From positions 1-64,000 of the forward strand of contig CANHHA010000003.1 of the NCBI GenBank assembly GCA_947460825.1: a DNA stretch of 64,000 bases, read 5' to 3'. Below, one piece after another: positions 1 to 64,000 of the stretch (the first letter of the stretch is position 1; each line of letters begins with the position of its first letter). The DNA is from Flavobacteriales bacterium (lineage in GTDB: Bacteria > Bacteroidota > Bacteroidia > Flavobacteriales_D > Crocinitomicaceae). The position numbers and the translations under genes were made by a program. The notes beneath the pieces were generated by a model that saw only the letters and a program-made list of their open reading frames with translations, was not told the DNA's origin and did no database searches.

Positions 1-513
1 AAGAACACCTACTTTCCTGGAGCGAACGACAATGCGAGTGGTGTGGCCATGTTACTGAGCTTAGCAAAAGAAATACAACAACAACCCCTGCAAAACCACC
101 ATGTATTATTCATAGCTTTTGCGGGAGAAGAAATTGGACTTGAGGGCTCGCGGTTTTTCATCGATCAACACATCCTGGGTTCAGATCAAATTTCCTGTGT
201 GCTAAATTTGGACATCATGGGTAGTGGTGAAGAGGGGATTACGGTAGTCAATGGGGCCATTCACAAAGCACTGTTCCAACGGCTTCTTGATTTAAATGAG
301 CGCACTCAATCGGTCCCGGTAATTAAACCGAGGGGGAAAGCTGCAAATTCTGACCATTATCCATTTTCGGAGGCTGGAATACCTGCCATTTTTATTTATA
401 CCATGGGGCCTAATAAAAACTATCACGACATACATGATAAAGCAGCCGCGTTAAGCTTTGATCGATTTGACCAATTGCATTATTTACTGCTCCGGTTTAT
501 CCAATCGTTTTAA
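1..513 (+). CDS. M28 family zinc aminopeptidase, C-terminal part (5' end outside window)
   Basis: Reading in frame from base 1 gives 170 residues that end at a TAA. They carry the hallmarks of the M28 metallopeptidase core: GANDNASG (metal-bridging Asp), EEIGLEGS (the Glu pair that supplies general base and metal ligand), NLDIMG (metal Asp) and a late His in YHDIHD after NSDHYPF. The family removes N-terminal residues from peptides, usually in the periplasm or outside the cell in Bacteroidota. The gene enters from the left edge, so its start, any signal peptide and N-terminal domain cannot be seen. The 3' end overlaps the convergent small membrane gene by 30 bases with no terminator between. 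Family assignment is secure; the substrate is unknown. Confidence 0.88.
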   Translation, partial: KNTYFPGANDNASGVAMLLSLAKEIQQQPLQNHHVLFIAFAGEEIGLEGSRFFIDQHILGSDQISCVLNLDIMGSGEEGITVVNGAIHKALFQRLLDLNERTQSVPVIKPRGKAANSDHYPFSEAGIPAIFIYTMGPNKNYHDIHDKAAALSFDRFDQLHYLLLRFIQSF

Positions 514-834
514 GTAACGGCTTTGTTCAAGAATTTGGATAAACAGTGTTATGAAGAACACTGCTAGCGCCCAAAGCACCGGTTTTACAGACCAATTTCT
601 TGCCATAAAAACAAAAAGAAGGGTTAAAAAGCTGAATACCTGAAGCGTCATCAGCGAAAGCGCCGGGATAATTATTTCTCGTTTTTTGCGTGTAAAAACG
701 CGTAGAAAACTAATGAGATAAAAAGATTGCAGCAGCATATTTACGGTTAAAACCGTTTTGAATTCCTCCCTTCCAATCAATGCGAGCATACTCGAGATAC
801 TTAAAACCCAAACAAACCCCATTACAAAATACAT
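484..834 (-). CDS. small four-helix membrane protein, last gene of the sprE-bactofilin-AtpZ cluster
   Basis: A 116-residue protein with about four hydrophobic segments and short basic loops (for example RVFTRKKRE). I recognise no domain. It starts 1 base after the AtpZ stop, so it is almost certainly cotranscribed. Its position directly after AtpZ is where Bacteroidota often carry a small AtpI-like membrane protein ahead of atpB, so an ATP-synthase assembly role is possible, but that is inference from position only. No ATP synthase gene follows; the cluster instead runs tail to tail into the M28 peptidase gene, overlapping it by 30 bases. Confidence 0.7.
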   Translation of the reverse strand: MYFVMGFVWVLSISSMLALIGREEFKTVLTVNMLLQSFYLISFLRVFTRKKREIIIPALSLMTLQVFSFLTLLFVFMARNWSVKPVLWALAVFFITLFIQILEQSRYLKRLDKPEQ

Positions 835-835
835 G

Positions 836-1057
836 CTATGGATTTAAGCGGTTTAGGGTGCGAATAATGTAGACCATAGAACCAATTACTCCAAACACTA
901 AACCAGTCAATAACAGATAGGGTGTCTTAAATTCAAAATACGCATCTCCGCGATACCCAAGATATCCAAAAATACCCATGAAGGCAATCATTTGAAAGCC
1001 TAACGAAGAATACTGCATGAATTTATTTGGCGTATTAGAAGGATCGGGATTAGTCAT
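836..1057 (-). CDS. atpZ: AtpZ/AtpI-family F0F1 ATP synthase accessory protein
   Basis: A 73-residue protein with two transmembrane helices joined by a short loop containing GYRGD, and a glycine-rich second helix (TGLVFGVIGSM). Length and topology fit the AtpZ family, which is thought to help assemble the F0 ring or move Mg2+/Ca2+ for the ATP synthase in the inner membrane. The ATG overlaps the end of the bactofilin gene by 8 bases, and the stop lies 1 base before the next gene. This is a typical tightly coupled operon. The expected downstream atpB/atpE genes are not present here. Confidence 0.8.
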   Translation of the reverse strand: MTNPDPSNTPNKFMQYSSLGFQMIAFMGIFGYLGYRGDAYFEFKTPYLLLTGLVFGVIGSMVYIIRTLNRLNP

Positions 1058-1460
1058 CTAGTGATACGTCCGCCGTAAATGTGGTATGTGCCGAGGGTGA
1101 TTTCATCACACAAGATCCCTCAAAAATAGCTCCTTCTTGGATAATTAATTTGGTGGTTTGAATGTCTCCGTTAATTCTGGCCGTTTCATTCAGGGTTAAC
1201 AAACCTTCCACCGTGATTTCTCCATCCACGGTACCGTTGATCTCTGAATTCACACAAACTAAGTTTCCACGTAATTTGCCTGTAGAACCTATCGTTACTT
1301 TTCCGGAACAGGATAAGTTTCCATTCATCTCTCCCTCTAACATAAAATTAGAGTCAGAAACAACATCCCCCGTTAATTCGGTTCCAGTAACAATTCTATT
1401 CGTCTCGGTGCTCTCCTCGTACTGGGAGGTGCTATTAAAAAAGTCTTTTCTTTTTAACAT
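1050..1460 (-). CDS. bactofilin (polymer-forming cytoskeletal protein)
   Basis: A 136-residue protein whose centre (about residues 22-115) is a right-handed beta-helix of repeating short strands, with pieces such as GTELTGDVVSDSNF, LEGEMNGNLSC and GKLRGNLVC. This is the bactofilin domain that polymerises into membrane-associated filaments without nucleotide. I place the start at the ATG at 1460, 4 bases downstream of the sprE stop; a longer reading frame to 1517 would run into the sprE coding end. The gene overlaps the following AtpZ gene by 8 bases. The conserved sprE-bactofilin order suggests a link between envelope scaffold and the gliding/T9SS machinery, but this is inference. Confidence 0.85.
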   Translation of the reverse strand: MLKRKDFFNSTSQYEESTETNRIVTGTELTGDVVSDSNFMLEGEMNGNLSCSGKVTIGSTGKLRGNLVCVNSEINGTVDGEITVEGLLTLNETARINGDIQTTKLIIQEGAIFEGSCVMKSPSAHTTFTADVSLDD

Positions 1461-1464
1461 TGAA

Positions 1465-4110
1465 TCAGTAGTTAAGATCGTAAAATGTCTTATATCCTTC
1501 AAAGTTATCGGATTCAATCAACTTTTTCAAATTTTCTTGACTAATTATTAAGATTTTATTATTTTGAAAATCTCCTAAAATATCTATGGAAGCCTTGTAA
1601 AGATTAAGGTAATCCATAGCCAGTACGCTACTTTTAAAGTCGGCCACAAGGACCATTTTTGTTTCTTTAGTACTTAACGCACTAGTTACTTTCAACTTAT
1701 TTTTTTTAAATGATTTGGTGGTAAAATCAGAAACGGAAGCTTTTAACTCATCGAAATCCTCCTCTTCGTCTAACAATACCATAATGAATTGGGTTACAGT
1801 GTCATTGTAGACGAAAATTCCATTAGATTTAGCTACATAAGGCTCAAATACGGACACCCCTTTTTCTAGTATGGTGAGTAATTCTTTGGCTCGAATGGCT
1901 TGTGGCGTCCCGGGTTTTTCTTCTATAATATTGGTGAGCCTTGGAATCAATGAACTTTTATCATAGGTTAACTGTCCTTTAGCCAACACATTTAATAGCA
2001 AGTATTCTGCGCGATATGCATTTGATTTATCAGCTTGAACCACCTTTTCAGTGAGGTCAAAGGCCAACTGGTAATTAAGCATCTCATATTCGTGAAGTGC
2101 GATTAAGTACTCCTTTTCTGCTTTCACTCTATTTTCTTTTAGCTTTTCGAAAAACGCAGGATCTGACAAATAATTTGCCGCGTCAGATTTCGGATAATGT
2201 AATAAAATATGTGTCTTGAACGGCTTCTCTTTCCCGGAGGACTCGTTGATTTTGTACAATTGGTATGCTGCTGATAAATCTGTTACATTTCGTGTTTCTT
2301 CCGATAAGATACGTTCGAATTGTTCGGAGGCCAAAGAAGGCTCTTCCAATAAATCTTTGTATAAAGAACCTGCGGTGTAACGCGCATCGATTTCACGAAG
2401 AACCGATGCTATATAGGCACTGTCACTTAGCGGTAAACGATTTCTCATAGTTTCCACATCCAAGGTATCATCCTTTGCGCTTGCTGTTTGGGTAGCCGCT
2501 GTGGAATCGCCAGTTGGATCAACCGCGAAGGGGTCGGTGGCCATGCTAAATTTCGAAGATCGACGCCAATCATCTTCGTTTATGCGATCTCCCCATTGTT
2601 TTCTAAACTCATCGTAACCCTCTTGTTTTAATTTGGGATTATTGAACACCCATTTATCTCCTGCTCCAGACGGTGAGCCTCCTTGCGCCTGCTCTTGTAA
2701 CGCGCGCAATTTCGCGGCTTCTAATTCTTTACGTTGTTGGGCTTCTTCCTTTAATTGTTTAATTACCTCTTTAATGAATTCAGTTTGCGCTTTGTTATCC
2801 ATTTTAGCAATGCGCTGCACGCTATCTTCATGGCTCGCGATTTCCATGGCAGATACTAAATTCGCCAATTTCGAGGCCTTTGTTCTGATGAGCTCACCAT
2901 TGGGGTACCCTTCTGGCATGTTAGTCGCACAGGAATCATAATATTTTTGAGCGGACAAATAAGATTTTTCTGTGTACGCTAAATCCCCTAGTTTTTCGTA
3001 AGCTAATGCTTTTTGCCGCTTATTCTTTGTGGAATAAAATGCCGCCCTGGTGAAATAGACCTTAGCCATAGAAATATTCCCTCTGGAGTATTCCAATTGA
3101 GCCTTAGCGAAATAAATCTGGTCTTTATACCCTGCGTTTTTTTCATCCCTCAACATTCGTTCTAGCATCTTTACATCGCGTTCCGAAGTACCCAAAACTG
3201 CACAGGTCAATTTCGCATTGAACGTAACGTCGTATGTCGCGGCAGGAGAAATTGCATGTTTAAAGGAAATCAACGCAGAATCAACGCGATTGCTGCTCAA
3301 ATAAAGTTGACCTAATATAAAGGAGAGCCTCGATTTCTCCCGTTTGGTTCTGCACGTATTAACTGCCATGGTTAGCGGAAACAATGCTTCTTGTGCTTGT
3401 TTTTTACGCATAAACAAGTCTGCCCTTGTTTTATAAATTTCAAATTGAATCTCATCATTCATCTCTGGCTTGAAGTCATCTGCATTTTTGTCTTTTACTT
3501 TTGTTTTACTAAACTTCTGAAAAAAGGACTTCTTTTTTTGCTGCAAGGCCTCAACTTGAAGTTCATCCAGGATGGTAAGTGCCTCTGTTAACCTATTTTC
3601 TTCGATATAAATTTTTGCAATCCACAACTCAGATAAATATTTCGATGGATCTTTTTGAAAAAATCGTTTTACAAATTGAAAGTTTTTGAGTGCTTTATCA
3701 AAATCGCGGCGATAATAATAGGCTTTGCCGATGGTAAGCCAATTTTCATCTATCCAAGGATTATATTCGGCCTCTTTAGGGCTATCCGCAGAGGGCATGG
3801 AATGGTTTCGTATCACTTTGGAGCACTTAACCACCGCTGTATCGATGGCTGCGTGCATTGATTTCGATTCCTCTTCACTGGGAATCGGCTGAATACTCAA
3901 CCACTCATAAAAGTCATCTTTACGATTTTTCTCATAACTATTGGTTGCCATGGTTAGCAACTCATTCGCATTGAAATACCCATTGTATTTCGCGGTCATT
4001 CCATGATACGTCCGGTTTAAAAAGGCATCCTTGTTGGTTGAACAAAACACCAAGAAAATCGGAGATAATAACAGTACTGCCTTGATGTATGGATATATTA
4101 TTTTCTTCAT
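1465..4110 (-). CDS. sprE: SprE/PorW-type TPR lipoprotein of the type IX secretion system
   Basis: An 881-residue protein with an N-terminal hydrophobic signal ending in a Cys (LVFC, a slightly atypical lipobox), then SprE-typical sequence (NRTYHGMTAKYNGYFNANE, NPWIDENWLTIGKAYYYRRD). Several TPR-like helical pairs follow in the first 450 residues, with a Lys/Glu/Gln-rich coiled stretch near residues 430-490, and a C-terminal half containing further repeats. SprE (PorW in Porphyromonas) is an outer-membrane-associated lipoprotein needed for T9SS secretion and gliding. Its presence fits the T9SS cargo proteins elsewhere in the window. It lies 43 bases downstream of yebC and leads the bactofilin-AtpZ cluster. 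A weak hairpin at 4119-4140 lies in front of it. Confidence 0.88.
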   Translation of the reverse strand: MKKIIYPYIKAVLLLSPIFLVFCSTNKDAFLNRTYHGMTAKYNGYFNANELLTMATNSYEKNRKDDFYEWLSIQPIPSEEESKSMHAAIDTAVVKCSKVIRNHSMPSADSPKEAEYNPWIDENWLTIGKAYYYRRDFDKALKNFQFVKRFFQKDPSKYLSELWIAKIYIEENRLTEALTILDELQVEALQQKKKSFFQKFSKTKVKDKNADDFKPEMNDEIQFEIYKTRADLFMRKKQAQEALFPLTMAVNTCRTKREKSRLSFILGQLYLSSNRVDSALISFKHAISPAATYDVTFNAKLTCAVLGTSERDVKMLERMLRDEKNAGYKDQIYFAKAQLEYSRGNISMAKVYFTRAAFYSTKNKRQKALAYEKLGDLAYTEKSYLSAQKYYDSCATNMPEGYPNGELIRTKASKLANLVSAMEIASHEDSVQRIAKMDNKAQTEFIKEVIKQLKEEAQQRKELEAAKLRALQEQAQGGSPSGAGDKWVFNNPKLKQEGYDEFRKQWGDRINEDDWRRSSKFSMATDPFAVDPTGDSTAATQTASAKDDTLDVETMRNRLPLSDSAYIASVLREIDARYTAGSLYKDLLEEPSLASEQFERILSEETRNVTDLSAAYQLYKINESSGKEKPFKTHILLHYPKSDAANYLSDPAFFEKLKENRVKAEKEYLIALHEYEMLNYQLAFDLTEKVVQADKSNAYRAEYLLLNVLAKGQLTYDKSSLIPRLTNIIEEKPGTPQAIRAKELLTILEKGVSVFEPYVAKSNGIFVYNDTVTQFIMVLLDEEEDFDELKASVSDFTTKSFKKNKLKVTSALSTKETKMVLVADFKSSVLAMDYLNLYKASIDILGDFQNNKILIISQENLKKLIESDNFEGYKTFYDLNY

Positions 4111-4153
4111 TCGTGCGCGCGGGAGAACGTAACTTCCCGCCTTTTATTGTTTC

Positions 4154-4864
4154 TTAAGCAATGTTGGTAAACACTTGTTGTATGTCGTCATCGTCTTCGA
4201 TTTTATCCAACATTTTCTCAATGTCTATGAGTTGTTCTTCAGAAAATTCAACCGGTGATGTTGGGATGCGTTTTAAGCTGGATTTTTGTACTTCAATTTG
4301 CATGTCTTCCAATGCTTTCGCAAGGGTTCCAAAAGACGTGTAATCCCCATATACGATAATGCTATCCGATTCTACTTCAATGGATTCACAGCCGGCATCA
4401 ATGAGCTCCAACTCTAACATTTCGGGATCAAGGGAGTCGGATTTACCTATTTCGAACACGCTTTTTCTGGCGAACATGAACTCCATAGATCCATTAGGCA
4501 CCACACTTCCTCCCGACTTATTAAAATATGATTTGACATTTGCAACGGTTCGTGTGGGGTTATCCGTGGCACATTCTACATAAACCAGCACGCCATGGGG
4601 ACCTTTTCCCTCGTAATTAACTTCTGTAAACGACGCGATATCTTTTTGCGCCGCGCGCTTGATTGCCGATTCAATGTTGTCTTTCGGCATGTTCTCAGAC
4701 TTCGCATTCTGAATCGCCGTGCGCAATTTAGCATTGGTTGTTGGGTCCATCCCTCCTTCTTTGGCCGCCATCGTTATGGCTTTACCTAATTTAGGAAATA
4801 TCTTGGACATCTTGTCCCAACGTTTTTCCTTTGCTGCTCTTCGGTATTCAAATGCTCTTCCCAT
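4154..4864 (-). CDS. yebC: YebC/PmpR-family protein (ribosome-associated factor / regulator)
   Basis: A 236-residue protein with the complete YebC signature: [16 protein letters not shown] at the start, [29 protein letters not shown] and later [10 protein letters not shown] and CATDNPTRT. Family members were described as DNA-binding regulators and more recently as factors that relieve ribosome stalling. The frame is open further upstream, but the ATG at 4864 matches the family N-terminus, and the promoter at 4882-4913 lies inside the would-be extension, which rules out the longer start. It lies between engB and sprE and probably has its own promoter. Confidence 0.92.
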
Positions 4865-4881
4865 AGTCCTGTGATGTGATA

Positions 4882-4913
4882 CAAAGGTAAGACAATCCGC
4901 ACAAATTTTCAAA
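4882..4913 (-). promoter_or_regulatory. Bacteroidota sigma-A promoter of yebC
   Basis: On the minus strand TTTG (4913-4910), 20 bases, then TACCTTTG (4889-4882), matching the TTTG/TAnnTTTG consensus. The -7 element is 17 bases before the yebC ATG. The promoter sits in the gap after engB and decides the yebC start. Confidence 0.7.
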
Positions 4914-4917
4914 CAAA

Positions 4918-5514
4918 CTAGTACTGTGTCAATACCGCTGTGATGTAATTCAATACCGGTTCTTTTCCACTTGCAGAGGTGGCGGAGGTGGTAAATACGG
5001 GTGGGATTTCCTCCCACGTTTTCAACAGTTCTTTGTTATACTTGGCTAAATTCCTATTTAATTCTGCACTGGAAAGTTTGTCGATTTTGGTGAACACCAT
5101 AGCAAAGGGAACTTGGTTTTCACCGCACCAATTGATAAACTCTAAATCAATCTTTTGAGGGTCTAGCCGAGAATCCAAGAGTACAAAGACCAAGGTAAGC
5201 GAAGATCGTTTTAACAAGTAATCGGAAATGATTTTCTGAAACTTATCCCGCTGGTTTTTAGAAACCTTGGCATAACCATATCCAGGAAGATCCACTAAAT
5301 ACCATTTTTCATTCACGATGAAATGGTTTATAAGCTGTGTTTTCCCTGGGGTTCCAGATGTTTTGGCTAAACTCTTATTGCCCATTAACATATTAATCAG
5401 GGAAGACTTTCCAACATTTGATCGCCCGATGAATGCAAACTCCGGAAGTTCTGTATCGGGGCACCCTTTGTAGTCAGCACTTGAAATGAGGAATTCAGCG
5501 GTTTTTATTTTCAT
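4918..5514 (-). CDS. engB: ribosome biogenesis GTPase EngB (YihA/YsxC)
   Basis: A 198-residue small GTPase of normal family length. G1 is GRSNVGKSS at residues 30-38, followed by the switch [10 protein letters not shown]3 DLPGYG and G4 TKID, with a final SATS-type G5. EngB acts in late assembly of the 50S subunit. The ATG at 5514 lies 4 bases after the -7 promoter element, so the transcript may be nearly leaderless. The gene is divergent from the MerR/B12 regulator and ends 30 bases before the yebC promoter. Confidence 0.95.
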
Positions 5515-5518
5515 GCTC

Positions 5519-5550
5519 CAAAGGTAAACTTTAGATTGGGCTTGAACAAA
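5519..5550 (-). promoter_or_regulatory. Bacteroidota sigma-A promoter of engB
   Basis: Minus-strand TTTG (5550-5547), 20 bases, TACCTTTG (5526-5519), only 4 bases before the engB ATG. The -33 element lies inside the inverted repeat at 5544-5560, so binding there would be expected to affect engB transcription. Confidence 0.65.
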
Positions 5551-5560
5551 ATTGTTGTTC
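5544..5560. promoter_or_regulatory. inverted repeat, candidate operator of the MerR/B12 regulator
   Basis: GAACAA (5544-5549), a 5-base spacer, then TTGTTC (5555-5560) is a perfect 6+6 dyad in the 61-base divergent region between engB and the MerR gene, 15 bases before the regulator's ATG. MerR-family proteins bind dyads as dimers and commonly control their own gene. The assignment as operator is inference; the dyad is short and AT-rich. Confidence 0.4.
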
Positions 5561-5575
5561 TCTTGTTTGAGAGTT

Positions 5576-6475
5576 ATGGCATTCTATAAAATTCGAGACG
5601 TTGAAGTTTTAACCGGTATAAAAGCACATACCTTACGCATTTGGGAGCAGCGGTATGGAGTTCTTGTTCCGGAACGGACTGAAACTAAAATTAGAACGTA
5701 TACCGACGAAGAACTTGTATACCTCTTAAATATTCGAATTTTAATTGACCATGGCATGAAAATCTCACGACTGTCTGAATTTTCGCCCACAGAGATTAGA
5801 GCCAAGGTTGCTGAAATCAAGCTTAAAACACCAGCGGGCAGCGCCCAAGAAAAACTCATTGTATCGCTAGTTGAAATGGACGAGGCTCTTTTTCACAGCA
5901 CACTAAATGAACTCATTCATGCAACGTCGTTGGAAGAAACATTCCGGCAGTGTCTAATTCCTTTTTTTGACCGAATTGGTATTATGTGGCTTAGTGGATC
6001 CATTAATCCAGCCCAAGAACATTTTATTTCGAATTTGGTGCGTCAAAAAATTGTTTCTGAGGTAGACAAACTAAAAGTTCCTGAAGACCGTGAGAACCCT
6101 GTTATGTTGTATTTGCCAGAACACGAATGGCATGAAATAGGTTTATTGTTTTATCATTATTTATTGCGGAGTCAAGGCGTTTACTCCTTGTATTTAGGTC
6201 AGAGCTTGCCCTATGAGTCCGTGGTATCAAGCATTGAAAAAGTTCATCCTCGATGTGTGATTAGTTCTTGGTTGACCTCTGTAGAGGAGGGATTCATGCG
6301 CAGCTATTTTTCTCAATTACGCCGACAATTCCCAGAATTATTAATTATTGCGGGCGGTGCTCAACTTGGAATTCACCATGCATCAATCAATAATTTGGTT
6401 ACTCCGTTGCAGCACGCAGAAGATTTAATAAAAATGATTAAATCACCACATTTACAATCTTCCCAGGTACAATAA
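5576..6475 (+). CDS. MerR-family regulator with B12-binding domain (CarH/LitR-like light sensor)
   Basis: A 299-residue protein. Residues 1-70 are a MerR winged helix (YKIRDVEVLTGIKAHTLRIW, EQRYG). The middle is a helical cobalamin-cap region with W138, nine residues, then E148-H149 (the Wx9EH motif). The C-terminal Rossmann-like domain holds E184-x-H186-x-x-G189 (ExHxxG). These are the residues that bind adenosylcobalamin in CarH/LitR, transcription factors that release DNA when light breaks the Co-C bond; spacing between the two His (37) is close to that of Thermus CarH (35). I chose ATG 5576, which begins the MerR domain; an in-frame ATG at 5552 would only add eight unsupported residues. 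No carotenoid or photolyase genes lie in the window. The 3' end overlaps leuS by 38 bases. Confidence 0.85.
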   Translation: MAFYKIRDVEVLTGIKAHTLRIWEQRYGVLVPERTETKIRTYTDEELVYLLNIRILIDHGMKISRLSEFSPTEIRAKVAEIKLKTPAGSAQEKLIVSLVEMDEALFHSTLNELIHATSLEETFRQCLIPFFDRIGIMWLSGSINPAQEHFISNLVRQKIVSEVDKLKVPEDRENPVMLYLPEHEWHEIGLLFYHYLLRSQGVYSLYLGQSLPYESVVSSIEKVHPRCVISSWLTSVEEGFMRSYFSQLRRQFPELLIIAGGAQLGIHHASINNLVTPLQHAEDLIKMIKSPHLQSSQVQ

Positions 6476-9230
6476 TAAATTTCTTTGGCGCTTTACCCTC
6501 GAGCCACTTTACAGTTTCGGGTTTAGATAAAATAGCCGCTTGAATTTCCTCGATTGTCAGCACCATTGGTAATGTTACCTTAAAACGCATTTTTCCATTG
6601 AAAGATACAGGGTACTCATAATCAGATTCAATCAGGTAATCAGGATTAAAATCCGGATAAGCAGCCTCATATAACGAACCAGGTTCATGGCCTAGTTTCT
6701 CCCAAATTTCTTCCGTGATGTGCGGCGCATAAGGGGAAAGTAAGATCGTTAGTTGTTCTAAAATTTCGCGATAATTACCTTTTGCCTCTGTCAATTCATT
6801 CACACAAATCATAAAATTGGAAACCCCCGTATTAAAAGAAAAACGGTCTAAATCTTCTCGAATCTTCCGAATGGTCTTGTGTAAGATTTTAAAGTGATCC
6901 TTAGTTGGTGTTGTTTCATTCACTTCAAATGAACCATTGAGGTGAAATAAACGCCAATATTTTTTCAAAAACCCATGAACTCCCGTTATTCCTTTGGTGT
7001 CCCATGGTTTACTTTGCTCCACCGGACCCAGAAACATTTCGTACATCCGTAGGGTATCTGCTCCAAACCTATCGACTAACTCGTCCGGTGTTTGGACGTT
7101 ATATTTAGACTTTGACATTTTTTCTACCTCGTACCCGCACAGGTAAACTCCTGAGGGCTCTAATAAAAACGTCGCATCCTTATATTCACTTCGCCAAGCT
7201 TTGAATCCTTCAAGGTCCAATTCATCGTTATTTACGAGTGAAATATCCACATGGATTGCTGTGGTTTCATAGCCGTCTTTCATTCCTGCACTCACAAAGG
7301 TTTGTTGTCCAACGACCCGATAGACGAAGCTACTTCTTCCTAAAATCATCCCTTGATTTATCATCTTCTTGAATGGCTCATCAAAAGGTACCACTCCAAT
7401 ATCGCGTAAGAATTTACACCAAAAACGCGCATACAACAAATGACCCGTAGCATGCTCTGCTCCCCCCATATATAAGTCAACATTGCCCCAATAGGAAATC
7501 TTTTCAGGCGATGCTAAGCATTGGTCATTAGTTGGGTCAAGATATCTTAAAAAATACCATGAACTACCCGCCCAGCCTGGCATAGTAGATTTTTCATACT
7601 CATACACCTCGTTAAACTTCCAATGAGTAGCTCTACCAAGTGGCGGGTCACCATCTTCGGTAGGTAAATATTTATCCACTTCCGGTAAATCTAAGGGTAA
7701 TTGATCTGCAGGAATTAGGTAAGGGGTATCTCCTTTAAAATATACTGGAATTGGTTCCCCCCAATAACGCTGACGACCGAATACCGCGTCACGAAGTCTA
7801 TAATTTATTCGTTTTGATCCATACCCATGTTCTGCAATAGCTGAAATCATTCGCTGAACACCCTCCAAAACTGATAATCCATCGAGGAAGTCAGAATTGA
7901 TTATAGTTCCTGTTTTCTCAGTCCAAGCGCCCAAGTTAAAATCATGAGCAGCGGAAGGCCTTATAACTTGCTTGATCGCTAATGAAAAATGGGTGGCAAA
8001 TTTATAATCTCGTTCATCATGTGCCGGAACTGCCATAACTGCACCTGTTCCATAACCAACCAAGACATAATCGCCAATCCAGATTGGAATCGGTTCTTTG
8101 GTAAAGGGGTGGGTGGCATATGATCCGGTAAAAACACCCGATATCGTATTTACATCGGCCATGCGTTCGCGCTCGCTTCTATTCTTCGAGGTTGAGACAT
8201 AGGTTGCAACAGCAGCTCGCTGTTCATCTGTCGTTAATTGGTTTACCAGCTCGTGTTCTGGAGCCAAGGTAAGAAACGAAACCCCAAACAAGGTATCAGG
8301 TCGCGTGGTAAATACTTCCATGGAGCCCTCATGATTTAGCAAAGGAAAATGAACGGAAGCCCCCTCGCTTCTGCCAATCCAATTTCGCTGAGTCTCTTTA
8401 ATGCTATCAAACCAATCGAGGTGATCCAATCCATCCAGTAATCGTTGAGCATAGGCGGTTATACGCATACTCCATTGCTTTAAAAGTTTGCGTTCTACGG
8501 GATGACCACCGCGTTCAGACAATCCGTTAACCACCTCATCATTCGCCAAGACCGTTCCCAAGGCAGGGCACCAATTTACATAGGACTCTCCAAGGTATGC
8601 TAAGCGAAAGTTCATTAATATTCCCTGTTGTTTTTGGGCTGTAAAAGTTACCCATTCGGAAGCTGAAAATGGAGTGATTTCAGTTTCTATTCCTCCATGC
8701 AAAGCGCTCAATGAAGCTGCCGATAAGCCCTGTTGCTCAAACTCCTTAATTAACGCATCAATTGACTCGGCTTTATTCGTTTTTGGATTATACCAACTAT
8801 TGAATAATTGGATAAAAATCCATTGTGTCCATTTATAATATGCGGGTGAGGACGTTCGAATCTCTCTGGACCAATCGTAATTAAATCCAAGTTTATCTAA
8901 TTGTTCGCGATATCGCTCTATGTTCTCTTGGGTAGTTTTAGCTGGATGCTGACCCGTTTGTATAGCATATTGTTCTGCGGGCAGACCGAAGGAATCATAC
9001 CCCATTGGATGAAGTACATTGAAGCCTGTATGTTTTTTATACCTCGCAAAAATATCCGAAGCAATGTATCCTAAGGGATGTCCTACATGCAATCCAGCAC
9101 CAGATGGATAGGGAAACATATCTAAGACATAATATGGAGGTTTTGTTGAGGTTTCTTCAACGCGGTAGGTTTGATTAATCTTCCAGAAATGTTGCCATTT
9201 CTTTTCAATCTCTTGAAAGCGATATTCCAT
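6438..9230 (-). CDS. leuS: leucyl-tRNA synthetase
   Basis: A 930-residue class I synthetase. HIGH-type HVGH is at residues 48-51 in YPSGAGLHVGHPLGY and KMSKS at 704-708. The editing domain is present (TTRPDTLFGVSFLTLAPEH, GTGAVMAVPAHDERD), with the catalytic-core motifs GGAEHATGHLLYARFW and GWAGSSWYFLRY. It is longer than E. coli LeuRS because of an insertion after about residue 150, seen commonly in Bacteroidota. It charges tRNA-Leu in the cytoplasm. The last 38 bases overlap the tail of the MerR gene on the other strand. A promoter element lies 17 bases upstream, so it may be expressed apart from the envelope genes before it. Confidence 0.97.
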   Translation of the reverse strand: MEYRFQEIEKKWQHFWKINQTYRVEETSTKPPYYVLDMFPYPSGAGLHVGHPLGYIASDIFARYKKHTGFNVLHPMGYDSFGLPAEQYAIQTGQHPAKTTQENIERYREQLDKLGFNYDWSREIRTSSPAYYKWTQWIFIQLFNSWYNPKTNKAESIDALIKEFEQQGLSAASLSALHGGIETEITPFSASEWVTFTAQKQQGILMNFRLAYLGESYVNWCPALGTVLANDEVVNGLSERGGHPVERKLLKQWSMRITAYAQRLLDGLDHLDWFDSIKETQRNWIGRSEGASVHFPLLNHEGSMEVFTTRPDTLFGVSFLTLAPEHELVNQLTTDEQRAAVATYVSTSKNRSERERMADVNTISGVFTGSYATHPFTKEPIPIWIGDYVLVGYGTGAVMAVPAHDERDYKFATHFSLAIKQVIRPSAAHDFNLGAWTEKTGTIINSDFLDGLSVLEGVQRMISAIAEHGYGSKRINYRLRDAVFGRQRYWGEPIPVYFKGDTPYLIPADQLPLDLPEVDKYLPTEDGDPPLGRATHWKFNEVYEYEKSTMPGWAGSSWYFLRYLDPTNDQCLASPEKISYWGNVDLYMGGAEHATGHLLYARFWCKFLRDIGVVPFDEPFKKMINQGMILGRSSFVYRVVGQQTFVSAGMKDGYETTAIHVDISLVNNDELDLEGFKAWRSEYKDATFLLEPSGVYLCGYEVEKMSKSKYNVQTPDELVDRFGADTLRMYEMFLGPVEQSKPWDTKGITGVHGFLKKYWRLFHLNGSFEVNETTPTKDHFKILHKTIRKIREDLDRFSFNTGVSNFMICVNELTEAKGNYREILEQLTILLSPYAPHITEEIWEKLGHEPGSLYEAAYPDFNPDYLIESDYEYPVSFNGKMRFKVTLPMVLTIEEIQAAILSKPETVKWLEGKAPKKFIIVPGKIVNVVI

Positions 9231-9246
9231 GGGTGAATTTATAGCA

Positions 9247-9280
9247 CAAAGATACGAAAAGCCCTTTTAAGGATGATCAA
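9247..9280 (-). promoter_or_regulatory. candidate promoter of leuS
   Basis: Minus-strand TATCTTTG (9254-9247), 16 bases before the leuS ATG, matches TAnnTTTG. A TTG at 9280-9278 lies 23 bases upstream, the long end of the accepted spacing, inside the end of the previous gene. The -7 match is good, the -33 weaker. Confidence 0.5.
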
Positions 9281-9950
9281 GGAGATTCCCCAATGCAAAC
9301 AATAATAAGCCTGGATCTAATGGGAGTATCATTGGCTGTTTCCAATTTTTCATGAGCATAAACCAAGAAAAGAGGCCAAAAAAAGCCACCCCTAAGCCCC
9401 AATGAGGCACCCACAACCAGGTTAGGGCACTGAGTAAAAAAATGAAACTAAGTAACATCCAGCGCAACACATACCAAGGAATAACTTGTGGTAACGTACC
9501 AAGCGAAGGAGGGTCTATGTGGCGATCTTTAACATCGGAAGAAATGGCTAAAACCATGAACAGCAGAAAAAGAACGGCTGCTTTTATGAGCCATGAGCTC
9601 CCCCCGGTCTCTTTCCATGCACTGATCATGATTAAGGTCCAACTCAGTGCAATAATCGGTGTTTTGATGCGCGGAATCTCTCGTAGCCAAGGATAAAAAA
9701 AACTTAATAAAACCAAGGGAAATAAAATAAGAAATGGAATCTTGTAATGACTAAGGCTCAGAATGAGAAAAAAGACGAGCGCTAAACTCAAATAAATCCA
9801 TATAGTTCTGGGTGTTCTTGGAATTACGTAATATATAAACACGGAAAACCCTATGGCTAAACAATACCAGGGATCGGAAGTTTGGTCTAAGGAATATGCA
9901 AATAAAAAGGCGGAGAAGCCTAAGAATAGTGAGTCAATCTTGGATTGCAT
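9267..9950 (-). CDS. UbiA-like polytopic membrane protein, function unknown
   Basis: A 227-residue, almost entirely hydrophobic protein with about eight membrane segments. The stretch around residues 145-160 (SSDVKDRHIDPPSLGTLP) resembles the second Asp-rich motif of UbiA prenyltransferases, and the preceding RIPRIKT-like loop and long helix also fit. The first Asp-rich motif expected in the N-terminal third is not recognisable, so catalytic activity is doubtful. I start at ATG 9950, which overlaps the GT9 gene by 17 bases; an upstream start at 10007 would lie deep in GT9. It is the last gene of the tatA-gatA-transglycosylase-GT2-GT9 run. UbiA superfamily membership is likely but not certain. 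Confidence 0.65.
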   Translation of the reverse strand: MQSKIDSLFLGFSAFLFAYSLDQTSDPWYCLAIGFSVFIYYVIPRTPRTIWIYLSLALVFFLILSLSHYKIPFLILFPLVLLSFFYPWLREIPRIKTPIIALSWTLIMISAWKETGGSSWLIKAAVLFLLFMVLAISSDVKDRHIDPPSLGTLPQVIPWYVLRWMLLSFIFLLSALTWLWVPHWGLGVAFFGLFSWFMLMKNWKQPMILPLDPGLLLFALGNLLDHP

Positions 9951-10914
9951 GAAAAATTTGATCAACAGTAATTCCCGAAATACACGAGCACTCCTGTTGC
10001 AATGCACAACGCGGGCAGAACGGGTCTTTCACTAATGCCATGGAGCGCATCCCTAATGGTTTCCAGCGACCTGGATGAATTGGTGTGCGGACGGAAAAAA
10101 GACCAATGGCCTTTATATTCATGAGCCCTGCCAAATGAAGCGGACCCGTGGAGCATGCAACAAGGGCATGAGCATTGCTAATCAAGGCAATCAACTCACG
10201 CAGCGAACATTTACCACATAAATTTTCAAGCCCCGGAATACCCTCAAAAGCATCTCCTATTCGGTCTCCTTCCGACGCTGTACCCGTAATTAATATGCGT
10301 AAGTTGGCCTGAGAGAGCACTCGGGCGAGCGCTGTGTAACGCGATAACGGATATTCTACCGCACTTCCTTGCGACAAGGGGTGTAACACAACATATCCAG
10401 CATCGAGCGTGCTCATTACTTTGGGAACAGAAAAACTCGATTCCACAGCCTGAATTGCTTCAAAAGAGGGAAGCGCGTGAAGGCCCAATGGTAAAAGCAA
10501 ATTAAAATTGAGTTGCGCTTCGTGAAGTGATGAGTTTTTTCGTGTAAATGGCACTCTGATATTACAGGTAAACCAATGAAACCATCGATGGCTTGTTCCA
10601 ATTCTGTAGGGGATTCCTGCTTTCCTTGCCCATGAAGCAACCTGTTTATTCGGAAAAACGTGAAGAATCACATCGCCTTGAAGTAAGGTGTTTCGAGTTT
10701 CATCCGATGCGCTCTCAAGGTCCTCTAAGATTAAAATCTCATCTACGGGATTAAAACACTGAACCACCTCGTTGGTATAACGTTTGCAAAGAAATACAAG
10801 TGTAGATTGTGGAAACTTAGCTTTAATCCAACTGCAAAGTGGTAAGGTTAGTGCCACGTCACCAATGCTATCGGTGCGAGAAATAATAATTCGAGGTGTA
10901 TTAGTTATGTTCAC
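9934..10914 (-). CDS. glycosyltransferase family 9 (ADP-heptose:LPS heptosyltransferase type)
   Basis: A 326-residue GT-B protein. The N-terminus (IIISRTDSIGDVALTLPL) is the family nucleotide-sugar transferase signature, and the C-terminal half has HPLSQGSAVEYPL, ILITGTASEGDRI and ACSTGPLHLAGL, the donor-binding region of GT9. Such enzymes transfer heptose or similar sugars to the LPS core on the inner face of the inner membrane. Translation begins at a GTG (10914), 14 bases inside the end of the GT2 gene, suggesting coupled translation. A cluster of Cys near the C-terminus (CPRCALQQECSC) is unusual and could bind metal. Neighbouring GT2 supports a role in lipid-linked glycan assembly; the exact sugar cannot be told. 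Confidence 0.85.
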   Translation of the reverse strand: MNITNTPRIIISRTDSIGDVALTLPLCSWIKAKFPQSTLVFLCKRYTNEVVQCFNPVDEILILEDLESASDETRNTLLQGDVILHVFPNKQVASWARKAGIPYRIGTSHRWFHWFTCNIRVPFTRKNSSLHEAQLNFNLLLPLGLHALPSFEAIQAVESSFSVPKVMSTLDAGYVVLHPLSQGSAVEYPLSRYTALARVLSQANLRILITGTASEGDRIGDAFEGIPGLENLCGKCSLRELIALISNAHALVACSTGPLHLAGLMNIKAIGLFSVRTPIHPGRWKPLGMRSMALVKDPFCPRCALQQECSCISGITVDQIFHAIQD

Positions 10915-11653
10915 GTTTCAATCGTTGGACTTCTTTGTATTTAAAAAAATTGGAGGCGGCGCTAATCCGAGCAATATGAAAACCCGCCATCCCGTCTAAA
11001 AACCCAAATTTAAATAGATACATAGCGATAAAGCGAAAAACGGCACTCAATATTGGTTTACCCCAATACACTTTTTTACCCTCAAGCACATACTTTGTTG
11101 CAGTGAGGGAAGAATAGTTGTCTGCACGTTGTCTGTGTTGTTCGTGCGAGTAATATGAATAATGATTTAAATGCCCTTTCAACAAAACTGGGGTAATATC
11201 CGCAGGAATCATTAGTATTTCGTGAACAATATCGCCTTCCCACCCATAGTCCTTAGGGAACAATCGAATCTTAACATCTGGATACCACCCTGAATGATAA
11301 ATCCAGGTTCCACAATAATTGGTTAAGCGATTAAGGGAAAATACTCCGTGGGTAAACTGTTGTTTTAACGCTAGTATCTCGTTGGATAATTCTGGGGAAA
11401 TTTCCTCATCAGCATCAATAGACAGAATCATATCGTAGGTAGCCTGTTGATTTAGGCGATTTTTCTGCTGTGCATAACCCAACCAAGGTTGGGTAAAAAA
11501 CTTAACCCCTTTTTCCAAACAAATTTCTTTGGTGCGATCTACAGACCCCGAATCCATTACCAAAATTTCATCTGCTATATCGCTCAAAGAATCTATACAG
11601 CGTGCAATGTTTCGTTCTTCATTAAGTGTGATAATCGCTGCGCTAATCTTCAT
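10901..11653 (-). CDS. glycosyltransferase family 2 (WaaE/KdtX-like LPS core enzyme)
   Basis: A 250-residue GT-A enzyme. It begins with ISAAIITLNEERNIARCIDS, has the nucleotide-binding LVMDSGSVDRT, the DXD-type SIDADEEI near residue 90 and the WaaE-like run FFTQPWLGYAQQKNRL. Related proteins add glucose to the LPS inner core. It is cytoplasmic or peripheral to the inner membrane. It overlaps the GT9 gene by 14 bases and sits 3 bases after the lytic transglycosylase stop, so the two transferases are certainly coexpressed. Confidence 0.88.
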   Translation of the reverse strand: MKISAAIITLNEERNIARCIDSLSDIADEILVMDSGSVDRTKEICLEKGVKFFTQPWLGYAQQKNRLNQQATYDMILSIDADEEISPELSNEILALKQQFTHGVFSLNRLTNYCGTWIYHSGWYPDVKIRLFPKDYGWEGDIVHEILMIPADITPVLLKGHLNHYSYYSHEQHRQRADNYSSLTATKYVLEGKKVYWGKPILSAVFRFIAMYLFKFGFLDGMAGFHIARISAASNFFKYKEVQRLKREHN

Positions 11654-11656
11654 GGG

Positions 11657-13156
11657 TTATTTAACTCGAATTCGGTCTCCCACGCGAATCATATTTCCTG
11701 CCCCTGGATTCAGTTTTTTTAATTGCGCAAGGGAAAGCCCATACCGTCCTGCTATTTTACTTAAGGTGTCGCCCGCCTTTACGGTGTAATATTTTTTGGG
11801 AATCACTGGTTTTACCGGATTAACGGGTGCCGGGGTAATCGTATTTATCTCCTTTAAGGTAAGGCGCTGCCCAACATACACATTGGATGTTTGAAGCGCA
11901 TTCCATTCCATTAATTGATCGGTAGAGACGCGATACTTCTGAGCAATGGTAGTGAGGGATTCCCCTGCCTTTACCTTGTGAAACCCATATTGCCCCGAGG
12001 ATGAATCGGGCAAAGAGGCTTGTACTTCCAGAGCGCTCGTGTCAGGGGTGAAGGGATTTATTGCTTGGGTGGGATTTTCTATGACGTACAAAGAATCTTC
12101 CGCACCAACCAGTAATAAAATTTTATCCAAAGGACCAGTTACACAGCGTTTTTTAATGGCTGCTGGTATATACTCCGTTTTATAAATCGGATTTAAGTCT
12201 TTAATTTGTTGAAGATTCCAATCTAATGCATCGGCGATGGTCTTCATGTGTAATCCGCGTTTCAAGCACATCGTATCCAATTGAGCATTATGGATTTTTG
12301 CTGGGGCGGGCATCAAGTTATGTTCTGCATGGTAGGTCATAAGGTATGCCGCGGCAATAAAAGTTGGCACATATCCTTGGGTTTCACTCGGTAAGCTAGA
12401 CCTAATCGCCCAGTATGAGCGTTGGTTTCCCGAGCGTTGAATAGCTCGGTTTATCGTACCGGGCCCTGCATTGTATGCCGCCAATGCTAAATTCCAGTCG
12501 CCATAAATACCGTACAATTTTTTTAATAACCTGCATGCAGCATCGGTTGCTTTTTGAGGATCCATACGCTCATCGATGTATGAGTTTTCTTCAAGCCCAT
12601 AATACAATCCGGTTCTATACATGAACTGCCACAAGCCAAGCGCCCCCGCCCGAGATTTCACTTGCGGACGCAAACCACTTTCGATACACGCTAAATATTT
12701 TAATTCCAACGGCAGGCCATATTCGGCTAATTTTTCTTCAAATAAATCAAAATAAAGGGCCGATCTTCCCAATACAATTTTCACAAAAGACCGCCTGTTT
12801 TCAGCAAAAAACCGGATAGAAGATAGGGTAATAGCGTTACAATCAAAACCAAAAGGGCTTTGATTATTCATTTGATTTAATCGAGTGCAATATACCTCAT
12901 CGCTGAATAGAGGTACGGTTGCATGCTCATAATTAAGGGCTTTAATGATTGAATCCGAGTATTTTGTGTTTGCATAATCCGCGTAGAAATAATTCAAGGA
13001 CTGTTCTACGGTATTTAAAAAATGATCGGGGTTGAGTGTGTCATTTGGATTAGTTAAGTAGGGGTTTTTCTGGCCAAATCCATAAAAGGATAGCACGATG
13101 AATAGATGCCCAGCGGCAATCCTAGGCTGTAGTCTTTTCCACCAATTCCGTTGCAT
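11657..13156 (-). CDS. LysM-containing lytic transglycosylase (MltD type)
   Basis: A 499-residue envelope protein. An N-terminal hydrophobic stretch (residues 15-28) serves as signal. The SLT domain spans roughly residues 140-290 with catalytic Glu159 in ACIESGLRPQ, then RAGALGLWQFM and NLALAAYNAGPGTINRAI. Two LysM modules lie at the C-terminus (KVKAGESLTTIAQKYRVS and TVKAGDTLSKIAGRYGLS) and bind peptidoglycan. Such enzymes cleave the glycan strand forming 1,6-anhydro ends. The ATG at 13156 lies 35 bases inside gatA; no closer ATG precedes the signal peptide. Family assignment is strong. Confidence 0.92.
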   Translation of the reverse strand: MQRNWWKRLQPRIAAGHLFIVLSFYGFGQKNPYLTNPNDTLNPDHFLNTVEQSLNYFYADYANTKYSDSIIKALNYEHATVPLFSDEVYCTRLNQMNNQSPFGFDCNAITLSSIRFFAENRRSFVKIVLGRSALYFDLFEEKLAEYGLPLELKYLACIESGLRPQVKSRAGALGLWQFMYRTGLYYGLEENSYIDERMDPQKATDAACRLLKKLYGIYGDWNLALAAYNAGPGTINRAIQRSGNQRSYWAIRSSLPSETQGYVPTFIAAAYLMTYHAEHNLMPAPAKIHNAQLDTMCLKRGLHMKTIADALDWNLQQIKDLNPIYKTEYIPAAIKKRCVTGPLDKILLLVGAEDSLYVIENPTQAINPFTPDTSALEVQASLPDSSSGQYGFHKVKAGESLTTIAQKYRVSTDQLMEWNALQTSNVYVGQRLTLKEINTITPAPVNPVKPVIPKKYYTVKAGDTLSKIAGRYGLSLAQLKKLNPGAGNMIRVGDRIRVK

Positions 13157-14528
13157 AGAATAATTCTTTTTCCCGAAATAGATCGGTCATTAATTGAACA
13201 CCAAATGGCAAGCCATTTGAATGTGTTCCGAGCGGGACACTGATCGCGGGATTTCCCGTTAAATTAGCATGCACCGTAAAAACATCTTGCAAGTACATTT
13301 CAATCGGATCCTTAACCTCACCAAGCTTAAAGGCCGTGGAAGGCGTTGTAGGCATTACCAAACAATCTATATGAGTAAATATTTCACGTGTCTTATCTTG
13401 TAACAATCTTCTCACTTGCTGACCTTTTCTATAATAGGTATCGTACTGCTCATTGGATAAAACAAACGTTCCGGTCATGATTCTGCGTTTAACTTCTTCA
13501 CCAAACCCTTCATTTCTAGAACGAATATAGGTATCTTCTACCCCTTCCGCCACCTGCGATCGATGTCCATAATGTACGCCATCGAAGCGTGCAAGGTTGG
13601 AGGACGCCTCTGCAGTGGTCAGTACATAATATACAGGAACCACAAAATCCATATAAGGAAAGGAAAACTCCTCTACTGTGTGTCCCTCATTCCGAAGCGA
13701 ATCCAATAAGGCATTCAAGGCGGATTTTACCTCCGCGTCTAATCCTGGGTGGTTCAAGTATTCGCTTAGCACACCAAAACGCATTGGAACTGTTAGGATT
13801 GCACCCGCATCGATTGGTTGTGAAGAACTTGTAGAATCCATCGGGTCTTTTCCTGCCATTATTTGGTACAATAGCGCAGCATCGTTTACATTGGTGGTGA
13901 AGGTTCCAATTTGGTCAAACGAAGAGGCGTAGGCAATCAAGCCATACCGGCTAATCCTTCCATAGGTTGGCTTAAGGCCGTATGTTCCGGTCCATGAGGC
14001 GGGCTGACGTACTGAGCCTCCGGTGTCGCTACCTAGAGAAACGGTACACAAACCAGCGGAAACCGCCACTGCCGAACCTCCCGAAGATCCACCAGGGACA
14101 TAATCCGGATTAATTGCATTGCGTACTGGACCATACGCAGATTTTTCATTAGAGCTCCCCATCGCGAATTCATCACAATTCAATCGGCCCAAAATAATGG
14201 CATCTTCGTCAATTAATCGCTGTATGGCTGTGGCCGTGAATAGCGACTCGAAGCCTTCTAAGATGCGCGAGGAAGCGGAAACGTTATGGTTTATATAGCA
14301 TAAGTTGTCTTTAATTCCCACAAAGGTACCGGCTAGTTTACCCGCATTCCCTTGCGTAATTTTCTCTTGAATTATTAGGGCTGCTTCACGTGAAGACTTT
14401 TCAAAAACCTCTAGATAAGCATTTAAATGTTTATTGGATTCGATTTGAATCAAATAATGTTCAAGTATATCCATGAGGGACGTACCCGACGCTACAGCCG
14501 ATTTGTTTTCTTGAATCGAATTAAACAT
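13122..14528 (-). CDS. gatA: Asp/Glu-tRNA amidotransferase subunit A
   Basis: A 468-residue amidase-signature protein. The catalytic triad positions are visible: Lys73 in GIKDNLCY, Ser148 in VPGGSSGGSAVAV and Ser172 in SDTGGSVRQPAS, with the same spacing as characterised GatA (75 and 24 residues). GatA releases ammonia from glutamine for converting Glu-tRNA(Gln) or Asp-tRNA(Asn) in the GatCAB complex. The presence of a tRNA-Gln(UUG) gene in the window is compatible with that route. gatB and gatC are not in this window. It starts 3 bases after tatA and overlaps the transglycosylase gene by 35 bases. Confidence 0.95.
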   Translation of the reverse strand: MFNSIQENKSAVASGTSLMDILEHYLIQIESNKHLNAYLEVFEKSSREAALIIQEKITQGNAGKLAGTFVGIKDNLCYINHNVSASSRILEGFESLFTATAIQRLIDEDAIILGRLNCDEFAMGSSNEKSAYGPVRNAINPDYVPGGSSGGSAVAVSAGLCTVSLGSDTGGSVRQPASWTGTYGLKPTYGRISRYGLIAYASSFDQIGTFTTNVNDAALLYQIMAGKDPMDSTSSSQPIDAGAILTVPMRFGVLSEYLNHPGLDAEVKSALNALLDSLRNEGHTVEEFSFPYMDFVVPVYYVLTTAEASSNLARFDGVHYGHRSQVAEGVEDTYIRSRNEGFGEEVKRRIMTGTFVLSNEQYDTYYRKGQQVRRLLQDKTREIFTHIDCLVMPTTPSTAFKLGEVKDPIEMYLQDVFTVHANLTGNPAISVPLGTHSNGLPFGVQLMTDLFREKELFYATELVEKTTA

Positions 14529-14531
14529 GGA

Positions 14532-14735
14532 CTACTTCTCTTCGATTTGTTTTTCGCTTGAGGCAGTAGATTTATTCTCTTCGTTTTTAGAAGCGTCTTT
14601 AAATTCCTTAATTCCTTGGCCTAGGCCTTTCATAAGTTCTGGAATTTTCTTTCCTCCAAACAACAATAATACAATAAGCAGAATCAGAATGATATGACCC
14701 ACTGAAAAAAGCTGTGCGTGTTGGATTTCTTGCAT
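14532..14735 (-). CDS. tatA: Sec-independent translocase subunit TatA
   Basis: A 67-residue protein with one N-terminal membrane helix ([20 protein letters not shown]), the TatA hallmark [10 protein letters not shown] at the hinge, an amphipathic helix ([11 protein letters not shown]) and a charged tail. TatA forms the pore for folded proteins with RR signal peptides. The ActB protein of this window has an RRDFLKFLG motif and may be a client. I choose ATG 14735: the frame extends to a TTG at 14756, but that codon lies inside the -7 element TACCTTTG (14761-14754), so it cannot be the start. It leads the tatA-gatA-transglycosylase-GT operon. Confidence 0.9.
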
Positions 14736-14753
14736 ACTAAGAATATTTTGAAA

Positions 14754-14785
14754 CAAAGGTACGGAATTCTAATTCAAATAGGCAA
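14754..14785 (-). promoter_or_regulatory. Bacteroidota sigma-A promoter of the tatA-gatA operon
   Basis: Minus-strand TTG (14785-14783), 21 bases, TACCTTTG (14761-14754), 18 bases before the tatA ATG. It lies just after the infB stop, so tatA and following genes can be transcribed independently of rimP-nusA-infB. Confidence 0.65.
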
Positions 14786-14789
14786 TGCA

Positions 14790-17414
14790 TTAAAGCTTTC
14801 TTGCAACTTCAACTTCTTCGTATGCCTCTACTAAATCTCCAATTTGGATGTCATTAAACTTATCGATATTCAATCCACATTCGTAGTTATTCTTGACTTC
14901 CTTCACGTCATCTTTAAAGCGTTTCAGAGATCCAAGCGTTCCGTTATGAATCACAATGCCATCACGAATTACCCGAACCTTAGCGGAGCGTTTGATGATT
15001 CCATCGACTACATAACATCCTGCGATGGTTCCAACTTTCGTAATATCAAATGTTTCACGAATTTCAGCGGTTCCCGTTACTTTTTCTTCAATATCCGGAG
15101 ATAACATTCCCTCCATTGCCGCTTTAATTTCTTCAATGGCCTTGTAGATAATGGAGTAAAGACGAATGTCGATTTGTTCCGTGTCTGCTAATTTTCTTGC
15201 ACCAACGGTTGGTCGCACTTGGAATCCGATGATAATAGCGTCAGATGCTGAGGCTAAGTTAATGTCAGCCTCAGAAATTGCTCCAACTCCTTTGAGTACT
15301 ATATTTACTTGAATTTCTGGGGTTGATAAATTTTGTAAGGCATCAGAGAGGGCTTCGATCGACCCGTCTACATCCCCTTTAACAATAATATTCAACTCTT
15401 TGAAGTCACCAATCGCTAAACGGCGTCCAATTTCATCGAGTGTAATGTGTTTATTCGTACGAAGGCCTTGTTCCCTATATAATTGTTCTCGTTTAGCAGC
15501 AAGTGCTTTGGCTTCTTTTTCATCATCCAATACATGAAATTTATCTCCTGCACTTGGAGCTCCGTTGATTCCTAAAATCGATAGCGGTTGCGCTGGTCCT
15601 GCAACTTTCAAGGCCACTCCGAGTTCATCATGCATTGCTCTTACGCGACCGTAATGTCTACCTACAAGAACCACATCTCCAATCCGCATGGTACCGGCCT
15701 CAACTAAGATGTTGGTAACATATCCTTTTCCTTTGTCCAACGACGATTCAATTACTGTTCCAACCGCATTTTTATTCGGATTTGCCTTGAGCTCCAACAT
15801 TTCTGCTTCCAGCAAGACCTTGTCTAGTAATTCAGGGATATTTATTCCTTTTTTCGCGGAAATTTCCTGTACCTGATATTTTCCACCCCAATCTTCTACC
15901 AAAATATTCATTTGGGATAATTGTTCACGGATTCGGTCAGGATTTGCACCCGGCTTATCAATTTTATTGATGGCAAAAATCATGGGTACATTTGCGGCCT
16001 GCGCATGAGAGATGGCCTCTTTTGTTTGTGGCATGACATCATCGTCTGCAGCAACAATAATAATTGCAAGGTCAGTGACTTGAGCTCCTCGAGCACGCAT
16101 TGCGGTAAAGGCTTCGTGACCTGGCGTATCAAGAAAGGTCATTTTACGATTGTCTTTTAGCGTGACCGAGTAGGCACCAATATGTTGGGTAATCCCTCCG
16201 GCCTCACCGTCTGTAACGTTTGCGTTTCGAATTCTATCTAATAGTGAAGTTTTACCATGATCCACGTGTCCCATCACCGTAATAATAGGGGGCCTAGAAA
16301 CCAATTCTGTCGGTAAGTCTTCTACCGTTAGCACGGCATCTTGAACTTCAGCACTAATAAACTCTGTTTCAAAACCAAATTCGTCGGCAACAATTTGAAT
16401 TGTTTCAGCATCTAAACGCTGATTAATCGATGCGAAAATCCCTAGTGACATGCATGCAGAAATAACCTGTGTGGGCTGTACGCTCATCATACTTGCTAAT
16501 TCTGAAACGGTCACAAACTCTGTAAGCTTGAGGATCTTATCGTCTAGTTCTGCAGCCATCATTTCTTCTTGACGGCGCTGGGCTACATTATCTCTTTTAA
16601 TTCTTCGATTCTTGGAGGACTTAGATTTGGACCCTTGACCGGATAGACGAGCGAGGGTTTCTTTAATTTCCTTTTGAATGTCGTGTTCAGATATTTCCTT
16701 TTTTTCCACCTTAAAGGCACCCGGTTTCGCAGGTTGCGGTTTTGCTCCGGGAGAAGGCGTTTCTACCTTCTTTATGCGTTTCCGTTTGCGCTTTTCTTCT
16801 TCTGCGGCAGCACTCGAAGCACTAGATTTAGGACGCTCAACTGGTAAAACAATTTTACCTAAGACGGTAGGCCCTGTCAATACGGTACGTACGGTTTTAT
16901 GGGTTTCAATCACCGGAGCGGCAGGTTTTTCTTCAACCTTGGGCTCTATTGGTTTTGGAGCCTCAATCTTAGGTTCCGGCAAAACAACTTCCGGCTTTTT
17001 CTTTGGCTTTAAGGCCTCCAAATCTATTTTTCCTACCACATTCACGTGTGGCTCATTCGGTTTTGGTTTAACGGTTTCGGGTTCCAAAACCGCACGTTTA
17101 ATTTCTTCTAGATTAATATCATCTCCTTCCTCGTCCTCCGCTGGCTTTGGTTGAATGGGCAATGTTTCTTGGCGCGTATCTCTGAGTGAAATCGATTCCT
17201 TTTTCTCTTTTTGGGCCGAGCCTTTCGCCTGTTCTTTCAAGGTTTGGTCGGCTGCAAATTCGGTACACAATAACTGAAAATGCTCTGGGTCTAATTTCGT
17301 ATTTGGATTAGAGTCAATCGTTATGCCTTTAGAGCCTAAAAATTCCACTAACGTTGGCAATCCAACATTTAATTCACCTGCTGCTTTTCCTAAACGAATG
17401 GGTTTCCCTGCCAT
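14790..17414 (-). CDS. infB: translation initiation factor IF-2
   Basis: An 874-residue protein. The N-terminus has a small IF2-N motif ([20 protein letters not shown]), then about 200 residues of Lys/Pro/Glu-rich linker, a second IF2-N region near residues 285-335, and the G domain with [17 protein letters not shown] and NKID. Domains II-IV that bind initiator tRNA follow and end in VEVARKL. IF-2 brings fMet-tRNA to the 30S subunit and promotes subunit joining. It is the third gene of rimP-nusA-infB, 27 bases after nusA. The biased linker explains a long open frame on the opposite strand, which is not a gene. Confidence 0.97.
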
Positions 17415-17441
17415 AATATTATTCCCTAATGTATTTCAAAA

Positions 17442-18677
17442 TTATTCAAATTCCGCATTCAAAATTCTGAATACCTCTTCAATTGTTTCTTTTTCTAAAT
17501 CGGTACGTTTAACCAATTCTTCAATATTCATTTCAAGTACAGACTTCGCAGTATCACAACCGATGGTTTTTAATTCATCAATAATCCACCCGTCTATTTC
17601 ATCTGCAAATTCTTCTAAATCAACGTCTTCCACATCCACTTCTCCATCGCGATACACGTCAATTTCGTAACCCGCTAATTTACCGGCTAGCTTAATGTTG
17701 TTTCCACCACGACCAATAGCTAAAGAAACTTGATCTGGTTTCAAAAACACTTTCACTCGTTTTTCTTCTTCATCAATTTCCATGGACGTTATTTTCGCGG
17801 GAGATAATGCTCGTTGAATAAGCAGCTGATTATTCGACGTATAATTAATCACATCAATATTCTCATTGCGCAGCTCTCTAACGATTCCATGAATTCGACT
17901 TCCTTTCATTCCGACGCATGCACCTACTGGATCAATACGGTCATCATAGGATTCAACCGCCACTTTAGCGCGTTCACCGGGCTCACGAACAATCTTTTTA
18001 ATGGTAATTAAGCCATCAAATACTTCTGGAACTTCCAATTCAAACAAACGCTCCAAAAACTCTGGGGCTGTTCTCGAGAGAATAATCACTGGAGTGCTGT
18101 TTCGCATGTCTACTTTTGAAACTACCGCTCGCACTGTTTCTCCTTTTTTGAAGAAATCTGACGGAATTTGTTCCGATTTCGGTAAAATAAGCTCGTTGTG
18201 ATCGTCGTCCATTACTAGGATTTCTTTCTTCCAAACCTGGTATACTTCTCCGGTAATTATTTCTCCTACGCGCTCCTTGTATTTCTTGTATAAATGATCT
18301 TTTTCTAATTCAAGAATTCGAGAAATCAGGTTTTGACGCAATGAAAGAACGTTTCGACGTCCAAAATCCATAAACTTAAATTCTTCCGTTACCTCTTCGC
18401 CGATTTCGAAATCAGGTTCTATTTTAATGGCATCAGAATAGGCGATTTCTGTATTTGGATCTTCCACTTCACCGTCATCAACGATCTCCTTATTTAGAAA
18501 AATCTGTACATCACCTTTCTCAATGTTCACAATTACATCGATATGTTCATCGGTATTGAACTTCTTTTTCAGCATGGCCCGAAATACATCTTCAAGCACA
18601 TGTTGCATGGTTTGCTTATCAATGTTTTTAAGCTCTTTAAACTCGGAAAAGGATTCAACTAAATCAATACTATTCAT
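17442..18677 (-). CDS. nusA: transcription termination/antitermination factor NusA
   Basis: A 411-residue protein of the length usual in Bacteroidota, lacking the C-terminal acidic repeats of E. coli. N-terminal RNA-polymerase-binding domain (about 1-125), S1 domain around residues 130-200 (VGEIITGEVYQVWKKEILV), KH1 (RIDPVGACVGMKGSRIHGI) and KH2 (VSLAIGRGGNNIKLAGKL), then a helix-hairpin-like tail. NusA modulates pausing, intrinsic termination and rRNA antitermination. In many bacteria it controls its own operon through leader terminators; a matching hairpin is present here in front of rimP. Confidence 0.97.
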   Translation of the reverse strand: MNSIDLVESFSEFKELKNIDKQTMQHVLEDVFRAMLKKKFNTDEHIDVIVNIEKGDVQIFLNKEIVDDGEVEDPNTEIAYSDAIKIEPDFEIGEEVTEEFKFMDFGRRNVLSLRQNLISRILELEKDHLYKKYKERVGEIITGEVYQVWKKEILVMDDDHNELILPKSEQIPSDFFKKGETVRAVVSKVDMRNSTPVIILSRTAPEFLERLFELEVPEVFDGLITIKKIVREPGERAKVAVESYDDRIDPVGACVGMKGSRIHGIVRELRNENIDVINYTSNNQLLIQRALSPAKITSMEIDEEEKRVKVFLKPDQVSLAIGRGGNNIKLAGKLAGYEIDVYRDGEVDVEDVDLEEFADEIDGWIIDELKTIGCDTAKSVLEMNIEELVKRTDLEKETIEEVFRILNAEFE

Positions 18678-18683
18678 TGGTTT

Positions 18684-19157
18684 TTATTTAAAGGATATTA
18701 CACGTTTTATTTCTTTTATTTCTTTCGCAGGGATGGCAAATTCTTCTGCTATAAGTTCATTTTTATTCTTTTCGTTTTTAACGATTCGTTCTATCGATAC
18801 TAAAAAACTATCGGCACTAAAGGACTTTAATGTCCCTTCAATTTGTACTCCGTCTGTTTTTAGAAAGGTCAAACGGCGGCCTGTATTCTTGACAAACTGT
18901 TTGTGATGGCGTAAGGGTCGATCCATACCCGCAGAGGAAACGTTCAGTTCAAAATCCACGGTTTCTCTATCCAGGTTATGCTCAACGTTCCGTGAAACTG
19001 ACATACAATCCTCAATAGAAACACCGCCCTCTTCTCTATCCAATTCAATACTGATCACATTTCGCGTTGAAATAGATAATTCCACAATAAAAAGCCCTCT
19101 ATTCAATTCCTGAATACGCTCTTCCGCTAATTTTAACACTACCTTTTTGTCAATCAT
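18684..19157 (-). CDS. rimP: ribosome maturation factor RimP
   Basis: A 157-residue protein with the two RimP halves: an alpha/beta N-terminal domain with LDREEGGVSIEDCMSVSRNV and DFELNVSSAGMDRPLRHHKQ, and an SH3-like C-terminal domain (VQIEGTLKSFSADSFLVSI). RimP helps assemble the 30S subunit. It is the first gene of rimP-nusA-infB; nusA starts 6 bases after its stop. The ATG lies only 3 bases after the U-run of a leader hairpin, and the promoter is about 50 bases upstream. Confidence 0.94.
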   Translation of the reverse strand: MIDKKVVLKLAEERIQELNRGLFIVELSISTRNVISIELDREEGGVSIEDCMSVSRNVEHNLDRETVDFELNVSSAGMDRPLRHHKQFVKNTGRRLTFLKTDGVQIEGTLKSFSADSFLVSIERIVKNEKNKNELIAEEFAIPAKEIKEIKRVISFK

Positions 19158-19160
19158 AGT

Positions 19161-19187
19161 AAAAAAAGAGGGGACTGTCGTCCCCTC
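19161..19187 (-). terminator. intrinsic-terminator-like hairpin in the rimP leader (putative attenuator)
   Basis: On the minus strand GAGGGGAC, loop GACA, GTCCCCTC (19187-19168) forms an 8-bp GC-rich stem, followed at once by seven T (19167-19161) and then the rimP ATG at 19157. It lies between the rimP promoter and rimP, with no gene upstream on that strand, so it can only act on this operon's own leader. The opposite strand lacks a T-run. Structure is seen; attenuation is inferred. Confidence 0.7.
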
Positions 19188-19206
19188 ATTATCATTTAAC
19201 CTAATA

Positions 19207-19238
19207 CAAAGGTAGGTTAATTATAAGAAACTTCCAAA
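19207..19238 (-). promoter_or_regulatory. Bacteroidota sigma-A promoter of rimP-nusA-infB
   Basis: Minus-strand TTTG (19238-19235), 20 bases, TACCTTTG (19214-19207). Transcription would begin near 19202, giving a leader of about 45 bases containing the hairpin at 19187-19168. Confidence 0.7.
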
Positions 19239-19252
19239 TCAAAAATTCGCAT

Positions 19253-19260
19253 TAATTTTG
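19253..19260 (+). promoter_or_regulatory. candidate -7 element of the DUF3109 gene
   Basis: TAATTTTG matches TAnnTTTG and lies 4 bases before the ATG at 19265, suggesting a nearly leaderless transcript. No convincing TTG element is visible at the expected distance. Confidence 0.45.
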
Positions 19261-19264
19261 AGGC

Positions 19265-19846
19265 ATGTTAATTGAACTCAACGACACCATTCTATCAGCA
19301 GAAATTTTCAAACGAAAATTTGTCTGTGATTTAGCATCTTGTAAAGGCGCATGCTGCGTTGAGGGCGACGCGGGTGCGCCACTAACTTCAGAAGAAGTAA
19401 TCCAAATTTCGGAGCACCTTGAGTACATCAAACCCTACATGCGCCGGGAAGGTCTTGCGGCAATTGAACGTAAGGGTGTTTCCTACCTGGACCAAGAAAA
19501 CGAACCTGTAACCATGCTTGTGGATGGGAAGGAATGTGCGTTTGTGTTTTTTGACAAAAATGAAACCGCCTTATGTGCGATAGAAGCCGCGCACCGCGCA
19601 GGAGCAATCGATAACATTAAACCCATTTCTTGTTCACTTTATCCCATACGTGTTAAGCAATATCCGAATTTTAAAGCACTCCAATTCGATGAGTGGAACA
19701 TTTGCGAATCCGCATGTGCCTGTGGAAGTAAGCTTGAAATGCCTGTATATAAATTTCTCAAGGAACCCATCATTCGGGCATTTGGGCAAGACTATTTCAA
19801 CGAGCTCGAACTTGTTGCCCCAGAAATAGAAAACATAGAGCCATAA
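19265..19846 (+). CDS. DUF3109 family Cys-rich protein
   Basis: A 193-residue cytoplasmic protein with the DUF3109 pattern: early Cys cluster in FVCDLASCKGACCVEGDAGAP, a central CAFVFF region, KPISCSLYPIR and a late cluster CESACACGS. The arrangement resembles zinc/iron-chelating YkgJ-type proteins, so a bound metal or Fe-S cluster is likely, but no biochemical role is known to me. It is a single gene divergent from rimP and convergent with ctaD, separated from the latter by a bidirectional terminator. Confidence 0.88.
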   Translation: MLIELNDTILSAEIFKRKFVCDLASCKGACCVEGDAGAPLTSEEVIQISEHLEYIKPYMRREGLAAIERKGVSYLDQENEPVTMLVDGKECAFVFFDKNETALCAIEAAHRAGAIDNIKPISCSLYPIRVKQYPNFKALQFDEWNICESACACGSKLEMPVYKFLKEPIIRAFGQDYFNELELVAPEIENIEP

Positions 19847-19848
19847 AA

Positions 19849-19867
19849 AAAGCCCCAATGGGGCTTT
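19849..19867. terminator. bidirectional terminator between DUF3109 and ctaD
   Basis: AAAGCCCC, loop AAT, GGGGCTTT forms an 8-bp stem between convergent genes. Upstream A-tract (19845-19851) gives a U-run for leftward transcription from ctaD; the rightward side has only TTT before mixed sequence, so it is stronger for the cox operon. Confidence 0.75.
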
Positions 19868-19873
19868 CAATCA

Positions 19874-21730
19874 TTAATGTTCTATTTCTCCTTCGGCTAA
19901 GGGCACATTCTGCGGAATAAAATCATCCGCTGCATCTGGTTTAGAGTAATCATAAGGCCAACGGTGAACAACAGGTAAGGCTCCCGGCCAATTTCCATGC
20001 ATGTGTTCCACTGGGGTTGTCCACTCTAAGGTATTAGACTTCCAAGGGTTTTGTGGCGCCACCGGACCTCTATAAATACTGTAGAAAAAGTTGAATAAGA
20101 AAATGCCTTGACCGACAGCTGCAATAATGGCAAACACCGTGATGATCACATTCAAATCCATGATCATATTAAAGGACTCCGTATCGAATTCACCAAAAAC
20201 AGAGTAATCATAATATCTTCTTGGTGCACCAGCAATACCCACAAAGTGCATCGGGAAGAAAACACCATAGGCGCCGACAATAGTTATCCAAAAATGTACA
20301 TACCCCATGCGATTATTCATCATGCGTCCATACATCTTAGGGAACCAATGGTATACCCCTGCAAACATTCCAAATACCGCAGACATACCCATTACAATAT
20401 GGAAGTGTGCAACAACGAAATACGTATCATGGACTGCAATATCTAACGCAGAGTCAGCCAAGATAATCCCTGTTACTCCACCTGTGATAAAGGTTGAAAC
20501 TAAAGCAATAGCAAACAACATGGCTGGCGTATACACGATAGAACCCTTCCACAACGTAGTTATATAGTTGAATACTTTTACCGCTGAAGGAATCGCAATT
20601 AACAAGGTGGTAAATACAAACACACTGCCTAAGAAGGGATTCATTCCGGTTATAAACATGTGGTGACCCCACACAATAAAGGATAGGAACCCAATCGCTA
20701 AAATAGACCCAATCATCGCTTTGTAACCAAAAATTGGCTTTCTTGCATTGGTGGCTATAATCTCTGAAGACAATCCAAGCGCTGGCAATAATACAATGTA
20801 TACCTCTGGGTGACCTAAGAACCAGAACAAATGCTGATATAAAATTGGTGACCCACCATGATTCGATAACATCTCGCTACCCACCATAATATCGGATAAG
20901 TAAAAACTTGTTCCTGCCATTCTATCCATCATCAATAGGAGTGCTGCAGACAAGAGAACAGGGAAAGAGAGTACGCCTAGGATTGCTGTAACAAAAAACG
21001 CCCATATAGTCAAAGGCATTCTTGTCATCGTCATTCCTGTTGTACGCAAATTCAATACCGTTACGATATAATTCAAGCTACCAATTAAAGAACCTGCAAT
21101 AAATATCGTCATTGAAAACAACCATAAGGTCATTCCGAATCCAGAACCGGATACTGCTTGCGGTAGCGCTGACAATGGCGGATACACCGTCCATCCAGCC
21201 ATCGCCGGACCGTTGCCTGTAGTTCCCCAATCTCCAGGGATATCAATTCCGAAAATCGAACCGTTCATCACGAACAACGAAAGGAACATAATCAGTGAAG
21301 AAAGGAAGAAAAACCAATAAGATAACATGTTTAAAAACCCAGATGCCATATCACGTGCACCTAATTGCAACGGAATTAATATGTTCGAGAAGGTTCCTGA
21401 TAATCCACCTGTTAAAAGAAAGAAAACCATGATTGTTCCATGAATGGTTACCAATCCTAAATACATGTCCTCTTTTAATACCCCTTCAGGAGCCCATTGA
21501 TCCCCTAAAAAGAAATTTAGAAAATCAGAACTTTCACCAGGCCATGCCAGCTGGATTCTAAATAGAATCGATAATAGCATCGCCACTAACCCCATAAATA
21601 CCGCAGTTATCAAAAACTGCTTGCCAATCATTTTATGGTCTTGACTGAAAATATATTTAGAAACAAAACTTTCTTCATGATGATGCTCGTGGTGATCATG
21701 AGAATGTACATCGTGCGCTGTTGAAGCCAT
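19874..21730 (-). CDS. ctaD: cytochrome c oxidase subunit I
   Basis: A 618-residue haem-copper oxidase core subunit with about twelve membrane helices. Key motifs: WFLGHPEVYIVLLP (CuB His and its cross-linked Tyr), HHMFITGM (CuB His pair) and HDTYFVVAHFH (haem a3/a ligands). A His-rich N-terminal tail (HDVHSHDHHEHHHEE) precedes the first helix and may bind metal. It reduces O2 to water and pumps protons. It is the last gene of the act-cox operon, 26 bases after coxB, matching the complex III-oxidase supercomplex known from Flavobacterium. Subunits III and IV are not in this run. Confidence 0.97.
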   Translation of the reverse strand: MASTAHDVHSHDHHEHHHEESFVSKYIFSQDHKMIGKQFLITAVFMGLVAMLLSILFRIQLAWPGESSDFLNFFLGDQWAPEGVLKEDMYLGLVTIHGTIMVFFLLTGGLSGTFSNILIPLQLGARDMASGFLNMLSYWFFFLSSLIMFLSLFVMNGSIFGIDIPGDWGTTGNGPAMAGWTVYPPLSALPQAVSGSGFGMTLWLFSMTIFIAGSLIGSLNYIVTVLNLRTTGMTMTRMPLTIWAFFVTAILGVLSFPVLLSAALLLMMDRMAGTSFYLSDIMVGSEMLSNHGGSPILYQHLFWFLGHPEVYIVLLPALGLSSEIIATNARKPIFGYKAMIGSILAIGFLSFIVWGHHMFITGMNPFLGSVFVFTTLLIAIPSAVKVFNYITTLWKGSIVYTPAMLFAIALVSTFITGGVTGIILADSALDIAVHDTYFVVAHFHIVMGMSAVFGMFAGVYHWFPKMYGRMMNNRMGYVHFWITIVGAYGVFFPMHFVGIAGAPRRYYDYSVFGEFDTESFNMIMDLNVIITVFAIIAAVGQGIFLFNFFYSIYRGPVAPQNPWKSNTLEWTTPVEHMHGNWPGALPVVHRWPYDYSKPDAADDFIPQNVPLAEGEIEH

Positions 21731-21756
21731 GTTTATTGAGTTTAAATCTTAATTAA

Positions 21757-22992
21757 TTAATTCATTGCGGTTTTAACGGTATCCGCGACAGGATTTGTTG
21801 CAGGTGCTGCAGGAGCAGGGAAGTAGGTGTCTTTAAAGGTTTTGGTGCCTTTGCCTTTCATCCATGCATTGTATTCTGCTTCTTCCAAAACAACGACCAT
21901 CATCTTCATTTTATAATGTGCTCCACCACAAATTTTATTACACATCAATACGTAATGAAACGTTGGAAGATTCTTGATTTTTCGCATTTCTGCAGTAGTA
22001 GTGTTTGGTGTAAATTTCATACGCGTACCATATCCCGGAACCGTATTCATTTGGGTTCTGAAATGCGGGAAATACGCGGAATGTATGACATCTTTGGATC
22101 GAAATGAAAGCTCATAAGGCTTATTCACACACAGGTACAATGTGTCGCGCTGTATGATATCATCGTACACGTGCTTATCTAAAGCTACATTGTGCGTGGA
22201 CTTCATTTGATTAAGCAAGCGAAGTAGGCGTTCTTTGGTGCCTAGATCTTTTCTCAGGACGTTCACCAAGGAGTCGGTAAGTACGGTATCTCTATTATTT
22301 AGTGTTTTTTGGATATCTAAAATACCTCCTGCTCCATGTCGCATTGCCTGTATCGATGAATCAATGGTTGCTGCAGTCATTAGGCCTAATTCGTTGGTTC
22401 CCGTGATTAATTTATAATCTGTCCGCCCTAGTGTGTTGTCACCGCCAGAATATCTTGCTGTCCAGTCGAATTGCTTAGAGTACAATTCAAGGCTGATGGC
22501 GTCTTTTGGTGAAGCGCCGGTTACATCGTTCCACGTTTGCAATCCAAGAATTATTACAACCGCTAATACTGCTGCTGGAACTACCGTCCACAACATTTCT
22601 AGTTTATTGTTGTGCGGGTAATAATATGCCTTAACTCCCGGGCGTTTTACATACTTAAATGAAAAATAAAACAGCAAGTAATTAGTTATAAAGAAAATTG
22701 CCGATACCAGCACGAGATTTAAGTTGAGTAACCAATCGGTCGACTCTCCCTGTATTGACGCAGCGGGTCCTCTGCCGGTCCAACCATATTTCAACATGAG
22801 GTAGATAAACCCTCCAAACTGAATTACCATAAAGGCAAGCATCAGCTTTGCGTTCAAATAATTGTCTCGCATTGGAATCTCATGTTCATCATGCTTTCTC
22901 AACTTGGCTGCTAATTCATACACTCTAACAAGTTGCGCAATAGCAATCGCACCTATTACAACAATCAAGATTATAATCAATTTACTTTCCAT
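21757..22992 (-). CDS. coxB: cytochrome c oxidase subunit II
   Basis: A 411-residue protein. Hairpin of two membrane helices in the first 160 residues and a periplasmic cupredoxin domain. The CuA site is complete: upstream His in HSAYFPHFR, then Cys351, Cys355, His359 and Met362 in CNKICGGAHYKM. Between the first cupredoxin strand (QFDWTARY, near residue 175) and the rest lies an insertion of about 90 residues, mostly helical and charged, absent from typical subunit II. Bacteroidota proteins often carry such an insert; its role is unclear. A Pro/Ala-rich tail ends the protein. Receives electrons from the complex III cytochromes. Confidence 0.95.
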   Translation of the reverse strand: MESKLIIILIVVIGAIAIAQLVRVYELAAKLRKHDEHEIPMRDNYLNAKLMLAFMVIQFGGFIYLMLKYGWTGRGPAASIQGESTDWLLNLNLVLVSAIFFITNYLLFYFSFKYVKRPGVKAYYYPHNNKLEMLWTVVPAAVLAVVIILGLQTWNDVTGASPKDAISLELYSKQFDWTARYSGGDNTLGRTDYKLITGTNELGLMTAATIDSSIQAMRHGAGGILDIQKTLNNRDTVLTDSLVNVLRKDLGTKERLLRLLNQMKSTHNVALDKHVYDDIIQRDTLYLCVNKPYELSFRSKDVIHSAYFPHFRTQMNTVPGYGTRMKFTPNTTTAEMRKIKNLPTFHYVLMCNKICGGAHYKMKMMVVVLEEAEYNAWMKGKGTKTFKDTYFPAPAAPATNPVADTVKTAMN

Positions 22993-23010
22993 TTCTTCCG
23001 CTTATTATCG

Positions 23011-24198
23011 TTAAAATTCGTGATGTATACTTTCATCCAAAAACGGGTGATTAACCGGCGTTAGAGGCGCACTTGCTAAGTTTTTAAACAAGATCAATAT
23101 GAAAACACCCGCCATAACCAAAGGCAATCCAATTTCTAAAAGACCAATATTCCAATTAGCCCCAAGGGAACCTCCGGAGACCATAATAAACACATCTAAC
23201 CAATGGCCTATTAAGATAACCAAACCAACGAACATGAGAACCCCTGTATCGCGTTTAGCGTCTCTTGACATTAAAATTAACATCGGGAAGACGAAATTAA
23301 TGAAGAACATTCCGAAATATAAATACTTATAGTTTTCTGTTCTCATTACATAATAAATCACCTCCTCACCAATGTTTGCATACCAAATAAGCATGTATTG
23401 TGAAAACCATAAATAAGACCATAAGAAGGAGATTGCGAAGATCCATTTACCAATGTCATGAATGTGAGAATCATTCACATGTGGTAAATACCCTTGTTTC
23501 TTCAAATAAATGGTAGTTAAAACAATAACGACCATTGCGGATACCCACATCCCAGCAAACGTATACCACCCGAACAAGGTACTATACCAATGTACGTCAA
23601 TGGACATCAACCAATCCCAGGCAGACGTTGAGCTAAATACAGCAAAGAATACCAAAAACGTAGCCCCCTTGCGATAATTTTTAAAGTGGATTTCGGTTCC
23701 GCCCACTTGATCTTCAAGTAAAGAACGCTTTCTGAACCCTCTCAAGAACAGTAAGTACACCGTAAAATAGACTAGGGTACGAAGCCAGAAAAACGCCATA
23801 TTTAGATATGCTGACTTCCCTTGAATGAGCTCATCTTCGGCTACCGTATGAGCGTCCATCCAAGTGTAAATATGAGCGCCCTTCATAAAGGAAATAGTCA
23901 GTAAAATCAATCCGAAAATTCCAATCCCGTAAGGTAGAAACAAGGCAACGGATTCTATAATACGCTTCACTACGGCATACCAGCCGGCTTCGGTAGCATA
24001 ATTTAATGCCAAGAAAAACAAGGCTCCCAAACCAATCGCCATAAAGAAAAAGGCATTGATTAAGCCGTTTGTCATTAAGCGTGTTGTGAAGTGTGCCTCT
24101 CCGATATTAGTTATTATTCCAACAATAGCTAATAGCGCCCCAACTCCGATTAAACCGAACGCTGTCTTTTTTGCTTTTTTAGTGATTGTAAATTCCAT
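23011..24198 (-). CDS. actF: alternative complex III subunit ActF (quinol:cytochrome c oxidoreductase membrane subunit)
   Basis: A 395-residue protein with about ten membrane helices, of the ActC/ActF family related to NrfD/PsrC. Recognisable pieces are FWLRTLVYFTVYLLFLRGFR, WDWLMSIDVHWYSTLFGWY and SFLWSYLWFSQYMLIWYAN. In alternative complex III it is a membrane subunit near the quinol site and interacts with the oxidase. I use ATG 24198, 4 bases after the actE stop; the frame stays open back to 24252 but that region overlaps actE and would put 18 polar residues ahead of the normal start. Confidence 0.92.
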   Translation of the reverse strand: MEFTITKKAKKTAFGLIGVGALLAIVGIITNIGEAHFTTRLMTNGLINAFFFMAIGLGALFFLALNYATEAGWYAVVKRIIESVALFLPYGIGIFGLILLTISFMKGAHIYTWMDAHTVAEDELIQGKSAYLNMAFFWLRTLVYFTVYLLFLRGFRKRSLLEDQVGGTEIHFKNYRKGATFLVFFAVFSSTSAWDWLMSIDVHWYSTLFGWYTFAGMWVSAMVVIVLTTIYLKKQGYLPHVNDSHIHDIGKWIFAISFLWSYLWFSQYMLIWYANIGEEVIYYVMRTENYKYLYFGMFFINFVFPMLILMSRDAKRDTGVLMFVGLVILIGHWLDVFIMVSGGSLGANWNIGLLEIGLPLVMAGVFILILFKNLASAPLTPVNHPFLDESIHHEF

Positions 24199-24202
24199 GA
24201 TC

Positions 24203-24925
24203 TTATTTTTGTTTTGTTGTATCTGCAACTGCCGCAGTACCATTCGCATCAAATTTGCCGTAATCTGGAGACTGAAGGCTTCGGATGTAGTGAATAACAG
24301 TCCATATTTCTTTTTTATTCAAGAGGGATCGGTGAGCACCCATCATTCCTTTACCGTAATAAATGGAATAAAACATTTGACCGTCTGATAAGGCTGCGCG
24401 TTCCGCGTAATTGGGAACACCATTGTAGGCACCAGAGGTTACCATTGGACCATTCCCGTCTCCTTTTTCACCGTGACAATGTTGACACATCGCCGTAAAC
24501 AATTCCTTTCCTTTCGACAGTAGGGCCTCTGCATTTTTCGCATTTAACGGAATCATACTAGCATCAGCCGCAGCAGCCGTATAATGATCTTCTTTCGTTA
24601 ACAAATCGCTATACATCCCATGGCTCGCTTTAAAAGATTCGTTTGCCAATCTAGCATACGGCATCATTAAACGAACTTCTGTGCTGTCTGTGCCCACGTA
24701 AGGAATAGCGAAAGCAGGTGGAGTCATTGCAGTAAGGCGTGTTTTTTTGGATTCATCTATCCGGCCTCTAACTTCACCATAATCAACATATGCTTCTACG
24801 GCAGGAGAGCGATACATATCCGGCATGTATTCTAACCCGGGGCTATCTGCGTTGGAGGTACATGCACTTAGCACAAATACGCTTACCGATAACATTCCAA
24901 CAATTCTCAAAAAGGACTTTTTCAT
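24203..24925 (-). CDS. actE: alternative complex III subunit ActE (mono-haem cytochrome c lipoprotein)
   Basis: A 240-residue lipoprotein: signal peptide with lipobox VLSAC, then a cytochrome c domain with haem site CQHCHGEKGDG near residue 148 and a distal Met in GMMGAH. It is anchored on the periplasmic side and passes electrons from the ActA haems towards the oxidase. It lies 16 bases after actD and 4 bases before actF. Confidence 0.92.
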   Translation of the reverse strand: MKKSFLRIVGMLSVSVFVLSACTSNADSPGLEYMPDMYRSPAVEAYVDYGEVRGRIDESKKTRLTAMTPPAFAIPYVGTDSTEVRLMMPYARLANESFKASHGMYSDLLTKEDHYTAAAADASMIPLNAKNAEALLSKGKELFTAMCQHCHGEKGDGNGPMVTSGAYNGVPNYAERAALSDGQMFYSIYYGKGMMGAHRSLLNKKEIWTVIHYIRSLQSPDYGKFDANGTAAVADTTKQK

Positions 24926-24941
24926 TCGTATTCCTTAATTC

Positions 24942-25478
24942 TTATTCAATAATTTTTTTATCTAGCTCAACGAACCCTGTATCTTTCAATAACTCGTCAA
25001 GTTTATCCTCGGTTACTCCATGGTTTTCTGACAATCTGATTTCCATGACAAATTTATCATCTGTGGTTCTTGGGTCTGGATTTTGTGCCGGCATACCAGG
25101 AAGTGTACGATTTAACAATAAGTATGTGATTGCCATCCCATGTGCTGCACACAACACCGTAAACTCAAAAGTAATAGGAATAAAGGCCAAAACATTTTCA
25201 GCGTATGAAAAGTTTGGTTTACCACCAATATTCATTTTCCATTCCACAACCATGAAATAATACATTCCAATGGTGGCTAAGGCTAGGCCGGTTAATCCAT
25301 ATAGAAAAGCCATTATTCCCAAGCGAGTGCCTTTAACCCCAATAATTGGGTCGATGCCGTGAATAGGAAACGGGCTGTATACTTCGGAAATTTTAACTCC
25401 ATTTGAGACTAATTTTTTAGCGCTAGACTTTAGCACATCGTCGTCTCCATACATTGCATATATTACTTTATCTGACAT
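24942..25478 (-). CDS. actD: alternative complex III subunit ActD (DUF3341)
   Basis: A 178-residue DUF3341 protein. The N-terminal domain carries VYSPFPIHGID, a conserved DUF3341 feature, followed by two membrane helices (LGIMAFLYGLTGLALATIGM and a second around residue 105-125). ActD is a small membrane-anchored structural subunit of complex III. It is spaced 9 bases from actC and 16 from actE. Confidence 0.93.
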   Translation of the reverse strand: MSDKVIYAMYGDDDVLKSSAKKLVSNGVKISEVYSPFPIHGIDPIIGVKGTRLGIMAFLYGLTGLALATIGMYYFMVVEWKMNIGGKPNFSYAENVLAFIPITFEFTVLCAAHGMAITYLLLNRTLPGMPAQNPDPRTTDDKFVMEIRLSENHGVTEDKLDELLKDTGFVELDKKIIE

Positions 25479-25487
25479 AATCCGATA

Positions 25488-26876
25488 TTAATGATGTTTG
25501 TGATAATCCGGTGACTCTTTGTACGACTGGCCTGAGCCTTTCAAAATTGTTTTAACTTCATTTAGCGCCAATACTGGGAAATAACGCGCAAACAACAAGA
25601 AAAACACAAAAAACAATCCAATGGTTCCTATATAAACAGCAATGTCAATATGACTTGGGTAATGCATGCTCCATGCCGCAGGAATATAATCCCGGTGAAT
25701 CGACGTAACAATAATCACATAGCGTTCAAACCACATTCCGATATTTACCACAATTGAAATGAAGAAGGTAAACAACAAACTTCTACGCAATTTTCGTATC
25801 CACATGAGCTGAGGTGAGATCACGTTGCAAGTCATCATCGACCAATAAGCCCACCAATAAGGTCCAGTAGCACGGTTTAAAAAGGCATAGGCTTCATACT
25901 CCACACCAGAATACCAAGAAATAAAAAGTTCTGTAATATAGGCTGTTCCAACAATTGAACCGGTCACCATGATTACAATATTCATGTACTCTACGTGCTT
26001 GGTATGGATGTACGCCTCAAGATTCATTGCTTTACGCATCACCAATAAGAGGGTTTGAACCATTGCGAATCCAGAGAATACTGCACCCGCCACAAAGTAA
26101 GGTGGGAAAATCGTAGTATGCCAGCCTGGAATCACGGAAGTTGCGAAGTCAAAAGATACAATCGAGTGCACAGAGAACACAAGCGGTGTAGCTAATCCTG
26201 CTAGCACCAAAGAAACCAATTCGAATCGAGTCCAATGTTTGGCTCTACCTGACCACCCAAAAGATAGGATGGTGTACATGCGTTTTGCGACTGGTTTTTT
26301 AGCCCGGTCACGTATTGTAGCAAAATCAGGAATCAACCCAATGTACCAGAACACTAAAGAAACAGACAAATACGTAGAAATCGCAAATACGTCCCACAAC
26401 AAAGGCGAGTTAAAATTCACCCACAATGATCCAAAATGATTCGGAAGCGGAAGGACCCAATATCCGACCCAAAGCCTTCCCATGTGAATTAACGGAAACG
26501 TTCCTGCCATAAATACAGCGAAAATTGTCATGGCTTCCGCCGACCGGTTAATCGCCATTCTCCATTTTTGACGGAACAATAAAAGTACGGCAGAAATCAA
26601 GGTGCCTGCGTGACCAATACCAACCCACCATACAAAGTTTGTGATATCCCAAGCCCAACCAATGGTCTTATTCAAGCCCCAAACGCCAATACCGGTGCCT
26701 AACAAGTATAGTATCGATCCCACACCGTATAGGCCAACAATTAATGCGATTGCAAATAATATGTACCACATTTTTGGTGCCTTTCCTTCAATCGGCCTGC
26801 ATACATCTTCCGTTACATCGTGGTATGTTTTATTTCCAAGAATTAAGGGTTCCCTTATTGCTGCTTCCTTTTGCAT
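25488..26876 (-). CDS. actC: alternative complex III subunit ActC (NrfD/PsrC-type quinol-binding membrane protein)
   Basis: A 462-residue protein with about ten membrane helices. NrfD-family features include TNFVWWVGIGHAGTLISA, FAVFMAGTFPLIHMGR and HSIVSFDFATSVIPGWHTT. ActC holds the quinol oxidation site on the periplasmic half of the membrane and passes electrons to the Fe-S clusters of ActB. It sits 29 bases after actB. Confidence 0.95.
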   Translation of the reverse strand: MQKEAAIREPLILGNKTYHDVTEDVCRPIEGKAPKMWYILFAIALIVGLYGVGSILYLLGTGIGVWGLNKTIGWAWDITNFVWWVGIGHAGTLISAVLLLFRQKWRMAINRSAEAMTIFAVFMAGTFPLIHMGRLWVGYWVLPLPNHFGSLWVNFNSPLLWDVFAISTYLSVSLVFWYIGLIPDFATIRDRAKKPVAKRMYTILSFGWSGRAKHWTRFELVSLVLAGLATPLVFSVHSIVSFDFATSVIPGWHTTIFPPYFVAGAVFSGFAMVQTLLLVMRKAMNLEAYIHTKHVEYMNIVIMVTGSIVGTAYITELFISWYSGVEYEAYAFLNRATGPYWWAYWSMMTCNVISPQLMWIRKLRRSLLFTFFISIVVNIGMWFERYVIIVTSIHRDYIPAAWSMHYPSHIDIAVYIGTIGLFFVFFLLFARYFPVLALNEVKTILKGSGQSYKESPDYHKHH

Positions 26877-26905
26877 TGCTCTTGCTTTTAATTTCTTTTA
26901 ATATC

Positions 26906-29900
26906 TTAGTTTCTTACCTTCACTTTATACCATACATTCGGTTTCACCCCTACTTCTTCCAATGCCTGATACGCTCTATGGTCTGAAGAGCTCGCTTTAA
27001 CTGCTGAGCGGTCATCATTCCAATCCCCAACAACAATTGCATTTGTTGGACACGCCTCAGAACAAGCGGTTGCTAATTCACCATCAATCACCGGACGCGC
27101 TTCTTTCTTGGCGGTCAATTTAGTGCTTTGAATTCGTTGAACACAGAATGAACATTTTTCCATGACACCACGGGTACGAACCGTAACGTCCGGATTGAGC
27201 ACCATACGGCCTAAATCATCTTGAGCTGGGTTTACTTCGGTAAACTTCTTATAAGACGGGTAATTAAACCAATTAAAACGACGAACCTTATACGGACAAT
27301 TGTTCGCACAATATCGTGTACCAATACAACGGTTGTACGTCATCTGATTTAAACCTTCATTGCTATGGGTAGTTGCAGCAACCGGACAAACCGTTTCACA
27401 TGGCGCGTGATTACAATGCTGACACATGAGTGGCATATGCACAACGGCAGGATTCACTGCTGCTATTTCAGCTTCCGAATAACTAAAGTCGTCTTTATTT
27501 GCCTTTTTACCTACTGAAGATTCTTCTGCCGAGGCATAGTAACGGTCGATACGCAACCAATGCATTTCACGGCCCCTTCTAACTTCATCCTTACCAACTA
27601 CCGGAACATTATTTTCCGCTTGGCAAGCCACTAAACATGAACCACAACCAATGCAAGAGGTTAAATCTATGGTCATCCCCCAACGATGTCCAACTTTTTC
27701 AATTGGATGGGCATTCCATAAATCAAACTCCTCTAGGGGAGCCTCTTCGTGATGGCCGTGCTCATTTAATCGTTGTAGTTTATGTGCCGGATTAAAAGAT
27801 TCTTTGTCTCCCTTTAAAAAGGTAGACAGGGTTGTTTCCCGTACAATGGAGTCTCTGCCCATCACTGTGTGATGAATTTGAGTTGCTGCAATCAAATACT
27901 CGCCGTCAACCTTCGCGATGGCTGCAGTAGCTGAATACGCAGGCAAGGCATTAACTTGAGAAACAAACGGGAACACATTTAAACCAATGGCTTTTCTATT
28001 TCCTTGCTCATTTAAATCATAGCCACCATATTCTTTCGTTTGATAAGCACCACGACCAATCGCTTCACCATTAGCCCCTCGACCATAACCTAGGGCAATA
28101 CCCACCGTATTAAAGGCTTGTCCTGGCTGCGGATAAACAGGTAGGGTTAGTTTTTGTCCGTTCACGGTAACGCTAGCCATGTTTAATCCATGCTCCTGGT
28201 CATAGGTCGTTACAAATCCCATTTTCTCCATTTGAACTGGATTCATGGTAATATAATTGTCCCAGGTAACCTTAGAAATTGGATCTGGCAACTCTTGTAA
28301 CCACGGATTACTCGACATGGCGCCATCTCGGATCGCCGTTTTTTGATAGAAAACAACTTCCCAATCACCGCTTTTAGTCGTCGCTGAAGAAGAAACCGCT
28401 TTGTAAGTATAGGCAGAAGCCGGTGCGTTCACTGCACCACAACTGTTGTGTGTTAACATTGCGAAATCAGGAAATCCTAAGATTGATGCTGATGCTTTAA
28501 TTGCATCATAAGCTACGGTAGAATCCTTTCCATTACGAGCTGCAGATCCTGCCCATACCAACATTGATTCTAATGCTGCATATGTATCTCCCAGCGTGCG
28601 TATTGTAGGCTGAGCTACTGCATAATGGGCCGCTTTAGGCATAAAATCATTCCAACCCTCAAGCAGGTGATGATCTGGGATAATGTAAGAAGCTACGGAT
28701 GAACTTTCATCTGCGTATCTCGCTGTAGATACATACATTGTTAAGCCCTCTAATCCCTTACGTAATTTTTCTCCGTTCGCCGCTGTATACACTGGATTTG
28801 CACCCAGGTTAATTAACACGTCTGGACCTTTACCGGAAATAATTGCATCAAAAAGTTGGCTAGCCTCTTTATCATTTGACTGGTAAAGCTTCACATCATT
28901 GGATAAGTCGATAGTTGTTCCATAGGCCTTCAACTGATTGTTAATGGCATTCGTTAGTAATTGTTCAGCCTCATTATTAGCGCCACAAACAACTAACGAT
29001 TCATTTCTGCTTGACTTAAGCGCGGCAATCGCAGCGTCAGCCACCTTTTTCGATTCACCAGATAAAGCGCTAGAAACAAAGGTAGAACCGCCAATACTTT
29101 TAAGTATATATGCTAATACATTGGCTGATTCTGATGGTTTAATCTGAGCTCTTCCGTCAGCATTGGAACCTGTAATTGACATTATTGACTCAAATTGGAA
29201 GTGCTTAGACATTCCTTTTCCAGGAACCCTATTTACCCCATATTGAACCGCATATTCATTTGACAACAACCATGTACTTAAAAAATCTGCTCCAACACTC
29301 ACGATGGTTTTCGCCTTCGAAAAATCATACGATGGTATAATTGCAGCACCAAAATTCTGTTCATTCGCTTTACGAATAGCACCATACGATATTCCGTCGT
29401 ATTGAACCCTCTTAACTTTAGAAGTTCCGTTAATGGCGTAAGCAGCTTCCAAAGCAGCAATTGCAGTATTCATTGACGGACTAATAATTGTAGGAGAGAG
29501 CACAACGATGTCTTTCGCCGCTTTGAGTGCAGTAACAATTGCTTTATCCGCCTTATCTACCGAGATATTCTCATCGATTCCTTTAGCTCGGACACCGTTT
29601 AGTCTTTCACTATCGTATAAACCAAGTACCGATGCAATAATTTGAGGGTTTGTCCCTCCTTTGGTGAACCCAAAATCTTTGTTCCCTTTAATGAATATTG
29701 GACGTGCTTCTCTAGTTTTAACCAGGATACTTGCATAGGATAAGCCATCATAATACGTTGAAGCATACCACGTGGCAACTCCGGGAGTCACATCTTCCGG
29801 TTTGTTCACATAAGGAACAACCTTGGTCACGGGCGCCTCACAAGCCGCCAACGTTGCAGCGGCTACGGAAAACCCTAAAAATTTAAGGAAATCACGACGG

Positions 29901-30046
29901 CCTGACGAAGATTCAGCCAATTGATCATCCACTAAAAATTGCTCAACGGCATGTTGATTCGGAAATTCGGAGTCCCGAAGTTGCTTAAATTCAGGCGTTT
30001 GATTTAATTCCTCAATTCCTTTCCAATATTTCTTTGTTACTTCCAT
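26906..30046 (-). CDS. actB: alternative complex III subunit ActB (molybdopterin-type/4Fe-4S fusion)
   Basis: A 1046-residue periplasmic protein. Residues 48-70 hold a Tat-type signal (GRRDFLKFLGFSVAAATLAAC) that ends in a Cys, a possible lipid anchor. The first two thirds resemble molybdopterin oxidoreductases but in ActB proteins no cofactor is bound. The last third has ferredoxin-like clusters: CIGCGSCLVACQ, CQHCNHAPCETVCPV, CIGTRYCANNCPYK, CSFCVQRI and CSEACPTNA. It relays electrons from ActC to the haems. Export through Tat would use the TatA encoded at 14.6 kb. Confidence 0.95.
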   Translation of the reverse strand: MEVTKKYWKGIEELNQTPEFKQLRDSEFPNQHAVEQFLVDDQLAESSSGRRDFLKFLGFSVAAATLAACEAPVTKVVPYVNKPEDVTPGVATWYASTYYDGLSYASILVKTREARPIFIKGNKDFGFTKGGTNPQIIASVLGLYDSERLNGVRAKGIDENISVDKADKAIVTALKAAKDIVVLSPTIISPSMNTAIAALEAAYAINGTSKVKRVQYDGISYGAIRKANEQNFGAAIIPSYDFSKAKTIVSVGADFLSTWLLSNEYAVQYGVNRVPGKGMSKHFQFESIMSITGSNADGRAQIKPSESANVLAYILKSIGGSTFVSSALSGESKKVADAAIAALKSSRNESLVVCGANNEAEQLLTNAINNQLKAYGTTIDLSNDVKLYQSNDKEASQLFDAIISGKGPDVLINLGANPVYTAANGEKLRKGLEGLTMYVSTARYADESSSVASYIIPDHHLLEGWNDFMPKAAHYAVAQPTIRTLGDTYAALESMLVWAGSAARNGKDSTVAYDAIKASASILGFPDFAMLTHNSCGAVNAPASAYTYKAVSSSATTKSGDWEVVFYQKTAIRDGAMSSNPWLQELPDPISKVTWDNYITMNPVQMEKMGFVTTYDQEHGLNMASVTVNGQKLTLPVYPQPGQAFNTVGIALGYGRGANGEAIGRGAYQTKEYGGYDLNEQGNRKAIGLNVFPFVSQVNALPAYSATAAIAKVDGEYLIAATQIHHTVMGRDSIVRETTLSTFLKGDKESFNPAHKLQRLNEHGHHEEAPLEEFDLWNAHPIEKVGHRWGMTIDLTSCIGCGSCLVACQAENNVPVVGKDEVRRGREMHWLRIDRYYASAEESSVGKKANKDDFSYSEAEIAAVNPAVVHMPLMCQHCNHAPCETVCPVAATTHSNEGLNQMTYNRCIGTRYCANNCPYKVRRFNWFNYPSYKKFTEVNPAQDDLGRMVLNPDVTVRTRGVMEKCSFCVQRIQSTKLTAKKEARPVIDGELATACSEACPTNAIVVGDWNDDRSAVKASSSDHRAYQALEEVGVKPNVWYKVKVRN

Positions 30047-30071
30047 AACTTGTTTTATTCGCTACTGTAAA

Positions 30072-31400
30072 TTAATAGTGACATTTAGCACATTCCCAAC
30101 CCCCTAATTCGTTGGCTGTAAGTTTCCCATCATTTGCAAGATATTGCTTATACAGGGTCTTGTTCTTTTTTAAGCGGCTATGTATTTCATCATAGTATCC
30201 ATTTTTGCCATCTCCAATTGTTACTTCCTTCGCCCCGTGACACTCGATACACCACCCCATCGTCAGGGTTGCTTTGGTTAATTTAATATTCCCTTCCACC
30301 TTATTTAATTCTTCAATTGGAAGTACCTTAGCGGTTTCTTTCATTTGCGTCATATCTCCGTGACATTGCTTACAATCAACACCCCCTACTACTACGTGTT
30401 GTGAATGGTTAAAATATACATGGTCGGGCAACACATGCACCTTATTCCACACCAGTGGTTTTCCTTTAGTATTTCGATATCCCCCTGCTGGACCAAATTT
30501 AGTGTCCCAACCCGCAGCAGCATAAATCTTCTTGATTTCTCCAGCAAACGGCTTACCATCACCGCTGATTTGTTTATGGCAGTTCATACAAACATTTACA
30601 GATGGCAATCCTGCATGTTTAGACTTGGTAACCGAATTGTGACAATATTTACAATCAATTCCGTTCTCTCCCGCGTGACGTGAGTGTGGGAAAGCAACAG
30701 GTTGCGACGGTTGATAATTTTCCATCACATTAATTGAATACAAACTTTTGAATACCACCACCAACACAGCTATTGTCAATACTAAACCTACTAATCCAGT
30801 TAACCCACGATATTTCCAAGCTGTTGTTTTAAACTCTTCCCAGTATGTTAACTCGTTATATTTCTCATCGCCCGTAGTTGCTACTTTCAATTGTCGTCGC
30901 ACTCCGCCAACACTTAAAATAATAACAACAAATAGCACTGCAAGAACAATCCAGATGAAACCAAGACCGCCCTCTTCCTCTTCGGTTACTTGAGTGGCAT
31001 TTGGATCTTGAGCCCCTCCGTTTGCCCCTGCCTTCGCCGGATCGTCCTTCGGCTGAGCATCTGCATAATCCAATATTTGATTTACCTGGTCGTCTGTTAA
31101 ATCCGTAAAAATAGACATTTGAGAGCCGCCATATTCCTTAAATACGGCCGCTGCTCTTTTTGAAGCACCGCTTGCGCGCAACGCCGCATTATTTTGAACC
31201 CATTTAATAATTAAATCTCCCTCTCCTGCATCCGCCCAACGTTGGCGTGCACCAGACAACATCGGGCCCGTGCCGTTCTTATGGATTTGGTGACAACTGG
31301 AGCATTTTGATTTAAAAAGGGCCTCTCCTTGAGCGAAAAGGGTGTGTTGTACAAAAAAGGTAACACACAAGAAGGCAAACAACTGTAGGGTTTTCGCCAT
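30072..31400 (-). CDS. actA: alternative complex III subunit ActA with six haem-c sites
   Basis: A 442-residue protein with a signal peptide (LQLFAFLCVTFFVQHTLFAQ), an N-terminal mono-haem cytochrome c domain (CSSCH near residue 33), two membrane helices (about residues 143-165 and 200-220), and a C-terminal multi-haem domain with CKYCH, CMNCH, CKQCH, CIECH and CAKCH. Six CxxCH sites are therefore present; the classical ActA is pentahaem, so the extra N-terminal domain is an addition. It leads the act-cox operon, 25 bases before actB. ATG 31400 gives a compact signal peptide; ATG 31430 is an equally open alternative. Confidence 0.93.
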   Translation of the reverse strand: MAKTLQLFAFLCVTFFVQHTLFAQGEALFKSKCSSCHQIHKNGTGPMLSGARQRWADAGEGDLIIKWVQNNAALRASGASKRAAAVFKEYGGSQMSIFTDLTDDQVNQILDYADAQPKDDPAKAGANGGAQDPNATQVTEEEEGGLGFIWIVLAVLFVVIILSVGGVRRQLKVATTGDEKYNELTYWEEFKTTAWKYRGLTGLVGLVLTIAVLVVVFKSLYSINVMENYQPSQPVAFPHSRHAGENGIDCKYCHNSVTKSKHAGLPSVNVCMNCHKQISGDGKPFAGEIKKIYAAAGWDTKFGPAGGYRNTKGKPLVWNKVHVLPDHVYFNHSQHVVVGGVDCKQCHGDMTQMKETAKVLPIEELNKVEGNIKLTKATLTMGWCIECHGAKEVTIGDGKNGYYDEIHSRLKKNKTLYKQYLANDGKLTANELGGWECAKCHY

Positions 31401-31487
31401 TGTAACTTGTTGAATATTAGATATTTTCATGAAACTGGTTTCTAAATTCTAGGTTTAAAAAGCATTTTATTTTGCTTTTCGACCTTG

Positions 31488-31495
31488 CAAATTTA
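31488..31495 (-). promoter_or_regulatory. candidate -7 element of the act-cox operon
   Basis: Minus-strand TAAATTTG matches TAnnTTTG about 58-88 bases before the possible actA starts; no good TTG partner is visible. The leader between holds a weak AT-rich inverted repeat (31458-31479, AAAAGCA/TGCTTTT). Confidence 0.4.
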
Positions 31496-31607
31496 CATGA
31501 AAAGAGAAATTTCATGACACTTTGATGACAAAAAAAGAGCATCAAATTTAATTTATAATCATTCTAAATAAGCTGGGGTGGTCGCTGATCAAGTCTTAAG
31601 AAATTTA

Positions 31608-31615
31608 TACCTTTG
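31608..31615 (+). promoter_or_regulatory. candidate -7 element of the SPOR-like gene
   Basis: TACCTTTG ends 4 bases before the ATG at 31620, suggesting a nearly leaderless transcript. The -33 element is not clear. Confidence 0.5.
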
Positions 31616-31619
31616 CTGT

Positions 31620-32009
31620 ATGTTGGCAATTCGAGTATCATCCTTTATCCTGATTCTGTCCGTTTCGAGTCTTTGGAATAACTGCTTAGGTCAATTCATC
31701 CCACATGAGGACCCCCTTATTGAGAAAACGATAGACAGTAACCGGACCTACCGAAATGATCTTCCAGGATTCCGAATACAATTGGCTTTTGATACGGACA
31801 AACCACTCATCGACTCCTTGAGGTTAGTATTTGTTGGCTTATACCCTAAACAGGACGCTTACATTGCTTTTGAGGCGCCATATTTTAACTTAATGGCGGG
31901 AGATTTCCGAACAGAGATTGAAGCGGAGGTATTGCGAAAAGAGCTTTTAGGACTATTCCCTTTAACCATCATTCAACGGGCAAGAATTAAACTCCCTCGG
32001 ATAGACTAG
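31620..32009 (+). CDS. exported SPOR-domain-like protein
   Basis: A 129-residue protein with a signal peptide (FILILSVSSLWNNCLGQ) and a single domain of SPOR type: PGFRIQLAFDT near residue 50, VGLYPKQDAYIAFEAPYFN and a final LMAGDFRTEIEAEVLRKEL that matches the strand-helix end of SPOR folds. SPOR domains bind denuded peptidoglycan at division sites. The start at ATG 31620 follows a TACCTTTG element and gives a normal signal peptide; a GTG at 31578 would place the promoter inside the gene. The stop abuts the thiL stop with no gap. Family assignment is by pattern and fairly likely. Confidence 0.72.
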   Translation: MLAIRVSSFILILSVSSLWNNCLGQFIPHEDPLIEKTIDSNRTYRNDLPGFRIQLAFDTDKPLIDSLRLVFVGLYPKQDAYIAFEAPYFNLMAGDFRTEIEAEVLRKELLGLFPLTIIQRARIKLPRID

Positions 32010-33047
32010 TTAAAAATGATTCCAGCCTTGTGCTTTCAACTCGTGAATTATTCCGGATTGATCCATAAGTTTTGCTGTTCCTTCTTCATCCGTGTAGTAG
32101 CCGATGGGTGTAAAATGCGGATTTCCTTTGAGTTTATCAAAATCTTTTTGCGATACAGAAAAGAGCAATTCATAGTCTTCACCCCCATTCATTGCACACG
32201 TTAAGGGCGATATATTGAACTCAGTTGCCACCAACATGGTGTCTTCTTGGTAAGGGATTTTCTCTTCGTGAATCACACAACCTAAGTTGTTTGATTCGCA
32301 CAAATGGATTAATTCCGAAGCCAATCCATCTGAAATATCAATCATAGAGGTTGGCACCACCCCCAATTCATCCAACAATTGAACCACATCTACCCTTGCC
32401 TCCGGCATCAACTGTTTTTTTATCAAAGGATCATAGGGGGCTAGTTCTGGTTGAATATTCGGGTTCGCCAAAAACACACTCTTTTCTCGTTCGAGAATTT
32501 GAAGACCCAAATAGGCGCTGCCCAAATCGCCAGAAACCATGAGGATGTCTTTGCTTGAAGCACCCCGGCGATATACCACCTTATGTTTTTCAACTTTTCC
32601 AATCGCCGTGACAGAAATCATCAGTCCTTTCGATGAGCTGCTCGTGTCGCCACCGATTAAATCCACTTTGAAAAAATCACACGCACCACGGATTCCATCG
32701 TATAGCTCCTCAATTGCCTCCAAAGGGAAACGACTTGAAAACCCAATGTTTACGGTAACTTGTTCCGCAACACCATTCATGGCATATACATCTGAAACAC
32801 TCGCCGAAATAGCTTTAAAGCCTAACTGCTTCAGGGGGACATACATTAAGTCGAAATGAATATTTTCTATAAATAATTCGGAAGAAATTAGCGTAAATGT
32901 GGTCTCATCGCGATAAATCACTGCACAGTCATCACCAACCCCAACGATAGAAGTGGAATTATGAAGCGCGAAATCAGCGGTAAGATGCTTGATAAGTCCG
33001 AATTCTCCCAGACGCTCAATGCTATTTTTTTCTTGGTCTTGATTCAT
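32010..33047 (-). CDS. thiL: thiamine-monophosphate kinase
   Basis: A 345-residue PurM/ThiL-family kinase. Motifs: SIVGVGDDCAVI (Mg/ATP site), LFIENIHFDL, ASVSDVYAMNG, DLIGGDTSSSS and the C-terminal DISDGLASELIHLC and NGGEDYELLFSV. It makes thiamine diphosphate from thiamine monophosphate. The ATG at 33047 begins the conserved protein; the longer open frame to 33134 would run through a terminator hairpin and into the tRNA-Gln gene. It is convergent with the SPOR-like gene. Confidence 0.93.
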   Translation of the reverse strand: MNQDQEKNSIERLGEFGLIKHLTADFALHNSTSIVGVGDDCAVIYRDETTFTLISSELFIENIHFDLMYVPLKQLGFKAISASVSDVYAMNGVAEQVTVNIGFSSRFPLEAIEELYDGIRGACDFFKVDLIGGDTSSSSKGLMISVTAIGKVEKHKVVYRRGASSKDILMVSGDLGSAYLGLQILEREKSVFLANPNIQPELAPYDPLIKKQLMPEARVDVVQLLDELGVVPTSMIDISDGLASELIHLCESNNLGCVIHEEKIPYQEDTMLVATEFNISPLTCAMNGGEDYELLFSVSQKDFDKLKGNPHFTPIGYYTDEEGTAKLMDQSGIIHELKAQGWNHF

Positions 33048-33090
33048 AAGAAGCGTGACAACGGCAATTAAATTAAGTAAAGTGATATAT

Positions 33091-33120
33091 AAAAAACAAA
33101 ACCCTGATTGCTCAGGGTTT
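33091..33120 (-). terminator. terminator after tRNA-Gln
   Basis: On the minus strand AAACCCTGA, loop GCAA, TCAGGGTTT (33120-33099) followed by TGTTTTTT is a 9-bp intrinsic terminator 5 bases beyond the tRNA. It separates the tRNA from thiL. Confidence 0.8.
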
Positions 33121-33125
33121 AAACG

Positions 33126-33198
33126 TTGACCCACTAGGGCTCGAACCTAGACTCTTCTGAACCAAAATCAGACGTGTTGCCAGTTACACCATGGGTCA
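33126..33198 (-). tRNA. tRNA-Gln (anticodon TTG)
   Basis: A 73-base cloverleaf. Acceptor TGACCCA/TGGGTCA, D-loop with GGTGTAACTGGCA, anticodon stem TCTGA/TCAGA around loop TTTTGGT (anticodon TTG), T-arm CTAGG TTCGAGC CCTAG. Discriminator A; CCA is not encoded. It reads CAA glutamine codons. Preceded at 9 bases by a strong promoter and followed by an intrinsic terminator, so it is an independent unit. Confidence 0.95.
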
Positions 33199-33207
33199 TT
33201 GGGTGCG

Positions 33208-33237
33208 CAAAGTTAGGAACTTTATTTAATTTTCAAA
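33208..33237 (-). promoter_or_regulatory. Bacteroidota sigma-A promoter of tRNA-Gln
   Basis: Minus-strand TTTG (33237-33234), 18 bases, TAACTTTG (33215-33208), 9 bases before the tRNA 5' end. A clean consensus match in the expected place. Confidence 0.8.
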
Positions 33238-33321
33238 AAATCCATTTTGAAATTTATCCTTGGAATTTTCACTCAACGCGATATATTCCTAAATTCGCAT
33301 CTACATATTATACTTGTTCTC

Positions 33322-36300
33322 ATGAATTTTCAAAAGCTTAATGCCTTAATTGGTTGGACTGTATTTGCGATTGCCACCAGTGTTTATCTAATGACCATGG
33401 AATCAACCGCCAGTCTTTGGGATTGCGGCGAATACATTACTGCTGCCTATAAACTAGAGGTTGGTCACCCTCCAGGGGCACCCTTATTCATGGTGTTAGG
33501 GCGATTATTTTCTTTTTTCGCAGCCCCTGAATCGGTGGCGCTTTGGATTAATGCCCTTTCGGCTATTTCTAGCTCACTGACCATTTTATTTATGTTTTGG
33601 TCCATGAGCATTTTACTAAAAAAACTGGTGCTAAACCAAAAGGGCTACATAAACACTGCCGACGGAATCATGGTAATTTCTGCTTCTGCTATTGCGGCTT
33701 TAGCGTATACCTTTTCAGACTCCTTTTGGTTTTCAGCGGTTGAAGGAGAGGTGTATGCGATGGCTTCCTTATTCACTGCGGTTATTTTTTGGGCGGCGCT
33801 GAAGTGGGATGAGGAGATGAATCTTGCTGTCGATGGGAATTCAGCACCAAACCGTTGGATTTTAATCATTTTCTTCATGCTTGGCTTGGCTGTTGGAGTT
33901 CACTTGTTGGGAATCCTTGTGGTTCCTGCGATTGGTTATCTGGTGTACTTTAACGTTTCAAAGAAAATAACTCCGTTATGGTTGGTTCTTACCGGGCTTA
34001 TTTCCGTGCTTGCCTTGGGTTTTATACAAGAAGGGATTATACCCGGATCCATTGCACTTGCAAGTTCTTTTGAGGTAGCGTTTGTAAACTCATTCGGATT
34101 GCCTTTTTACAGTGGAACCTTGTTCTTCTTTGTATTATTAATTGGAGGATGCATTTTCGCAATACGATATGCAAGAAAAAAACAACGCACCATTCTTTAC
34201 AATGTAATCATGGGTTTAACGGTGTTACTTATCGGTTATGGATCATTTGCTGTCATCGTTATTCGTTCCAACGCGAATACGCCGCTTGATGAAAACGACC
34301 CAGAAAACTTGGTTACCCTTCATTCCTACTTAAAACGCGAACAATACGGTTCCAATCCGATACTTTTTGGGCAATATTGGAATTCTTTTCGCTTAAATGA
34401 AACCTTAAATGAAAATGGTCAGGCCCAACTAACCTCCAAAGATGGTTGGGGAGACCTTTCGGCATATTACCTACGTCGGTTTGTAGTTCAAGAAGGAGAG
34501 AGCGATGTGAAAGCATTCGTGAAGAAAGCGGATGCAGAAGCGTGGATGAATACAAACAAAGGGGCATATACCTTAACAGAAAAGTATTACGAAAGCAATA
34601 GCTCAATCCGTATTGGGGCAGAACCAGCGTATGCACAATCCACCTTCCTTCCTCGAATGTATGCAGAAACACCGCAACACATCCAAGGGTATAAAGAATG
34701 GAGCGGTTATGACCCAGCAGATGGGGCTAATGATGAATTAGGAAGAGACGGAATGCGCCTTCCAACCATGGGTGAAAACCTCACTTACCTCTTTCGATAT
34801 CAGGTGAATTGGATGTATGTTCGTTATTTATTGTGGAATTTTTCTGGGCGGCAGAATGACATCCAAGGTCATGGAGACAACCTGCGTGGAAATTGGATTA
34901 GTGGCATAGATTGGGTGGATGCACCAAATGTTGGTCCGGCGGATGCACAACCCTACTACACCTCAGAAAACCCCGCACATAATCGGTTCTTTTTAATTCC
35001 CTTAGCCCTCATTCTATTGGGTATATTTTTTCACTTTTATCGTGCGCCAAAGGATGCGTTTGTATTAACCTTAGCCTTTTTGTTTACCGGGTTAGCGATT
35101 GTACTCTATTTGAATCAAAAGCCGCTTGAGCCAAGGGAACGGGACTACGCATACTCAGGTTCTTTCTATTTCTTTGCAATGTGGTTGGCGTTTGGCGTGT
35201 ATGCCCTGTATGATTTTATAAGCACCTTCGATAAAAAACTTTTGATCAAGCTCTCTTATTTCTTAGGCGGTGGCTTGGTATTGTTTTTAATTACGGGTTA
35301 TGGCCGCATGGGGTTTGTGCTCCTCTTAATTTTATCCATGTTTATAGGGCTCTCGTACCTGCTGCGTAACATAAAACTGAGTGGCAACGCTCCCGTTATT
35401 GTAATCAGTCTTTTGGGCTTACTAGCGCCTATACTAATGGGCACACAGGGTTGGGATGATCATAACCGCAGTGGAAAAACTTCTGCACGCGATTTAGCAT
35501 ACAACTATTTGAATTCTTGTAAAAAGAATGGCATCTTATTCACCAATGGAGATAATGATACCTTCCCCTTGTGGTACTTACAAGAAGTTGAAGGGAAACG
35601 AACCGATGTTCGTGTATGTAACCTTTCACTCATGGGAACCGACTGGTATACCAATCAGATGAAAATGAAAGCCTATGATTCAGATGCGCTACCTATTGAA
35701 TACAGAGAAGATCAAATCTTAATGTTCGCAGGAAATACCGATCAAGTGTATTTCCTTCCTTTGCTAGAGCTTATTGGTCTAAGTAACGATGAAGCCCTGT
35801 TGAGAAAAGTTATCGACATGAGGCTAAAGAAAAACAAGGCCGTTGCGTCACAAGTCGTTAACTATTTTAACGGAAAGATGGGTGCTTTACGATCTTCCTT
35901 TTCCGTAACACAGCCTGATTTACAGATTGCGTTCGATAAAATCTGGAATCAAATCACATCTACCGATACGGTAAATCTATCCACGAATATTCTTGGGAAA
36001 TTCACGGGAATAAACCAAATCTTCCAAAGTGTACAGCAAGGTTCAATAAAAATTGAAGACGGTGGGGCAAAAGAATTACAAACGCTCTTTGATGAATTTG
36101 AAAAGCCTTGGATGAGTGTTGACCTAAAGGATGCCATGGAATTTGTTCACCAAGATGAAAACTTCATCGTTGATCGCGATGGAAACCATATTTATTTTTT
36201 CCCTTCTAGTAAATTTTATTTGCCGGTTAATACAACCAATGCCTTAGCGTCGGCAGTTATATCGAAAGGACAGGTAAGCCAATGTGCCAAGGAGATTGAA

Positions 36301-37329
36301 TTTGCATTTAATGAAGATCAAGACCGGTATTTAACTCGTGATGAACTTATGATGATGGATATTGTAGCCAACAATGACTGGAAACGAGGTGTTTATTTTT
36401 CAAGTAATCGCGGGTCCTCGTTCTCTCTAGCCTTATTAAATGGTGGATGGGTAAAACAAGTAGGGCTTGCGTATGTCTTGAGTCCGTTAAAAACGGCCAT
36501 TACAGATTTCTATGATCGAAACGAAATGCACCGAACTATTTTCAATGTATTTCAATATGGTGATATGGCTAACCCATCGGTACTAACCGATTACTATGCC
36601 AGAAGACATACCACGCAATACAGGGCTAATTTCCTGATTTTAGCGGAGCAATTTTATCTTCAAAACAATGCCAAAAAGGCCATTAATCTGCTAGATAAAT
36701 CGCTAGAAGTAATGCCGGTTGGGACGGTGATGGATTTCACCGAAGTAAACGCATGTGACCCCATGAATATGTTAACGTATAATCAAAACAACCGCGGGTA
36801 CATGTACGGTGGTCAAGAAATTCGCGCAAAATGTAGTGGAAACCTAAATGAGCATGTCCAACTTTATTATTTATGTAAAGCCGACGGCAAAGGAGCCGCC
36901 TTGGGCAATAAACTTATGGACCAATACGAAAGCATTCTTAATTTTTACGAATTCACCGCTGCGGAGATCAGTACAAACGTTCAAAATACCGCAGATTTAT
37001 TTGCTGTTACCGATGCCATCTTTAAAATGTATTCCACCCTAGAAGACCCTAAGGTTGATGCGGAAAACAGTGCGTTTGGTAAGCGATTGAAAAAGAGCCT
37101 GGATCGTGTTTACAAAAAAATTATGCCGAGTATGACTTCAAAATTGATTGCGCTCGGAAATGACGCTGGAGAAGATGCTAGAATGGGCATTGGGGTGTAT
37201 GGCCAACGGTACGAATCCTTGATGGGGAATTTAAGAGCCATTGGTGAACATTACGGCTACTTACCTAAAACAGAGGCCCCAGCGTCAACGAACGAGACCC
37301 CGAATACGACGCTCCCGATGATGCAATAA
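33322..37329 (+). CDS. DUF2723 (TMEM260-like) GT-C membrane glycosyltransferase
   Basis: A 1335-residue inner-membrane protein. The N-terminal DUF2723 domain has the signature LWDCGEYITAAYKLEVGHPP, with acidic DCGE where GT-C enzymes place the catalytic acid, followed by many membrane helices to about residue 740 (for example PLEPRERDYAYSGSFYFFAM). The C-terminal 550 residues are soluble and probably periplasmic. TMEM260, the human family member, is a protein O-mannosyltransferase; Bacteroidota members are assumed to transfer a lipid-linked sugar but the acceptor is unknown. ATG 33322 starts the conserved part; the upstream 25 codons lack support. The next gene begins 1 base after the stop. 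Confidence 0.85.
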   Translation: MNFQKLNALIGWTVFAIATSVYLMTMESTASLWDCGEYITAAYKLEVGHPPGAPLFMVLGRLFSFFAAPESVALWINALSAISSSLTILFMFWSMSILLKKLVLNQKGYINTADGIMVISASAIAALAYTFSDSFWFSAVEGEVYAMASLFTAVIFWAALKWDEEMNLAVDGNSAPNRWILIIFFMLGLAVGVHLLGILVVPAIGYLVYFNVSKKITPLWLVLTGLISVLALGFIQEGIIPGSIALASSFEVAFVNSFGLPFYSGTLFFFVLLIGGCIFAIRYARKKQRTILYNVIMGLTVLLIGYGSFAVIVIRSNANTPLDENDPENLVTLHSYLKREQYGSNPILFGQYWNSFRLNETLNENGQAQLTSKDGWGDLSAYYLRRFVVQEGESDVKAFVKKADAEAWMNTNKGAYTLTEKYYESNSSIRIGAEPAYAQSTFLPRMYAETPQHIQGYKEWSGYDPADGANDELGRDGMRLPTMGENLTYLFRYQVNWMYVRYLLWNFSGRQNDIQGHGDNLRGNWISGIDWVDAPNVGPADAQPYYTSENPAHNRFFLIPLALILLGIFFHFYRAPKDAFVLTLAFLFTGLAIVLYLNQKPLEPRERDYAYSGSFYFFAMWLAFGVYALYDFISTFDKKLLIKLSYFLGGGLVLFLITGYGRMGFVLLLILSMFIGLSYLLRNIKLSGNAPVIVISLLGLLAPILMGTQGWDDHNRSGKTSARDLAYNYLNSCKKNGILFTNGDNDTFPLWYLQEVEGKRTDVRVCNLSLMGTDWYTNQMKMKAYDSDALPIEYREDQILMFAGNTDQVYFLPLLELIGLSNDEALLRKVIDMRLKKNKAVASQVVNYFNGKMGALRSSFSVTQPDLQIAFDKIWNQITSTDTVNLSTNILGKFTGINQIFQSVQQGSIKIEDGGAKELQTLFDEFEKPWMSVDLKDAMEFVHQDENFIVDRDGNHIYFFPSSKFYLPVNTTNALASAVISKGQVSQCAKEIEFAFNEDQDRYLTRDELMMMDIVANNDWKRGVYFSSNRGSSFSLALLNGGWVKQVGLAYVLSPLKTAITDFYDRNEMHRTIFNVFQYGDMANPSVLTDYYARRHTTQYRANFLILAEQFYLQNNAKKAINLLDKSLEVMPVGTVMDFTEVNACDPMNMLTYNQNNRGYMYGGQEIRAKCSGNLNEHVQLYYLCKADGKGAALGNKLMDQYESILNFYEFTAAEISTNVQNTADLFAVTDAIFKMYSTLEDPKVDAENSAFGKRLKKSLDRVYKKIMPSMTSKLIALGNDAGEDARMGIGVYGQRYESLMGNLRAIGEHYGYLPKTEAPASTNETPNTTLPMMQ

Positions 37330-37330
37330 G

Positions 37331-37948
37331 ATGTGGTGGGTTATTTGGCGATATACATGGATGAAATTGCTGTTCCCTCAATTTAATTGGGAAGTAAAGA
37401 AGAGTCCTCACGTGTATCTCACCTTCGATGATGGCCCACATCCAATCGTTACCCAAAAGGTCTTGCGTATTTTAAATACATATGGCATTAAGGCTACCTT
37501 TTTTTGTGTGGGTAAAAACGCCCAAGCTTATCCTGAACTCATTGAGGCGTTAAAAAAAGAAGGGCATTGCATTGGCAATCACACCTTTGCACATGAAAAA
37601 GGATGGAAAACGGGTAGAAAATCATATTTAAGGTCTGTTGATGCGACCGGCAAAATTTTTGAATCAAGACTGTTTCGCCCTCCTTACGGTAAAATAAATC
37701 CATTTTGCATTCGCGCAGTAAAGCGGCGGGGATATAAAATCATTATGTGGTCGTGGCTGAGTAGAGATTACAATCGCAGCATTAGCAACCAACAAATCAT
37801 CGTTGCTGCCAATGGAGTTAAGGCCGGCGACATCATGGTTTTTCATGATAGTCAAAAAACAGAAGACCGCATCGAAACGCTCCTGCATGAAATTATCCCG
37901 ATGATCCAAGCTAAAAAGCTTACATTCCGTACCTTTATGGACCTATGA
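37331..37948 (+). CDS. polysaccharide deacetylase (NodB domain, CE4)
   Basis: A 205-residue CE4 enzyme. Motif 1 VYLTFDDGPHP (catalytic base and metal Asp), motif 2 GNHTFAHEKG (metal His pair), motif 3 RLFRPPYGK, and MVFHDSQKT near the end supplies the motif-5 His. Members remove N-acetyl groups from peptidoglycan, chitin-like or surface polysaccharides. The N-terminal segment (WWVIWRYTWMKLLF) is hydrophobic enough for membrane association, not a clear cleaved signal. It starts 1 base after the DUF2723 gene and overlaps the kinase gene by 4 bases (ATGA). Confidence 0.9.
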   Translation: MWWVIWRYTWMKLLFPQFNWEVKKSPHVYLTFDDGPHPIVTQKVLRILNTYGIKATFFCVGKNAQAYPELIEALKKEGHCIGNHTFAHEKGWKTGRKSYLRSVDATGKIFESRLFRPPYGKINPFCIRAVKRRGYKIIMWSWLSRDYNRSISNQQIIVAANGVKAGDIMVFHDSQKTEDRIETLLHEIIPMIQAKKLTFRTFMDL

Positions 37949-38820
37949 CGACCATTTCCAAAAAAAATAGACCCACATACTTCTTAGCCCTTTTGTCTAC
38001 CTACATTGTGCTTCAATTTTTATGGTGGGGATACATGCTTATTATTGAAAACCCAAAGAAGGCAACGATGGTAATTGGCGAGGGTAGTGTTTTTCTACTC
38101 ATACTCATCTACGGAATTTGGAGGTATCAATTAAGTATGAATCGTGAGTTATCATTGCACCAAAGGCAATCGAACTTCCTTCTATCTGTAACCCATGAAT
38201 TAAAAACACCCATATCTTCGGTGCAGCTCATCTTACAAACCATCATTAAACACCAATTAGAGGGGGAACAAATACGTTCATTTCTAGAAAAAGCGCTGGA
38301 TGAAAATAAAAAATCGGAATCATTAATTCAAAATATGCTGCATGCCGCAAGCATTGAAAATCAACGCATCGAATTATTTAGAGATGTGATCGATAGCCTT
38401 GAATTCAGTCAGTCCCTTGAAAAGCAATTGCACGAAACTTATCACAACACACCATTTGTGATGAGCTGTCCTAGTATATTCTCTTTTGAAGCTGATCGCT
38501 TTATGCTTGAGCGTGTTGTAATTCAATTAGTCGACAATAGCGTGAAATATAACGCCACCAATGTACATATTTCATTCAAGGAGGGCGGCTCCGAATTCAG
38601 TATCACTGTGGCGGATAACGGCAGTGGAATCAACGAGGCTGACCGACCTTTTATTTTCGATAAGTTTTACCGTTCCGGTGATGAAAATAAACGCGAAAAA
38701 CCTGGAACGGGCCTCGGACTTTATATCGCCAGTCAATTTATTGAATTACATCATGGAAAAATCGGTTTTTCCGAGAACGAACCGCACGGATCCATCTTTA
38801 CTATAACACTGCCAAAATGA
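37945..38820 (+). CDS. membrane sensor histidine kinase without adjacent response regulator
   Basis: A 291-residue kinase. Two membrane helices (about residues 12-34 and 43-60) flank a very short periplasmic loop, so the signal is probably sensed in the membrane. HisKA has His84 in SVTHELKTPIS; the ATPase part has DNSVKYNA (N box), VADNGSGI (G1), FDKFYRSGD (F box) and GTGLGLYI (G2). It overlaps the deacetylase gene and gpmI by 4 bases each (ATGA), so translation is coupled. No response regulator is encoded in the window. Confidence 0.92.
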   Translation: MTTISKKNRPTYFLALLSTYIVLQFLWWGYMLIIENPKKATMVIGEGSVFLLILIYGIWRYQLSMNRELSLHQRQSNFLLSVTHELKTPISSVQLILQTIIKHQLEGEQIRSFLEKALDENKKSESLIQNMLHAASIENQRIELFRDVIDSLEFSQSLEKQLHETYHNTPFVMSCPSIFSFEADRFMLERVVIQLVDNSVKYNATNVHISFKEGGSEFSITVADNGSGINEADRPFIFDKFYRSGDENKREKPGTGLGLYIASQFIELHHGKIGFSENEPHGSIFTITLPK

Positions 38821-40328
38821 ATAAAAAGGTAGGATTAATCATCCTTGATGGTTGGGGAATTGGTGATCAATCGAGCGCAGATGCGATTTATCATTCGAAC
38901 ACCCCTTACATGGATCAGGTTTTATTGAATTACCCGAACAGTACCCTAATCGCCTGTGGCGAAGCTGTTGGCCTTCCCGCAGGACAAATGGGAAATTCAG
39001 AGGTTGGACATCTAAACATTGGGGCGGGAAGAATTGTCTATCAAGAACTCTCACGCATTAACAATGCTATACAGGACCGAAGCTTCTTCAATAACCAAAC
39101 CTTACTGGATGCATTTGACTATGCGTCAAAGAACCACTGTAAGATACATTTACTAGGCTTAGTTTCGCATGGAGGGGTTCACAGTGCATTTAATCACCTA
39201 GAAGCCTTGATTGACCTGTGCATAGAAAAGGATGCAAAAAAGGTATTCATACATGCCATCACCGATGGCCGTGACTGCGATCCACAATCCGCGATTATCG
39301 ATTTTTCGGCACTTGAGCAGCGTTTAACCCGGAACGTAAAAATCGCGTCCGTCATCGGGAGATATTATGCAATGGATCGTGATCGCCGTTGGGAACGGGT
39401 AGAGAAAGCATATAAGCTCTATGTAAGCGGGGAAGGCACACGTATTGAATCTGCCACTGAAGCCATCCGAAAATCATATGATGACGGCATTACTGATGAG
39501 TTTATCAATCCCATACTTTGTGATCAAGAGGGTTTAATCGGACCTGGAGACGTAGTAATTAGTTTCAATTTCAGAACCGATCGCCCGCGAGAAATAGCGG
39601 AAGTGCTTTCTCAACGTGAAATTGCTGGTTTCGATATGAAGCCTTTGGAGTTATACTATGTAACGATGACTAATTACGATGATTCATTTTCCAATATGCA
39701 CATCGTTTTTCAAAAAGACCATTTAGAGCAAACCTTAGGCGAAGTATTAGCTACTAATGGTAAAACTCAAGTTCGTATTGCGGAAACTGAAAAATACCCT
39801 CACGTAACCTATTTTTTTAATGGCGGCCGAGAAGAGAACTTTGAACATGAAACACGGTTAATGATTAATTCTCCAAAAGTTGCCACCTATGACTTACAGC
39901 CGGAAATGAGCGCAGAAGAGGTAACATCAACACTGATTTCACATGTGAAACAACACGTTCCTGATTTCTTCTGTCTAAATTTTGCGAATCCGGACATGGT
40001 TGGTCATACCGGAGTTTATGATGCTATCGTAAAGGCTGTAGAAACGGTAGATAAAAACCTAAAAGAAATCATTGAGACCCTGCTTCCGCTTGGATACGCT
40101 TTTATGGTCATTGCGGATCACGGCAATGCCGATTACGTCTTAAACCCGGATGGAACACCAAATACTGCACATAGTTTAAACAAGGTGCCTTGTGTTTTGA
40201 TTGGATGCGATAATGAGGGGTTAACAGATGGCCTCTTGGCAGATGTTGCACCATCCGTTTTAGCACTCATGGAATTGCCTCAACCCGCCCAAATGAGTGG
40301 AAAATCGCTGATTAAAAAAGGGGCCTAA
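38817..40328 (+). CDS. gpmI: 2,3-bisphosphoglycerate-independent phosphoglycerate mutase
   Basis: A 503-residue alkaline-phosphatase-superfamily enzyme. Asp11 in LIILDGWGIG and nucleophile Ser61 in MGNSEVGHLNIGAGR, then HAITDGRDCDP, NFRTDRPREI, NFANPDMVGHTG and VIADHGNADY complete the two-Mn site. It interconverts 3- and 2-phosphoglycerate in glycolysis. Cotranscription with envelope genes is uncommon. The TAA stop lies in the loop of a hairpin that serves as terminator for the convergent TPR gene. Confidence 0.96.
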   Translation: MNKKVGLIILDGWGIGDQSSADAIYHSNTPYMDQVLLNYPNSTLIACGEAVGLPAGQMGNSEVGHLNIGAGRIVYQELSRINNAIQDRSFFNNQTLLDAFDYASKNHCKIHLLGLVSHGGVHSAFNHLEALIDLCIEKDAKKVFIHAITDGRDCDPQSAIIDFSALEQRLTRNVKIASVIGRYYAMDRDRRWERVEKAYKLYVSGEGTRIESATEAIRKSYDDGITDEFINPILCDQEGLIGPGDVVISFNFRTDRPREIAEVLSQREIAGFDMKPLELYYVTMTNYDDSFSNMHIVFQKDHLEQTLGEVLATNGKTQVRIAETEKYPHVTYFFNGGREENFEHETRLMINSPKVATYDLQPEMSAEEVTSTLISHVKQHVPDFFCLNFANPDMVGHTGVYDAIVKAVETVDKNLKEIIETLLPLGYAFMVIADHGNADYVLNPDGTPNTAHSLNKVPCVLIGCDNEGLTDGLLADVAPSVLALMELPQPAQMSGKSLIKKGA

Positions 40329-40334
40329 GCCCCT
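40313..40334 (-). terminator. terminator of the TPR gene, overlapping the gpmI stop
   Basis: AGGGGC, loop TTAG, GCCCCT (on the minus strand, 40334-40319) followed by TTTTTT (40318-40313). The T-run exists only for leftward transcription. The loop contains the complement of the gpmI TAA. Confidence 0.65.
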
Positions 40335-40338
40335 CGTA

Positions 40339-41952
40339 TTATTTAATTCCTAAAATTTGCTTTGCCTGGGTATCGTTTGGATCAAGACCGTAAACGATCT
40401 GGAAATAGTCCAGCACTTTAGTTTTGTCTTTTTCAGCAGAGGAAGCGTAATAGTTTCCCATGTAGCGAGCTGATTCAATGACCATCTTCTTGTTGGTGTC
40501 TTTTTTACGGTCATCGCCAACCACTACCTCTAACACTTTCGCATAATGTGGTTTAGCCAACCAACGCTCATTTTGTAAATCCATTTGGTAATTACTTCTC
40601 GCTCTCCATAAATAAGCAGGTGCATAATTAGGCGACATCGCCGCAACTTTACCAAACAAGGTATCTGCTTCTATAAAGTTCTTTGGTCCAGCATAATAAC
40701 ATTGGCCTAAGTTATATACTTCAGCCAGCGTTAATTCTACTAAGGCTTGTCGCTTCAAATACATTTCAATGGCCTTATCATATTTTTTCATTTTATAATA
40801 AGACTTGGCAATTTCAAGAGTCAACTCTTTTGCTGCATTTTCATTCATCCCTGCTGCGCGTTCCCATTCTAATAAACCAAGTGAATCCTGCCCAAGTTTC
40901 ATTAACAAGGACCCTCTGATTTTGTAGTCGATAAAGTTAATGTTTGCCGCTGGGACCAACGTAAAAAAACGATCGCTTGCATCTAGGCCATATTGTGCGC
41001 CTCCTTTGTAATCTTGACATTCTGCATAAGATCCAGCCAACATTCGCTCCGTATAAAAATTTCGAAAACCCGCTTGGTTAATGGTATTAACCTCACCGAT
41101 TACTTCACAATATTGCTTTGCAGCAAACATGGCATTCGCATATCGATATCTTGATTCAACGTTGCTGTTTAGTGCAAGGTATTTTTTCCAATCTTGAATC
41201 GCAAGTTTCATTTTATCAAAGCGCATGAACATCTCTGCACGTTCGCGATACGCAGGAGCAAAGGTTGAATCAATTGCGATTGCTTCTTTGTATATTTTGT
41301 TAGCATCATCATAATTCTGGGCAGCTTGATAAATGTTCGCAACACGAAGTTTACCACGAGGTGAATTCTTATTAATATCCAATACGATGTTATAGCTTTT
41401 AATAGCCGGACTCGCGTCTTGCGGGGTTTTAGCGTACAATGCATCCCCTTGAAGCAAGTAGTTGTCTTCATTGGATGGGTCTTTAGTAATTGCTTCCTGA
41501 AGCAATGTCAAGGCTTGATCAAGGTCTTTATTTTCAGACTCGATATACATTTCTGCAATTCCACGAATTACTTCAGCTCTTTTGATGTTTGTTTTCTTTC
41601 CTTTGGTAAGTTCCATTGCTTTCAAAACTTCAGCTTGAGCACCCGTCTTATCTCCTTTTAACCAGAGCACACGGAATTTACCAATGAATGGCATCGGCGT
41701 AAGTTTATCCATCTCATATCCTTTGTTCCATACAAGAATTGCTGAGTCCACCTCACCTTTCTCAAAGTAACAATCGCCATAGTAAAAATACACATCGCCA
41801 TTGGTTGGTTCCTTGGCTACTAGCGCTTTGAAATCAATTAAAGCGTCGGCATAGCGCTCATTTTCTGTTTTTTTGATTGCTTCGCTCAAGGTCTGCGCAA
41901 ACAAACCACTTACTGAAAGAAATAGCGCAGAAAATAATACTGTTGTTTTCAT
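40339..41952 (-). CDS. periplasmic tetratricopeptide-repeat protein
   Basis: A 537-residue exported protein with signal peptide TTVLFSALFLSVSGLFAQ and TPR-like helix pairs throughout (ENERYADALIDFKALVAKEP, PTNGDVYFYYGDCYFEKGEV, AIDSTFAPAYRERAEMFM, KYDKAIEMYLKRQALVEL). Such proteins act as scaffolds; a homologue often follows the exb-tonB-pstS genes in Bacteroidota. Start ATG 41952 gives the signal peptide at once; an ATG-less extension to 41973 is not needed. It has its own strong promoter and a terminator 5 bases past the stop. Confidence 0.85.
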   Translation of the reverse strand: MKTTVLFSALFLSVSGLFAQTLSEAIKKTENERYADALIDFKALVAKEPTNGDVYFYYGDCYFEKGEVDSAILVWNKGYEMDKLTPMPFIGKFRVLWLKGDKTGAQAEVLKAMELTKGKKTNIKRAEVIRGIAEMYIESENKDLDQALTLLQEAITKDPSNEDNYLLQGDALYAKTPQDASPAIKSYNIVLDINKNSPRGKLRVANIYQAAQNYDDANKIYKEAIAIDSTFAPAYRERAEMFMRFDKMKLAIQDWKKYLALNSNVESRYRYANAMFAAKQYCEVIGEVNTINQAGFRNFYTERMLAGSYAECQDYKGGAQYGLDASDRFFTLVPAANINFIDYKIRGSLLMKLGQDSLGLLEWERAAGMNENAAKELTLEIAKSYYKMKKYDKAIEMYLKRQALVELTLAEVYNLGQCYYAGPKNFIEADTLFGKVAAMSPNYAPAYLWRARSNYQMDLQNERWLAKPHYAKVLEVVVGDDRKKDTNKKMVIESARYMGNYYASSAEKDKTKVLDYFQIVYGLDPNDTQAKQILGIK

Positions 41953-41988
41953 GATATAAAATTTAAAACTCACCTACAATTGCTTTGC

Positions 41989-42019
41989 CAAAGTTACTTT
42001 GGAATTCGGTTAACGCAAA
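41989..42019 (-). promoter_or_regulatory. Bacteroidota sigma-A promoter of the TPR gene
   Basis: Minus-strand TTTG (42019-42016), 19 bases, TAACTTTG (41996-41989): a perfect consensus match, 36 bases before the ATG. Confidence 0.8.
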
Positions 42020-42034
42020 GAAATTAATAAAAAA

Positions 42035-42952
42035 TTACTGTGTTGTTAATTGGATTAAACGGACCGGGGCCTTGGCTGGCACCAATTCAGATTTTTGTAT
42101 AATTAACTGCCCTTTCTCTCCAATCATAAATAAAACAAATCCTGTATTTAATCCCGATCGATTTCCTTTATTTATCATCCACATTTCTCGATGTAATGGA
42201 TACTCTTTTGTCCAAATTGTACCTGCAAATGGTTGAAATCCTTCTTCTCCGTCATGTTGGCTTACGTGCATTACGTTGACGCTATCTAGAAAATTCATTA
42301 CTTCAAAATCCTCTTGATCTGAAATCCAATTAACACCAATTACTCCTATGGCTTGCTTATTATGTTTCACATAGTCGATTACTTGCTCATTTGAATTCAG
42401 TGCGTATACATTTTTTGACAAGGTTGACTTTCCAGATAATTTGGTTAGGTAGTTAAAATTAGCTGAATTCACTTTGTCAAAAACAATTTTTACTGGCCGA
42501 CCACTCCCCTTCCATGTGGCACCATCAGAGGATATCCACGCCTTAAGTCGATCCAAAGAAATTGAAGTGTCTGTGTTATCTGGATGTATGATAAGCGCTA
42601 CTGCGTCATACGCAATTAAATCACTCTGAACCTGAACATTTTGAGATTTCAAGAACTTTTTCTCTTTGTCTGTGAAGTCTCGAGAAATACAAATAGTTTT
42701 CACTTTATTATCAAAAAACGCTTTGACAATATCTCCTTCCGGAAGATAGCTTGGCTTAACTGTTGCTTTAGGGAACAAACTTTGGAACGTATAAATACTT
42801 GTGGTAAATAAGGGTTTGTATGAATCCTCCAAAAACACTTCAATGTTGCCTCGACCGTGCGTATCAGACTGATAAGCGAGTGGGTTTTCATGCGTTTCGC
42901 AAGCGGCAAGAGCCAAGACTCCAATTAATCCTAATATTAATTTAATCCCCAT
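42035..42952 (-). CDS. PstS-like substrate-binding lipoprotein
   Basis: A 305-residue lipoprotein: signal with lipobox ALAAC, then a periplasmic-binding-protein fold with PBP-II motifs (GNIEVFLEDSYKPLF, ICISRDFTDKEKKF, YDAVALIIHPDN, AIGVIGVNWISD). Phosphate-binding PstS proteins share this pattern, but no pstCAB permease genes lie nearby; it is instead the last gene behind exbB-exbD-exbD-tonB. A role in the TonB system or in holding a ligand in the periplasm is possible. ATG 42952 overlaps the small membrane gene by 11 bases; the frame's extension to 42991 would lie further inside that gene. Confidence 0.8.
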   Translation of the reverse strand: MGIKLILGLIGVLALAACETHENPLAYQSDTHGRGNIEVFLEDSYKPLFTTSIYTFQSLFPKATVKPSYLPEGDIVKAFFDNKVKTICISRDFTDKEKKFLKSQNVQVQSDLIAYDAVALIIHPDNTDTSISLDRLKAWISSDGATWKGSGRPVKIVFDKVNSANFNYLTKLSGKSTLSKNVYALNSNEQVIDYVKHNKQAIGVIGVNWISDQEDFEVMNFLDSVNVMHVSQHDGEEGFQPFAGTIWTKEYPLHREMWMINKGNRSGLNTGFVLFMIGEKGQLIIQKSELVPAKAPVRLIQLTTQ

Positions 42953-43148
42953 GCTGATTGTTTTTAAATAGTTTGATTGAGCGAAAGACACGAAATACAG
43001 AATACAGCACTAAGACGGATACCAAAACCCCTCGCTTCCAGCCAAAAAGTCCTGGTAATTGATCGGTAAGGGCAATAAACAACGCTAAAAGCATCGCTGC
43101 AAAAACGACGGTTAAGCCGATGGCGGCATTGATTATTTTAAAATTCAT
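42942..43148 (-). CDS. small two-helix membrane protein
   Basis: A 68-residue protein with two membrane helices (INAAIGLTVVFAAMLLALFI and GVLVSVLVLYSVFRVFR) and a basic C-terminus. No family recognised. It lies between tonB and the PstS-like gene, overlapping the latter by 11 bases. Start ATG 43148 lies just after the U-run of the hairpin at 43154-43181; an earlier start would place the terminator inside the gene. Confidence 0.65.
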   Translation of the reverse strand: MNFKIINAAIGLTVVFAAMLLALFIALTDQLPGLFGWKRGVLVSVLVLYSVFRVFRSIKLFKNNQHGD

Positions 43149-43153
43149 GATAT

Positions 43154-43181
43154 AAAAAAATCCCCAAATTTCTTTGGGGAT
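43154..43181 (-). terminator. intrinsic terminator between tonB and the small membrane gene
   Basis: Minus strand ATCCCCAAA, loop GAAA, TTTGGGGAT (43181-43160), followed by seven T (partly overlapping 43160-43154). It begins 18 bases after the tonB stop and ends 5 bases before the next ATG, so expression of the small protein and PstS-like gene probably depends on readthrough. Confidence 0.75.
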
Positions 43182-43199
43182 CAAATGTATGATTACTGA

Positions 43200-44063
43200 T
43201 TAGTTTACTTCAAACTTAACCGGTAAAGTTACCCAAGTTCGTACTTCACGGCCAGCATTTTTACCGGCTTTCCATGAAGGCATTTTCTCAACAACTTTTA
43301 CCGCTGCTTTATCACAAGCCTTACAACCAGCTAACGGAGTAGCTATAGATACATTAGAAATTCTCCCGTCTTTCTCAACAACAAATCGTACGGTTACACG
43401 GCCTTTGATCCCTAAATCGATTGCTTCCTGTGGATAATCAATGTTATCATTGATAAACTTAGCCATTTCAGCAAAACCACCTGGAAAATCAGCCTCTTCC
43501 TCCACGAATGTCTCAATCGGATCCGGCTTAGTATCGATTTGTTTCGGCGTATCATCTGTAGGTTGTGGAGGATCAAAATTCTCATCACTTCCATCTTGTG
43601 TTTTATCACCCGCCTTAGTGTCTTCTAATTGATCTTGTGTAGGAACGGGATCTGTTACCGGATCATCTTCAATTACAGGAGGAATAAATGCGGTCATTTT
43701 TTCCAAGGGTGGTGGAGGCGGTGTAGTTGGCGGAGGGGGCGGTAAATCCTTTGGTGGGGGTTGAACCGTCCACGTTTTATCGCTTCCCTTTGGAGCATCA
43801 ACATCTTGTTTTGGTAGGTTTCGGATAATAAACATGGTCAATGAACCTAATACAAAGGCAAGAATCATACTTGCCATAATTAAGGTTAACCGCTTATTGT
43901 AATTTTTACGCAGCGCATATGCTCCGTAGGCCTTATTTCTGTGTTCGAAAACCAAATCATTTCTTACGTGGGAGGTTACTAACCAACCTTTGGCGGAAAA
44001 GTAACTAAACAAAGAGTATGTGGAAACTAATCCTACAATTACCCAAACTACTGCTAATTCCAT
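43200..44063 (-). CDS. tonB: energy transducer TonB
   Basis: A 287-residue protein. It has the Bacteroidota-type N-terminus: one hydrophobic segment, the conserved FEHRNKAYGAYALRKNYNKR, then a second helix (LIMASMILAFVLGSLTMFII). A proline-rich spacer (PPPKDLPPPPPTTPPPPP) crosses the periplasm. The C-terminal TonB domain spans about residues 200-287 (YPQEAIDLGIKGRVTVRFVV, EKDGRISNVSI). It couples proton-motive force from ExbBD to outer-membrane receptors. It is 4 bases after the second exbD. Confidence 0.94.
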   Translation of the reverse strand: MELAVVWVIVGLVSTYSLFSYFSAKGWLVTSHVRNDLVFEHRNKAYGAYALRKNYNKRLTLIMASMILAFVLGSLTMFIIRNLPKQDVDAPKGSDKTWTVQPPPKDLPPPPPTTPPPPPLEKMTAFIPPVIEDDPVTDPVPTQDQLEDTKAGDKTQDGSDENFDPPQPTDDTPKQIDTKPDPIETFVEEEADFPGGFAEMAKFINDNIDYPQEAIDLGIKGRVTVRFVVEKDGRISNVSIATPLAGCKACDKAAVKVVEKMPSWKAGKNAGREVRTWVTLPVKFEVN

Positions 44064-44067
44064 GGCC

Positions 44068-44706
44068 TTACTTTTTTAATTGGGTTTCTAATAATTTAAG
44101 TTCTGCCGGAAGCATGGGTACTGGGGCAATTACGCCAATTTCTGCGATTTTAACCTCATCAATTAGATCAATGAAATTCTTACATAGGGCCTTGTCATCG
44201 GTTTTTACTAAAACTTTCAAGGCTTCTGGTTTTCCTTTCAATTGTTCTAACTCACGCGTGTAGGTTGTGTCTGCCATTTGTTTTGCTTTCACCTTCTTTA
44301 CCATTCCCTCCTTACGAAGTAGAACGTAAGAATTCAAATCAGCTAACACCTTTCTAAGGCCTGAAGCGCTAAAATTTGTTTCTGTCAATTTTGTTGGACC
44401 ATCTTTACCCGGTCTATCGGCTGAGTAAAACTCTCCTGTGTAATAGAATATTTTATCCTTAGATAAAAGGAAGGTAATTCCATTATTTAATTTAGGGGCA
44501 TTCACATCTACAGGCTTATCCATTTTTGCTGGATAGGCCAAGCTCATCACTTTCGGTTTGCTAAAGGTAGATGTTAAAACGAAGAACGTAAGTAGAAGAA
44601 AAGCCAAATCTACCATTGGCGTCATATCAACACGCGTTGATGACTTCTTCGCTCTTTTCTTCCCTTTGTCGTGACCACCGCCACCACTGTCTGCTATTTC
44701 TGCCAT
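44068..44706 (-). CDS. exbD: biopolymer transport protein ExbD (second copy)
   Basis: A 212-residue ExbD/TolR protein. The single helix carries the conserved Asp (RVDMTPMVDLAFLLLTFF), and the periplasmic part begins VLTSTF. It lies 2 bases after the first exbD and 4 bases before tonB. Two different ExbD proteins in one operon is the usual arrangement in Bacteroidota; this copy is larger than E. coli ExbD by about 70 residues, with an extra loop rich in Lys (KGKKRAKK at the N-terminus). Confidence 0.93.
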   Translation of the reverse strand: MAEIADSGGGGHDKGKKRAKKSSTRVDMTPMVDLAFLLLTFFVLTSTFSKPKVMSLAYPAKMDKPVDVNAPKLNNGITFLLSKDKIFYYTGEFYSADRPGKDGPTKLTETNFSASGLRKVLADLNSYVLLRKEGMVKKVKAKQMADTTYTRELEQLKGKPEALKVLVKTDDKALCKNFIDLIDEVKIAEIGVIAPVPMLPAELKLLETQLKK

Positions 44707-44708
44707 GG

Positions 44709-45380
44709 TTAGTTGGGATTATTGGGATTAAACTCTGAAGAGGTGACAAAGCTTAGGTTATTCAAATTTAACTCACGGAATACATCGATAACTTTCTCGG
44801 CCTTTTTGTATACAGCCTTTCCGTCTGCGCGTATGATAAACTTAGGTTTAAAGTCATTTGCATCTGGAGATAGTCCTTTCTTCTTGGCTTCTTCATACGC
44901 GGTTTTTCCCGTATTCAATGCTGCTGCTTGGCTGTAGGCTATCCAGTTTTTAAGTTGGTTGTCCAGCGAATCCAATGGAACACCCTCTGTTTTGAATTCC
45001 TTTCTGGCCTCACCAGCAAGATTAATGTAAGCGGGTAATTCTTTCATGGTACAACCAAAAGTTGACATGAGGGAGAACTTTTCTATTTGTTCTTCATTGA
45101 ACGAAACTTTATAAAGCGAAGCCATATTGCTCAACGCTTCTTTCCGTGCTTCTGGATCAGTAAGATTAAAGTACACTTTTCCGATTGGATCTATGGTCAC
45201 CATAATCATGTTTTCAGGAATCACTTTATCCGAAACACTGGAAGCAGTTTCAACGGTTACTGGTTCGCTCGGACGAAATGAAGCCGCCAACATAAAGAAG
45301 GTAACTAACAGGAACGCCAAGTCAACCATTGGCGTCATGTCAATCGACGGAGAACTCTTGGGGATTTTTATTTTTGGCAT
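44709..45380 (-). CDS. exbD: biopolymer transport protein ExbD (first copy)
   Basis: A 223-residue ExbD/TolR protein with helix SIDMTPMVDLAFLLVTFFML containing the essential Asp, then a long periplasmic domain that includes a probable Cys (FGCTMKEL). It starts 25 bases after exbB. The two ExbD copies share only the membrane helix region, so they are unlikely to be recent duplicates. Confidence 0.93.
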   Translation of the reverse strand: MPKIKIPKSSPSIDMTPMVDLAFLLVTFFMLAASFRPSEPVTVETASSVSDKVIPENMIMVTIDPIGKVYFNLTDPEARKEALSNMASLYKVSFNEEQIEKFSLMSTFGCTMKELPAYINLAGEARKEFKTEGVPLDSLDNQLKNWIAYSQAAALNTGKTAYEEAKKKGLSPDANDFKPKFIIRADGKAVYKKAEKVIDVFRELNLNNLSFVTSSEFNPNNPN

Positions 45381-45405
45381 TAGTAAATGCGTTTATTAAA
45401 TCCGA

Positions 45406-46224
45406 TTAGTTCTTAGCAGAAAAATCTTGTGCAATCGTAAAGCTAGCCTCATCAATGCTGTAAGTCATTGAGTCGATTTGCGTTGAAAACACATTGTACA
45501 TGATGATCGCTATCGTAGATGCGGTAATACCAAATGCCGTGTTAATTAGGGCCTCGGAAATACCTGTTGCAAGCGCTGCGGTATCTGGCGAACCGTGTGA
45601 CATCGCCGCGAATGAACGAATCATACCAAGTACGGTTCCAATCAAACCGACTAAGGTTGCAATAGTGGCGCACGTTGATAAAACCGAAAGGTTTTTAGAA
45701 AGCATTGGTAACTCAAGGGCGGTTGCTTCTTCCAATTCTTTTTTCAATGTTTCTAGTTTTTGCTCTTTATCCATAGAAGTGTCAGACGAAATATGGCTAT
45801 ATTTTTCCATACCCGCTCGAACCACATTTGCTAAAGACCCTTTTTGCTTGTCACATGCAGCAATTGCTCCAGCAAAATCCTTGCTATCCATAAATCCTTT
45901 GATTTGAGCGATGAATTTGTCTGTCTTACCTTTTCCGTTCGCTAACAACAAGGTGATTAAACGCTCGATAGAGAAAATAACAATAATGATGTTTATTGCT
46001 ACCAATCCAGGTACAATAAAGCCTCCTTTATAAATTACCCCTAATAAATTCCCTTCCATTGGCTCTCCTGCTGGATCGTTATCTACGAAGTTGCTCGGAT
46101 CACCGAAAACATACTTAAAGATTAATATTCCTGCAACCAAGGCAAAGGCCATAGCTAAAAATGCAACAATCGCTGAAAATCCTCCAGCGGTCTTTTTTGC
46201 TCCATTGTTTTTCGTCTTACTCAT
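45406..46224 (-). CDS. exbB: ExbB/TolQ/MotA-family proton channel
   Basis: A 272-residue protein with three membrane helices and the TolQ/ExbB core (LSVLSTCATIATLVGLIGTV, LGMIRSFAAM and LINTAFGITASTIAIIMYN). A hydrophobic extra N-terminal helix (IVAFLAMAFALVAGILIFK) precedes the core. It is the first gene of the exb-tonB operon and has its own promoter 34 bases upstream. Confidence 0.93.
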   Translation of the reverse strand: MSKTKNNGAKKTAGGFSAIVAFLAMAFALVAGILIFKYVFGDPSNFVDNDPAGEPMEGNLLGVIYKGGFIVPGLVAINIIIVIFSIERLITLLLANGKGKTDKFIAQIKGFMDSKDFAGAIAACDKQKGSLANVVRAGMEKYSHISSDTSMDKEQKLETLKKELEEATALELPMLSKNLSVLSTCATIATLVGLIGTVLGMIRSFAAMSHGSPDTAALATGISEALINTAFGITASTIAIIMYNVFSTQIDSMTYSIDEASFTIAQDFSAKN

Positions 46225-46258
46225 GATGAACTGTTTTTTTAAGTTTAAGTTTGTGGGC

Positions 46259-46289
46259 CAAATATAAAAAAAGATTTTTGTGTTCCCAA
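46259..46289 (-). promoter_or_regulatory. Bacteroidota sigma-A promoter of exbB-exbD-exbD-tonB
   Basis: Minus-strand TTG (46289-46287), 20 bases, TATATTTG (46266-46259), 34 bases before the exbB ATG. The intergenic remainder to 46447 shows no gene or repeat. Confidence 0.7.
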
Positions 46290-46443
46290 TTAATAAAAAA
46301 AAGGGAACAGAATCTTAACATTGAATTTAACTGTAAAACACCGATTTGGGATGTTTAATTACCTCCGAATTCAAGAAGTCAAAAACCTTATAAATTATGC
46401 TCGCCGATGGAAAATGTAGGACCTCTTTGAAATAATAATTTAT

Positions 46444-46469
46444 AAAAAAAGCCCGCCTTCACGGGCTTT
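46444..46469 (-). terminator. terminator after tRNA-Cys
   Basis: Minus strand AAAGCCCG, loop TGAAGG, CGGGCTTT (46469-46448) followed by TTTT. It begins 3 bases past the tRNA 3' end. Confidence 0.8.
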
Positions 46470-46472
46470 CTG

Positions 46473-46543
46473 AGGTCTCGTCCGGATTCGAACCGGAGTA
46501 AACGGTTTTGCAGACCGGTGCCTAGCCGCTCGGCCACGAGACC
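46473..46543 (-). tRNA. tRNA-Cys (anticodon GCA)
   Basis: A 71-base cloverleaf: acceptor GGTCTCG/CGAGACC, D-arm with GAGCGGCTAGGC, anticodon loop CTGCAAA (anticodon GCA) between CGGT and ACCG, T-arm CTCCGG TTCGAAT CCGGA. Discriminator is U, the identity base of tRNA-Cys. CCA not encoded. It has its own promoter and terminator. Confidence 0.96.
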
Positions 46544-46552
46544 AGTGTGATG

Positions 46553-46584
46553 CAAAAGTATGAAAAACCCTATGATTCTACAAA
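46553..46584 (-). promoter_or_regulatory. Bacteroidota sigma-A promoter of tRNA-Cys
   Basis: Minus-strand TTTG (46584-46581), 20 bases, TACTTTTG (46560-46553), 9 bases before the tRNA. Same geometry as at tRNA-Gln. Confidence 0.78.
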
Positions 46585-46587
46585 TAC

Positions 46588-48159
46588 TTATTGTTTAATA
46601 AGCTTTACTGAATAGAATCGACCGTTTTGATTAATGGAAATGTGATATAATCCTGGAGGACTTGGCACGAACTCATTGTTTTCTCCATTCCAACTTATTT
46701 TTGACACATTGTTTCCGGCCTCAGCAGATAAATCTTTAACTAATTTACCTTGAGTATTATAAATATATATTTTAGCGCCATCCGTTAACGGTTCATTAAA
46801 CTCTAAGGTTAAGTTACCGTCGTTTAAGGGATTGGGATAAATTTTGACTCCAGCGGCATTTATTCCCGGATATTCTGATAAGCTTGCACTGACCAGTTCA
46901 CTTAGATTATAATTCTCGTCGCCTGGTTGATATAATAAATAGTGATAATAAACAATGAACATTTCATCGGTTGTATTTTCTCCGAACTGTACATTCTGTG
47001 GTGGTGTATTCGGGTTGAACGGATTGTTTGATGTATTATCAAAAACCGCTTCACCTTTGATTTTATATCCTGCAGGTATCTTCTGCAAATGAGAAAAGGT
47101 ATAAAACCCTTGCCAATGGAAGTCCCAATTCGGAATATTTATGTGTTTAAGGGTATCTAGGTTATTTGGAGCCAAGGCATAGGACTTAATGGATTGACCT
47201 AATAAGTGCATGTGGGGCATCACGGACAAGGCAGAAACCGCTATTGGAACACCGCCATTGTTTGGATATTGTGCGGTCAAGGTAGTAACCTGATTTGCCG
47301 GTAAATTAAAATTATAATCGGCAATAATTGGATCGGCAGACACTTGCCTTATACCCGTGGTTCCTGGTGGGTAAAAATGCAAGATAACTTTAGTGCTATC
47401 TAGCATCCCCGAACTGCCATTCGGATAATGCATGGCAAAATAAATATTGGAGCCTGGTCCAATATCTACACCAAGTTTCAATGGCGCTGCAGAAGGGAAA
47501 ATCAACGGTGCAGCACCCGGAACATAGGCAGATAGGAGCTTGGTAGACGCGGAGCTCGGACTTGAACACAACCCACTTGTGTTGGTAGATTCAACCCCAT
47601 TATGGTCAATATACACCAATGCGTGGTGAACAATTTCCATGTTGCCGGGAATTACCTCTACCGCTTTAATAATTCTTGTTTCTGTTAGGTTCGTGGGAAC
47701 GGAAAAACATACGTAATCATCCGATTGAATCGATGCATTTGAGATGTAATTCGGCATTTTAACCATGAGGTCTCCTGCCCCCAAAACAGAACCAGCATTA
47801 TACACTGGAGGAGGCGGTGTTTGCGTTGAATTTCCCTCAGGAAACCCATTATTGAGCCAATTCAACAGTGTGGTCTTCTCCGCAGCCGTTAGTGCTCTAT
47901 CATGCAAATATTGCTGATAATTATTGTCCGGTGGCCATGGCGGCATTTGATGTGCTGCGCCAGGTGAAATAGCCGCATAAATTGATGCCGACATCGGTGA
48001 CGACTCTTGATATGTCGTTAATGAAAACGGTGCAATTCCGCCTGCGTGGTGGCATGAAGTACATTTATTATAAAAAATCTGGGCTACTTCACCACTCCAA
48101 GTTTGAGCAACCCCCACCGTGGAAAATGCACAAAAAAACAAAAAGCATACTGTTTTCAT
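46588..48159 (-). CDS. T9SS-secreted cytochrome c / type II copper monooxygenase-like protein
   Basis: A 523-residue exported protein. Signal peptide (FLFFCAFSTVGVAQ), then a haem-c-like domain with CTSCHHAGGIAPF near residue 33 and HQMPPWPPDNNYQQYLHDR, a pattern seen in membrane-bound Bacteroidota cytochromes. The middle resembles the PHM/DBM type II copper, ascorbate-dependent monooxygenase fold: VHHALVYIDHNG, FAMHYPNGSSG and MPHMHLLGQ supply His/Met copper-ligand candidates. A T9SS type A sorting domain (KIYPNPLNDGNLTLEF) ends the protein. Start at ATG 48159. Domain order is clear; enzymatic activity and substrate are not known. Confidence 0.8.
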   Translation of the reverse strand: MKTVCFLFFCAFSTVGVAQTWSGEVAQIFYNKCTSCHHAGGIAPFSLTTYQESSPMSASIYAAISPGAAHQMPPWPPDNNYQQYLHDRALTAAEKTTLLNWLNNGFPEGNSTQTPPPPVYNAGSVLGAGDLMVKMPNYISNASIQSDDYVCFSVPTNLTETRIIKAVEVIPGNMEIVHHALVYIDHNGVESTNTSGLCSSPSSASTKLLSAYVPGAAPLIFPSAAPLKLGVDIGPGSNIYFAMHYPNGSSGMLDSTKVILHFYPPGTTGIRQVSADPIIADYNFNLPANQVTTLTAQYPNNGGVPIAVSALSVMPHMHLLGQSIKSYALAPNNLDTLKHINIPNWDFHWQGFYTFSHLQKIPAGYKIKGEAVFDNTSNNPFNPNTPPQNVQFGENTTDEMFIVYYHYLLYQPGDENYNLSELVSASLSEYPGINAAGVKIYPNPLNDGNLTLEFNEPLTDGAKIYIYNTQGKLVKDLSAEAGNNVSKISWNGENNEFVPSPPGLYHISINQNGRFYSVKLIKQ

Positions 48160-48192
48160 AATGAACAATTAGACGGATTCTATGGAAGTAAA

Positions 48193-49500
48193 TTAACGAA
48201 CAATTACTGATTTAGTTCCTGATTTTCCATTTGATAATAGAATGTTAACCAGATAATTCCCTGGGTTTAACCCGGTTAAATCCAATGCTACTGTTGTATC
48301 TTGGGTTTTGTGGCTAACGATAATACGACCTTGTAAATCCATAATGATTAGTTCATTAAATAACGCTTCATGCGCAACAAGGGTTAAGTAATCCGTAGCG
48401 GGATTTGGGTATAGGGATACGTCCATATCTGCCAGCTGCTCGTCTATTCCAGCAAGACAAAGCTCATCAACGGCGGTTCCATCACAATACAAGGTTGGAT
48501 AAAGAATCGCTTGTTGTAATGGGGTATTGGCAAGTTGAAGCGGTGTTTCATTACACCCTAACTGAGTAACCAAGAAATCACGAATAAACCATTCCGTTGT
48601 ATCCATGTATGCATTGTTTCCTATGTATGGAACATGACCTGCTCCAGGGAACGTATAAAATTCACTGGAAACATTTACTGCACACGCACGCTCATGAAGC
48701 ATTCTGCTACCATCCAAATACATTAATGCCGTTCCTGGATTTACTATTCCCCGATTATATTTTACCGTACCATCCGCTGTGCCGTGAATAGACACCATTG
48801 GCACATCGCCCGCTTCTAACCAACTATACTGTGCCAAAGCACCACATAAATTTATTACCCCTTGAACCGAAGTAGAATAGCCTGGATTGCCGCTATTTCC
48901 ATCTAAGCCGCCCAACTGATTAATCGTGGCTTGATTGAGGTAACCAGATATCTCACAAATATTATCTAAATAGGCAACATGCAATGCGGTAATTGCCCCG
49001 GCAGAACTGCCTCCTACATAAATTAAATTCGTGTCAATGTGATACGTATCTGTAGTTTGTTTGTCTTTATAAAAAAAGCGAATTGCAGCTTTTAGATCTT
49101 GCACCGCACGAACGACCGCTTTTACCGCATTCGCTGAGTCAATAGGGAAAAACCCGAGTCTGTAATCAATGGAAGCACAGGCATATCCCTTGCGCGCAAA
49201 ACGCTGCGATAATGCCGTCATGTCTTGGTCAGTTTTTGACCCTCCTAAAAAACTACCTCCATGCACCCAAATAATAAGTGGCCGGTTAAGCTCAGAATCA
49301 CCAGTAGGCTCATAAAAGTCCAATTTAAGTGAGTTATTGGCCCCCGAAAATGTGGTATTAGCCCCATAGGTGATATTACTTGTTAAGGTGTGATTAGGGA
49401 ACACCTCAGTGGCATAGCGTCCGTTTTGACAGGGCTGAGCCAATGAATTTGTTACTAATAGTGCAAACGAAATAACTAAATAAGCGTATAACTTTTTCAT
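48193..49500 (-). CDS. T9SS-secreted alpha/beta-hydrolase esterase
   Basis: A 435-residue exported enzyme of the carboxylesterase/hormone-sensitive-lipase type. Signal peptide (AYLVISFALLVTNSLAQ), oxyanion hole WVHGGSFLGGS near residue 80, nucleophile Ser in GGSSAGAITAL near residue 170, catalytic His in PGAGHVPY, with Asp in GTADGTVKY a likely acid. A T9SS type A sorting domain lies at the C-terminus (SLYPNPATDYLTLVAH and GNYLVNILL). The substrate is not evident. It is followed by the haem/copper gene 33 bases later and preceded by the SGNH-like gene by 9 bases. Confidence 0.87.
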   Translation of the reverse strand: MKKLYAYLVISFALLVTNSLAQPCQNGRYATEVFPNHTLTSNITYGANTTFSGANNSLKLDFYEPTGDSELNRPLIIWVHGGSFLGGSKTDQDMTALSQRFARKGYACASIDYRLGFFPIDSANAVKAVVRAVQDLKAAIRFFYKDKQTTDTYHIDTNLIYVGGSSAGAITALHVAYLDNICEISGYLNQATINQLGGLDGNSGNPGYSTSVQGVINLCGALAQYSWLEAGDVPMVSIHGTADGTVKYNRGIVNPGTALMYLDGSRMLHERACAVNVSSEFYTFPGAGHVPYIGNNAYMDTTEWFIRDFLVTQLGCNETPLQLANTPLQQAILYPTLYCDGTAVDELCLAGIDEQLADMDVSLYPNPATDYLTLVAHEALFNELIIMDLQGRIIVSHKTQDTTVALDLTGLNPGNYLVNILLSNGKSGTKSVIVR

Positions 49501-49509
49501 AGGTTAAGG

Positions 49510-50871
49510 TTAAGGGAATAAAATAGCATTATAATTCAATGCGTTAATTAAAGGAATCTTAGCGGTAAACTTTTTATTAACGGCTTTTATAAATTCATTA
49601 GATAACAGGGCATTTCCTCTGGGATTCAAATGAATTCCGTCTAAGGAAAATGCGCCTCCGGAAACAAACTTTGCAGAAAGAGAAGCACCATTATAGGTAA
49701 ATCCAGTGGTTAATTTCTCGTAAAAATCTCCTGTTTCTACCAAGGCAAAACCGTAGGTTGTTGCTTTTTGCCTAATTACCGCATTAAACGCTTCAATTCG
49801 AAGTTGAATTGTCGCAAGTTCATCTGTTGTAAGAACAAATTCATTTCTAAACGGAAATATGGAGCCCATTTGATTACATTTCACCGAATCTAAGGGAGCG
49901 GTTAAAAGTATTTTCTCACCGGGAACAGCAGGTCTTACCCCGAACATTCCGGCATTAGGATCTAAAACCATAAAAGGATTCGCGCCAACCACAAATGAAA
50001 TTCCAATGGGATTATAAATTTGATTTAATGAGGCGGCCTTCTCTGCGTCTAAGGTCAACCCGTTATAAGGAATCGTATTAAAAAAGGGCCAATCGCTAAT
50101 GTTGGGAATGGTCGCTATTACTGCTTTTACATTTTGGGCATACAGCTGCTCACACAATTGAGTTAAAGATTCTTCGAAGCCAACGCCAGGAAAGCCAGCA
50201 AGTGGAGACATCGGATTTTGTGTTGCGCCGCTTCTTGCATACGGCAACACATCCTCGATTCCTAAATAAATGCTACAAAACGTAGGATACCCTCCATCAA
50301 AAATATTCTCTTGAACGGATGAATAGTTACCTGAACCTGGGAGATTAAATTGATCCTTTGACATTCTTGCGAAAAATGCATTGTGTTGAGGAAGATTAAT
50401 GTTGCCAAAAGCCGTTGAGACCATATCAATCATTCGCAAGTCTGGCACCCCAAAATTTGTATGTTTTTTCAAGGGATTGTAAGCACTTGATAAGAATCCT
50501 GCGGTTTCCCCTTGCAGACTGTATCTGACCGGAGAAAGTGAGCTAATGCCTTGACAGTCGGTTTTATAACCCAAGATTAATCGTGAAAGTCCATTAACGT
50601 TTAACCCAATGTCTTGATCGGACATCCACGGCATTTCTATCGCTGGTGCGCCCACCATCATTAACTGTTGTTGAAGAATCGCGCCTAATGAATTTTTTTG
50701 ACCCCCTAAGGACAATCCGTCATCCATATAACCGGCGGTATGCCCATCGCCAATCGCAATAAATTTTGTAAAATCAGCGGTTCCTGCATCAACTACATGG
50801 GTTGGTGCTTTCGGTTTACACGCCAACAATAAAGGCAATAAAAAAAGGATATATAAATACTGTCTTTTCAT
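49510..50871 (-). CDS. SGNH/GDSL-like lipoprotein with substituted nucleophile
   Basis: A 453-residue lipoprotein (lipobox LLLAC). The first SGNH block reads FIAIGDGHTAGYMDDG where the usual sequence is GDS or GNS, so the nucleophile Ser is Gly here (codon GGG near base 50738). Block V is kept as DGIHLNPRGNALLSN, supplying Asp and His. Bacteroidota often pair such a lipoprotein with a FadL porin. The first base of its ATG is the last base of the FadL stop (TAATG), so translation is coupled. The protein may be inactive or a binding protein; alternative nucleophile positions cannot be excluded. Start ATG 50871. Confidence 0.78.
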   Translation of the reverse strand: MKRQYLYILFLLPLLLACKPKAPTHVVDAGTADFTKFIAIGDGHTAGYMDDGLSLGGQKNSLGAILQQQLMMVGAPAIEMPWMSDQDIGLNVNGLSRLILGYKTDCQGISSLSPVRYSLQGETAGFLSSAYNPLKKHTNFGVPDLRMIDMVSTAFGNINLPQHNAFFARMSKDQFNLPGSGNYSSVQENIFDGGYPTFCSIYLGIEDVLPYARSGATQNPMSPLAGFPGVGFEESLTQLCEQLYAQNVKAVIATIPNISDWPFFNTIPYNGLTLDAEKAASLNQIYNPIGISFVVGANPFMVLDPNAGMFGVRPAVPGEKILLTAPLDSVKCNQMGSIFPFRNEFVLTTDELATIQLRIEAFNAVIRQKATTYGFALVETGDFYEKLTTGFTYNGASLSAKFVSGGAFSLDGIHLNPRGNALLSNEFIKAVNKKFTAKIPLINALNYNAILFP

Positions 50872-52118
50872 TACCAATTATAATTAATACCAATGCCGGG
50901 AGCCCAGGCAATCGTGGTAAATGTTCCGCTTAATTGTGTTTCCAAATTTGTATCCGCTCGTGTTATTTTTGTGGCATAAATCGATGCGTCGAGACTAAAA
51001 TGCTTATTGAATTCATATGAAACGCCCGAGGTAAAATAGGCTCTATTGCCATCCGGAGTTTCCGGTGTCACATAACCTGTTGGCACAGGAGTAAACCCGA
51101 ATCCGCCTCCAAATCGAACATTCAAGACCTTGTCTTTTGCCAAGATAGTATATTGTATACCTCCTCGAAAAGCAAAAATATTCCTATACATTCTTGGTGA
51201 TTTGGTGTCAACAAGCGAACTCGTATTCGTTGCATAATCAAAGGCCAAGGTGTCATAGGTATTCCACCCAACATAATTTATATCTGCCACGATGTTCCAA
51301 GACGCGTTAGGTTTTACATTCAATCCGAGGGTTGTTACTGAGGGCAAAGCAAGGGATGCTGAAAGCGTTCCATTTGGGAAATTCGGCGCCAACCCTTCGG
51401 GTACGGCAAAAGCAACTTGACCATCAGATACCGACATGTTAATTCCGGATCTATAAGACAATCCAGCACTCAAAAAGCCTCCAGGGTTATAATATATTCC
51501 GAGGTTATATCCATATCCCATGGCCGCACCTGAAATTTCAGCGTGTCCAAAAGAACCATCGTTAAACTGGACCGGTAAATCTTTTTGAAGGTTAACCCTT
51601 CCTGGTGAAAAAACGAATCCTGCCCCGATACTTATGTTGTCTGTTATTTTAAAAGAGGCCGTTGGCTGAATATGAAATACTTTCATGGAAAGTCGTGTAA
51701 TTGCAAAGCGTCCTATCCAACCCGGCTCATATTGCACCGTGCTACCGAAAGGTGTAGTAACGGATAATCCATAAGCTAGGCGATGAAATCGCTTTGGCTT
51801 TACTAAGGCATATAAATTAAGCGGGGTGCCCACCGGATTCTCTGTTCTATACATTTCATTGGTGGCCGAATCCACATACATTACATTTCCGAAAATCGGG
51901 GTGCTTGCGAGGTTCACTTGCGACGTTGAAACGAAGGAAGCGCCTGCGGGATTAAAGAACAAGGTGGATGCGTCTTGCGTCAAGGCTGATCCTGCGCAAC
52001 CCATTCCCTGTTGTTTTTGGCCTTGAAAATTTACCTGAAATCCTTGGGCTTCGGCTAGATTTAACCAGAACACAAGGAAAAAAAAGCCCCCAACGATTAG
52101 CCTGTTTTGGTATCTCAT
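50871..52118 (-). CDS. OmpP1/FadL/TodX-family outer-membrane transporter
   Basis: A 415-residue outer-membrane barrel. Signal peptide (IVGGFFFLVFWLNLAEAQG) and then the FadL hatch NFQGQKQQGMGCAGSALTQD and LFFNPAGASF, which form the N-terminal plug of the long-chain-fatty-acid channel. Many short amphipathic strands follow and the sequence ends NYNW, an aromatic terminal residue typical for barrels. It likely takes up fatty acids or other hydrophobic molecules. Start ATG 52118 follows a TATCTTTG element by 6 bases. Confidence 0.9.
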   Translation of the reverse strand: MRYQNRLIVGGFFFLVFWLNLAEAQGFQVNFQGQKQQGMGCAGSALTQDASTLFFNPAGASFVSTSQVNLASTPIFGNVMYVDSATNEMYRTENPVGTPLNLYALVKPKRFHRLAYGLSVTTPFGSTVQYEPGWIGRFAITRLSMKVFHIQPTASFKITDNISIGAGFVFSPGRVNLQKDLPVQFNDGSFGHAEISGAAMGYGYNLGIYYNPGGFLSAGLSYRSGINMSVSDGQVAFAVPEGLAPNFPNGTLSASLALPSVTTLGLNVKPNASWNIVADINYVGWNTYDTLAFDYATNTSSLVDTKSPRMYRNIFAFRGGIQYTILAKDKVLNVRFGGGFGFTPVPTGYVTPETPDGNRAYFTSGVSYEFNKHFSLDASIYATKITRADTNLETQLSGTFTTIAWAPGIGINYNW

Positions 52119-52124
52119 TCTTAC

Positions 52125-52132
52125 CAAAGATA
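52125..52132 (-). promoter_or_regulatory. candidate -7 element of the FadL operon
   Basis: Minus-strand TATCTTTG, 6 bases before the FadL ATG, matches TAnnTTTG; the -33 part is not clear. Confidence 0.45.
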
Positions 52133-52153
52133 CAACAAAATGTTAATTTAATG

Positions 52154-52549
52154 TTAGAGGTCGCTATTTGAATTCAGATCTTCTTCGAGAAAACTAGCGA
52201 TGTGGCGGCGATCTTTTTTAGTTGGTTTACCGGTGCCGAATTGTTGGTAAGCCCTTTGAGACGCCAAATAATCAGATAATTTCTTACGTTCTTCCTCTGG
52301 TGTTATGTCTTCAATAAATGAAATTACCAAGGGTGCCCCAATTCGTTTATCCGTCAAGGAGAGGATGCGATAGGAAAACCATGCGTTAGATTTTTGCAAA
52401 GAAAGAATGTCCCCCACCTTAATTTCTTTTGCTGCTTTAGTGTGAACATTATTACAAAGCACTTTCTTTTTTGAAATTAACTCCGTGGCTTGAGAACGAG
52501 TTTTCGTTAGACGAACACACCAAATAAACTTATCGATTCTCAAAGGCAT
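52154..52549 (-). CDS. hslR: S4-domain RNA-binding protein (heat shock protein Hsp15 family)
   Basis: A 131-residue protein. The S4 domain spans residues 1-60 (RIDKFIWCVRLTKTRSQATE, LISKKKVLCNNVHTKAAKEI), followed by a basic tail (GKPTKKDRRHI). Hsp15 binds 50S subunits carrying a stalled nascent chain-tRNA. It overlaps the YjbR gene by 20 bases, so the pair is cotranscribed. Confidence 0.88.
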   Translation of the reverse strand: MPLRIDKFIWCVRLTKTRSQATELISKKKVLCNNVHTKAAKEIKVGDILSLQKSNAWFSYRILSLTDKRIGAPLVISFIEDITPEEERKKLSDYLASQRAYQQFGTGKPTKKDRRHIASFLEEDLNSNSDL

Positions 52550-52886
52550 TCCTTGCTTTTTTAGTTAGCCCTTGGTAAACAATAGCATATGATTCTGTAA
52601 TTAATTCAAGAACTAAGGTGATATCAACCTGTAAGGTATCTAATCTAAGGGTAATCCAATGATTTTTGTTCATATGAAACCCTCTTGACATCCAATCATG
52701 GGATTCCAATAATTCTGGAATCTGGTCCGGTTTAGACTTCAGGGTAACCGCATCTTGCGAGTTGATATCTATTAACAAAAACATTTTACCACCAACCTTA
52801 AACACCAATGTACGTTGGTCAAATGGAAATTCCTCCGTAACATGAGGTAAAGAAAGTGCTGTCGTTCGAATTAAATCGAAGGTCAT
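52530..52886 (-). CDS. MmcQ/YjbR-family protein
   Basis: A 118-residue single-domain YjbR protein. Family features are ALSLPHVTEEFPFDQRTLVF, KMFLLIDINSQDAVTLK and MNKNHWITLRLD. The fold resembles DNA-binding proteins but a role is not established. It starts at the base after the desaturase stop and overlaps the Hsp15 gene by 20 bases. Confidence 0.9.
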   Translation of the reverse strand: MTFDLIRTTALSLPHVTEEFPFDQRTLVFKVGGKMFLLIDINSQDAVTLKSKPDQIPELLESHDWMSRGFHMNKNHWITLRLDTLQVDITLVLELITESYAIVYQGLTKKARNAFENR

Positions 52887-54002
52887 TTAGATATGTACAA
52901 ATTCAGGACAGTCTTTTTGACCAAGCATTCTCAACATTTTCCCATGTGCCTTCAGTGCACTAAAAAATGTGCGATTCGAATGATAAGGGATATTAAACTC
53001 CATTGCTGTTTTTTTAACAATTTCTGAGATTCCACGATAATGCACGTGACAAATCGTTGGAAAAAGGTGGTGTTCTACTTGAAAATTTAACCCGCCAACA
53101 AGCCATGTAAACCATTTTGATCGGACGCCATAATTTGCTGTGGTTAATAACTGGTGTACTTTTGCGTCCGCCTCAATGTCACCTGATTCCCCCGGCTTTT
53201 CAAATGAAACGTTTGGAATAACATGGGCAGGCTGAAAAATAAGTGCTAATATGGTCCCTGAAACAATCTGCTTTATTACAAAACCAAGGAGTACATAAGG
53301 CCAGAACACAGGAGCGAAAACCAATGGTAAGACCAAGAAAACAATCGCATAAACTAATTTTCCGGCGATTATGCTTGCCCAGTGAGAGACTAACGACTTG
53401 CCTTGGGAACTCACAAGGCCCATTTTACCGTAACGGTGGGCTTGTTTGTAATCTTTTGACGCGAACCACATAACGGTCATTAACGAATAGAAAAACCACG
53501 CATACAGGTATTGATATTTGTGCACAGGTCGCCATTCGGTATGAGGAGAAAAACGCAATAACTTAACAGGCGCATCAATGTCTTCGTCAAATCCCTCCAC
53601 ATTGGTAAAGGTGTGGTGTAATACATTGTGTTGAATTTTCCAATTGGTTGGATTTCCACCCAATAAATTCAATACCGCTCCTACAAATTTATTTACCTGT
53701 TGACTAGAAGAATATGCGCCATGATTTGCATCGTGCATGACAGAAAGGCCGATGCCCGCCATGCCAAGGCCAGAGACAAACCATAACAACAGCGTTAATC
53801 CAACGCTTTGAGTGTAAAACGTAAAAACAAAGGGAACAAAATATAAGGCCAACATGAATACGGTTTTGATAACCATATTAAGGTTGGCGTGTTTAGAAAT
53901 ATTGCGCTGAGAAAAGTATGCCGCCACCCGCTCATTAAGGGCGCGGTTGAACTCTACGTTCATATTTCTTGCGAATTTCGGGGTTTTAAATGTTTCTTGC
54001 AT
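52887..54002 (-). CDS. membrane fatty acid desaturase (front-end type)
   Basis: A 371-residue integral-membrane desaturase. The three histidine boxes are HDANH (residues 90-94), HNVLHH (125-130) and QVEHH (308-312); Gln as first residue of box three is typical of front-end (delta-5/6-like) desaturases. About four membrane helices. Unlike many front-end enzymes it has no N-terminal cytochrome b5 domain, so it needs an external electron donor. It probably inserts a double bond in phospholipid acyl chains, for example for cold adaptation. Followed directly by the YjbR gene without a gap. Confidence 0.9.
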   Translation of the reverse strand: MQETFKTPKFARNMNVEFNRALNERVAAYFSQRNISKHANLNMVIKTVFMLALYFVPFVFTFYTQSVGLTLLLWFVSGLGMAGIGLSVMHDANHGAYSSSQQVNKFVGAVLNLLGGNPTNWKIQHNVLHHTFTNVEGFDEDIDAPVKLLRFSPHTEWRPVHKYQYLYAWFFYSLMTVMWFASKDYKQAHRYGKMGLVSSQGKSLVSHWASIIAGKLVYAIVFLVLPLVFAPVFWPYVLLGFVIKQIVSGTILALIFQPAHVIPNVSFEKPGESGDIEADAKVHQLLTTANYGVRSKWFTWLVGGLNFQVEHHLFPTICHVHYRGISEIVKKTAMEFNIPYHSNRTFFSALKAHGKMLRMLGQKDCPEFVHI

Positions 54003-54036
54003 GGTGTAAAGGTAAACTATAAAACAATAAGCTGTA

Positions 54037-54597
54037 TTAATCTCTCTTTTTCTTAGTCTGAATTGAGGCTGTCGAAGTCACCATATTGCTTACCACATCT
54101 TCCCCGCCAATTAAAAAATCAGAACGATTGAGGGTGAACGTAGTAGTAATGATTAACGCTGAACCGTTGTTCGAAGATATAACAATCGGCAAGGAGAAAA
54201 GTTTTGATATTCCTTTGGATGTTATTTTTCCATGGGCAAGGATCTCCGTTCCCGCAGTAACTACTGAATCACTGAAAAATGTAATACTCGGATAAAGGGA
54301 AACATCAAAAAAATCAGCAGACTTTGCATGTTTTGTCATTCCTGGTATTTCCAAATCCAAAGAATTTACATCAATAATTAAATCAAATCCACTTATCGTG
54401 TTGGTTCTTGGATCAACAGAAACCTGTCCTTTGACCGAAGTAAATTTTCCCGAAAAGTCTAGGGATTGAAGTTCAATAACGGACTTATCTTGAATGAGGT
54501 AGGTTGTTTTCGCGGAACCAATAGTTGGGGTGTTTGGCTGAGCAACAAAGACGGCAAAGAACAAGGCAACATAAATTCCGCAGAAGGCCTTAATCAT
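54037..54597 (-). CDS. YceI-family periplasmic protein (second of a tandem pair)
   Basis: A 186-residue exported protein with hydrophobic start (FCGIYVALFFAVFVAQ) and a YceI lipocalin-like beta-barrel: LDFSGKFTSVKGQVSVDP, DVNSLDLEIPGMTKHAKSAD, FFDVSLYPSITFFSD and GKITSKGISKLFSLP. YceI proteins bind isoprenoid-type lipids. It starts 4 bases after the upstream YceI gene. The two are only distantly alike, so this is an old duplication. Confidence 0.85.
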   Translation of the reverse strand: MIKAFCGIYVALFFAVFVAQPNTPTIGSAKTTYLIQDKSVIELQSLDFSGKFTSVKGQVSVDPRTNTISGFDLIIDVNSLDLEIPGMTKHAKSADFFDVSLYPSITFFSDSVVTAGTEILAHGKITSKGISKLFSLPIVISSNNGSALIITTTFTLNRSDFLIGGEDVVSNMVTSTASIQTKKKRD

Positions 54598-54601
54598 AGG
54601 G

Positions 54602-55183
54602 TTAATTCTTTACTACTTCTAAATCCGCTTCTAATTGAATTTCGTCAGCAACCACAGCAACTGGCATATCTTTCCCAATGGAAAAATCAGAACGTTTAAT
54701 TTTACCAGTAATCTTAAAACCAGCCACATCTAAACCAGCCCGGTTCTTCGCGTATCCATTATGGGTGGCGGTAAGCATTACTTCTTTGGTAACTCCATGC
54801 ATGGATAAATTTCCCGTTAGCAGATACTTTTTACCCTTAACTTTCTTGCAAGAGGTGGATTTAAAGGCAATGACTGGGTGTTGACTTACCGCAAAGAAAT
54901 CTTCCGAACGCAAGTGATTGTCTCTAGCCTCTAGTCCTGTATTGATGGTGTTTGCATCGGCAACTAAATCGAAGGTAGCGTCGGCAAAATCTTTGTCATT
55001 GGCGGTAGTAACATTACATGATACTTTATCAAAGGAGCCATTCGCATCGGAGATTCCCATGTGAACCACGTTGAATCCAAGGCGAGAATGCGCGGAATCG
55101 ATTCCCCATGAAGCAGAAGAGATCATTTTAAACGAAAAAGCCACAACGGCAATAAGCAGAAATAAATAGGTTGATTTTTTCAT
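54602..55183 (-). CDS. YceI-family periplasmic protein (first of a tandem pair)
   Basis: A 193-residue exported protein: signal peptide (YLFLLIAVVAFSFKMISSA) and a YceI domain with WGIDSAHSRLGFNVVHMG, DLVADANTINTGLEARDNHL, FFAVSQHPVIAFKSTS and LTGNLSMHGVTKEVML. Likely a lipid/isoprenoid carrier of the periplasm. ATG 55183 gives the signal peptide; an open frame to 55231 would overlap the promoter. The next YceI gene starts 4 bases after the stop. Confidence 0.9.
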   Translation of the reverse strand: MKKSTYLFLLIAVVAFSFKMISSASWGIDSAHSRLGFNVVHMGISDANGSFDKVSCNVTTANDKDFADATFDLVADANTINTGLEARDNHLRSEDFFAVSQHPVIAFKSTSCKKVKGKKYLLTGNLSMHGVTKEVMLTATHNGYAKNRAGLDVAGFKITGKIKRSDFSIGKDMPVAVVADEIQLEADLEVVKN

Positions 55184-55203
55184 GTGTTCTATGTTTTTTT
55201 TTT

Positions 55204-55231
55204 CAAAGTTACATTTCTTTAGAGTACCCAA
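55204..55231 (-). promoter_or_regulatory. Bacteroidota sigma-A promoter of the YceI pair
   Basis: Minus-strand TTG (55231-55229), 17 bases, TAACTTTG (55211-55204), 20 bases before the ATG at 55183. It rules out a start at 55231. Confidence 0.65.
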
Positions 55232-55253
55232 CGACTAACCTATGTCAATAATT

Positions 55254-55922
55254 TTAATGAAAAATTTCATGGATGATCATTCGGGTGTTGTTCACGTTAA
55301 ATTTGGGGACGTGTAGCTCAATATATTCAAGCATTAAATCGAGGGCCTCCTTTAGGGCGCGTTTGTTTTCTTGTATGTGATTTTGAATGAGGCTATTGAA
55401 GGCCGCTGCTCCCGAAGTAGGATTGACCTGCTCATCGTAGTGAAATACCCCTTCATGCATATTAAAGACATTGGCTTGTTCAAGGGGTTCAGGTAAAATC
55501 CCAAGGACTTTCATCCATTGCGCTAAGAACACACATGGGTAGGCGTAATAATCCACTTGTTGGGCTAACTCATTTTTTAAAGACACCAACATGTTAAATG
55601 CCTCTTCATCCTTGTTTTTGTAGGCTATGGATTGATAAACAACATCTGCCATGAAATATCGAATGGCGATTACATGGGGGTCAAAATCTTGCGTATTGAA
55701 CCACTCCATGGGAGTTGCATTCCTGAGGGTTCCTTGTCCGAACTTTGGAGTAGTCGTAAACTCCAACTCATACAAACCAAAAGGAAAAAGCGCTGCTTGT
55801 TTTTTCGATGGAAACGAAACCAATTCAAGCAGTCCGTGTTCTTTCGAAAAAAACGAATTCAACTGTGCTTTCGTTGAAAATGGGGAACGGTGAATAAAAA
55901 ATGCCTGCGTTGTCTGATTCAC
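55254..55922 (-). CDS. recO: DNA repair protein RecO, short form
   Basis: A 222-residue protein with the RecO layout: N-terminal OB-like domain (QAFFIHRSPFSTKAQLNSFF, SKEHGLLELVSF, SKKQAALFPFGLYELEF) and an all-helical C-terminal part ending YIELHVPKFNVNN. RecO helps RecR load RecA at gaps. The protein lacks the zinc-binding Cys found in some RecO proteins and is at the short end of the family. Translation must begin at GTG 55922 as no ATG lies near the N-terminus. It follows the AsmA-like gene by 12 bases. The family call rests on pattern and length and is likely, not certain. Confidence 0.7.
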   Translation of the reverse strand: MNQTTQAFFIHRSPFSTKAQLNSFFSKEHGLLELVSFPSKKQAALFPFGLYELEFTTTPKFGQGTLRNATPMEWFNTQDFDPHVIAIRYFMADVVYQSIAYKNKDEEAFNMLVSLKNELAQQVDYYAYPCVFLAQWMKVLGILPEPLEQANVFNMHEGVFHYDEQVNPTSGAAAFNSLIQNHIQENKRALKEALDLMLEYIELHVPKFNVNNTRMIIHEIFH

Positions 55923-55934
55923 CTGTTATAGCTT

Positions 55935-58613
55935 TTACCCTTTACGCACCGTAACGGTTACATTTGCTTGATTTTGCTCTTGTTTCCACTGATTTAAGGT
56001 GTTTTTAAGTTTTCCTTCTTTTGTTGGTTTTTGAGCTTCTGCGGGCGGATGGTTGGACTGAGTCTTGTCTGGTTTTGTATCCTTAAAGTTAATCTTCACA
56101 ATTTCCTTGGTTTCTACCTTCGGTTTATACTCTTCTACGGCGGTATCTTTTTTGAAAACACCAAATTCTGACTTCAATATAGATTTAAGGGTTTCTTTTT
56201 CTTGAGCCCACTGTTCTTTAGCTTCTTGTTTTCTGCTTGACTTATCCCACTCAATGGTTGGGTTGTCTAAATCCCCGTACATGCGTAAAAATATCTTCAT
56301 GCCTGTTTCATCATCGATCACTGTGCCAAATTCACTGTCTCGATCTGCCCCTAATAAATCCCTAAAATCAAACTTCATCCGATAGTCAATTTTATTGTCG
56401 AAGGTGTGCGTTCCGCTTATCTCCATATCCATGGCGGATGATGCGATAAACATATTTGGAATAGTAATCACTCCATTTCTGATTTGAAGTGTGTTTTCAA
56501 GTGTAGAAAAAGCAATGTCTTTCATTTTCGATTGAAACTGATCTAAGTTCCTTTTTCCGATAAGCAATTTTCCAGCATTCGTTTTTAAGCTAGCGGCCAC
56601 ATCGTTTAGGGATTCGACATTTTTGAGGTGGCCATTAAACACCTTCATGTGCGCATTCACTTCCATTTGATTTAAATCAATTCCTCCAATTAAATTAAAC
56701 GGCGCATAAAAATCAACTTCCATCTGAGCTCTTCCAGAAATTTGATTTGCATGAATTACATCTTGATCAAAATCATTCCATTCTTTGAAAAATGGAGCAA
56801 AATAAATGTTGTTCGATTTTAGATTCGTGCTGATTTCTAATCGTTCTGGAGTAAGCTCCTGGATTTCCATTGCTCCGCAGATATCTGCCCCGGCATTTCT
56901 GACGTTTAGGGAGGGGAAGGAAAGGGTTCTTCCACTGATTAGTACAGGACCCGAAACTTGCTCAAACGTATGGTTTTCATAGGTAATACTCCGCGCATTT
57001 AAATTGATGCGGCCATTAATGTTGTTCGGCAGCACAAAGGATTTTCCTTTAGATTCCTTTTTCTCTGCTTTAGTCGTTTTTCCTAGGTCTTCAACTAATA
57101 TTTGGTGACTACTCACGGAACAATTTACCGTTAAATCCCCTGAATTAGCCACGTAATTAAACACGTTCTCAAAGGTGCCATTCATTTGCAGATCACTGCG
57201 ATTAATCGCAAGCGTCGCGCCCTCTATCGTTAAATCGCTTCCTTTAAGTGTGAATTTCCCGTTGATGTCCTCAAAGGTTCTATGGTCGTTACGGGCCTTG
57301 AACCATACATTATACAGGCTAATGTCTCCGTTCATTTTTTTAACATCCACTTGATCTTCAACAACAAGAGCAAACTCTGAGTTGATTTTTGCAATCCCGT
57401 CCATGCGATGAATAAGGTCGTTTTTAAGTATTCGATTGGCAATACTCAAATCAATCGTACCCTTGGCCTTTCCTGTCACTTTGGGTATATTAAAGTTTAA
57501 AATGTCCAATGCACCATAAAAAGGCCCTGCGGGAGTTTCAAACGCAAGATGATCCATAATCAAATGGTCGTTGACAGGATTCCCATCGCTGCTGAAAGAC
57601 CCCTTCATTCTTAAGTTTTTTATTTGCGTGTGTTTAACGGGTTCAATTAAGTGGCCATTGGCTATATTAAAGTTACAAGCAATATTCGGCGCAGATTGAT
57701 CCTGTGTGCTGCCATAAACAAGTAAATCGAATCCCACATTTCCAGACCCTTTGTAACGGCTAAGTTCTTTTTCAGCTTCATCTAACGAGAGGTTATTAAC
57801 TAAATCTGTCAATGTTAACGCTTCCGCTTTAACATCAAACCGCATACTGTCGACCCCATAATTTCCCGATACGGTAAACGGTATTTTAGCGAGTTTAAAA
57901 CTTGTTTTAGGCAGTGAAAACGTTCCTTCTTTGGTGTTTACACTCATTAATAAATCCATGGTAACGGGTTTGTTTTTTAGCAATGCAACTTTTCCGGATT
58001 GCAAGCGATTAATCAACATATTACCCCGTGCATTTAATTTGAATGCATCTTGATTGAAGTCGCCAGAGAACAACATGTCAGATAAATTCGTAGTATAATA
58101 TTGGTCGGATTTACTGTTTAGGTAATTCACTTGAAAATCTTTGGTGCTAACAGAAGATATTTTAACATCATATTTCGACTCCTCTTTTTCCGTGGAGGCA
58201 TTTAAAATTAAGTAATTAACATCTCCGTTTTTAGCAGTGCGCACATTCAATTCACCTGCCCCTATTTCAATTACTTTAATGTGATAATTTTCTCTCCAAA
58301 GATCCATGGGGTTAAAGACTAGCCGAATTCGGTCAGACTGTAATAAGAGCTTTTTAGAGTCATTGGTTTTGAACGCATCATGCACTTTTACGTCATGTAC
58401 GTTGATCGAAAGGTTTGGAAACGTACTCCAAAAGGTTAAATCAACCGTTGAAAAATACACGGGTTCTCGAAATTCTTTTCCTAACTCGCTTAAAACGAGG
58501 TTACAAATTTTATCTTGAAAAATATAGAGCAAGGACGATATTAAAATCACTAGCCCCGTAATAATTCCCAATGACCATTTGAGTACTTTAATAAATTTTG
58601 CTTTGAATTGCAT
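55935..58613 (-). CDS. AsmA-family outer-envelope assembly protein
   Basis: An 892-residue protein with one N-terminal membrane helix (VLKWSLGIITGLVILISSLL) and a long repetitive beta-rich body, as in AsmA/TamB-like lipid-transfer proteins. Typical segments are VYFSTVDLTFWSTFPNLSIN near residue 50 and a late AsmA-C region (NGVITIPNMFIASSAMDMEI, SGTHTFDNKIDYRMKFDFRD). A Lys/Gln-rich tail follows (residues 800-892). Such proteins bridge the periplasm and move phospholipids. It is divergent from the T9SS Kelch operon; no clear promoter could be placed. Confidence 0.85.
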   Translation of the reverse strand: MQFKAKFIKVLKWSLGIITGLVILISSLLYIFQDKICNLVLSELGKEFREPVYFSTVDLTFWSTFPNLSINVHDVKVHDAFKTNDSKKLLLQSDRIRLVFNPMDLWRENYHIKVIEIGAGELNVRTAKNGDVNYLILNASTEKEESKYDVKISSVSTKDFQVNYLNSKSDQYYTTNLSDMLFSGDFNQDAFKLNARGNMLINRLQSGKVALLKNKPVTMDLLMSVNTKEGTFSLPKTSFKLAKIPFTVSGNYGVDSMRFDVKAEALTLTDLVNNLSLDEAEKELSRYKGSGNVGFDLLVYGSTQDQSAPNIACNFNIANGHLIEPVKHTQIKNLRMKGSFSSDGNPVNDHLIMDHLAFETPAGPFYGALDILNFNIPKVTGKAKGTIDLSIANRILKNDLIHRMDGIAKINSEFALVVEDQVDVKKMNGDISLYNVWFKARNDHRTFEDINGKFTLKGSDLTIEGATLAINRSDLQMNGTFENVFNYVANSGDLTVNCSVSSHQILVEDLGKTTKAEKKESKGKSFVLPNNINGRINLNARSITYENHTFEQVSGPVLISGRTLSFPSLNVRNAGADICGAMEIQELTPERLEISTNLKSNNIYFAPFFKEWNDFDQDVIHANQISGRAQMEVDFYAPFNLIGGIDLNQMEVNAHMKVFNGHLKNVESLNDVAASLKTNAGKLLIGKRNLDQFQSKMKDIAFSTLENTLQIRNGVITIPNMFIASSAMDMEISGTHTFDNKIDYRMKFDFRDLLGADRDSEFGTVIDDETGMKIFLRMYGDLDNPTIEWDKSSRKQEAKEQWAQEKETLKSILKSEFGVFKKDTAVEEYKPKVETKEIVKINFKDTKPDKTQSNHPPAEAQKPTKEGKLKNTLNQWKQEQNQANVTVTVRKG

Positions 58614-58700
58614 CTGTTTGCTGTTGTGGGAAGGGTTAACGAAGCAAACACACAGAAGGTTACAAGAATTCTAGGTTACCGCCAGAAATTAGATTAATTT

Positions 58701-58729
58701 TTTGTTAATTTACCATAAATATAGACTTG
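58701..58729 (+). promoter_or_regulatory. promoter of the GEVED/Kelch operon
   Basis: TTTG (58701-58704), 17 bases, TAGACTTG (58722-58729; one mismatch to TAnnTTTG), 5 bases before the ATG at 58735. The 70-base divergent gap from AsmA holds it. Confidence 0.55.
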
Positions 58730-58734
58730 TTTAT

Positions 58735-59868
58735 ATGAGAATATTGAACTTATTTCTTTGGGTTATATTCGGAGGGATAAATACTTACGGACAATATTGC
58801 ACACTCGGTGGACCTTCTTCTAATGCGGACTCCAATGTGGAGTCTGTTATATTCAATGGGGTTTCTGGCAGTATAAATCATGTAGGATGTCCAAGTCAAA
58901 TCGGTGTGGAAGTTTACCTAAACGAATCAACCACCTTAAGTGCTGGATCAAGTTATTCGCTCCAAGTTGATTTTGGGACCTGTGGAGGAAATTTCGCTGG
59001 TGCAGGTGCGGTGTGGATTGATTTTGATCAAAGTCAGACCTTTACCCAAAATGAAATTGTTGGAACTTGGGTTGGGACACCTCCCGCCTTACCGGTTCTA
59101 TTTAATGTTTCTGTTCCCAACAATGCGCATAATGGAGCAACTAGAATGCGCGTAACGCAACAAGAGGCCGCTACGCTCCCATTAAATCCCTGTGCAACAT
59201 TTCAATGGGGTTCAGTAATGGATTTTGGTATAACCATTATTAATGGGCTTGATTGTGGTGCATTCCCAGGAGATGATCTTGCTAATGCCATTGAGATTTC
59301 TTCTTTACCGTATCAAGATACCGTGGATTTGGCATATTGCTATGGCAATCAAAATCTAGTCTATGATTCACCTGATGTTTTTTATAAACTCCTACTAAAT
59401 CCGACAATGCAACAGGTTAATGTAAATACCTGTGGATCTGATTTCGATACGTATTTAACCGTATTAAACCCACAAGGGATAGTAATTACATATAATGATG
59501 ACCATGACATCTGTGCCCCTTCTTCCATGCTAAGTTTTGACGTCAATGATCTTGGGTATGTTTACATAGTCGTTGAAGGTTGGGGAAATGAGTCAGGTAT
59601 AGCGCATCTTGAAATCACATCATCATATGCTGGTATGAGTGCATTAGAACAAAACAAGATTACTTTATACCCAAATCCTGTGCGTGAAGTGCTTTCAATA
59701 AGCGAACGCGTTGACGATGTAGAAATCACGAATCTTTTAGGTCAAACCATGATTGCCTCCTATGGTAAAACAACCCAACTTAATGTTACTGAACTTGAAC
59801 CAGGTGTCTATACCTTACATTTCCAAATAAATGGCATAGCACATTCCGAGCGATTTATTAAACTATGA
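58735..59868 (+). CDS. T9SS-secreted protein with GEVED and PPC-like domains
   Basis: A 377-residue exported protein: signal peptide (ILNLFLWVIFGGINTYGQ), a GEVED domain (residues about 25-180, with AGAVWIDFDQSQTFTQNE and NNAHNGATRMRVTQQEA), a PPC-like beta-sandwich (about 185-300, DVFYKLLLNP, DFDTYLTVLNPQG, YIVVEGWGNESG) and a T9SS type A sorting domain (ITLYPNPVREVLSISE). These are binding modules without a visible catalytic part, so adhesion or matrix function is likely. The ATG at 58735 is used; the frame reaches 58702 through the promoter. It overlaps the first Kelch gene by 4 bases (ATGA). Confidence 0.83.
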   Translation: MRILNLFLWVIFGGINTYGQYCTLGGPSSNADSNVESVIFNGVSGSINHVGCPSQIGVEVYLNESTTLSAGSSYSLQVDFGTCGGNFAGAGAVWIDFDQSQTFTQNEIVGTWVGTPPALPVLFNVSVPNNAHNGATRMRVTQQEAATLPLNPCATFQWGSVMDFGITIINGLDCGAFPGDDLANAIEISSLPYQDTVDLAYCYGNQNLVYDSPDVFYKLLLNPTMQQVNVNTCGSDFDTYLTVLNPQGIVITYNDDHDICAPSSMLSFDVNDLGYVYIVVEGWGNESGIAHLEITSSYAGMSALEQNKITLYPNPVREVLSISERVDDVEITNLLGQTMIASYGKTTQLNVTELEPGVYTLHFQINGIAHSERFIKL

Positions 59869-60986
59869 AACATTTAATCTTAATATCATTATGTGTTTTT
59901 TCACACGCGCTTGGTTCAACTTGTTGGGGTGGGATTTGGAATAAAAAAACCAGTATTGGTGGAACGGGAAGACACCGAGCCATTGGTGGAAACGCATATC
60001 AATTTGGGTATATGGGGTTAGGACATGTCAATGGAGCAGGCGCGGATATCTCATTTAGGGATTGGTGGCAATATAACCCGGGAACAGACAGTTGGACACA
60101 AAAATCAGACTTTCCCGTAGCAAATCACGGGGCGGTTTGTTTTAATTTAAATGATCGGGTTTACGTGGGCGGGGGATCTTCTCTCACCAATGAATTCTAT
60201 GCATTTAACCCCTTGTTAAATCAGTGGACTCCAATCGCCAATTGTCCATTATCGCCGGGTGACGTGCAAGGGTTCAGTGCAGGGAATAAGGGGTATGTAA
60301 TCTACACCAATCAGCTTGCTGAATACAATCCCAACACAGATTCATGGATCCTGAAAGCAAATGTCCCAATAAATGCAAGCAATTGGTCCTGCACCTTTTC
60401 AAATGGCACGAGTGGATTTTTAAAAGTAGGGCATTCCTTATATGAATATAAACCGAGTCAAGATTTGTGGATTGCTAGAGCTAATCATCCTGGACTTAGC
60501 ACCGGAGGAAGTTATGGGTTTTCAATCAATGGCATAGGGTATGTCGCTTCTGGTTATGTGGGTGGATTATCTACTGTTACAGAAGAAGTATGGTCCTTTA
60601 ATCCAGCAAATAATACGTGGACCAGGGAAGCCGATTTGCCCGGCTCATCTCGTCGATTTTTAGCCGCATTTTCTGTTGCAGAAAAAGGATATATCGGACT
60701 AGGAACAAATGGTATCAATTTGAATGATGTATGGGAATACGACCCTTCTCAAACGCTTAATTCAGCGGATACTAAACCAATAGTTATTTCACTGTATCCA
60801 AATCCTTGTTCGAAAGAATTGATGATTAATGGCATATATGATCAACTTGAATACAGCATTTATTCATATATAGGAGTAAAAGTGCTTGGGGGTCAAACAA
60901 GTGGGAGAATTGATGTTGACCACTTACCTCAAGGGACCTATTTTATTTTATTTAAAAATATAAAATATGTTTTCACTAAAGTGTAG
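59865..60986 (+). CDS. T9SS-secreted Kelch-repeat protein 1
   Basis: A 373-residue exported protein. Signal peptide (LILISLCVFSHALGSTCWG) and about six Kelch blades, each with the form GYV.G..x..NEFYAFNP.. W (for example RVYVGGGSSLTNEFYAFNP, NSWTREADLPGSSRRF in spirit, and EKGYIGLGTNGINLNDVWEY). A T9SS type A domain ends it (ISLYPNPCSKELMING). Kelch blades form a beta-propeller used for carbohydrate or protein binding. It overlaps the GEVED gene by 4 bases and the next Kelch gene by 20. Confidence 0.86.
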   Translation: MKHLILISLCVFSHALGSTCWGGIWNKKTSIGGTGRHRAIGGNAYQFGYMGLGHVNGAGADISFRDWWQYNPGTDSWTQKSDFPVANHGAVCFNLNDRVYVGGGSSLTNEFYAFNPLLNQWTPIANCPLSPGDVQGFSAGNKGYVIYTNQLAEYNPNTDSWILKANVPINASNWSCTFSNGTSGFLKVGHSLYEYKPSQDLWIARANHPGLSTGGSYGFSINGIGYVASGYVGGLSTVTEEVWSFNPANNTWTREADLPGSSRRFLAAFSVAEKGYIGLGTNGINLNDVWEYDPSQTLNSADTKPIVISLYPNPCSKELMINGIYDQLEYSIYSYIGVKVLGGQTSGRIDVDHLPQGTYFILFKNIKYVFTKV

Positions 60987-62196
60987 GGGCTTCTTCGGTA
61001 GTATTGCGTTTTTATTTGCTTTTTCACCCGTATTAGGTCAAGAAAACACGTGGGTTAAACTCAATGACTTCATAGGTGGAAAGCGAGAGCGAGCAGTTGC
61101 GTTTAGTATCAATGGATTTGGGTATGTAGGCACGGGAACAGATACGGCAGAAGTAGTACGTGCTGATTTCTGGAGGTATGACCCAAGCTCCGATTCTTGG
61201 ACGCAAATTGCACCCATACCTGGACCTGCACGAAGAGATGCTGTTGCATTTGAACTGAATGGATTTGGATATGTTGGCACTGGAATGAGCGACCATGTTT
61301 CTGCAAATGGCAATATACTATCAGACTTTTGGCGATATAATGCTATATTGAATGAATGGGATTCTATTGCCCCTTTTCCCGGAAACCAAGGCGGTGGCGT
61401 TTATTTCTCTACCGGTTTTAGTGTGGGGGGTAAAGGCTATGTTTGCGGTGGGAAAACCGGGAACAGCAACTATACCAGCGAATTATGGGAATATAAGCCA
61501 ACCAATGACACCTGGTTTCAACGGGCATCCTTTCCAACGGGAATTCGCTACATGTTAAGTTCCTTTGCCATTGGAAACTTCGCTTATGTCGGTTTTGGAG
61601 CTACACAAGATGTGTATAAACGAGATTTATATCAATACAATCCGGGAAATAACCATTGGGACCAAATGCCCGATCTCCCCGGAAACGTACGAGGCGCCGC
61701 AACAACCTTCGTACTTCAAGATAAAGGATATGTTTGTGGAGGGAATGACGGTGGCTTGCTGGATGATCTATGGGAATTCAATCCCGTGAACGAAGAATGG
61801 ACCTTAAAAGCATATTTTGGTGGCTCAGAACGAAAAAACACCATCGCATTTAGTATAAATAATGAATTTGCCGTGGTGGGATTAGGGAAAGGATATGCTG
61901 GTAAAAAAGAAAGTATATACGCTTATTATCCATCCTCCTATGTTGGATTGAATCCAAAAATTGCCGAAGAAATTCAAATTTTTCCAAACCCGGGTAGAAC
62001 AAACATACAACTTCGAAATCTTCCTGCTGACTATGACCGCATTGAATGTGTAAGTTTTCAAGGATTAACTGTGTTTTCGACGAATAATATCCCCACTTCC
62101 GATGCATTTGAATCCTTGCCGTCGGGGTTATATTACCTTAAAGTGTACCATGAAAACCAAGATTTAATTGCCGTTAAACCCCTTTTAATAAATTAA
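60967..62196 (+). CDS. T9SS-secreted Kelch-repeat protein 2
   Basis: A 409-residue exported protein with signal peptide (FFGSIAFLFAFSPVLGQ) and at least six Kelch blades (REROf-type RERAVAFSINGFGYVGTGTD, RRDAVAFELNGFGYVGTGM, KGYVCGGKTGNSNYTSELWE and so on), then a T9SS type A domain (IQIFPNPGRTNIQLRN). The signal peptide starts at ATG 60967, 20 bases inside Kelch 1, so translation is coupled. It is clearly a paralogue of Kelch 3. Confidence 0.87.
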   Translation: MFSLKCRGFFGSIAFLFAFSPVLGQENTWVKLNDFIGGKRERAVAFSINGFGYVGTGTDTAEVVRADFWRYDPSSDSWTQIAPIPGPARRDAVAFELNGFGYVGTGMSDHVSANGNILSDFWRYNAILNEWDSIAPFPGNQGGGVYFSTGFSVGGKGYVCGGKTGNSNYTSELWEYKPTNDTWFQRASFPTGIRYMLSSFAIGNFAYVGFGATQDVYKRDLYQYNPGNNHWDQMPDLPGNVRGAATTFVLQDKGYVCGGNDGGLLDDLWEFNPVNEEWTLKAYFGGSERKNTIAFSINNEFAVVGLGKGYAGKKESIYAYYPSSYVGLNPKIAEEIQIFPNPGRTNIQLRNLPADYDRIECVSFQGLTVFSTNNIPTSDAFESLPSGLYYLKVYHENQDLIAVKPLLIN

Positions 62197-63371
62197 TGAA
62201 CGTTAGATTATTTCTTTTCTGTCTTTTAGTTTTTACTTCGTTTGGGCAAGATTATTGGGAAGTACGAGACTCTATTAAAGGTGCTCCGCGGGCAGGTATG
62301 GCCACGTTTGTTCTTGGAAATAGAGGATATGCAGTGGGCGGAATTAAAATAGACGGAAGCACAAGAAAAATGTACTCCTATTCCAAACCACAGAATGATT
62401 GGGACGATGAACTTTCCTTAGGCGGATTAACTGGCGGTGGGTTGGAACGTAATTTGGCCTGCGGATTCTCGCTGCATGGAAAAGGCTATGTGTGCCTTGG
62501 GGAAGGACTCGGAAACACATTTATGAACGACCTTTGGGAGTTTGATAAAACCAATCAAACATGGACGCAAAAGGCCGATTTTATTGGTACCCCAAGAAGA
62601 GGAGCAACGTCTTTTGTAATTAATCATATAGCCTATGTTGGAACAGGTGAAGATGAGCAAGGTCTTTGCAATGATTTTTACACCTATTCGCCCATTGACA
62701 ATAGCTGGGAAGCGATTGCAACCTTACCCGGTGAGGCACGAAGACAAGCGGTTGGATTTGAATTAAATGGGTACGGGTGGATTGCAACAGGTGATGCCGG
62801 AGTACTCAAGAATGATTTATGGTCTTATAACGTCGTAACAAATCAATGGCAACAGAAAAGCAACTTGCCCGGTAATCCCCGATTAGGAGCCGTAGCATGG
62901 AGTACGTCGCCAAGCGCCTATATTGCAACCGGACAAGATCCAACCGGTGCATACTTGAACGATGTTTGGCAATATAATTACTATCAAAACTCGTGGACAC
63001 AACGGAATATTTTTATCGGAGGAGGCAGGGTAAACGCAATTGCTATGGTTATCAATGGCTCAGTATACGTTGGAGGGGGTTATAACGGATCCTATTTAGA
63101 TGACTTTTTCACTTACAATGGGATCGCTGAGTTACAAGAAGAGGATATATTATTTACACTATATCCTAACCCAAGCGAATCATGGGTCAAAATTGATGGA
63201 TTAGAACACCCAACTTCGTATTGTATCTTTTCCGCGACAGGAATGGAGCTGTTAAGGGGTAAAACATCAAGCCATGCAAGCATTTCCCTAGAAAACCTTC
63301 CACCTGGAGCTTATATCATTAAGTTAACGATACAAAACAGAACCGTATGTCGCTCGTTTATAAAACATTAA
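62196..63371 (+). CDS. T9SS-secreted Kelch-repeat protein 3
   Basis: A 391-residue exported protein with signal peptide (LFLFCLLVFTSFGQ), about six Kelch blades (RRGATSFVINHIAYVGTGED, RRQAVGFELNGYGWIATGD, PRLGAVAWSTSPSAYIATGQ) and a T9SS type A domain (FTLYPNPSESWVKIDG). Its ATG shares the final A of the Kelch 2 TAA stop. Its last 25 bases overlap a small lipoprotein frame. Confidence 0.87.
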   Translation: MNVRLFLFCLLVFTSFGQDYWEVRDSIKGAPRAGMATFVLGNRGYAVGGIKIDGSTRKMYSYSKPQNDWDDELSLGGLTGGGLERNLACGFSLHGKGYVCLGEGLGNTFMNDLWEFDKTNQTWTQKADFIGTPRRGATSFVINHIAYVGTGEDEQGLCNDFYTYSPIDNSWEAIATLPGEARRQAVGFELNGYGWIATGDAGVLKNDLWSYNVVTNQWQQKSNLPGNPRLGAVAWSTSPSAYIATGQDPTGAYLNDVWQYNYYQNSWTQRNIFIGGGRVNAIAMVINGSVYVGGGYNGSYLDDFFTYNGIAELQEEDILFTLYPNPSESWVKIDGLEHPTSYCIFSATGMELLRGKTSSHASISLENLPPGAYIIKLTIQNRTVCRSFIKH

Positions 63372-63517
63372 TCCTATTTGGAATTCTACTCTTAGTTAAT
63401 TGTAACTCTTCGGAAAAGAAGGGGCAGAAATCTGAAGATTCTAAGACAACAAAACCGACAGAACAAGCCCTTTACGCTACTTTTCAGAACGCGCACGGGA
63501 CCTGGGGTTATGACTAA
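63347..63517 (+). CDS. small lipoprotein, 56 residues
   Basis: An open frame from ATG 63347 encodes a signal peptide with lipobox (ILLLVNC, Cys19) and a mature part of about 38 polar residues (SSEKKGQKSEDSKTTKP) ending GTWGYD. It overlaps the Kelch 3 end by 25 bases and the next gene by 8, continuing the overlapped pattern of the operon, which supports it as a real gene. No family is recognised. Confidence 0.6.
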   Translation: MSLVYKTLILFGILLLVNCNSSEKKGQKSEDSKTTKPTEQALYATFQNAHGTWGYD

Positions 63518-63893
63518 TATCTATTTAATGTTAACTGTAGATTTTATCTTCATAATTTTGATATTACTTTTGTTAATTAGAAACGTATGGAATATTTATG
63601 ACTACATTTCTATAGAAAATAGAATTCTTTCATATCGTAACAACAAAAATCAAAATAGTTTAGATTTGAATCCAATGAAGTACTTTTACCATCCCTTGGA
63701 AGACGGGTATAGCCTGGGTAGATATATGGGTAAACGTCGAAACACAGATAAATTAATTTTTGTAAAATCTACAAATTCAGGAGGAGATTATGACTTTGCC
63801 AGAATCAACCGGATAGACTTTAATTTGACACATCCTGATCAATTGATTCTAATGGAAGAAATACAAAAATTAGGTCCATTAAAGGATAAATAA
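63510..63893 (+). CDS. unrecognised single-helix membrane protein
   Basis: A 127-residue protein with one N-terminal membrane helix (TVDFIFIILILLLLIRNVW) and a soluble part of about 95 residues (YDYISIENRILSYRNNKN, PMKYFYHPLEDGYSLGRYMG, GDYDFARINRIDF). I recognise no domain. Its ATG overlaps the small lipoprotein stop by 8 bases. AT-rich compared with the Kelch genes. Confidence 0.65.
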   Translation: MTNIYLMLTVDFIFIILILLLLIRNVWNIYDYISIENRILSYRNNKNQNSLDLNPMKYFYHPLEDGYSLGRYMGKRRNTDKLIFVKSTNSGGDYDFARINRIDFNLTHPDQLILMEEIQKLGPLKDK

Positions 63894-63936
63894 AAAACAT
63901 AAATGGAATACTTAACATAAATTAATTTTTAATACG

Positions 63937-64000
63937 ATGAAATTATATGCTTTTTTAATTTACTCATTAATTGCAACTATTTGGTTTGGATTTGTTAGTC
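63937..64000 (+). CDS. start of a possible exported protein (runs off window)
   Basis: ATG 63937 opens a frame of 21 codons, hydrophobic after two residues (KLYAFLIYSLIATIWFGFV), which looks like a signal peptide or membrane helix. It lies 43 bases after the previous stop. The gene cannot be identified from the part visible. Confidence 0.4.
   Translation, partial: MKLYAFLIYSLIATIWFGFVS

Follow-up and report, generated by a model that had tools for sequence, protein, structure and literature searches.

A conserved terminator-like hairpin behind the promoter of rimP-nusA-infB in Bacteroidia is a probable attenuator linked to NusA

In the 64,000-nucleotide (nt) stretch of DNA analysed here (the window), a Bacteroidota-type promoter, a GC-rich hairpin and a T tract precede rimP-nusA-infB, an essential operon for transcription and translation, and this arrangement is conserved among relatives. 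We propose that the hairpin is a promoter-proximal intrinsic terminator that attenuates the operon, with NusA setting the level, a statement that, taken as a whole and judged from the DNA sequence, is probably correct. Its build and conservation make it highly likely that the hairpin terminates transcription, and the step that involves NusA is likely by analogy with other phyla. The element would very probably be a built-in brake of the kind known in other bacteria. Its parts and the genes behind it are laid out as follows:

19207..19238, minus strand: promoter, read from the sequence, made of TTTG (19238-19235), a 20-nt spacer and the -7 box TACCTTTG (19214-19207)
19188..19202, minus strand: predicted short leader, with a start at about 19202 taken from a box spanning -12 to -5
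19168..19187, minus strand: terminator-like hairpin with arms 19187-19180 and 19175-19168 and loop 19179-19176, based on sequence, fold, conservation and kept pairing
19161..19167, minus strand: T7 tract, predicted 3′ end of the short leader RNA, based on sequence and T-rich in relatives
18684..19157, minus strand: rimP (RimP_N, PF02576), ATG at 19157
17442..18677, minus strand: nusA (NusA_N, S1 and KH domains)
14790..17414, minus strand: infB (translation initiation factor IF-2)

The promoter (19238-19207), the 8-bp GC-rich hairpin, the run of seven T and the rimP ATG 3 bases further on were all found in the sequence where a first, sequence-only reading had placed them. On the minus strand the hairpin (19187-19168) reads GAGGGGAC-GACA-GTCCCCTC, with six G-C pairs among its 8 bp and GACA as its loop. 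It is separated from TACCTTTG by a 19-nt gap, and its stem ends 10 nt before the rimP ATG, the T7 tract (19167-19161) being followed by ACT and then by the start codon at 19157. This ATG is backed as the start by the invariance of M1 in 22 aligned RimP sequences, and the gene order downstream of the leader is rimP, nusA, infB. The -7 box agrees with the TAnnTTTG box of Flavobacterium, and the sigma-A -7 box of F. psychrophilum is given as -12 to -5 in PMC9723704; the same spacing would put the start here at about 19202, the stem from about +16 and the end of a terminated RNA at about 40 nt. Folding of a 63-nt segment gave -18.8 kcal/mol (z -3.16), a value equalled by 1 of 200 shuffles. A scan of positions 10000-29000 listed 26 terminator-like sites compared with a shuffle mean of 16.1, the rimP hairpin being entered on both strands, and this hairpin topped the list in G-C pairs. 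Across the window, 2 of the 61 TANNTTTG sites have a terminator-like hairpin within 75 nt downstream. On the divergent side, a TAATTTTG box stands 4 nt upstream of the ATG (19265) of the DUF3109 gene (region 19253-19265, plus strand); Flavobacterium spacing would put the start on that ATG, and the DUF3109 mRNA is thus possibly leaderless.

Within the family, rimP was present in 98 of 100 genomes searched, and the pattern GAGGGG N4-12 CCCCTCTTTT adjoins it in 97 of the 98; the sole exception (G014) carries the hairpin in a shorter form. The same pattern occurs at only 16 non-rimP places across the 100 genomes. The hairpin was found at every one of the best 30 of the 98 family rimP loci and at 79 of 80 rimP loci from titled records, a set that overlaps partly with the 100 genomes, the remaining locus (L153) having a changed form. 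Both arms are identical in the closest relatives, in which the loop and flanks vary. An AC/GT stem top is shared by 74 of the 97 family rimP hairpins, compared with 1 of the 16 like hairpins elsewhere. Some records bear the titles Chitinophaga pinensis, Chryseobacterium gleum, Candidatus Planktophila lacus, Actinomyces viscosus or Sphingomonadales on contigs with a Crocinitomicaceae-type RimP and leader; these titles (L097, L105, L139, L162, L163 and others) look wrong.

Conservation extends through the class and, in part, the phylum. A terminator-like site within 200 nt upstream of rimP was found in 31 of 31 family genomes (shuffles, 3 of 310), and in 121 of 130 class genomes additional to the family set (26 of 1,300). 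Beyond the class the figure was 35 of 65 phylum genomes (21 of 650); for these, distances were measured to the rimP domain match instead of the ATG, and the genomes were partly best matches and partly picked for family spread among the matches listed. In some genomes (for example, L080, L082 and L083) the best-scoring site is the terminator of the gene that precedes rimP, and the rimP hairpin is there too. Left out of this upstream analysis were 14 of 149 class genomes, in which a rimP match was absent. A second picker, whose score favours T behind the stem and a GGG arm, was run on 161 genomes of the class and family and found a GGG-arm hairpin in 150 of them, covering 52 of 57 families. The absence of a clear GGG-arm hairpin from 11 of the 161 counts against our reading. 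No examined member of f61, f72, f75, f82 or f92 has a clear one; f72 has a bulged hairpin upstream of rimP, f92 has a hairpin farther upstream of an uncertain start, and f75 is represented by one genome, three more having been left out. In f82, with genomes of about 2.0-2.2 Mb, the rimP hairpin is reduced in L234 and gone in L235 and L240; such a loss in nature could reveal what purpose the element serves. Outside the class the stem sequence is often wholly different, for example TCGCCC...GGGCGA or AGTCCC...GGGACT, and terminator character and place are common to a wider range of genomes than the sequence is. The polarity is opposite, with a C-rich 5′ arm and a G-rich 3′ arm (TCGCCC...GGGCGA), in L033, L051, L056, L058, L059 and L061 (f15) and in L044 (f33).

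The stem is constrained as a paired structure. In an alignment built without structure from the hairpins of 75 of these 161 genomes, 8 of 10 pairs have changes on both sides (51 cells compared with 12.0 in shuffles), and 92.3% of cells pair, compared with 42-70% when the arms are slid against each other. These counts describe the cleaner part of the class and family hairpins, near-duplicates and rows with a shifted, bulged or cut stem (for example, f43, f47, f67 and f52) having been left out. RNAalifold, unaided, returned the same 8-bp stem with both-side changes in 6 of 8 pairs, and the two central G-C pairs of the stem are invariant. The compensatory changes in relatives that the sequence-only reading had proposed as a check on the hairpin are present in 8 of the 10 pairs of the alignment. 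As in an intrinsic terminator, the GC-rich stem is followed directly by a T tract, and both are kept in relatives.

Searches based on the hairpin alone did not single out rimP. An RNA model of it was ruled out as a rimP-specific finder, since ordinary terminators match it too: 93 of 99 class genomes gave at least one match at E ≤1, and one class genome gave at least 31. Three other matches checked in this genome lie at gene 3′ ends and have the GGGG...CCCC build with different top pairs; the rimP hairpin shares its build with the terminators of this genome, yet it is placed behind a promoter. For a loose pattern of TTTG, a gap and GGGG...CCCC, searched in 20 relatives, the match count was about that of a reversed control, and the pattern was uninformative on other genes. 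Rfam at gathering scores returned only two tRNAs over the window and no rimP-leader match, and permissive limits applied to the leader gave no rimP-leader match either. The best sub-threshold match, STnc290 (24.7 bits; cut-off 60), spans only the hairpin and T tract, looks generic-terminator-like and was rejected. The Rfam family RF01770 (rimP) describes the leader of the same operon; unlike the short hairpin here, it is a model of 102 positions, and it stayed below its gathering cut-off in both the window and the whole genome, matching only E. coli among 14 control genomes. A second site in the window (43148-43218, minus strand) has TAAGTTTG within the 3′ end of a tonB-like gene, followed by GATCCCC...GGGGATT and a T tract (stem 43182-43159) and then by the in-frame ATG (43148) of a small open reading frame. 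This hairpin is probably the terminator of the tonB-like gene; the layout resembles a second promoter-proximal terminator, and a promoter there is possible.

Neither an antiterminator nor a sensor domain was seen in the leader. Among 139 leaders, complementarity to either arm showed no excess, the longest pairing averaging 2.96 compared with 3.02 in shuffles for one arm and 3.59 compared with 3.56 for the other, and six leader-arm pairs were reached in 5 and 4 leaders, respectively. A short leader free of excess complementarity fits control by a protein and not by an RNA switch. The same lack of an antiterminator or sensor domain would suit a constitutive brake, in which a fixed share of transcripts is removed without regulation. 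We regard this as unlikely, because the AC/GT top is common in the family rimP hairpins and rare in like hairpins elsewhere, because the hairpin keeps its position behind the promoter throughout the class and because a weaker promoter could do the work of a mere brake; moreover, regulation is known in B. subtilis (passage on NusA in the review PMC12288461).

The element resembles leaders described in other bacteria. In the main text of Naville and Gautheret 2010 (PMC2965389), the rimP-leader is predicted more often than any other attenuator. Its terminator has the conserved form GGGc...gCCC, and no antiterminator is visible; NusA is proposed there as its reader, RimP is also considered, and Bacteroidetes are not named. 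Here, too, a terminator-like hairpin with a G-rich 5′ arm, a C-rich 3′ arm and a T stretch stands between the promoter and rimP-nusA-infB, without an antiterminator and at a variable distance from the gene. In place of GGGc...gCCC, however, the window has GGGGAC...GTCCCC, a form found in 81 of 150 relatives compared with 13 of 150 for GGGC...GCCC, and we therefore class the leader as a variant, not a plain member, of the rimP-leader. It is a Bacteroidota variant of the known rimP attenuator, a useful finding of little surprise to a specialist.

The original study of NusA autoregulation in B. subtilis is reportedly that of Mondal et al. 2016. According to the relevant passage of a review (PMC12288461), NusA of B. 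subtilis limits its own synthesis by stimulating termination in its 5′ leader; that feedback was demonstrated experimentally, whereas the present leader is known from sequence alone. The B. subtilis rimP leader is also longer, at about 180 nt in the main text of PMC2965389 compared with about 45 nt predicted here. In S. agalactiae, in the part of PMC4448216 that treats gbs0413-gbs0418, RNA-seq placed termination 31 nt after the operon start, and NusA feedback was suggested; the termination site is likewise very near the start of rimP-nusA-infB, in another phylum and from RNA-seq in place of sequence. Closer to the window, the main-text list of PMC9723704 names a structured 5′ element before rimP of F. 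psychrophilum, found in other Flavobacteriaceae genera and without Rfam hits; by that description it is very likely the same element as the hairpin here. A literature search covering mostly papers free of subscription found no description of a mechanism for the rimP leader in Bacteroidota. The likeness to B. subtilis and S. agalactiae makes the NusA autoregulation put forward in the sequence-only reading plausible.

A leader terminator might also be read by a factor other than NusA, such as NusG, Rho-linked events, RimP, IF2 or ribosome supply. RimP was considered for the rimP-leader, as noted above, and E. coli rimP reporter fusions are expressed at a lower level when Rho is mutated, for a reason that the authors call unclear or indirect in the section reporting them; other factors may thus act. 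For NusA, in contrast, feedback through its own leader has been demonstrated in a different phylum (PMC12288461, in the passage cited), and we consider a different reader improbable.

The spacing of the element bears on its mode of action. Of 150 relatives, 147 have a TANNTTTG box no more than 70 nt upstream of the stem, compared with 5 of 149 in a window farther upstream and 5 of 150 in shuffles. The box-to-stem distance, which the hairpin picker did not use, has a median of 24 nt (quartiles 20-26, range 5-31); from stem to ATG the median is 21 nt (quartiles 13-34, range 6-74). T averages 6.9 in the 9 nt behind the stem compared with 2.0 before it, a difference that leans towards the claim because the picker rewards T. 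Spacing that is tight towards the promoter and loose towards the start codon, together with the T tract, fits termination and not start-codon hiding. The stem might instead serve at the 5′ end to protect the mRNA or to keep ribosomes away from the rimP start region, with the T run as an incidental feature, and its end 10 nt before the ATG in the window would suit such a role; given the 6-74 nt between stem and ATG, a promoter-to-stem distance that does not vary in this way and the T enrichment (with the picker effect just stated), this is very unlikely, and start-codon hiding, which the sequence-only reading had also entertained, was set aside. That reading had further held that no upstream gene exists on this strand, which is true of the immediate neighbour, the opposite-strand DUF3109 gene, and not further out, where COX1 (19874-21730, minus strand) is the next same-strand gene. 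An insulator against readthrough from COX1 would belong before the promoter, whereas the hairpin follows the promoter box in those 147 of 150 genomes, and this reading, which has next to no probability, was set aside. The reading as a leader attenuator is well supported by conservation, pairing-keeping changes, the T tract and the near-fixed promoter spacing.

In the mechanism that we propose, RNA polymerase would start at about 19202, form the GAGGGGAC/GTCCCCTC hairpin at about +16 to +35 and reach the U tract just before rimP. There a share of polymerases would terminate, yielding an RNA of about 40 nt, and the remainder would read through into rimP-nusA-infB. Because an antiterminator would have little space in the leader, which shows no excess complementarity to the arms, the size of the terminating share would most likely depend on a protein that acts on the polymerase. 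The likeliest such protein would be NusA, the product of the second gene: more NusA would increase termination and lower expression of the operon. NusA-dependent terminators are usually weak, and the perfect T tract in the window therefore counts against NusA as the reader.

A more specific form of this proposal, which we hold to be speculative and rather unlikely, is that the leader is a NusA meter, with the terminator held at an almost constant distance from the promoter (stem start at about +16 to +22), a conserved AC/GU top and no RNA switch, because the polymerase must meet the terminator as sigma leaves and NusA loads. If so, the share of transcripts cut would be a direct reading of free NusA, common to most of the class, and the supply of RimP, NusA and IF2 would be set together. 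With attenuation as the probable function, the present analysis widens the range of a known core-operon attenuator to take in most of the class Bacteroidia, supplies a consensus for a leader without an Rfam model and offers a compact natural element with which termination by a Bacteroidota polymerase and NusA may be tested.
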